Source: Candidatus Methanophaga sp. AG-394-G06 (GTDB taxonomy: Archaea; Halobacteriota; Syntropharchaeia; Alkanophagales; Methanospirareceae). From it: 32,206 bases of DNA. A program made the translations under genes and the position numbers. The DNA lies in contig PRCZ01000015.1 of the NCBI GenBank assembly GCA_009903405.1, forward strand, positions 1 to 32,206, in the 5' to 3' direction. The notes under the pieces are model-generated. The model saw nothing but the letters and a program-made list of their open reading frames with translations. It ran no database searches and was not told where the DNA came from. Shown here piece after piece: positions 1-32,206 of the stretch; the stretch's first letter is position 1, and each line of letters begins with the position of its first letter.

Positions 1-1
1 T

Positions 2-346
2 GAAGAATTTTTGTTTGGATTTGAAGGTGCCACACCATTGGTTGGGGACATCAATCAGGATGGAACAGATGACATAGCAGTAATCGGTACATACGGCGGG
101 AATTATAAGTGGTTCGTTGATACGAATGGAGACCAGGTGGCAGATGAAGAATTTTGGTTTGGATTTGCAGGTGCCATACCTTTGGTTGGGGACATCGATA
201 AGGATGGAACAGATGACATAGCAGTAATCGGTGCATACGGAGGGAATTATAAATGGTTCGTTGCTACGAATGGAGACCATGTGGCAGATGAAGAATTTTG
301 GTTTGGATTTGCAGGATCCATACCATTGGTAGGGAACATCGGATAA
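2..346 (+). CDS. C-terminal fragment of an FG-GAP/VCBS-like repeat protein; 5' end lies outside the window
   Basis: Frame is open from base 2 (EEFLFGFEGATPLVGDINQDGTDDIAVIG...). About 48-aa repeats with DxDxDGxxD calcium-loop motifs. Ends PLVGNIG*, like the 2100-aa protein at 8573-14875. Confidence 0.85.
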   Translation, partial: EEFLFGFEGATPLVGDINQDGTDDIAVIGTYGGNYKWFVDTNGDQVADEEFWFGFAGAIPLVGDIDKDGTDDIAVIGAYGGNYKWFVATNGDHVADEEFWFGFAGSIPLVGNIG

Positions 347-365
347 AGTCGATCCATCAAAATAG

Positions 366-417
366 CGGCAGTCTCGTATCTTTTGAGGTATCGTGGCTGT
401 CGCGAGTTATTTTTTTG
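366..417 (+). terminator. Terminator-like imperfect hairpin followed by a T-run
   Basis: CGGCAGTCTCGTATC / GGTATCGTGGCTGTCG imperfect stem about 20 bp after the stop codon, then TTATTTTTTT. Confidence 0.5.
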
Positions 418-484
418 TGATTTTGCAATATTTTATTATTGAGCAGTTACATTTATTAAATATTACTAATTGGGATTCTACAAG

Positions 485-2135
485 GAGTATATCAAACCTA
501 AATAGATTGATATTTTTGTTTAAATGCCCTATTTAGTGTTGGATTTGTTGAGCGGATATTCAATCCTAAAATTGGTTGATAATCATCACAAAGAGTTTGC
601 CTTTGCACTTTGGATATTAAATCCGATAGTGATTTATATTTCATACATCTTTGGGCAAATAGATATAATCCCCACATTTTTTGTGATATTTGCATTACAT
701 TATGCAAGAAAAGTATATCCAATACTGCTAATTCTTCTGATAATACTATCAATTTCGATGCTATCCTATCTGTTTTAGCATTAGGTATAAGGGTGGGGCA
801 TGTTTTAAAAATTTTCCATTGTTGCTATTGCCAGTTATAATTGTTGTATTGGGAAACAAAAATCTTATAAAACCACTAAAACTTGCTACATTCGGATTTG
901 GTCCTTATATAATCCTGCTTATACCTTTTGCCAGATCAATATCATTTTTTTGTTGGGTGGAGGTAGCCAATACATACTGATTTTTTTTTGATATCGGAAG
1001 TACACACATGTACATATTTTTAGTGGTCTATTTCGCAATATTGTTTTACCTTATATACATAGAGAAAAAGCAATCATTTGATGTAATCTGGGAATACTGC
1101 TTTGCAATAGTTACTTTGCTCTACATATCAGCATTATGGCTCCCGCAATGGTATACATGGATAATGCCCTTTGTAATATTAGCAGTAGTAAAATATCATA
1201 AACCATTAAAACTTTATTTTGTCCAGATTGCATTTTTCTCCTTTTATATCCTAGGGTGGGGTAATTCTCTTGGTGCCGGGTTATTCTCTCCAATAAATCC
1301 AATTTTTAATGATTTTCAAGGCATGAATGAGATCATATCCTCGATTTACCCATATAATAAACTTCTTGGTATATTCTATAGTCTTTTCATAGTTATATCC
1401 GTAGGTCTGGTATATTTAACTTTCAAGAACTCTATATGTACACAAAATTTAGTATATGGACAAAATAATGAGATCATGCCATCAGAATTTAGCTTAATTA
1501 TCCCTGTTTTAATACTCTTTAGTCTATTGCTATCCGCAATCATACTTGGTGGCGGAAGCTACATTGGTCTAGTGCAAGATAAAGTCAATCAACCAGTCGG
1601 TGAAATTTCTGGAATTCCCACTGTGGGGCAAACATTTATTTCCCAGCATGCAAACTTAAATGCAATTGAAATCAACATGGCTACATATATGCGAACAAAT
1701 ACTCATGATGTAATATTCCATTTACGATCATCGCCTAATTCAACAGTAAATATAGTAACTATTAGAGTAAATGCTGCTAAAATCGCTGATAATAAATATC
1801 ATCGGTTTAGTTTCCCCCCAATTACAGATTCGGAGAATATATCCTATTATTTTTTCATAGAGTCACCCAACTCGGCCCCAGGTAACGCTATAACAATAAG
1901 GCATTGTACTAAAGATGTCTATAAAGCAGGTTCCGCATACAAGAATCATGAGCCAATGGAAGGTGATTTGTCATTTAGGAGATATCGTAAGTCGGATATG
2001 TCAAATGTGGCGTCGTATTTCCTGCATCGAATGCAACAAGATATGCTATTTTTCATCTTCTACTTTCTATTACTGGGTACAATTGTTTATTTAATATTGA
2101 AATTACATTTGGATATTAGGATGCTTAAAAAATGA
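485..2135 (+). pseudogene. Frameshifted multi-pass membrane glycosyltransferase-like (GT-C type) gene
   Basis: Consecutive homologous-looking pieces lie in different frames: RLIFLFK / MPYLVLDLLSGYSILKL...WILNPIVIYISYIFGQIDIIPTFFVIFAL (524-778), then GACFKNFPLLLLPVIIVVLGNKNLIKPLKLATFGFGPYIILLIPFARSIS (about 795-945), then the 1008-2135 ORF. They are separated by frameshifts, several next to homopolymers. Confidence 0.65.
1008..2135 (+). CDS. Longest remaining ORF of the broken membrane protein (C-terminal half; TM helices plus a soluble beta-rich domain)
   Basis: 375-aa ORF with several hydrophobic helices and a soluble insert before a last TM helix. Probably the C-terminal part of the pseudogene above. 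Confidence 0.6.
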   Translation: MYIFLVVYFAILFYLIYIEKKQSFDVIWEYCFAIVTLLYISALWLPQWYTWIMPFVILAVVKYHKPLKLYFVQIAFFSFYILGWGNSLGAGLFSPINPIFNDFQGMNEIISSIYPYNKLLGIFYSLFIVISVGLVYLTFKNSICTQNLVYGQNNEIMPSEFSLIIPVLILFSLLLSAIILGGGSYIGLVQDKVNQPVGEISGIPTVGQTFISQHANLNAIEINMATYMRTNTHDVIFHLRSSPNSTVNIVTIRVNAAKIADNKYHRFSFPPITDSENISYYFFIESPNSAPGNAITIRHCTKDVYKAGSAYKNHEPMEGDLSFRRYRKSDMSNVASYFLHRMQQDMLFFIFYFLLLGTIVYLILKLHLDIRMLKK

Positions 2136-3562
2136 GTAAAGTACTGGTGATTTCACCCGATACTATTCCCGTAGGTAAAAATTTAGCTGCGGGACCGGGT
2201 ATTAGAAGTTTTGAGCTTGCAAGAGCCTTGCACAGAAAAGGTCATGAGATAACAATAGCAGTCCCTAAAATCTATTACAATAACGAGAAAATCAAGGAAT
2301 TTAATATTATTGATTGGAATATCTGGGATAAAATGAACCTTGGCGAGATTTGCAACGAGCAAGATTGCGTAATAGTTCCTCAGGGGTTAGGTCTTGCAGA
2401 ATTCTCTTCTCTTTATATAAAATCTGTACGAGATGATCTTCCAACGATCATTGATGCGTATGATCCTAACCTGATAGAGGGTATAAATAGCCTTATTTAC
2501 AGTGAGAAGGAAAATTTACTTTTGTTTTCTAATCATCTCAGTGCACTGGTTCCTTTACTAAAACGGGGCGATTTCTTCGTTTGTGCAACTGAAAGACAGA
2601 AATATTACTATGTTGGAATACTTAATGTGCTTGGAAAGATTAACCCCTTAACGTACAACAAAAAAATGGTAGACATAGTCCCTTTTGGAGTTCCGGAAGA
2701 AGAGCCTGTTCATGAACGGAACGTATTAAAAGGGAAAATCGTTGATGAAAATGATTTGGTTATTTTATGGACCGGTGGTATCTATCCCTGGTTTGATGCT
2801 ATTACGTTAGTAAAAGCTATGGAAAAAGTTGTAACAGAAGTAAAGAATGCTAGGTTAATATTTATGGGCGGAAAACATCCGAGGATGCATGCTCCACCAG
2901 AGAGTTATTATAAAACACAAAAGCTTGTAAAAAAGATTGGGATGTTGAATAAAAATATATTCTTTATTGATCAATGGGTGCCATGGTATGAGATGCAGAA
3001 TTATTTTTTAGAGGCTGATTTAGCAGTTAACACGCATCCCGTACATCTTGAAACCGAACTTTCATTTAGAACCCGGGTAATAAATTATATTTGGGGTGGC
3101 TTACCTATAATCACGACAGGAGGAGACGAGATTAGTGAACTCATAAAAAAATATGGTTGTGGAGAAATCGTAAAACCTGAGGATCCCGATGAGTTAGCGG
3201 AAATTATGGTTGAACTTCTTTCCGATGAGAAGAAACGGAAAAGAATGTCCGAAAATGCAAAAAAGCTTGCTAAGGTGATAACATGGAGTAATACCATAAA
3301 GCCTCTTGATGAATTCTGTAGGAATCCGCACATTGCAGAAGATAGAAAAAATGAGTTTGCCCGAAAAACTGTTCTTTCTGCTGTTGACACCTTACAAGAG
3401 CATAAACTAATGTTAGAAACAGAAGGGATAGATTCAGATGAAAAGACGCGACTACGATTCCTTATTAGAACAGGGACTATATTTAAAAAGTTTGGTCCTG
3501 TTGAAACAGCAAGAAGAGTGAGAGAATACATGCTTAAAACAATTAGAAAAAAACGAGATTAG
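2132..3562 (+). CDS. Glycosyltransferase family 4 (GT-B fold)
   Basis: 476 aa; MSKVLVISPDTIPVGKNLAAGPGIRSFELARALHRKGHEITIAVP N-terminus, ILWTGGIYPWFDAITLVKAM middle, GLPIITTGGDEISELI C-terminal motif. Overlaps the upstream stop (ATGA). Confidence 0.88.
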   Translation: MSKVLVISPDTIPVGKNLAAGPGIRSFELARALHRKGHEITIAVPKIYYNNEKIKEFNIIDWNIWDKMNLGEICNEQDCVIVPQGLGLAEFSSLYIKSVRDDLPTIIDAYDPNLIEGINSLIYSEKENLLLFSNHLSALVPLLKRGDFFVCATERQKYYYVGILNVLGKINPLTYNKKMVDIVPFGVPEEEPVHERNVLKGKIVDENDLVILWTGGIYPWFDAITLVKAMEKVVTEVKNARLIFMGGKHPRMHAPPESYYKTQKLVKKIGMLNKNIFFIDQWVPWYEMQNYFLEADLAVNTHPVHLETELSFRTRVINYIWGGLPIITTGGDEISELIKKYGCGEIVKPEDPDELAEIMVELLSDEKKRKRMSENAKKLAKVITWSNTIKPLDEFCRNPHIAEDRKNEFARKTVLSAVDTLQEHKLMLETEGIDSDEKTRLRFLIRTGTIFKKFGPVETARRVREYMLKTIRKKRD

Positions 3563-3570
3563 GTGTGACA

Positions 3571-3669
3571 ATGAAAATTGTTTATACTCTTTTTGAGGGT
3601 TTGTATTGTTGGCAGTGTCAGGTATATCATTGAAAAAACAAAAAAATGATTGAAAATGGTAAAAATCGG
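3571..3669 (+). pseudogene. Possible N-terminal relic of a further GT4-like gene
   Basis: MKIVYTLFEGLYCWQCQVYH* followed one frame over by IIEKTKKMIENG, resembling a GT4 N-terminal strand and helix. Confidence 0.35.
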
Positions 3670-4759
3670 GTTTTTGACGCAAAGAATGCGTAGTGGATTC
3701 GGAGTAGATGTCGTGGTTCACAATGTAGCAGAGGGTTTAGTGAATAAGGGACATGAGGTCATAGTGTATTGCTGTGAAAGCGATGAAACGTATAAAGATA
3801 TTAGTTATGAGATTAAACGTGTTTTAGCACCACCGGAAAAATATTTCCCTGTTTGGGAGATCAATTCAATTCATACTTTCAGAAAATTGAAAGATGATTC
3901 AAACGATCTCTTCATCTGCGAAACTTTTCCTTACTATTCGTCACTATTGTTGTCGCACAAGCCATGTATTATGTTAGATCATGGTCTTCCAAATATCGCT
4001 GGCTTTTCGTTACTTACAAAATTAAATATAAAGTATATTACGCTAACCCAGAACTATATCTATTTCAATTTCGCTAATAAATTGTGCACCATCTCAAATT
4101 TTTTGAAAAAACAATATCCATACCATCTTAGAAAGAGGGTACAAGTAATCTATAATGGAGTTAATCACTATCCTGAGGTCAATAATTCTAGAAGTATAGA
4201 ATTTCGGGATAAAATAGGGGTTGCGAAGGATGATATATTGTTATTATACGTGGGAAGGCTCACACCCGAAGGCCAACCTTATAAAGGGGTAATTGAATTA
4301 GTTAATATATATGATCATGTTAAAAGCAAAAATGAAAAGGTCAGACTGTTAATGGTAGGGTTAGGTAATGAAGATGATGTAAGGTTTTTGCGGAGGCATG
4401 GAGTAATCCCCTACATAAATGCACCAGTAGAAGAAATGCCAATAATTTTTTCAAGTTGTGATGTGTATGTTACTGCCACACGATGGGAAGGTTTCAATCT
4501 ACCCCTTGGTGAGGCCCAATATTTTGGAAAACCAGCCGTAGCGTATGAGATAGGAGCTCATCCGGAGATTGTGGAGAACGAAAAGAGTGCATTTTTAGTC
4601 TCGTCTAAAGCGGATTTTATCAAATTTATAAGTTTATTAGCACAGAATGAAAATTTAAGAATGGAAATGGGGGCTAATGCAAAAAGAAATGCAAAAAAAT
4701 TTACGTGGGAAAAATCGGTCCGAGAATATGAAAAAACAATCTTAAAAATTCTCAAATGA
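3656..4759 (+). CDS. Glycosyltransferase family 4/1
   Basis: MVKIGFLTQRMRSGFGVDVVVHNVAEGLVNKGHEV...LLLYVGRLTPEGQPYKGV...EGFNLPLGEAQYFGKPAVAYEIGAHPEIV. Internal ATG at 3656 preferred over TTG at 3650. Confidence 0.88.
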   Translation: MVKIGFLTQRMRSGFGVDVVVHNVAEGLVNKGHEVIVYCCESDETYKDISYEIKRVLAPPEKYFPVWEINSIHTFRKLKDDSNDLFICETFPYYSSLLLSHKPCIMLDHGLPNIAGFSLLTKLNIKYITLTQNYIYFNFANKLCTISNFLKKQYPYHLRKRVQVIYNGVNHYPEVNNSRSIEFRDKIGVAKDDILLLYVGRLTPEGQPYKGVIELVNIYDHVKSKNEKVRLLMVGLGNEDDVRFLRRHGVIPYINAPVEEMPIIFSSCDVYVTATRWEGFNLPLGEAQYFGKPAVAYEIGAHPEIVENEKSAFLVSSKADFIKFISLLAQNENLRMEMGANAKRNAKKFTWEKSVREYEKTILKILK

Positions 4760-4780
4760 GATGCATAACCGCTTTAAAAT

Positions 4781-5818
4781 CTATTCCGGTGGCCCCTCAT
4801 TTGCCTTTTTTAAATCTTCAAAATATTCATTCACTCCTTCTGGGCCTTTTGATTCTATGAAATGTTTTTCACTTTTCTCAATCCATTCTATGCACTCTCT
4901 AAAAGAGATCTGTTTTTTTGGTGCTCTCAATCGTTTAATTGATATTTTGGGCACGTTAAGGATTGCTGATATCTGCCCTTTAACTCCAGCTTTATTTTTT
5001 TCTCTAATGCATTGCTTAAAAAAAAGAAACTCGCTTTTAGCAATTATTTTTGAAAATTTTTTCAGTAACCGTAAAGAATAATTTTTGAATATGACATAAA
5101 GCCTATTTCTGTGCAAATAATATATTTTCATTGGATTCAGGTCATCAACAGTTCCTGAGTGGTGATGATAAACTATGGCTGATGGGACGTATATACACTT
5201 CCATCCAGTTAAACGCATTCTCCACATTAAATCAACATCTTCATACCAGGTGAACAAATCTTTATCAAATAATCCGATCTCATCCAACATTCTCTTCTTA
5301 TAAAATCCTGCACCTGCGGTCACGCCAAAAATTTCTTCTTGTTCATCATATTGTCCACGGTCTATCGAATAAAAGCCCTTTCCCATTGCATCACCGGTTC
5401 TTAAAATAAGCTCTCCAACAGAATCAATTCTTTTTTGATTATTTAAAAAAAGTACTTTTGATGCACAAGAACCAATATGATCATCTTTTTCGGCTACTTT
5501 TACTAATTCCTCTATCCATCTTTCATCTACTTTTGTATCCGGATTTAATGTAACTATATATTTCCCTTTTGCCTGCCTCATTGCGACATTATTTCCTTCA
5601 GCAAAACCAAGATTCCTCTCATTTTGAATCACCTTAACAGTAGGAAAATTCTGTCTTACATATTCCGCGGAGCCATCAGAAGAAGCATTGTCTGTTAAAA
5701 ACACTTCTAGGTTTGGATAAGTCTGTGAGAGGACAGAGGATAGACAATCCTCCAAATATCTTTTGTTATTCCAACATATAACCACGATGGATACTAAGGG
5801 TGTTTCCATACCAATCAC
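4781..5818 (-). CDS. Glycosyltransferase family 2
   Basis: 345 aa; VSIVVICWNNKRYLEDCLSSVLSQTYPNLEVFLTDNASSDGSAEYV, ...LNPDTKVDERWIEEL, typical GT2 A-fold motifs. Confidence 0.9.
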   Translation of the reverse strand: MIGMETPLVSIVVICWNNKRYLEDCLSSVLSQTYPNLEVFLTDNASSDGSAEYVRQNFPTVKVIQNERNLGFAEGNNVAMRQAKGKYIVTLNPDTKVDERWIEELVKVAEKDDHIGSCASKVLFLNNQKRIDSVGELILRTGDAMGKGFYSIDRGQYDEQEEIFGVTAGAGFYKKRMLDEIGLFDKDLFTWYEDVDLMWRMRLTGWKCIYVPSAIVYHHHSGTVDDLNPMKIYYLHRNRLYVIFKNYSLRLLKKFSKIIAKSEFLFFKQCIREKNKAGVKGQISAILNVPKISIKRLRAPKKQISFRECIEWIEKSEKHFIESKGPEGVNEYFEDLKKANEGPPE

Positions 5819-7170
5819 TCGGTTCTTTTTATTTTTACTACTTTATTGTATATTCTAAAGAGTTTTGAATTATATATTTGATTTAAAACGTTTTCAAGGT
5901 CTGCTATCTGTTTCTCTTTGTCTCCCAGCACTTTCTCAAGATTTCTGGTATGATCATTTTGTTTTATTATTAGACTCTCTTTCTCTCCTAAAACTGTTTC
6001 AACATCCGCTATGTGCTTCTCCCTATCTTCCAGCACTTTCTCAAGATTTCTGGTATGATCATTTTGTTTTATTATTAGACTCTCTTTCTCTCCTAAAACT
6101 GTTTCAACATCCGCTATGTGCTTCTCCCTATCTTCCAGCACTTTCTCAAGATTTCTGGTATGATCATTTTGTTTTATTATTAGACTCTCTTTCTCTCCTA
6201 AAACTGTTTCAACATCCGCTATGTGCTTCTCCCTATCTTCCAGCACTTTCTCAAGATTTCTGGTATGATCATTTTGTTTTATTATTAGACTCTCTTTCTC
6301 TCCTAAAACTGTTTCAACCTCTTGTATGCGTTTCTCTTTCACGTGAAGTTGTTTAACCATAGAAATGTTAGATAAAACAGAAATCGTATCGAAGAACTTT
6401 AGCATAGTAACATCTGTTGTTTCACTCTCGGTTATCTCAAACTCATTTTTGATAAAATCCTGTTTTAATCCTTTTTTAGAGATCACAAACACTTTTCGAT
6501 AACTCGGTGATGAATGATCAAATTCATAGAAGTTCTGATTATAGAAACTATCCACATACTTATGTAATTGTTCAGAATATGGTATAGATAGTAAATAATG
6601 TTTTATCACCATCATAGCCAACCAATTATGTATGTTGCCACTAGAAAAAAAGATATGTTCCGCCTTTAATTTTTTAAGTGTGGCTGTTACCTCTTGTAGC
6701 TTGGGCAGACCATTAGTAATATGTTCTTTTAGTGCAGGATGTTCTATCCCTAACAATTGAAGGATGACTTCGTATAGGAATTTATCCGCCAACGAGGTCA
6801 TTCCACCATCAAATGGTGCTATGATTATTACATTATCCTTACTTGTTCTTATAAGTTCAGCGATAAATTGGTCTCTATCTTTTGGCTTGATATGTTCCAT
6901 AGTGTCGGCTGTAACGACTATATCAAAAGCGGAATCTTTAAAAGGTAAATATACGCCACTGCCTCTAATAAAATTAGATGTCTTTTCGTTTATGCTGTTG
7001 ATATAATATGATTCTGCATCAGGAATAAATTTACGTATCAGGTTATTTTCTCCGCCTACATCTAAAACTCGTATTTTTTCATGCCCATATAACTTCTTAA
7101 CTATAATTTGAATGTCCTTATAACGTTGATACATATCAAAGGGAAGCTCGAATATATTTTCCTTTCTCAT
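5815..7170 (-). CDS. SAM-dependent methyltransferase with a long C-terminal heptad-repeat coiled coil
   Basis: IRVLDVGGENN...FDIVVTADTMEHI SAM-MTase motifs, then four copies of ETVLGEKESLIIKQNDHTRNLEKVLEDREKHIADV and a tail QIYNSKLFRIYNKVVKIKR. 4-bp overlap with the next gene. Confidence 0.85.
   Translation of the reverse strand: MRKENIFELPFDMYQRYKDIQIIVKKLYGHEKIRVLDVGGENNLIRKFIPDAESYYINSINEKTSNFIRGSGVYLPFKDSAFDIVVTADTMEHIKPKDRDQFIAELIRTSKDNVIIIAPFDGGMTSLADKFLYEVILQLLGIEHPALKEHITNGLPKLQEVTATLKKLKAEHIFFSSGNIHNWLAMMVIKHYLLSIPYSEQLHKYVDSFYNQNFYEFDHSSPSYRKVFVISKKGLKQDFIKNEFEITESETTDVTMLKFFDTISVLSNISMVKQLHVKEKRIQEVETVLGEKESLIIKQNDHTRNLEKVLEDREKHIADVETVLGEKESLIIKQNDHTRNLEKVLEDREKHIADVETVLGEKESLIIKQNDHTRNLEKVLEDREKHIADVETVLGEKESLIIKQNDHTRNLEKVLGDKEKQIADLENVLNQIYNSKLFRIYNKVVKIKRTE
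5899..6318 (-). repeat. 105-bp tandem repeat (35 aa = 5 heptads), 3 perfect copies plus 1 partly diverged copy
   Basis: Units 6004-6108, 6109-6213 and 6214-6318 appear identical; unit 5899-6003 diverges only at one end. Confidence 0.95.
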
Positions 7171-7355
7171 AACTTCTGTCCTTTATAGATCTCAGAATGT
7201 AAATAATATAGCACTGTTCCTGATGATTCCCACTCTTCAAAATACCAATCACTGGACTTTTCTAACATTTCGCCCTTCATCACACCCCTAACAGTATATA
7301 TCTTGTATAATAATATATATACACCACATAAATATAATGGTTGTAGAAAAATCAT
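7167..7355 (-). CDS. Small ORF of unknown function
   Basis: 62-aa ORF (or 37 aa from an internal ATG: MKGEMLEKSSDWYFEEWESSGTVLYYLHSEIYKGQKL); 3' end overlaps the methyltransferase start. Possibly a gene remnant. Confidence 0.35.
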   Translation of the reverse strand: MIFLQPLYLCGVYILLYKIYTVRGVMKGEMLEKSSDWYFEEWESSGTVLYYLHSEIYKGQKL

Positions 7356-7359
7356 CTAA

Positions 7360-8206
7360 TTATTTCTTGAATATTAGCAGTGCATTCTTTGAAAACCAGT
7401 AGGCACTCAGCACCAGCAATTTCGGTCTCTTTTCAAAAAATATTAATAGGCTTCTTGAGATCTTTGTCTCCGCCAAAAATCTTTCTCCTGGATTTTTTAG
7501 TAGAACGGACCCACCGCGTTTATTGACAGTACTTACGAGTGTGCCTGTGGAAATGAAGTGATTGAAACTCTTCACATTTTTGAGACGAAGTCTGAGGTCT
7601 TGCTTAAAAATAGGTAGCTTTGCGAGGAAATTAGCACAGATAATATCAGCAATGCCTTTAGGAAGGTACGTGATGAAGGGGATCTCGTTATGAGGTTCTA
7701 TTGGAAAAGTTCGATTCGGACATTCGAGCATCCCAGTCCCCCCCTGTTTTAACACACGAAAAATCTCGGAAAGGAAAGTTTCAATATCATCGACATGCTC
7801 TAGTACATGGATACTGGTAACGATGTCGAAAGAGTTTTTATGATACGGCAGTGTTTTACCATCAACTAAATGAACCGTTGCAGCATTGACATTCCGAAAT
7901 CGAATACTGCAAAGGTCATAAAGGTTTTTATCGACTTCCACCCCCCAGACTTCGGAGGTACCACGCTTCAACATAGCTAGTGGCATACCTCCAGACCCAC
8001 ACCCAATGTCCAAAGCCTTTAATCCAGTAACCTTTTCAAAACGCTCGATATAATCTATCCAATTAAAAAAAACGGGAAATATCTGTATGGGCACCATAAA
8101 TTTTATCGTAGTACCACGTACCCTCTGCCCCTTTCAGGTATTCCTTAAGCGCAGCGATAAAGTCTATCGAATTTATGTCAGACGAATTATTCACCACTAT
8201 TTTCAT
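7360..8206 (-). pseudogene. Class I SAM methyltransferase split by a -1/+1 frameshift in an A8/T8 homopolymer
   Basis: ORF 7360-8097 has KALDIGCGSGG...FDIVTSIHVLEHVDD. ATG at 8206 preceded by GAAGAGAAAG gives MKIVVNNSSDINSIDFIAALKEYLKGAEGTWYYDKIYGAHTDISRFF*. Removing one T of the T8 run (8065-8072) joins both parts as ...DISRFFNWIDYIERF.... Confidence 0.7.
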
Positions 8207-8499
8207 ATCTTTCTCTTCCTAGAGGCCGTCCACCACGTATCTTATGATCAATAGAATAAACATTCATTTAAAATAACCTTCTCTTCTTTCAACACAAGGC
8301 AGCCAAGAGACGCCTGCTAGAAAAAAGCGCCTGAGGTCTTACACTCTTATTTCATATAATTTCTTTTTATATATAAATACACACCAATGTGTAATATTTG
8401 ATGGCCTTTTTGTATGTTTCCAGAACTATTGATCATCCCTACACAGATAAAATTTGTAAGTCCGCTCAAAGAATCAATCGCCCGATGAAATCAGCATGC

Positions 8500-8542
8500 A
8501 AAAAATAAACCACAACAGACTCGTGATTGGATTCGAGTCTGT
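8500..8542 (-). terminator. Terminator-like hairpin plus U-rich tract downstream of the 2100-aa protein gene
   Basis: Perfect 9-bp stem ACAGACTCG / CGAGTCTGT (8515-8523 / 8534-8542), followed on the minus strand by TTTATTTTTT. Confidence 0.7.
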
Positions 8543-8572
8543 CGCATTTGCCGATATTTTGATAGATTGACG

Positions 8573-9250
8573 TTATCCGATGTCCCCAACAAGGGGTGTG
8601 GCACCTGCAAATCCAAACCAGAAGACTTGATCAGCCGTCTTGTCGAAATTCGTGTCTACGAACCACATATAATTCCCGCCGTATGCATTGACAATGGCTA
8701 TGTCATCTGTTCCATCTTGATCAATGTCCCCAACCAATGGTATTGCACCTTCAAATCCAAACCAAAATTCTTCATCTACCACATGGTCCCCATTCGTATC
8801 AACGAACCACATATAATTCCCGCCGTATGCATTGACAATGGCTATGTCATCTGTTCCATCTTGATCAATGTCCCCAACCAATGGTATTGCACCTTCAAAT
8901 CCAAACCAAAATTCTTCATCTACCACATGGTCCCCATTCGTATCAACGAACCACATATAATTCCCGCCGTATGCATTGACAATGGCTATGTCATCTGTTC
9001 CATCTTGATCAATGTCCCCAACCAATGGTATTGCACCTTCAAATCCAAACCAAAATTCTTCATCTGCTACATGGTCCCCATTCGTATCAACGAACCATCT
9101 ATAATTCCCACCGTATGCACCGACAATGGCTATGTCATCGGTGCCATCCTGATCGATGTCTCCAACGAGTGGTGCGGCACCAGCGAAACCATAGCCAAAG
9201 ACGTCATCTGCCGCATGGTCTCCAGTAGTGTCAACGAACCAAAGACCACC
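8573..9250 (-). repeat. 144-bp tandem repeats encoding 48-aa FG-GAP-like units
   Basis: Units starting at 8771, 8915 and 9059 are spaced exactly 144 bp; 8771-8914 and 8915-9058 look identical, with flanking units partly diverged. Confidence 0.95.
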
Positions 9251-12200
9251 ACTGAACACACCATAGTCCTCCCCTACCGCCTGCCCTCCACATTTGCAAT
9301 TAGAATCGCATATTCCACCACCACAAGAATCTCCTGGTCTTTTACCATCACATGCAGCATCTGCACCACAAGTGGTTGAGTCACAGATTCCTGTATCTGT
9401 ACAAATACTATCCTTACATGTTTTTAGTGTATTACTTGCTGTGCAACCGCAGATAGTTCCATCTGGCTTGTTCTGCGTATCTCCTGTGTCTATCCATTGC
9501 GTATCCGTGACGCTGCCCGTGCAAGTACCATCTGAACACGTGTAATCGTGGTATTCCTGCTCCTTCTGCTTCTTCTCCTTGCAGTCATTCTCCAGATCGT
9601 CTACCCATCTCGTCTTACCTGTATCCTTCCAGCCGTCAGTATGCCTATTTGAGTGTGTGTAGTCACAGCCCACTTCATTGCTCTTGCAATAATAGTCCCT
9701 TTCTTCGCACCCATCACCATACGGATAGCAACCATCTTTTTCCGTGCAGTTTTCACAATTCGGGTAAATGCCGCAACTGGTATTTGTGCCTTCACACTCT
9801 GGCTTGTCAACACATTTGCAAGTAGAATTGCATATTCTACCAGGACCACAAGATTCCCCTGGCTCCTTGCCATCGCACGCAACATCCGCACTGCAATTAG
9901 TCGAGTTGCAAATTCCGGTATCTGTACAAGTACCCTCATAACATGTCTTAAGGGTGTTATTCGCGGTGCAACCGCATATAGTCCCCTCTGGCTTGTTCTG
10001 CGTATCTCCTGTGTCTATCCATTGCGTATCCGTGACGCTGTACGTGCAAGTACCATCTGAACACGTGTAATCGTGGTATTCCTGCTCCTTCTGCTTCTTC
10101 TCCTTGCAGTCATTCTCTGGATCGTCTATCCATCTTGTGTTACCGGTATCTATCCACTCGTCAGTATGCCTATTTGAGTAAGTATAGTCACAACCCTCGT
10201 CATTGCTAACGCAATAATAATTCCTTTCTTCGCAACCATTACCATACAGATAGCAACCATCATCTTCATTGCAATTTTCGCAATTTGGGTAGATGCCACA
10301 ACTGGTAGCAGTGCCTTCACATATAGGGCCTTCGTAATATCTCTTCAAGAATTCATTCCACTGGGTATCAATAGCAAATGCAGTATTGTCATAAGAGGCT
10401 AAATAATCACCTTCTACTCGCGGATAGTATATGGATAATCCATGATCATTTGGTACGGATAATCCATGCGCCTCCTCATACACAGCAACCCCCATACTAT
10501 TCATCACCGCCTGCGCCTGTGTTCTAGCACCTGGAACATATGTATCCACCATTTCGGCAAAATTATATAGGTCAATGTAATAGTTATAATAAATTTCTGC
10601 TGCTGCGTTTCTAGCTTCTTGTACATCTGCCACATGACCCCCATTGATTTCCGTCATTAATGCTTGTGCAAGGTTATCAACTGCTGCAACTAAATTTGGC
10701 AATGCACTATTATCCATGGCAGATTGCGTTAGATCATTGTACGTTGGATATGATGCCATGTAACGGTCAACGATTACCATACCTAACGCGTCCTCATTCA
10801 TTGTTGGCGTTACCGTCAAATCCGCGAGTATCGTATCATACGGCCATCCATCCCACGGTTCCACCTCCTCAGAGCCAACACTTACGCCTGCATTAGCCAT
10901 CACTTGATATACTACCTCAATCATATGCATCAAACAGGCATCGTAACCAAGCAGTTGGACATATTTACCCGTCAAGGCTACTTCGGTTTCTTGCAGGGTG
11001 AGAGAGTCACTACCATTCGTGAAATCCCAGCAAATCCCGCGACTCAATCCAGCATCTTTCGCGTCTTTTATGTCAGCCGCCCACGGAACCCACGTATTTA
11101 TGGATCTCCAGCCATCACCGTGATTCCATAGGATCAGGGCGTAATTATCAGCAGGAAAGTTAGTCATTGCCCAATCCACGAAATCACTTAATGTATTGGG
11201 ATCGCCCATATTACATTCTCCAAGGTCTATTAGTGCATTCGCTGGCATAGGTGTCATCCCGTATGTTACATGGAATCGCTTACAGCCCGTCCAATCACCA
11301 TATGAAGTGTCATAGCCCGGTATTCGGTCAAATTGCACTACTATATTCACATCACTGGTAGAGCCGACAGAAGACATTTCCAGGAAGTCATCAATTCCTG
11401 CTCCTTCTAAGTTGTTATCTCCATCAAGATAGACCATGTATGTCCATAATGATTCTGGATACGGCACCACATTTACCGTAACGGTGAAAGTTTCACTTCC
11501 CCCATTTGAACTAATTGTAATGTCACAGGTATGAAAACCTTCAGATAATCCTGTTGTGTCAATATCAACTGTAATAGTACCATGTTCCCCGGTAGAAGAG
11601 CCACTTATTGGATAGACATTCAACCAGCCACCGCTTTCACTCAGAGAATAAGTAAGAGTGCCAGTTCCGGAATTCCAGAGTTCAAATGTTGCACTATCCG
11701 TTTCTCCTTCGCACTTATCGCCAAAGTTATGTGATGCTGGGGAATAGGATAACTCTGGACACGGAATGTAGTAGTCAAACCATGCTTTTATAGTACCATC
11801 ACCACTAACAGTCGCGGTAGTTGACTGAGAGTATAGATTTGCTACGCTCATACCATCGGTTGTAGACCAGTGATTAAACTCATAGTTAGATGCGGGATTT
11901 GCAGATACAGAATAAGTGCCATCTGTCTTTGTTGTACTCTGTCCATTGCTGTAAATAGAGCCATCAAAGGTTATTGTTCCTCCAGCAGTAGGATCCGTAT
12001 AGAATGTTATTGTGCGCTGTGGAGGAATAGGACTTAGTGTTGCATAAACGTAAGAAGTTTCACCAGCGGTTACCCCTACATTACTTGACCAATCATAGTA
12101 TCCTCCAAGGGTAAGTTTGAGCGTATGCGTGCCGGCAGGGACATTAGTAATAGTGTAGGGTGTTTGTCCCCCTATATATGAGCCATCGAGGTATATAGTG

Positions 12201-14875
12201 GCACCAGAAGGAGTAGAAGTGACTGAGATAGACCCTGTTGCTGCTACTATGTTCACTGTGACTGTGAACGTTCCACTTCCACCATTTGAACTAATAGAAA
12301 TATCGCATGTATGAGAACCTTCAGATAAGCCCGTTGTGTCCATGTCAACTGTTATAGTATTATGTTCACCAGTAGAAGAGCCGCTTGTTGGATGGACTTC
12401 CAGCCAATCACAACTCTCACTCAAAAAATATGTTAGTGCGCCTGTTCTTGAGTTCCAGAGTTCAAATGTTGTGCTGTCCGTATTTCCTTCGCACATATCG
12501 CCAAAATCATGTGATGCCGGCGAATATGATAACTCTGGACACGGAGGTCTTGTAATAGGGAGCTCGCCAGTGTATCCATCATACAATTGCGGATGCTGCG
12601 TTGATATAATATCTAGAACCCGCGGCTCTGCATACACGAACGTTTCTTCCGCTGAACAGATATTGTCTCCATTCCCTTCTGCATCAGCACATCCTTGGAG
12701 TCCCTCAATAACGTAATATGAAAAGAGACCGTTCTCTAACTCATAGATTTCATATGAATATTCATCGTCGTCACATGCCATTAGCACTACACGCCCAGCA
12801 TCGCCCATGTCCCTTCCTGTACTCTGAATGTCTTTGGCAAAACCATCAGTAAGTTCGACTTTTTGTTTAGGTAGCGTTTTTACACTGCTATCTCTTGTCA
12901 TTCCACCAGCAAAGCAAGTGTCCATGATGACTGCTATGGACGTTGATCCAAGTCTATCGAGTTCTGCATCTAGTTCGTCGTCTCTTATATTGTTAAAGTC
13001 GTACGGACAGAAGAACTCATCGTAGCCATCGAGTTCATCGCCATCGTCATCAATATCGTATGTACCGTGACCAGAGAAGAAGAACAATACCACGTCATCC
13101 GGGTCCTCGTTATCATCCAGCCAGTTAAAGGCTGTTAAAATACCCGCTTTATCTGCTTCACTGTCAAGCAAAAGCCTTATATGATCGGGTTGCCAATAAT
13201 CACCACTTAAAAGCAGCGTATTGTACATGTCAATAGCATCATCATCAGTGTACGCAAGATCATACGATGTGCCCGTATAGTCAGCCACACCGACAATCAC
13301 AGCCCAATAATCTGTTTGGCCATCTGCGTTCTCATTCACCTTTATCCTCCCTGCTACATCCCTCGATGACGGACTTCCACAGGTATTGCTCACCCTGATC
13401 GTATATGGGTAATCGCCGCTGCTGGTGCCCGCTGGTGGAGCTGCAGTTACCGTAAAAGTCTCGCTTGAGCCGGAGGCTATGTCGCCAAGATCCGTTTGGC
13501 TCACACTGAGCCAGGTTGGACCGGATACTTTGCTCACTGTCACACCGTTAACAATGCAGTCACTTGCAGAAACAGTAACGATCTGGCTATCCGACTCACC
13601 ACAATTTAGCGTTGTACTCCAACTCGTTGGATTCACACCCTTGTTGCCACAATGACATGGCATCACATTTACCATGACGGTGAACGTTCCACTTCCATCA
13701 TTCGAATTAATTGTAATATCGCCTGTATGAGAACCTTCAAATAAGCCCGTTGTGTCCATGTCAACCGTTATACTATTATGTTCTCCGGTAGAAGAGCCGC
13801 TTGTTGGATGGACTTCCAGCCAATCACAGGTCTCTCTTAGAGAATAGGTAAGTGTGTCTGTTCCGGAATTCCAGAGTTCAAATGTTGTGTTGTCCGTTTC
13901 TCCTTCGCGCATATCGCCAAACTCATGTGATTCAGGCGAATATGATAACTCTGGTCCAGGATAAATCGTTAAATCCTCCGTATCCTCAGATGACCACGTG
14001 CCATCATCATCTTGCACCTTGAAATAAATCGCGTGTGTTCCTACCGAAAGCTCCGATGCTTGTTTGGTGAAGGCGGCCGAAGTGCTCAACTGTCCATCAA
14101 TACTAGAGCTCCAGTTATATGCCTCCACCGTACCATCGGGATCTGTCCCATGACCTGTGAAGAAAACGGTATCCGTTCCCTGTTCCGCTGGGTCGGTAGT
14201 TATAGAATCAATAATTGCCGTTGGTGTTGGTGTTGGTGTTGGTGTTGGTGTTGATACTGCGGACACCCATACCTTTATACTCTTTGTATTGTCCTTAACA
14301 TTTATTTCGCCATTTAGAATCTCAACTTCACCCTTGACGGAATAAGTCTTTGCAGTGGTCGGAGACCACAAAAAGGTCGTGGTATTGCTCGAACCAGGCG
14401 CTGAAGATATGTATTGTGTTGAGCCTATTTGAGCGCTATCAACATAAACCTTAACAGACACGTTGTCTTCTTGCTGCTCACCTTCATTCGTAACAGTCAC
14501 GTAGATCACTGTTGGTTGCTCGAGATCCGGTGATGAAGGAGTCGTATTGACATTTGTCACCACCATATCATGTGTTGAAGTTGGAGTTGGTTTGGGTCGT
14601 GGCGTAGGTCTCGGTTTCAGCGTTGGCTTTGATATTGGTATTGGAGTCACTTTTATCCGCTCTGTCTTGTTCTTGGTACTGGTATCTGTTTCATCGTCAC
14701 CGCGTACTAATTCCAGATCACCTTTAGGCGATGTAGGTGTTACATTGACATTTGTTGCTGCTATATCTTTGTTAACGTCAGCAACAATCACCTCTGTTGA
14801 TACTATGCCCGTAAACAGCGAGCCTATAACTATCAAAACTGCAATCAAGCCCAAAACCTTCACGCCTTTTTTCAT
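8573..14875 (-). CDS. 2100-aa secreted multidomain protein: signal peptide, CARDB/PKD-like domains, 3 BACON-like repeats, caspase-like (C14) protease, PEGA, InlB-B-like repeat, clostripain-like (C11) protease, duplicated Cys-rich module, FG-GAP-like repeats
   Basis: MKKGVKVLGLIAVLIVIGSLFTGIV leader. Caspase motifs VVLFFFSGHG and VIMDTCFAGG. Clostripain motifs WTYMVYLDGDNNLE, ALILWNHGDGW, LLGYDACLM. PEGA motif GSISVTSTPSGATIYLDGSYIGGQTPYTITNVPAGTHTL. Ends in 48-aa DIDQDGTDDIAIV repeats. Confidence 0.93.
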   Translation of the reverse strand: MKKGVKVLGLIAVLIVIGSLFTGIVSTEVIVADVNKDIAATNVNVTPTSPKGDLELVRGDDETDTSTKNKTERIKVTPIPISKPTLKPRPTPRPKPTPTSTHDMVVTNVNTTPSSPDLEQPTVIYVTVTNEGEQQEDNVSVKVYVDSAQIGSTQYISSAPGSSNTTTFLWSPTTAKTYSVKGEVEILNGEINVKDNTKSIKVWVSAVSTPTPTPTPTPTAIIDSITTDPAEQGTDTVFFTGHGTDPDGTVEAYNWSSSIDGQLSTSAAFTKQASELSVGTHAIYFKVQDDDGTWSSEDTEDLTIYPGPELSYSPESHEFGDMREGETDNTTFELWNSGTDTLTYSLRETCDWLEVHPTSGSSTGEHNSITVDMDTTGLFEGSHTGDITINSNDGSGTFTVMVNVMPCHCGNKGVNPTSWSTTLNCGESDSQIVTVSASDCIVNGVTVSKVSGPTWLSVSQTDLGDIASGSSETFTVTAAPPAGTSSGDYPYTIRVSNTCGSPSSRDVAGRIKVNENADGQTDYWAVIVGVADYTGTSYDLAYTDDDAIDMYNTLLLSGDYWQPDHIRLLLDSEADKAGILTAFNWLDDNEDPDDVVLFFFSGHGTYDIDDDGDELDGYDEFFCPYDFNNIRDDELDAELDRLGSTSIAVIMDTCFAGGMTRDSSVKTLPKQKVELTDGFAKDIQSTGRDMGDAGRVVLMACDDDEYSYEIYELENGLFSYYVIEGLQGCADAEGNGDNICSAEETFVYAEPRVLDIISTQHPQLYDGYTGELPITRPPCPELSYSPASHDFGDMCEGNTDSTTFELWNSRTGALTYFLSESCDWLEVHPTSGSSTGEHNTITVDMDTTGLSEGSHTCDISISSNGGSGTFTVTVNIVAATGSISVTSTPSGATIYLDGSYIGGQTPYTITNVPAGTHTLKLTLGGYYDWSSNVGVTAGETSYVYATLSPIPPQRTITFYTDPTAGGTITFDGSIYSNGQSTTKTDGTYSVSANPASNYEFNHWSTTDGMSVANLYSQSTTATVSGDGTIKAWFDYYIPCPELSYSPASHNFGDKCEGETDSATFELWNSGTGTLTYSLSESGGWLNVYPISGSSTGEHGTITVDIDTTGLSEGFHTCDITISSNGGSETFTVTVNVVPYPESLWTYMVYLDGDNNLEGAGIDDFLEMSSVGSTSDVNIVVQFDRIPGYDTSYGDWTGCKRFHVTYGMTPMPANALIDLGECNMGDPNTLSDFVDWAMTNFPADNYALILWNHGDGWRSINTWVPWAADIKDAKDAGLSRGICWDFTNGSDSLTLQETEVALTGKYVQLLGYDACLMHMIEVVYQVMANAGVSVGSEEVEPWDGWPYDTILADLTVTPTMNEDALGMVIVDRYMASYPTYNDLTQSAMDNSALPNLVAAVDNLAQALMTEINGGHVADVQEARNAAAEIYYNYYIDLYNFAEMVDTYVPGARTQAQAVMNSMGVAVYEEAHGLSVPNDHGLSIYYPRVEGDYLASYDNTAFAIDTQWNEFLKRYYEGPICEGTATSCGIYPNCENCNEDDGCYLYGNGCEERNYYCVSNDEGCDYTYSNRHTDEWIDTGNTRWIDDPENDCKEKKQKEQEYHDYTCSDGTCTYSVTDTQWIDTGDTQNKPEGTICGCTANNTLKTCYEGTCTDTGICNSTNCSADVACDGKEPGESCGPGRICNSTCKCVDKPECEGTNTSCGIYPNCENCTEKDGCYPYGDGCEERDYYCKSNEVGCDYTHSNRHTDGWKDTGKTRWVDDLENDCKEKKQKEQEYHDYTCSDGTCTGSVTDTQWIDTGDTQNKPDGTICGCTASNTLKTCKDSICTDTGICDSTTCGADAACDGKRPGDSCGGGICDSNCKCGGQAVGEDYGVFSGGLWFVDTTGDHAADDVFGYGFAGAAPLVGDIDQDGTDDIAIVGAYGGNYRWFVDTNGDHVADEEFWFGFEGAIPLVGDIDQDGTDDIAIVNAYGGNYMWFVDTNGDHVVDEEFWFGFEGAIPLVGDIDQDGTDDIAIVNAYGGNYMWFVDTNGDHVVDEEFWFGFEGAIPLVGDIDQDGTDDIAIVNAYGGNYMWFVDTNFDKTADQVFWFGFAGATPLVGDIG
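9280..10325 (-). repeat. Duplicated Cys-rich module of about 174 aa (about 522 bp)
   Basis: CEGT.TSCGIYPNCENC...DGCY.YG.GCEER.YYC...TICGCTA.NTLKTC...GICDS.C occurs twice in tandem. Confidence 0.9.
14221..14256 (-). repeat. Hexanucleotide (GGTGTT)n microsatellite encoding a Thr-Pro linker
   Basis: TTGGTGTTGGTGTTGGTGTTGGTGTTGGTGTTG, read as TPTPTPTPTPT in the protein. Confidence 0.85.
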
Positions 14876-15225
14876 CTGAGATTTGCCCCCTTTACTTACG
14901 ATATGAGAGAATACATAGTGGAAGGAATATATAAAACTTTCGGTTGCTATGATATTTTCCGATGATTATAACGTCTGTGAACAGCACTAATACGAGCTGA
15001 TGAGGGGATAAGCTTTAGATAGAGATATATCAGTCACGCAAATCAAGAAAGCAAATGCGACCCTATGCTAAAGCAGTCACTATTTGATCTTCTTCACGCT
15101 TTAACTCGCTCCACCTTTTCTTCCGCCATCAAATAATGCTGTGTTATCATTTCAATCACAAACAAAATCATCAAGCCGTTTTGACATATCCAATATATCC
15201 ACGTCCTTCCAATATTTTATCATCT

Positions 15226-15333
15226 CTACCTCTCTAAATAGCTTCTTTGTTTCGTTAGATATTCATAGAGTATCCTGTAATCTCCAACTCTTATTCTTAA
15301 CTTAACTACAAAGACACCACCGCTATTCTTCTT
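15226..15333 (-). pseudogene. RelE/ParE-type toxin remnant
   Basis: Minus strand reads KKNSGGVFVVKLRIRVGDYRILYEYLTKQRSYLER*, matching the RelE (y)RIRVGDYRI(I/L)YE core. No full-length ORF. Confidence 0.6.
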
Positions 15334-15354
15334 ACTTCCTTCGGTTCTATCATT

Positions 15355-15412
15355 CTATTTTTTATTTACGAAAACATTTAAGATAAGCATAGCCATATAA
15401 ATTTATTTAATA
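15355..15412 (+). promoter_or_regulatory. 58-bp repeat copy 1, immediately upstream of hicB; contains TATA-like sequence
   Basis: CTATTTTTTATTTACGAAAACATTTAAGATAAGCATAGCCATATAAATTTATTTAATA; 55/58 identical to 16380-16437 by eye. Confidence 0.75.
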
Positions 15413-15417
15413 TAAAA

Positions 15418-15690
15418 ATGGAAACGCGATATATTCTAACCGACTATGTAGAACAGGCGATGGCATATGCCGTTTATGACAAGTTAGAAGATGGCACATT
15501 CGCCGGGCGGATCCCGCAATGCAAGGGAGTAGTGGCATTTGAAGCAACGTTGCGAGCGTGTGAGAACGAGCTGCGTTCTACCCTAGAGGATTGGATCCTC
15601 GTTGGCCTCAAGTTGGGACATCCTCTACCAGTAATTGCAGCGATTGATCTGAATAAGGAGCCAAGCTATGAGCCGGTGGGTGCCGTGTAA
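15418..15690 (+). CDS. hicB: HicB-family antitoxin
   Basis: YAVYDKLEDGTFAGRIPQCKGVVAFEATLRACENELRSTLEDWILVGLKLGHPLPVI, the HicB-like partial RNase H fold pattern. Overlaps hicA. Confidence 0.85.
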   Translation: METRYILTDYVEQAMAYAVYDKLEDGTFAGRIPQCKGVVAFEATLRACENELRSTLEDWILVGLKLGHPLPVIAAIDLNKEPSYEPVGAV

Positions 15691-15898
15691 GCGTCGAGAT
15701 TTTATACGGCGATTGAAAAAACTCGGTTTTAACGGTCCTTTTTCTGGTACGCGCCATCAGTTTATGGTTTATGAGAAGCATCGTCTGGCGATTCCTTCAA
15801 ATGCGGAGTATTCCGTACCTCAGCTTCGTATGATGATACGAGAAGTGGAAGGGGTTCTGGGACGTGAAATTACGGCTGATGTGTGGAACAGGCTATAA
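15668..15898 (+). CDS. hicA: HicA-family mRNA interferase toxin
   Basis: CKRRDFIRRLKKLGFNGPFSGTRHQFMVYEKHRLAIPSNAEYSVPQLRMMIREV; YcfA/HicA dsRBD-like motif with catalytic-type His (GTRHQFM). Confidence 0.87.
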   Translation: MSRWVPCKRRDFIRRLKKLGFNGPFSGTRHQFMVYEKHRLAIPSNAEYSVPQLRMMIREVEGVLGREITADVWNRL

Positions 15899-15899
15899 A

Positions 15900-16159
15900 T
15901 GTGGAGATTCTTACAACTTCCCGTTGTTGGTTAGCAAAATGTCTACATTTTTCACGCGCTTCTTTCTCCTTTTTGCCTTTCTCGCTGCCGATAAGCAATT
16001 CTATCCAGGCGTAAGTGTCAGCTACGATCCTCAGTCATTTTCGCTGAAAGACTTGACTCTTTTTGCATCAATGCCAAAAACATCATTCAAGAGCTTTCGC
16101 CTGCGCTCTTTAAGTGGCGATGAAAATTCAATCACAAAATCATCCCGCCATTTTGACAT
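15900..16159 (-). pseudogene. VapBC-like relic (PIN-domain N-terminus plus antitoxin-like ORF)
   Basis: Minus strand: MSKWRDDFVIEFSSPLKERRRKLLNDVFGIDAKRVKSFSEND*, then VADTYAWIELLIGSEKGKKEKEAREKCRHF (PIN-like VADTYAWIE start), running into the 3' end of hicA without the rest of a PIN domain. Confidence 0.5.
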
Positions 16160-16234
16160 ATCCGATATTTTATCATCTCTTCCTCTCCAAATATCTTCTT
16201 TGGCTTCGTTATGTCAATTTACTATACTCTCGAA

Positions 16235-16345
16235 TCAATAACCAGCAAAATCACAATCGCACCCAAAACCTTCTTTCGCCTTTCCTCATCTGATATTCAT
16301 CACCTTCAATAAAGATGTTGGAACATATAAAAACTTTCGGTTCTT
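16235..16345 (-). pseudogene. Relic of a promoter plus signal-peptide start homologous to the 2100-aa protein gene
   Basis: Minus strand CCGAAAGTTTTTATATGTTCC...ATCAGATGAGGAAAGGCG..AGAAGGTTTTGGGTGCGATTGTGATTTTG parallels CCGAAAGTTTTATATATTCC...CTCAGATGAAAAAAGGCGTGAAGGTTTTGGGCTTGATTGCAGTTTTG upstream of and at 14875. Confidence 0.55.
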
Positions 16346-16379
16346 TCTCTCTCTAGGTGAGTGCATCCCTCTCCTTCAG

Positions 16380-16437
16380 CTATTTTTTATTTACGAAAAC
16401 ATTTAGAATACGCATAGCCATATAAATTTATTTAATA
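16380..16437 (+). promoter_or_regulatory. 58-bp repeat copy 2, upstream of the HEPN-MNT module
   Basis: CTATTTTTTATTTACGAAAACATTTAGAATACGCATAGCCATATAAATTTATTTAATA; 3 mismatches to copy 1. Confidence 0.75.
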
Positions 16438-16526
16438 CCCTCACTTATATTGTATCTTTGAGAAGAAGATACAAATGAAAAATATTGGGTTCATGATAAA
16501 ATAAATTTAGGAAGTGGAGTAATTAA

Positions 16527-16934
16527 ATGAGTGGAAATATGGCCGAGGCATTGAGATGGCTAAAGCAGGCAGAAAAGGATTTAGCCAGTGCGCAAAATAG
16601 CCTGGAATCGGGCGATTATGAGTGGGCATGCTTTCAAGCACAACAAAGTGCGGAAAAAGCGTTAAAATCTGTTTTATACTCGAAAGGGTTCAGAAAAATA
16701 ATAACACATTCAATATATGAATTGGTAAAAAAAATAGGGAGCCTGGAAGTTGGATTAATGCGATTCAGAAAAGAGGCGAAAGTTTTGGATAGTGTTTATA
16801 TTCCTAGTCGATATCCCAATGGTATCGCAGGTGATTTAGCACCGTTTGAATACTATGAGAAGGAGGATGCAGAAGAATGCATAAACTATGCAGGATTGAT
16901 ATTGGACGCGGTAATGAAATATATAAAGAAATAG
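16527..16934 (+). CDS. HEPN-domain toxin (HepT-like)
   Basis: ALRWLKQAEKDLASAQNSLESGDYEWACFQAQQSAEKALKSVLYSKGFRKIITHSIYEL; RX4H motif (RKIITH). Confidence 0.9.
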   Translation: MSGNMAEALRWLKQAEKDLASAQNSLESGDYEWACFQAQQSAEKALKSVLYSKGFRKIITHSIYELVKKIGSLEVGLMRFRKEAKVLDSVYIPSRYPNGIAGDLAPFEYYEKEDAEECINYAGLILDAVMKYIKK

Positions 16935-17221
16935 ATAATAAATTGAAGGAATTGGCGAAGAAAGTCCGAGTGAAATACAAGGTGAGTGAAATAATCGTAT
17001 TTGGCTCTTATGCCAGAAAGGACTTAAACGAGGGAAGTGATATTGACTTGGTAATAGTAGCCGATTTTAAGGATAAGTTTCATAAAAGAATCCCAGACGT
17101 ACTGGGTTTAACAGATTTGCCAATAGAACCTTTGTGTTATACAGAAGAGGAGTTTAGAGAGATGATAGTAAACAAAAATGTCTTTATATCAGAAGTATTG
17201 AAGGAGGGTATGGCGATATGA
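16877..17221 (+). CDS. Minimal nucleotidyltransferase (MntA-like antitoxin)
   Basis: GSYARKDLNEGSDIDLVIV fits GSX10DXD. Overlaps the HEPN gene. Confidence 0.9.
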   Translation: MHKLCRIDIGRGNEIYKEIDNKLKELAKKVRVKYKVSEIIVFGSYARKDLNEGSDIDLVIVADFKDKFHKRIPDVLGLTDLPIEPLCYTEEEFREMIVNKNVFISEVLKEGMAI

Positions 17222-17238
17222 AGACACTGCTAAAGGAC

Positions 17239-17967
17239 CTATTCGGCCACCGAATTCAGATACGTATTGACGACCTCATCCGCAGCCCCTATCGCTGCAA
17301 CTTCACCATTATCCAGAAACATCGCCCGTTCGCATAGATCCCTCACTGCCTCTACACTGTGCGACACAAAAACAATCGTTGTCCCGTTTTTATTGACATT
17401 AATTATCTCAGCCATGCACTTCCTCTGAAATTCTATGTCACCAACTGCTAATACTTCATCTAGAAGTAAAATGTCCGGCTCTGTCGCTATCGCGGTCGAA
17501 AAGGCTAACCTCGCATTCATGCCCGAAGAAAAGTTCTTTAGTTTCATATTCTCAAATCTTTTAAGTTCTGCAAACTCAAATATTGTACTATATTTATCTT
17601 CCATCCTACCCCTTTTCACGCCCATCAGCGCACCATACAAGAAGACATTCTCCCTTGCCGTTAACTCCGGATTGAAGCCAACGCCAAGTGCAAGAATCGG
17701 TGTTATCCTACCATTAACTATCAGTTCGCCTTCATCTTGATAGATTATATCTGCTATTATCTCAAGTAAGGTGGTCTTTCCAGAGCCATTAGGGCCAGTG
17801 ATACCAAAGATTTCGCCCTCTTTCACCTCAAACGAGACATTCTTCAAAGCCCAGAACTCGTCATACCTCCTTCTTCCCTTTACAAATGCCATTACTGCCT
17901 CGAATAGCGTATTCCGCTTTTCACTTGGAATTTTAAACATCTTTGATATATTCTTCCCGATTATCAT
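17239..17967 (-). CDS. Polysaccharide ABC exporter ATP-binding subunit (Wzt/TagH-like, without C-terminal carbohydrate-binding extension)
   Basis: GITGPNGSGKTTLLEIIADI Walker A, KNFSSGMNARLAFSTAIATEPDILLLDEVLAVGD signature/Walker B. Only 242 aa. Confidence 0.92.
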   Translation of the reverse strand: MIIGKNISKMFKIPSEKRNTLFEAVMAFVKGRRRYDEFWALKNVSFEVKEGEIFGITGPNGSGKTTLLEIIADIIYQDEGELIVNGRITPILALGVGFNPELTARENVFLYGALMGVKRGRMEDKYSTIFEFAELKRFENMKLKNFSSGMNARLAFSTAIATEPDILLLDEVLAVGDIEFQRKCMAEIINVNKNGTTIVFVSHSVEAVRDLCERAMFLDNGEVAAIGAADEVVNTYLNSVAE

Positions 17968-17968
17968 C

Positions 17969-18733
17969 TCAAATCACTTCTGCAAATCTTCTTTGCAATC
18001 TCCCGAAAACTAAATGCCCCACTATAAAAACTATGCTTGAAAAGATGAGGACATAGCCAAAATCAATCACATTTGGAAATGCATTGTAAAGCATTACACT
18101 TCTATACATCTCCATTAACCTAGTAATTGGATTTAACATGTAAATAGAAATAATATTCGCAGGGATTATGCTTATTGGATACACAATTGGACTCGCAAAG
18201 AATAGGATATTTACTACCACTTCCCATACCTGGGTCAAATCCCTGTAATAAACAGTAAATGCTGATAGAAACAGGTTCAAGCCATAAACTAATAAGAAAT
18301 ATACTATATGAAGAATTGGAAGCAGTAATATCGGAAAACCTATTCTCACGCCAAAGAAAACTAAAATAGGTATTAAAATGAGCAGTTCAATGAACGAACT
18401 AAAAAAATAGGATAATGTAGTGGTAATAGTAGGTATTTCTCGCGGTATTGATGTCTTCGTCACGATATGTGCTTTATTTGTTATTGACATCATACCTACA
18501 GAAGTACCAATGGATAAAAATCGGAACATAAAAATACCTATTAACAAATAAAATGCGAAGTTCTCCACCTCAAATCTGAATATATTAATAAATACGAAGT
18601 ATAAAACGATAGCAAGCAAAAAAGGACTTAATAGTGACCAGCCCACACCTAATAAAGAACCTCTATATCTCAGTTTAAACTCAGATGCTGTAAGAGTTCT
18701 TATCAAATCCACCTGCTTTAGATAGCTGAACAT
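17969..18733 (-). CDS. Polysaccharide ABC exporter permease (Wzm/TagG-like)
   Basis: 254 aa, 6 TM-like helices, KLRYRGSLLGVGWSLLSPFLLAIVLYFVF typical ABC-2 N-terminus, adjacent to the ATPase. Confidence 0.92.
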   Translation of the reverse strand: MFSYLKQVDLIRTLTASEFKLRYRGSLLGVGWSLLSPFLLAIVLYFVFINIFRFEVENFAFYLLIGIFMFRFLSIGTSVGMMSITNKAHIVTKTSIPREIPTITTTLSYFFSSFIELLILIPILVFFGVRIGFPILLLPILHIVYFLLVYGLNLFLSAFTVYYRDLTQVWEVVVNILFFASPIVYPISIIPANIISIYMLNPITRLMEMYRSVMLYNAFPNVIDFGYVLIFSSIVFIVGHLVFGRLQRRFAEVI

Positions 18734-18819
18734 TTTTAATAGCTCTATTTCTATTATATGCTAATAAATGTTTTAGTTCTGTAAAGTAAACCGTTGAAAA
18801 AACAAAATAAAATAAATTA

Positions 18820-18893
18820 TTGACACTGATTAACACTGATTAACACAGAAAAAAATTGGATCCGTGTAAATCTGTGTAAATCTGCGTCCTAAA
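18820..18893. repeat. Intergenic palindromic-type repeat
   Basis: GACACTGATTAACACTGATTAACACAG ... GGATCCGTGTAAATCTGTGTAAATCTGCGTCC: direct sub-repeats on each arm, arms roughly inverted relative to each other. Confidence 0.65.
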
Positions 18894-18916
18894 TTAAATA
18901 TGTAGATGGAAGTTGT

Positions 18917-18928
18917 ACTTTATATACA
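18917..18928 (+). promoter_or_regulatory. Archaeal TATA-box-like element upstream of the GT2 gene
   Basis: CTTTATATACAA about 23-34 bp before ATG 18951, suggesting a short-leader or leaderless transcript. Confidence 0.4.
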
Positions 18929-18950
18929 ATTAATTAACTAAAGTTACATA

Positions 18951-19847
18951 ATGCAAATAGATATTTCTATTATTATCCCCACAAAAAATGCAGGTGCTGG
19001 ATTCGATGACTGTCTCTCCAGAATATACACACAAAAAACGAATTATAAATATGAAGTTATTGTAATTGATTCTGGTTCCAGGGACAGTACACTTGATATT
19101 ATTGCTAAATATCCGGTGCGGTTAATAAAAATCAAGCCTGAAGAATTTGGGCATGGAAAAACAAGAAACCTCGGGGCGCGTTTGGCAACGGGCAAGTATC
19201 TTGTCTACCTGACACAGGATGCATTACCAGCAGATGAAAATTGGTTGGATTTTCTTCTCAATGATATTGGGACAGATGATGAGATCGCAGGTGCTTACAG
19301 CAGAACCATCCCAAGATCTAATTGCGACCCTTTTGAAGCTCGTTATATCGCCCAGGCATGGGGAGATAAGAAAGAAATTAAAGAGATTTTAGAATATAAA
19401 AAATATAACAAGGCCTATAAAAAAAAAATCGTGTTCTTTTCTAATATCAGTTCTTGCATACAGAAAGATATATGGAAAAGATTCCCGTTTTCTGAAAACA
19501 TCATAATGGCTGAAGATCAGGATTGGTCAAAAAGGGTATTAGAAGCAGGGTATAAGATCGCATATGAACCTAAATCAGTGGTTTACCATTCTCATACCCA
19601 TTCCTTGAAAGAACTTTTTAAGCGGTATCGCGACGCCGGCACCGCGCATAAGCAAGTGTTTGGTGATAACAACAATGTATATCTGCTATTAATACCGCTC
19701 TTTGCAATAATCGTCAGTATCTTAGATTTAAGGTTTATGTGGCGCCGAGGATACAATATTTCGGCAATGGTTAGATGGACACATAAAGCCGTAGTTCGGC
19801 ATATCATAGAAGCATTTGGGTTTTGGCGGGGTTTACATTCTAAATAA
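18951..19847 (+). CDS. Glycosyltransferase family 2 (rhamnosyltransferase-like)
   Basis: DISIIIPTKNAGAGFDDCLSRIYTQ...VIVIDSGSRDSTLDIIAKYPVRLIKIKPEEFGHGKTRNLGARLATGKYLVYLTQDALPAD. Confidence 0.9.
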   Translation: MQIDISIIIPTKNAGAGFDDCLSRIYTQKTNYKYEVIVIDSGSRDSTLDIIAKYPVRLIKIKPEEFGHGKTRNLGARLATGKYLVYLTQDALPADENWLDFLLNDIGTDDEIAGAYSRTIPRSNCDPFEARYIAQAWGDKKEIKEILEYKKYNKAYKKKIVFFSNISSCIQKDIWKRFPFSENIIMAEDQDWSKRVLEAGYKIAYEPKSVVYHSHTHSLKELFKRYRDAGTAHKQVFGDNNNVYLLLIPLFAIIVSILDLRFMWRRGYNISAMVRWTHKAVVRHIIEAFGFWRGLHSK

Positions 19848-20955
19848 TTACTTCCTCATACAGCTCCAATGTGCTCGTGAGCACACGTTCCAAAGAGAAT
19901 TCATGCCTCACAAGTTCCGCGCCATTTTTAGCCAGTCTCATCCTTAGTTCCTCATCTTCGATTAGTCTCAGCATAGCGTCTGCTATACCCGCCGGATCTT
20001 TAGGTCTTACGACCAGCCCATTCCTTTCGTCCACACAGATGTCCCGAATAGCGCCGACAGTTGTAACAATCACAGGAAGTTTCGCTGACCATGCCTCTAA
20101 TAGCGTTACTGGCAAACCTTCCCAGATGGAAGGCAATATGAATACATCACTTGTGCAATACAATTCCCTCAACTTCTCATCCTCTACACTACCCAAGAAT
20201 GTTACATAATGCCCCAAATTGTTCTCTTCTGTTAAATTTTCCAGTATCGCACGTTGTGACCCATCACCCACCAATAAAATCACAAAATCTTGTGTTTTCG
20301 CCTTTAAAATCCTTGTTGCTTGGATAAGGTATCCGCATCCTTTCTGCTCCTCTAATCTACCCACAAACAAGAACCTGACTTTTTTATCTGCTTTTATTAC
20401 TGCCTCTTCTTTAGCAAATTGCCCTATATCCACACCATTGGGAATATATACGCCATTTTTAATTCCCGCACCTTCAAAAAAAATCAAAATGTTCCTATCA
20501 ACTACAATTATTCTCTTGAATCCGGCGTACTTCAAAAAGAATCTTTCTGCAAATCGCTTTATGAAACTGTATTGCTTGTCGGGAAAGGAAACGCCATGAC
20601 ATGTATTTACAACTGGAATGTGGTATAGTTTGGCTGATATAGCGATAAAAAAACCGAGATCTGCAGAATGCGTATGGATTACATCCGGCTTCAATTTACC
20701 CAAATATTTAAAGCCACTAAAGAACAGGATAAATAAAGATAAAAATCTACGTACTGTTAGTCTATCTAAGTTCGGTGCTTTATCTCGCAGTCCAAACTTA
20801 AATACATTCTCTTGCTCTCTAATCTCAGGACAATTTGGCGTGAGAATGGAAATTTTGTGCCCTAACTTTGTTTGCTCTCTTTCTAAGTTAGAAACGATAA
20901 CGGCATCGCCACCAAAGGCATCAGGATATTTCTTCGTGAGATGAAGTATTCTCAT
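19840..20955 (-). CDS. Glycosyltransferase family 4
   Basis: MRILHLTKKYPDAFGGDAVIVSNLEREQTKLGHKISILTP...VRFLFVGRLEEQKGCGYLIQA...LPSIWEGLPVTLLEAWSAKLPVIVT. Confidence 0.92.
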   Translation of the reverse strand: MRILHLTKKYPDAFGGDAVIVSNLEREQTKLGHKISILTPNCPEIREQENVFKFGLRDKAPNLDRLTVRRFLSLFILFFSGFKYLGKLKPDVIHTHSADLGFFIAISAKLYHIPVVNTCHGVSFPDKQYSFIKRFAERFFLKYAGFKRIIVVDRNILIFFEGAGIKNGVYIPNGVDIGQFAKEEAVIKADKKVRFLFVGRLEEQKGCGYLIQATRILKAKTQDFVILLVGDGSQRAILENLTEENNLGHYVTFLGSVEDEKLRELYCTSDVFILPSIWEGLPVTLLEAWSAKLPVIVTTVGAIRDICVDERNGLVVRPKDPAGIADAMLRLIEDEELRMRLAKNGAELVRHEFSLERVLTSTLELYEEVII

Positions 20956-21446
20956 TTATACGGTTGATAGAACCAATCCCAGGACTTGTTACATCGCTCG
21001 TCATCAGTTCTTCCATTTATTCGCTTTGGTACAATCGTTGGATCATCCCAGGGCCTCCGCTCTTCGTCAGGGTTCTCATAATCATACAACCGGTTCACAA
21101 AATATACCAGATATGCCCGCTCTTCTCCGACTACTTTAAACCCATGCCAATAATGACCGGGTATTCTCACCAATTGCAAATTCTCCCCGGTCGAGACTAT
21201 TTCATCAAGTTCTTCATCATCGTATGCACATATCTTCATTGCTCCTTTCAACACTACAAAGCAATCCACTTGCCCTCTTAAATGTCTGTGCCACGCCCTC
21301 ACCATATCGGGATAGCTTATCGAATGGTTCGCTTGAACAATTTCCTCTTCTATTATATCGTTCCAGTCGCTTCTAAATAGCTCTGTAAAAAATCCACGCT
21401 CGTCTGCAAACCTATTCAATACCTTAACTTCTATTCCTTTTAGCAT
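20952..21446 (-). CDS. rmlC: dTDP-4-dehydrorhamnose 3,5-epimerase-family cupin
   Basis: MLKGIEVKVLNRFADERGFFTELFRSDWNDI...IVQANHSISYPDMVRAWHRH.RGQVDCFVVLKG; position in the rml operon. Confidence 0.8.
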   Translation of the reverse strand: MLKGIEVKVLNRFADERGFFTELFRSDWNDIIEEEIVQANHSISYPDMVRAWHRHLRGQVDCFVVLKGAMKICAYDDEELDEIVSTGENLQLVRIPGHYWHGFKVVGEERAYLVYFVNRLYDYENPDEERRPWDDPTIVPKRINGRTDDERCNKSWDWFYQPYK

Positions 21447-22303
21447 TTTTCCAGCTCCTCTTTTAACAATGTTAATGCAGTATCTAAATAATAAGGCTTT
21501 TCATACAAGCATCTCGATGCTTTTGCGGTATCTAAGGATGAATCCTTCGGGCGCGCGGCAAGCCAGTCCATATCCGCCATCTTCGAGGGTAAAATCAAAT
21601 CCTCATCAAGTCCGAATTTAGTTGCAATTCGTAATGCGAACTCATATCTCGAAACTCGTTCCTTACCCGCCAAGTGAAATATCCCTTTTAGTCTTCGTTC
21701 CGCTATCTCCAGCAGCATCTTCGCTAAGTTCGTGTTTAATGTCGGAGTCACATATTGATCGGTAACAATTTTAATCTTTTCTTTGTTCTTGAGCTCTTTT
21801 ATTTGCCACAACGCAAAGTTAACCTTTCCACTCGCGGGTTTCGCGCCATAGATAACACATGGTCTTGCTATGCAATCGCAATACTGCTCACCCAGTAGTT
21901 TTGTATAGCCATAGTAATCTATTGGATTTGGCTCATCCGCTTCTTTATACCGCCCTTTATCTCCTGAAAATACATAATCTGTTGAAACATAGACGATAAA
22001 AGCGCCCAATTTGGCTGCCAGCTCCGCAATTCTTCTTGTACCTTCTGCATTTATCGTATACGCTAACTCTTTATTTGCTTCACAATCGTCAACGTTCGTA
22101 AGTGCAGCAGTATGAATGATAACCTCCGGTTTTATCCTGGCGATCTGGTCTAAATCAGTATCCTTTGCCAAATCGAGCATTACGGGCACTCCCAATTCCG
22201 GCTTAATATGGCAATACCCCGCATAAATCTCATGCTTGTCAACCGCGATTTCGGCAATTTTACTGCCTACTAATCCACTTCCACCAGTAATAAAAATCCT
22301 CAT
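21440..22303 (-). CDS. rmlD: dTDP-4-dehydrorhamnose reductase
   Basis: MRIFITGGSGLVGSKIAEIA...YVSTDYVFSGDKGRYKEADEPNPIDYYGYTKLLGE. Start at 22303 chosen over 22348. Confidence 0.92.
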   Translation of the reverse strand: MRIFITGGSGLVGSKIAEIAVDKHEIYAGYCHIKPELGVPVMLDLAKDTDLDQIARIKPEVIIHTAALTNVDDCEANKELAYTINAEGTRRIAELAAKLGAFIVYVSTDYVFSGDKGRYKEADEPNPIDYYGYTKLLGEQYCDCIARPCVIYGAKPASGKVNFALWQIKELKNKEKIKIVTDQYVTPTLNTNLAKMLLEIAERRLKGIFHLAGKERVSRYEFALRIATKFGLDEDLILPSKMADMDWLAARPKDSSLDTAKASRCLYEKPYYLDTALTLLKEELEKC

Positions 22304-22304
22304 C

Positions 22305-23291
22305 TTACCACTCCAATTTCCAGGGTGTTGGATGCAATAACTTTTCATCTGCTAACGGCTTCCACCACCATTCATTCTCTAAATACCAGTTTACCGTCTC
22401 TTTTAGCCCTTCTTTAAAACCATATTTCGGCTGGAAGCCCAATCGCCCTATTTTTGATGAGTCCAGGCTGTATCGTATATCGTGTCCAGGTCGGTCTTCT
22501 ACAAACGCTATTAAATCCGTTTTACCCATTATGTCTAGGATTTCATTGACAACCGCTAAATTATCCCACTCCGCCCCACTTGCGATATTGTATATTTCGC
22601 CTTTCTCGCCTCCATCCAGAACTAAATGTATGGCGTCACAGTGATCTCGTACATAAATCCAGTCCCTTACGTTCTTCCCAGTACCATAAATTGGCACTTT
22701 CATATCCAACTCAGCCCTAATTATTGTCTTTGGTATTAACTTCTCCAGAGATTGATAATTGCCATAGTTATTCGTGCATCTTGTAATCGCAGCATTTAGC
22801 CCATAAGTTCTCACATAAGCCAAAACGAACATATCAGCAGATGCTTTGCTCGCGGAATACGGGGAAGAAGGTTTTAGCCCATTGTCCTCATTAAAAGAGC
22901 CTTCCTCTATATCGCCATACACCTCATCCGTGCTCACATGAACAAGCTTTACATCTAAATTGACATTCCGCATTGCTTCTAATATAGTGTAGGTGCCGAT
23001 CACATTGCTTTCTATGAAGGAATAGGGACTGGATATGCTCCTGTCAACATGCGTCTCCGCAGCAAAGTTCACTATCGCATCCGTATTCTTAACAAGTTTA
23101 GACATCAACTCATAATCGCAGATATTGCCTTTAACAAATTTATACTCCAACTCTTTTAAGTTGCTCTCGTTAGACCCATATTTCTGGGCATCTATCACTA
23201 CAAATTCAAAAGCGCCCGCTTCTTCGCTCATATGCCGTATGAAATTGCTACCTATGAATCCCAATCCGCCAGTTACAAGTATTTTCATCAT
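22305..23291 (-). CDS. rmlB: dTDP-glucose 4,6-dehydratase
   Basis: MKILVTGGLGFIGSNFIRHM...AAETHVDRSISSPYSFIESNVIGTYTILEA...VSTDEVYGDIEEGSF...PSSPYSASKASADMFVLAY. Confidence 0.95.
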   Translation of the reverse strand: MMKILVTGGLGFIGSNFIRHMSEEAGAFEFVVIDAQKYGSNESNLKELEYKFVKGNICDYELMSKLVKNTDAIVNFAAETHVDRSISSPYSFIESNVIGTYTILEAMRNVNLDVKLVHVSTDEVYGDIEEGSFNEDNGLKPSSPYSASKASADMFVLAYVRTYGLNAAITRCTNNYGNYQSLEKLIPKTIIRAELDMKVPIYGTGKNVRDWIYVRDHCDAIHLVLDGGEKGEIYNIASGAEWDNLAVVNEILDIMGKTDLIAFVEDRPGHDIRYSLDSSKIGRLGFQPKYGFKEGLKETVNWYLENEWWWKPLADEKLLHPTPWKLEW

Positions 23292-23292
23292 T

Positions 23293-24345
23293 TTAGCCTA
23301 CTATTTCTGAGTCATCACCCACGATTAACTTCCTGCCATTTGGCAATTCTTCTCGCCTTCGTATCTTCACCTCCTTCCCTATCAAACTCTCAATTATTCT
23401 GCCTCCGCCTAATATTTCTGAGTTATCCATTACAATCGAATCTTCTATCTCTGTATCTTCTATTACACAGTTATTCCCGACACTTGTGTACGGCCCTATA
23501 TAAGAATTTTTTATTATGCAACCCCCGCCAACTAAAGAAGGCCCCTTAACAATGCTGTCTTTAACCTCTACGCCTTTTTCAATAATAACCCGTCCTATTA
23601 TTCTTGAGTCCTTCGCGGTCCCCTCATTCTTCATTTGGATGCCATCTAAAATCAACCTGTTAGCTTCCAGAATATCTTCTGTTTTTCCTGTATCTTTCCA
23701 CCAGCCTTCTACCTTTGTCCAACCTACATTGTAGCCATTATCAATGAGCCATTGAATCGCATCAGTAATCTCAAGCTCATTCCTCCACGAAGGTTTTATT
23801 CTTTTACACGCTTCCAATATGACCGGCTTGAAGAAGTAAATGCCTACCAGAGCCAGATTACTTGGTGGGTCTTTTGGCTTTTCTATGAGTCTTTTAATTG
23901 TTCCATCGTCATTAAGTTCCGCAATACCAAACTGCCGCGGATTTTCTACTTCTGTAAGCATTATACTCGCATCATTTTTGTTCTCTTCAAATTTCTTAGC
24001 GTGTTTTTCTATCCCTTCTCTTAATATGTTATCACCTAAATACATGACAAAGGGTTCGTCCAGAAACTCTTCAGCAACGAGGATTGTATGTGCTAATCCT
24101 TTTGGTTCTTCTTGATAGATGAAATCAATCCCCGCATCCCAGTTCTCTGACTCCACAGTCGCCCTAACCTGCTCTTTATTGGGTCCTACGATGATTCCTA
24201 TCTCCTTCGCTCCTGCTTCAATTACGTCCTCAAGAGCATAAAATAAAATCGGCTTATTCGCAATGGGAATCAACTGCTTTTGTTGTGAATAAGTCAAAGG
24301 GCGAAGTCTTGTGCCATGTCCACCCGAGAGTATCAATCCCTTCAT
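23293..24345 (-). CDS. rmlA: Glucose-1-phosphate thymidylyltransferase, long form with C-terminal left-handed beta-helix
   Basis: MKGLILSGGHGTRLRPLTYSQQKQLIPIANKPILFYALEDVIEAGAKEIGIIVGP; hexapeptide-like repeats at the C-terminus. Confidence 0.95.
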   Translation of the reverse strand: MKGLILSGGHGTRLRPLTYSQQKQLIPIANKPILFYALEDVIEAGAKEIGIIVGPNKEQVRATVESENWDAGIDFIYQEEPKGLAHTILVAEEFLDEPFVMYLGDNILREGIEKHAKKFEENKNDASIMLTEVENPRQFGIAELNDDGTIKRLIEKPKDPPSNLALVGIYFFKPVILEACKRIKPSWRNELEITDAIQWLIDNGYNVGWTKVEGWWKDTGKTEDILEANRLILDGIQMKNEGTAKDSRIIGRVIIEKGVEVKDSIVKGPSLVGGGCIIKNSYIGPYTSVGNNCVIEDTEIEDSIVMDNSEILGGGRIIESLIGKEVKIRRREELPNGRKLIVGDDSEIVG

Positions 24346-24436
24346 TTTTACCGCTCTTCTCCCATTCTCACCATAAGAACACTCAAGTAATATCTTTTTT
24401 AATTCTTACTTGTATATCTAAGTAAATATATGTAAG

Positions 24437-24688
24437 ATGACCGTAGAAGTAGAAGTAACAATAAAGCTGAAACGTGGCGTTACCGACCCCGAAGGAGAGA
24501 ACACGAAAAAAGCGTTGAACCTGCTTGGCTTTAACAACGTGCATAGTGTAAAATCAATGAAAACATTCAGGATAGCAATAGAGGGTAAAGAAGAAAGAGA
24601 TGCAGTGAAGTATGAAGTAGAAGAGATGTGTAAAAAGCTTCTTGCCAATCCGGTAATACATGACTATAAAATAAGCGTGGTGAAATGA
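24437..24688 (+). CDS. purS: Phosphoribosylformylglycinamidine synthase subunit PurS
   Basis: 83 aa; VEVTIKLKRGVTDPEGENTKKALNLLGFNNVHSVKSMKTFRIAIEGKEERDAVKYEVEEMCKKLLANPVIHDYKISV. Confidence 0.93.
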   Translation: MTVEVEVTIKLKRGVTDPEGENTKKALNLLGFNNVHSVKSMKTFRIAIEGKEERDAVKYEVEEMCKKLLANPVIHDYKISVVK

Positions 24689-26016
24689 TAGAGATAGACC
24701 CGTGGGGTGTTGCAGATATAAAGGATTATACGAGGCTATTTGACGAGTTTGGGATCTCACGATTCAAGGAGATACTGGACAGGATAGAGGAGCCGTATCG
24801 TTACATGCGAAGAGACATAATAGTCGGGCATCGCGGTTATGAAGAAGTGCTAAAAGCGATGAATGCACGGACTAAATTCGCGGTGATGAGTGGGTTCATG
24901 CCTTCCGGGAGAGTCCATCTCGGCGGCAAGATGGTAATGGACGAGATCATCTGGCATCAGCGTATGGGTGGCGACGCCTTTGCATGCATTGCGGATATGG
25001 AATCGCATTCGGTCCGGGGCATCCCGTGGAGCAAATGCAGGGAAATCGGGCTAAATGAATACATCTTGAGCCTTGTAGCGCTGGGTTTCGATCCCGATAA
25101 GGGGCATATATACTTCCAATCGGGCGATAAGAGACTACGAGATCTCGCTTTTGAACTTGGAAAGGTGGTAAACTTCAGCGAACTAAGTGCGATATACGGA
25201 TTCTCGGGCGATGTGAATATATCACATATGATAAGCGTATTGGTGCAGAACGCGGACATATTACAGCCGCAGCTTCTCGAATATGGAGGCCCCAAACCCG
25301 TTGTCATCCCGGTTGGCATTGATCAGGACCCGCATATACGACTGACCCGCGACATAGCATCGCGAATGAGGATGTTCCGTGTAGAGAAGCGGTTTGATAA
25401 GGACCAGAAACCGTATATAAGTGTAAGGGAGAAGCAAGCGGGTAAGGAAGCGTTGGAAGCGGTTGCGAGCCGAATAGAAGGTCCGAAGAAGGTATATGAG
25501 ATGCACATTGATGTCTTTGGCATTGAAGCAACTGAGATAGATAAAGATATGCAGAAGATAGAGGAAATAGTACGGACAGTGGAGCAGGAATACCGCGGAT
25601 ATGGGTTCTTTTTACCTGCTGCTACATACCATCGATTCATGCAGGGGCTAACCGGCGGTAAAATGTCTTCCAGCGTTCCAGAAAGCTATATTGCGCTGAC
25701 TGAACCCCCGGAAGAAGCCGCACGGAAAGTGAAACGGGCGAAGACTGGCGGTCGAGTAACAGTAGAAGAGCAGAAGAAACTTGGCGGGTTACCTGCACAA
25801 TGCACGGTCTATGAACTTATGATGTTTCATCTGATAGACGAGGACGCGCATATAAAAGAGCTCTTTGAAGAGTGCAAAAACGGGAAACGAATGTGCAATA
25901 CCTGCAAGTCGGAAGCTGCTGAGCTTATGTTCTCATTTATTAAACGGCATCAAGAAGAGCGAGAACGGGCAAAGGATGTTTTGAAGGGGCATGAAATTTA
26001 TAAGCAATGGTTCTGA
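24685..26016 (+). CDS. trpS: Tryptophanyl-tRNA synthetase, archaeal/eukaryal type
   Basis: MIEIDPWGVADIKDYTRLFDEFGI...SGFMPSGRVHLGGKMVMDEIIW...LTGGKMSSSVPESYIALTEPPEEAARKVKRAKTGG. Confidence 0.95.
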   Translation: MIEIDPWGVADIKDYTRLFDEFGISRFKEILDRIEEPYRYMRRDIIVGHRGYEEVLKAMNARTKFAVMSGFMPSGRVHLGGKMVMDEIIWHQRMGGDAFACIADMESHSVRGIPWSKCREIGLNEYILSLVALGFDPDKGHIYFQSGDKRLRDLAFELGKVVNFSELSAIYGFSGDVNISHMISVLVQNADILQPQLLEYGGPKPVVIPVGIDQDPHIRLTRDIASRMRMFRVEKRFDKDQKPYISVREKQAGKEALEAVASRIEGPKKVYEMHIDVFGIEATEIDKDMQKIEEIVRTVEQEYRGYGFFLPAATYHRFMQGLTGGKMSSSVPESYIALTEPPEEAARKVKRAKTGGRVTVEEQKKLGGLPAQCTVYELMMFHLIDEDAHIKELFEECKNGKRMCNTCKSEAAELMFSFIKRHQEERERAKDVLKGHEIYKQWF

Positions 26017-26630
26017 ATAAGCGCCTTTGCCTTCTTAACTGCATCAACAGCGTCTTTACCGTATGCGTCTGCACCGATTTCCATTGCGTATTCCTCACTC
26101 ACTGCGCTGCCTCCCACCATGATCTTCACTTCTAACTCCGCCTCGCGGAAATACTGGATGACCTCGGCCATGTATTCCCTTGTCGTGGTGAGTAACGCGG
26201 ACATAGCGATAATATCGGCCCCTGCTTCTTGGACGCTTTTCGCATACGCTTCCTTTTCCACGTCTGTTCCTAAGTCAATGACCTCAAACCCATCTGAAGC
26301 GAGCATTATAGATACTATCTCTTTCCCTATGTCATGCACATCCCCTTTGACCGTACCGATAACGACTTTACCTATCTTCTCTTCTGCCTTTACCTCTTCT
26401 TGCAGTAGCGGCTTGAGTATTTGTAATGCCTTTTTCGCGTTCCAGCCGGAGACCATCAGTTCAGCGTCGAAATATATCTCTTTGTATCCGCGCCCAATTT
26501 CACGTAGCCCTTCGCTCAGCTCGTCTAGGATCTCATAAGCATTTATGCCATTGTTCAGCTTCTCTTCGCAAAATGCTTCTATCTTCTTCTTCTTTACGTC
26601 AAGCAACGTGTCAACTACTGTATCTCCCAT
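25998..26630 (-). CDS. Corrinoid protein (MtbC/MttC-like, B12-binding)
   Basis: Helical cap plus GTVKGDVHDIGKEIVSIMLASDGFEVIDLGTDV; DXHXXG cobalamin motif (DVHDIG) and GGSAVSEEYAMEIGADAYGKDA. Confidence 0.92.
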   Translation of the reverse strand: MGDTVVDTLLDVKKKKIEAFCEEKLNNGINAYEILDELSEGLREIGRGYKEIYFDAELMVSGWNAKKALQILKPLLQEEVKAEEKIGKVVIGTVKGDVHDIGKEIVSIMLASDGFEVIDLGTDVEKEAYAKSVQEAGADIIAMSALLTTTREYMAEVIQYFREAELEVKIMVGGSAVSEEYAMEIGADAYGKDAVDAVKKAKALIQNHCL

Positions 26631-26686
26631 AGATTAAGATATTATCTTCAAAGGTTTAATTTTAGTTTAGTTTACTTTACTTTAGT

Positions 26687-28261
26687 ATGGAAATCATGAA
26701 GATCATATTCAAGGATCACGGAAAAGAGGCAAAACTCGTTAAGGGCCGAACCATACTTTCTTATCTGCAAGAGTTGGAAATAGACATAAATTGCCCATGC
26801 GGCGGCGAGGGAAAGTGCGGTCAGTGTTTGGTCGAAGTTGAGTACGCAACTGGAGCACTCTCTGATTTGACAGAAGCGGAAAAGAAATTCATACACGATG
26901 ATCTGCATAGACTTGCCTGCCAGGCAAGAATTCTGAAAACCGATGAGCACATTTACGTGCGAGTACAAAAAAGAATTTATTACATTTTAGAATCAGGCGA
27001 ATATAAGGAAATAGCTCTTGAGCCGTTCGTGCACATAGAGGGAGAACAAGTCTTTTGCGAGTCTGAAAACCTGGGCGAATATACTGGCGAGCTATACGGT
27101 ATCGCTTTAGACATAGGGACGACAACTCTTGCTATGTATCTAATAGACTTTGAGAGCGGGGAAGTGCTTTATGTAATATCCAGAGAAAATCCACAGACTA
27201 AATACGGTAATGATGTTATTTCACGGATAGTATTTGCGCGAACAGGTCAGAACCGGCTCGAACGAGAAATTAGAAACGCCGTGAACGAAATGATCACCGC
27301 TATGGTAGACCCAAGTAAAGTCTTTGAGATGGTGGTAGTCGGTAATCCAATAATGAGAGACCTCTTTTTCGGCTATTCCGTTGAGTCACTGGGCAAAAGC
27401 CCTTACGAACCTCAGAGTGTAAACGCGGTAAATAAAACCGCGAAAGAGCTCAGGCTTAAGGCCAATCAGAACTCACGTGTTTACGGGCTCCCTTTAATCG
27501 GCAGTTTCGTCGGTGCTGACGCTTTAGCTGTCACGTTGGCAACAGAGATATATAAAAGCGATGAAATAAGTATGGCAATTGACATCGGGACCAACACGGA
27601 GATCATACTGGGAAACCGAGATCGGTTGATTGCAACGTCCTGTGCTGCGGGTCCCGCGTTTGAGGGCGCAGGCATAACGTGCGGAATCGGGGGTGTAAGT
27701 GGCGCGATAAAAGACGTGAGTATAGTGGACGGAGAAGCTATATACAAAACGATTGATGATGCCACACCTATCGGAGTTTGCGGTTCCGGATTAATAGATG
27801 CTCTGGCTGAGCTTTTGGACAACGGAATAATTAACGGTAGGGGTAAGTTCTTGGGCGATGAGAAGGGATTTATAATAGCCGAAGAGTTTAGTTTATCAGA
27901 ACAGGATATAGATCAGTTGAATCTTGCGAAAACCGCTGTTTCAGTAGCTATAAAAACACTCGTGGAGCGATACGGAATCGAGCTTGATGATATAGAACAC
28001 GTCCTTCTGGCTGGTGGGTTCGGGAACTTTATAAACACTGAGAATGCAATACGTATTGGTCTTCTGCCCGCAGTGGCGCAGGAAAAGGTGAAGAAGATTG
28101 GAAATGCCGCTCTGGAAGGTGCCCGGCAGGCGTTAATATCAAAGACAAAACGGGTAGATGCAGAATCAATTGCAAACCGAATCGAGCATGTAAAACTTGA
28201 AGAAGAGGCTGACTTTCAGGAGAAATTCGTCAGTGAGCTTTATTTCCAGCAATATCTTTAG
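26687..28261 (+). CDS. Corrinoid activation protein, RACo/ASKHA family with N-terminal [2Fe-2S] domain
   Basis: CPCGGEGKCGQC...RLACQARIL (C-X5-C-X2-C...C plant-type ferredoxin), then GIALDIGTTTLAMYLIDFESGEVL and AIDIGTNTEIILGNRDRLIATSCAAGPAFEGAGI. Confidence 0.92.
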   Translation: MEIMKIIFKDHGKEAKLVKGRTILSYLQELEIDINCPCGGEGKCGQCLVEVEYATGALSDLTEAEKKFIHDDLHRLACQARILKTDEHIYVRVQKRIYYILESGEYKEIALEPFVHIEGEQVFCESENLGEYTGELYGIALDIGTTTLAMYLIDFESGEVLYVISRENPQTKYGNDVISRIVFARTGQNRLEREIRNAVNEMITAMVDPSKVFEMVVVGNPIMRDLFFGYSVESLGKSPYEPQSVNAVNKTAKELRLKANQNSRVYGLPLIGSFVGADALAVTLATEIYKSDEISMAIDIGTNTEIILGNRDRLIATSCAAGPAFEGAGITCGIGGVSGAIKDVSIVDGEAIYKTIDDATPIGVCGSGLIDALAELLDNGIINGRGKFLGDEKGFIIAEEFSLSEQDIDQLNLAKTAVSVAIKTLVERYGIELDDIEHVLLAGGFGNFINTENAIRIGLLPAVAQEKVKKIGNAALEGARQALISKTKRVDAESIANRIEHVKLEEEADFQEKFVSELYFQQYL

Positions 28262-28337
28262 GGTATTTGATTCGCACTCATAACACCCCTACCACTTTAA
28301 CGATAACAATAGTCAAGAAGGCGAATGGAAGAAAGCG

Positions 28338-28547
28338 ATGAAACAGAAACAGTATCTCATCTGTGCAATTTATTTGATCCTAGTAGCAGTTGCCGAGTTC
28401 TCGATGACGCTTGATCATCCAAAAAATCCTGCGGTTGGGCATGGTTTCATCGCTAGAACATGCCACTTATCTGAGCATGGAATTGACAAAGCCGAACTCG
28501 TACTACGATTGGATCGTGGTTACGAGCAGGATGAAGAGCTATTGTAA
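28338..28547 (+). CDS. Small hypothetical ORF with hydrophobic N-terminus
   Basis: 69 aa; MKQKQYLICAIYLILVAVAEF start; no recognised homology, possibly not coding. Confidence 0.25.
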   Translation: MKQKQYLICAIYLILVAVAEFSMTLDHPKNPAVGHGFIARTCHLSEHGIDKAELVLRLDRGYEQDEELL

Positions 28548-28571
28548 TTGCTCAATATCTTGCGGATTTTA

Positions 28572-28599
28572 TGCTCAAAAATCTACCGATTTTTGAGCA
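28572..28599. terminator. Perfect 12-bp inverted repeat
   Basis: TGCTCAAAAATC-TACC-GATTTTTGAGCA between a + strand small ORF and the stop of the - strand gene at 28603. Confidence 0.6.
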
Positions 28600-28602
28600 G
28601 AT

Positions 28603-29580
28603 TCATTTCCTTCTCAATCTAAGCACTAAATATGCAACTGTAAAGAGTCCGGCAATAGCAAAAAGGGCTTCGAATACCGGTATTAGGCGTCGCGTTGGAC
28701 TTGGCGAAGGCTTTTTTGTTGGCGTAGGTGTTGGACTCACCGAAGATTTTTCTGTTGGCACTGCCGAGGGTTTTAAACTGGATGAAGGTTCTGGACTTGA
28801 CGAAGACATTGGGATTGTGGAGATAGTTGGTGTTATAACGGGAGTAGGTGTAGACGTGATAGCTGGAGATCTCTGTGTGGAAGTTGGCGTGGGTTCCGTG
28901 AGAACAATTTGAACTGTTCTTTCTATTCCTCTGGCAGTAATCAAGAATTCACCTTCCGGTACGCCATCGGTATCAATGTCAAGTTTAAAATCGCCATTGG
29001 GATCTGCGATGCACTTAATAGAAATGGCAATTTTCAGGTTTACTGAAGTTGCGCCGTCTACGGCATCGCCGGATATCTTAATATCCTTTTTGCCCGGCGG
29101 GATATCTATTTTAAGCCCGGATTTCTCCATAGGAAAAGAAAAGGAAAGCGTCACAACGCCATTTACTATTTTCAGTGGGGCCTCCATTACCGGTATCCCG
29201 GCCCACGTTGTAACCTTAACCGTCTCGCCATTACATGTAGCCGTAAACGGCGATACCATCATTTGCATATTCTTTATATTTTCTGCGCGTGCCGAAATCT
29301 TCTTTTCACCCGCTATAAAATTGATACCCCGGAACTCCTCGCTATATCTATCTGTACCCGAAACAGGTAATGAGATCTCGAATGACGAATCTAACCATAC
29401 CGCTTCGTTTGGTGCTACCTTTCCGTATATTGACAATGTATCCCCCTGTACAACAAAAGAGGGGACATTCAATTCCGTTACGCTTGCGCCTGCAATTGGT
29501 ACTGACGCTATGAACGCACAGAGTAACAATAGACCGCTGCAAGATACTGCATTAATATACTTCCTCTTCATCTCACCCAC
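28603..29580 (-). CDS. Secreted surface protein with Ser/Thr/Pro linker and PGF-CTERM-like (PVF) C-terminal sorting tail
   Basis: Signal peptide CSGLLLLCAFIASVPIAGAS; TPTPVITPTIST...SPSPTRR linker; RLIPVFEALFAIAGLFTVAYLVLRLRRK. Confidence 0.85.
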   Translation of the reverse strand: MGEMKRKYINAVSCSGLLLLCAFIASVPIAGASVTELNVPSFVVQGDTLSIYGKVAPNEAVWLDSSFEISLPVSGTDRYSEEFRGINFIAGEKKISARAENIKNMQMMVSPFTATCNGETVKVTTWAGIPVMEAPLKIVNGVVTLSFSFPMEKSGLKIDIPPGKKDIKISGDAVDGATSVNLKIAISIKCIADPNGDFKLDIDTDGVPEGEFLITARGIERTVQIVLTEPTPTSTQRSPAITSTPTPVITPTISTIPMSSSSPEPSSSLKPSAVPTEKSSVSPTPTPTKKPSPSPTRRLIPVFEALFAIAGLFTVAYLVLRLRRK

Positions 29581-29608
29581 TCCAAATTAATTTGTCATTA
29601 TGGCTCAA

Positions 29609-30193
29609 TTAATAATATAATGGCATGTATCCAATCATAAAATATCTTTCCATTTGCATCTGTGAATTGGGTGCATGTGATTGTCCCCTCCCCCCGGTTG
29701 CATTTGCCGTGCGTGCATATATGATTTGAGGGTAAGAGCCAGTGTGAATGGAGTAGTTGTAAGTTTCTCCTGCTTCGAGCGTAATTGCATCAAACGTTAT
29801 ATTACGCCAATCGCCAGTATAGCCAGTCCAATTTGCTGCTACAATAACTCCCTTATCATTCCAGACTGTTACTCGCTCTGTATGCCCGCCGGTACCCTGG
29901 CACGGATATGTATAGAGTTTAGATACCGTAATTGTTTGATTTCGCATTATTGTCCTGTTGTGTATTCCAAACATGCTGGGATAAGGCACTTCTGGCGAGC
30001 CTGTGTCGAATACGGGCTTTGTAGAAACTACCTCTACTGACTTTTCTATTCCATCCGCAGTAATTAAAAATTCGCCGAACGGAACGCTCTCTGTGTTTAT
30101 ATCAAGTCTAAAATCGCCATTGGGATATGCTAAGACTTTGATTGACATATCCACCCCTCGAAAAGTGGTTTGACTATGAATATCGTTTTTCAA
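29609..30193 (-). CDS. Protein sharing a domain with the 28603-29580 product; apparently N-terminally truncated
   Basis: SIKVLAYPNGDFRLDINTESVPFGEFLITADGIEKSVEVVSTKP parallels SIKCIADPNGDFKLDIDTDGVPEGEFLITARGIERTVQIVLTEP. No signal peptide. Confidence 0.7.
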   Translation of the reverse strand: MKNDIHSQTTFRGVDMSIKVLAYPNGDFRLDINTESVPFGEFLITADGIEKSVEVVSTKPVFDTGSPEVPYPSMFGIHNRTIMRNQTITVSKLYTYPCQGTGGHTERVTVWNDKGVIVAANWTGYTGDWRNITFDAITLEAGETYNYSIHTGSYPQIIYARTANATGGRGQSHAPNSQMQMERYFMIGYMPLYY

Positions 30194-30268
30194 TATTTAA
30201 ATGTTCTGGTAATTACTGGGGTTAAGTTCGGAGATTTTACTTGTTATAGTACAGGGGAAATCCCGGAT

Positions 30269-30853
30269 TCAATGCCACAATTCCCGCCGATCTACATGCT
30301 TCCAGAAAAATACCAGTGCGGTAAGAGTGCTAAAAGCCGATATGAAAACCACCTGCGTTGCCGCTCCGCCCTCCAAATTTAGCAGACCTTGCACAAGGGC
30401 AAGCGCGCCAATAAGCAATGCAAGACTGATAACAGCAGCAAAAATGCCTCTACGCGCGTTATCGCCTGAGAACTCAAAAGCAAGGGCTATCAATATAGCA
30501 CCAACAAATACCGCATTCACAAACCAACCTAAAACAAAAGCGCTAATGATAATGATGAAAATTATTTTCGGCTTAGCAAAAATCGGGTGATCGTCTCTTA
30601 ATCCGGAATCAAGCAGTAGCAACTGCGGTATCAGTACACTGAGCACCATACACAAATCCGTGCCATATATGTCCGCTATCTCAAATTCATAACCAATAGC
30701 CAGAGCATAAACGAGGAATAACAGTAGGAATATATCCTTCTTGTTCTTCACTTTAGATATGAAAAGAAAAGGGAGAAATAACAAAGGTATCTTTAGCCCT
30801 GCTATTAGCCCACCCATTGCCGCTGCAATTACTGCTATCGCAATCATTATCAT
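30269..30853 (-). CDS. Multi-pass membrane protein
   Basis: 194 aa with several hydrophobic helices; 4-bp overlap with the DUF58-like ORF. Confidence 0.75.
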   Translation of the reverse strand: MIMIAIAVIAAAMGGLIAGLKIPLLFLPFLFISKVKNKKDIFLLLFLVYALAIGYEFEIADIYGTDLCMVLSVLIPQLLLLDSGLRDDHPIFAKPKIIFIIIISAFVLGWFVNAVFVGAILIALAFEFSGDNARRGIFAAVISLALLIGALALVQGLLNLEGGAATQVVFISAFSTLTALVFFWKHVDRRELWH

Positions 30854-31611
30854 CCAAACCCACCCCTAATAGACTCCAAGAGGTCGGAATAGCCCAAATC
30901 GAAAGTGGGCACTATACCGTTTAGTTTCTTTATGATTTCTTCTCTTTCTTTATATCGTTCATAGAGCCATATAAGTGTCTCTTTGTCCAGACTCTCCGCA
31001 TCGTAAAACAAAATGGGATTGGGAGACAGGAATATAATTTCATGCCTTTTCCTCAGGTCCAGTAAAACCTTTATCAGCTCACTCGTATTTGTCGTTATGT
31101 CTGCAATGAAGATCAAAAAAGCGGTAGAGGGTAAAGAACTCACCGCCTCTATCAAGCTACTGGCGGAACTCCTTCTGCCCTTCACAACCGGCAATATCTT
31201 CCCGATAAACGCCCTACTCTCTTCTTTTAGCCTTAAACTCTTCTCTGGTAAGGACAACTTAAGACCCATAAGAGTTGTAGGTATCGTTCCGATCTTCAGC
31301 GATCCCGCTATCCGCTCCACCTGCGCACTGTCTTTAGTTTTCGCCGCTTCTATCCGCTTAATCCCGTAATCATCATATACTATCAATCCCAACCTGCTTT
31401 TTCTTAGCGCATATGCAAGTTGAAGCGTCAGAGTAGTTGCAAAATCTATCTTTGAGCTCTTTATCCCCTTCCTCATCTCCTTACCCGCATCCAAAACGAT
31501 ATATACATCTCCTTCCGGCGGGCACATCTCACTCGAAGGAATTCCGGGTGTTGCAAAGACAACAGTTGCAAAAACGTTCGCCGACGCTATTGGCTTATCC
31601 TTCTCTCGCAT
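30850..31611 (-). CDS. DUF58-like (VWA-type) protein, native N-terminus probably lost and replaced by antisense moxR sequence
   Basis: GDVYIVLDAGKEMRKGIKSSKIDFATTLTLQLAYALRKSRLGLIVYDD. The first ~30 codons are exactly antisense to the MoxR P-loop region. Confidence 0.75.
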   Translation of the reverse strand: MREKDKPIASANVFATVVFATPGIPSSEMCPPEGDVYIVLDAGKEMRKGIKSSKIDFATTLTLQLAYALRKSRLGLIVYDDYGIKRIEAAKTKDSAQVERIAGSLKIGTIPTTLMGLKLSLPEKSLRLKEESRAFIGKILPVVKGRRSSASSLIEAVSSLPSTAFLIFIADITTNTSELIKVLLDLRKRHEIIFLSPNPILFYDAESLDKETLIWLYERYKEREEIIKKLNGIVPTFDLGYSDLLESIRGGFG

Positions 31612-32206
31612 TCAACTAACTCCTGACTTGATGCCCGCGGATATTGTAGGGAGTGTATTTTATGACCAAAAAGCGATGGAATTCACAGTAAGGAAAGGCC
31701 CGATATTTGCTAATATCCTATTAGCTGATGAAATAAATAGAGCGACACCAAAGACGCAATCTGCACTGCTTGAAGCGATGCAAGAGCGTCAGGTCACAAT
31801 AGAAGGCGCTACTTTTCCTCTGCCCATTCCTTTTCTCACAATAGCAACCATGAATCCTGTTGAGATCGAAGGAGTTTACAATTTACCTGAGGCTCAGCTC
31901 GATCGGTTCATGATGAAAGTTCAGGTCGGATACCTTGACAGGACTAATGAACTGCTTTTACTGAGAAGGAAGGAAAAGGGCGAGTTCAAGACCGTGGAGC
32001 GAATTATGGACCACAATGAGGTACTTTTGCTGATGAAGAATGCGCGAGAGATCAAAGCAAGTGAAACTATCCTTAATTACATATACGCGATTTTGGCGAG
32101 AACGAGAAATGATGAACGTGTTTTGTTGGGTGCAAGTCCGAGGGCTTCCGAGCAGTTATTATTTAGTTCTAAATCCTTAGCATTCCTGAGAGGCAGAGAG
32201 TATGTT
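31517..32206 (+). CDS. MoxR-family AAA+ ATPase, N-terminus missing at an internal junction and 3' end beyond the window
   Basis: GGHISLEGIPGVAKTTVAKTFADAIGLSFSRIQLTPDLMPADIVGSVFYDQKAMEFTVRKGPIFANILLADEINRATPKTQSALLEAMQERQVTIEG; continuous frame to 32206. Confidence 0.9.

What the first reader, a model, noticed from the sequence alone, without database searches (positions are those of the whole stretch)
5815..7170. Methyltransferase with perfect five-heptad DNA repeats: candidate chain-length ruler
Seen: a SAM methyltransferase domain is followed by a coiled coil built of 35-aa units (exactly 5 heptads, 105 bp), three identical at DNA level and a fourth nearly so. A basic/amphipathic tail follows (NSKLFRIYNKVVKIKR). 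A Wzm/Wzt-type exporter lies about 10 kb away in the window. Known: in E. coli O9a, WbdD caps the chain by methylation/phosphorylation and its coiled-coil length acts as a molecular ruler for O-antigen length. Inference: slippage or recombination among perfect repeats would change coil length in whole heptads and so retune surface glycan length without breaking register. Caveat: the Wzt-like protein here lacks the C-terminal carbohydrate-binding domain used in the WbdD/O9a system, and no kinase domain is visible.
Basis: partly seen in the sequence, partly recalled or inferred. Interest (0 to 1): 0.75.

Follow-up and report, generated by a model that had tools for sequence, protein, structure and literature searches.

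The report
Archaeal glycan cap enzyme, repeat-built spacer
A methane-oxidising archaeon carries a relative of the bacterial enzymes that stop surface sugar chains at a set length, and the rod thought to measure that length is built of near-perfect DNA repeats that could lengthen or shorten it in whole steps; the kind of enzyme is known, but the archaeal setting, the repeats and an exporter without the usual end-recognising domain are unusual.

Summary
Window 5815-7170 (minus strand) encodes a 451-aa class I SAM methyltransferase followed by a predicted ~180-residue helix containing four 35-aa units; copies 1-3 are identical at DNA level, copy 4 differs only in its last 26 nt. Relatives show what it is. 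Methyltransferase-coil proteins of this family lie beside Wzm/Wzt glycan exporters in about 20 archaeal and bacterial loci, and many are fused to two GT2 domains, the architecture of Klebsiella O7 ORF6 and WsaE. The nearest relative (L088, 42% identity) has the same stand-alone form in a cluster with wzm-wzt, rml genes and two matching glycosyltransferases. Coil length varies widely in the family and tandem units are mostly 7, 14, 21 or 35 aa, so heptad-wise length change is supported between species, not within a population. Two points weaken a textbook capping mechanism: unusual SAM-pocket residues (D58N, D71S) and a Wzt without the cap-binding domain. Two Archaeoglobales-family genomes with fused homologues, one near-complete, also lack that domain. 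Verdict: probable coiled-coil chain terminator and spacer, an archaeal variant of a known kind. An effect of repeat number on glycan length is untested.

The parts
6466..7170 (-). class I SAM methyltransferase domain, aa 1-235
   Evidence: Pfam Methyltransf_11; AlphaFold model and PDB fold matches to class I methyltransferases
5872..6417 (-). predicted coiled coil, aa 252-433
   Evidence: helix in the model; heptad period 3.50
6214..6318 (-). 35-aa / 105-bp repeat unit 1
   Evidence: identical to units 2 and 3
6109..6213 (-). repeat unit 2
6004..6108 (-). repeat unit 3
5899..6003 (-). repeat unit 4, 8 nt differences in its last 26 nt
5818..5871 (-). basic tail NSKLFRIYNKVVKIKRTE (aa 434-451); same place as the S-x-x-aromatic element that precedes the GT2 region in fused relatives
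   Evidence: alignments; charge and moment
4781..5818 (-). GT2 glycosyltransferase, start overlaps the methyltransferase-coil stop
   Evidence: homologue in the same place in L088
17239..17967 (-). Wzt-like ATPase, 242 aa, no cap-binding domain
   Evidence: 63% identical to L071 Wzt
17969..18733 (-). Wzm-like permease
   Evidence: 66% identical to L071 Wzm
20952..24345 (-). rmlC, rmlD, rmlB, rmlA homologues (dTDP-rhamnose pathway by homology)
   Evidence: translations, names from established families; 63-74% identical to genes in L071
2132..3562 (+). GT4-type glycosyltransferase with a homologue downstream of the L088 methyltransferase-coil gene

Best explanation
The gene encodes a stand-alone, coiled-coil chain-terminator-type methyltransferase for a probably rhamnose-containing surface glycan exported by the neighbouring Wzm/Wzt. 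[quoted passage not shown] The tail would dock the coil at the membrane or on a glycosyltransferase, perhaps the GT2 encoded next to it. The coil grew recently by tandem duplication of a five-heptad DNA unit. Shown here: architecture, repeats, family membership, genomic association with wzm/wzt/rml in relatives, coil-length variation between homologues. Inferred: use of this exporter, capping chemistry, ruler action, docking, and any effect of repeat number on glycan length.
For: Wzm/Wzt beside about 20 homologues, Wzt_C in eight of the nine Wzts scanned. Fusion of the same methyltransferase-coil module to GT2-GT2 in archaeal and bacterial relatives, the layout of the proven O7 terminator and of WsaE (PMC11231755, PMC2943079). 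Nearest relative L088 has the same stand-alone form and matching neighbours. Among 53 genomes of the order, the only one with a Wzt_C over cut-off is the one with the other homologue. Long heptad helix. Coil tandem units mostly multiples of 21 nt.
Against: Unusual SAM-pocket residues D58N, D71S, G43N. Wzt without cap-binding domain, although two other genomes show the same pairing. Exporter genes are 10 kb away behind an unrelated block. [quoted passage not shown] The nearest relative is only 42% identical.
Confidence: 0.58

Rival explanations
1. The protein acts in the same glycan pathway, but chain length is set by the ratio of exporter to polymerase, as reported for Klebsiella O2a. The coil is only a tether or oligomerisation module, and the repeats are near-neutral tandem growth.
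For: Wzt lacks the cap-binding domain, as in Klebsiella O1/O2. Other coding tandem arrays occur in this genome: two more in the window and two in a 181-kb sample.
Against: Klebsiella O2a has no terminator for chain length; here a terminator-type gene is kept. Coil units across the family are mostly heptad multiples, so coil register is conserved.
Confidence: 0.22
2. The methyltransferase domain has lost catalysis, and the protein is a scaffold that holds glycosyltransferases at the membrane.
For: Three changes at SAM-motif positions; the C-terminal GT2 domains of fused relatives are absent and a GT2 gene follows with a 4-nt overlap.
Against: Position 58 N, 71 S and 43 N each occur in other members; EH 92-93 and EHIxNGLP are intact; the domain models with high confidence.
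Confidence: 0.15
3. A methyltransferase of an unrelated pathway that happens to have a coiled-coil tail.
For: The direct Pfam and NCBIfam matches are generic.
Against: Family-wide linkage to wzm/wzt, fusion to GT2-GT2 and the shared S-x-x-aromatic element after the coil.
Confidence: 0.05

Closest known systems
Klebsiella pneumoniae O7 ORF6 (PMC11231755)
   Same: N-terminal methyltransferase, coiled coil, cluster with wzm, wzt and rml genes; orthologues there are described both with GT modules and ending after the coil
   Different: ORF6 has an added kinase and an Ig-like domain and two GT2 modules on the same chain; the window protein has none of these
WsaE of Geobacillus stearothermophilus (PMC2943079)
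   Same: methyltransferase plus two GT domains next to wzm/wzt in a rhamnan S-layer glycan cluster, as in the archaeal fused relatives
WbdD of E. coli O9a (PMC3482155, PMC5082667)
   Same: stand-alone capping enzyme with a coiled coil and a membrane-facing C-terminus; coil length sets modal O-antigen length
   Different: WbdD has a kinase; no sequence match was found; its Wzt reads the cap, the window's Wzt lacks that domain
Klebsiella O1/O2 exporter (PMC11231755)
   Same: Wzt without a cap-binding module
   Different: no coiled-coil length terminator is reported there

Membership tests
Coiled-coil glycan chain terminators (WbdD / WbbB / O7 ORF6 kind) | N-terminal modifying enzyme joined to an extended coiled coil | tested here: met
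Coiled-coil glycan chain terminators (WbdD / WbbB / O7 ORF6 kind) | gene lies in an ABC-transporter (wzm/wzt) glycan cluster | tested here: met
   window wzm/wzt and rml genes within 17 kb; directly adjacent in most relatives
Coiled-coil glycan chain terminators (WbdD / WbbB / O7 ORF6 kind) | Wzt partner with C-terminal cap-binding domain | tested here: not met
   no PF14524 in the window genome; the MAG is 75% complete; two other genomes with homologues also lack it. The claim is therefore 'works like', with membership open
Coiled-coil glycan chain terminators (WbdD / WbbB / O7 ORF6 kind) | caps the non-reducing end and stops polymerisation | not testable with these tools
   needs biochemistry
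Coiled-coil glycan chain terminators (WbdD / WbbB / O7 ORF6 kind) | coil length sets chain length | not testable with these tools
   only coil-length variation between homologues is shown
WbdD | kinase domain between methyltransferase and coil (O9a type) | tested here: not met
   methyltransferase ends near aa 235, coil starts at 252
WsaE / O7 ORF6 fused type | two GT2 domains after the coil on the same polypeptide | tested here: not met
   window ORF ends after the coil tail; relatives L070, L071, L074, L075, L077 have them
Class I SAM methyltransferase | fold and core motifs | tested here: met
   pocket residues 43, 58 and 71 are atypical

The most novel reading that the evidence does not exclude
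An archaeal glycan-length ruler tuned by gain and loss of DNA-identical heptad-multiple repeats, working with an exporter that does not read the cap, so that the coil and not the transporter's quality check fixes surface glycan length.
Probability: 0.18. Interest if true: 0.85.

Novelty: new variant of a known kind. Interest (0 to 1): 0.55.

Why it matters
Coil rulers are established from a few bacterial O-antigen systems. This family carries the same layout into several archaeal lineages (Methanophagales, Methanoperedens, Methanosarcina, Archaeoglobales), shows widely varying coil lengths with tandem units mostly in heptad multiples, and includes cases that pair a terminator-type enzyme with a Wzt lacking the cap-binding domain. 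If repeat number varies within a population, surface glycan length would be an easily evolvable trait with a countable genetic readout.

Tried and rejected
Recent truncation of a fused methyltransferase-coil-GT2-GT2 gene: considered first, but the tree places the window protein with stand-alone L088, not with the archaeal fused clade. Homology of the 35-aa units of the window and L075: they align in register, but the proteins belong to different subfamilies, so independent arrays are more likely; not proved. WbdD membership by sequence: no match. The first genome-contig scan with the window sequence alone found nothing; the alignment scan succeeded. A strict rule that all coil length changes are heptad multiples: rejected, several exceptions. 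A demonstrably amphipathic tail: not significant against shuffles. The plus-strand ORF 5865-6356 is only the mirror of an in-frame repeat. Copy-number variation within the species could not be examined: one genome per species is held and no metagenome scan was available.

Full report
OBSERVATION. The minus-strand ORF 5815-7170 encodes 451 aa. Its 3' half holds a 105-bp tandem array (TRF score 793, 96% match). Units start at aa 285, 320, 355 and 390. Copies 1-3 are identical; copy 4 matches for 79 nt and then has 8 changes in 26 nt. The exact lag-105 match extends 289 nt. This is the pattern expected when one unit is duplicated in tandem and the distal end keeps an older sequence (inference). 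The coil's hydrophobicity has a sharp period of 3.50 residues, well above shuffles. AlphaFold, with an alignment of 17 family members, gives a confident methyltransferase domain (about aa 5-235) and an almost unbroken helix 252-433, of low confidence around residues 393-413.

HOST. The window is contig C26 of an unnamed archaeal genome. G028, placed in the same genus, corresponds to a deposited Methanophagales (ANME-1) genome: its 6318-bp contig C129 has the same length and the same reading frame as L075.

FAMILY. The window's methyltransferase domain finds one strong relative in its order. Alignment searches find strong homologues in several archaeal lineages and many bacteria. Most archaeal relatives whose gene is complete encode about 1070-1210 aa: methyltransferase, coil, an S-x-x-aromatic element, a linker domain and two GT2 domains; three Methanoperedens-family members are larger and carry an extra N-terminal domain. 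Several bacterial relatives stop after the coil, as the window protein does. A maximum-likelihood tree puts the window next to L088, a stand-alone protein of an Actinomycetota MAG, 42% identical, support 91/80.

NEIGHBOURHOOD. Wzm/Wzt lie beside the methyltransferase-coil gene in about 20 homologous loci, often with overlapping or touching genes; the count was made by eye from the tables. Eight of nine Wzts scanned carry the Wzt_C cap-binding domain; the exception is L071. L088 has rmlB, rmlD, wzm, wzt, the methyltransferase-coil gene, then homologues of the window's GT2 (4781-5818) and GT4 (2132-3562). In the window, reading the minus strand, rmlA-B-D-C, a GT4, wzm and wzt are followed by about 9 kb with toxin-antitoxin-like genes and a giant surface protein, then a methyltransferase, the methyltransferase-coil gene and the GT2. 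The window's Wzm and Wzt are 66% and 63% identical to those of L071, where the fused gene directly follows wzt. That the window gene works with this exporter is likely but inferred.

THE MISSING CAP READER. The window genome has no Wzt_C domain. Neither does G109, a 99%-complete genome in two contigs, nor G267; both have fused homologues. Across 53 genomes of the window's order only G028, which holds the other homologue, has a Wzt_C over cut-off, though on a different contig. PMC11231755 states that all terminated O-polysaccharide examples have the cap-binding module on Wzt, while the Klebsiella O1/O2 exporter lacks it and length there follows exporter-to-synthase stoichiometry. A terminator-type enzyme with a short Wzt departs from that pattern and leaves open how export is coupled.

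COIL LENGTH. From the end of the methyltransferase domain to the tail element the distance runs from 73 to 399 residues in 25 proteins; some bacterial members have an extra domain in this stretch, so their coil proper is shorter. Tandem units found by TRF in coils are 105 nt (window, L075), 42 nt (L070, L076, L077, L095, L121), 63 nt (L079) and 21 nt (L079, L084, L096, L097, L102); exceptions are 24 nt (L085), 54 nt (L094) and a 15-nt pair (L121). Alignment-independent length differences between close pairs include 21, 42, 84 and 21, but also 106, 9, 45 and 33. Alignment gaps fall on multiples of 7 more often than one in seven, although aligning periodic sequence favours this, and related sequences are not independent. 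The fair statement is a strong tendency, not a rule.

CATALYTIC STATE. In a 27-row family alignment position 58 is D in 23 rows and N in the window; position 71 is D in 23 and S in the window; position 43, most often G, is N. Each of these letters also occurs in another member. EH at 92-93 and the EHIxNGLP motif are intact. Activity is plausible but uncertain.

MECHANISM. In WbdD, coil insertions and truncations shift modal chain length (PMC5082667), and the O7 terminator has a coil between cap enzyme and polymerase (PMC11231755). The best-supported model is capping methylation by a head that the coil holds away from the polymerase. A 182-residue helix would be about 27 nm long and each 35-aa unit about 5 nm (arithmetic at 0.148 nm per residue; inference). 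[quoted passage not shown]).

NOVELTY. The kind of system is known. The archaeal stand-alone member, the DNA-identical repeats and the pairing with a short Wzt make it a variant. A 2019 survey of terminators (Mann et al., Glycobiology, cited in PMC11231755) was not found in the paper searches and was not read, so some relatives may be listed there.

Noticed in passing
8573-14875 (-) and 1-346 (+): A 2100-aa surface protein with caspase-like (C14) and clostripain (C11) domains ends in 144-bp FG-GAP-like repeats; the same repeat family appears at the window's left edge. A related repeat protein lies directly upstream of the homologue in G028 (L003 35-1369).
   Followed up: partly
about 480-1010 (+), ahead of 1008-2135: Hydrophobic fragments in two frames suggest a broken membrane glycosyltransferase-like gene.
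   Followed up: partly
15418-15690 and 16527-17221 (+): HicB-like ORF and a HEPN/MNT-type toxin-antitoxin-like pair between wzt and the giant surface gene; named from appearance only.
   Followed up: no
L119, L120, L121: Methanoperedens-family homologues carry an N-terminal phosphatase/sulfatase-like domain ahead of methyltransferase-coil-GT; assigned by eye.
   Followed up: no
L077: A contig labelled Bacteroidales carries a gene nested among Methanoperedens-group sequences; transfer or a mis-binned contig.
   Followed up: no
G336 family, 34 genomes: The gene family is patchy: 8 of 34 genomes have a match, as expected of exchangeable surface-glycan clusters.
   Followed up: no
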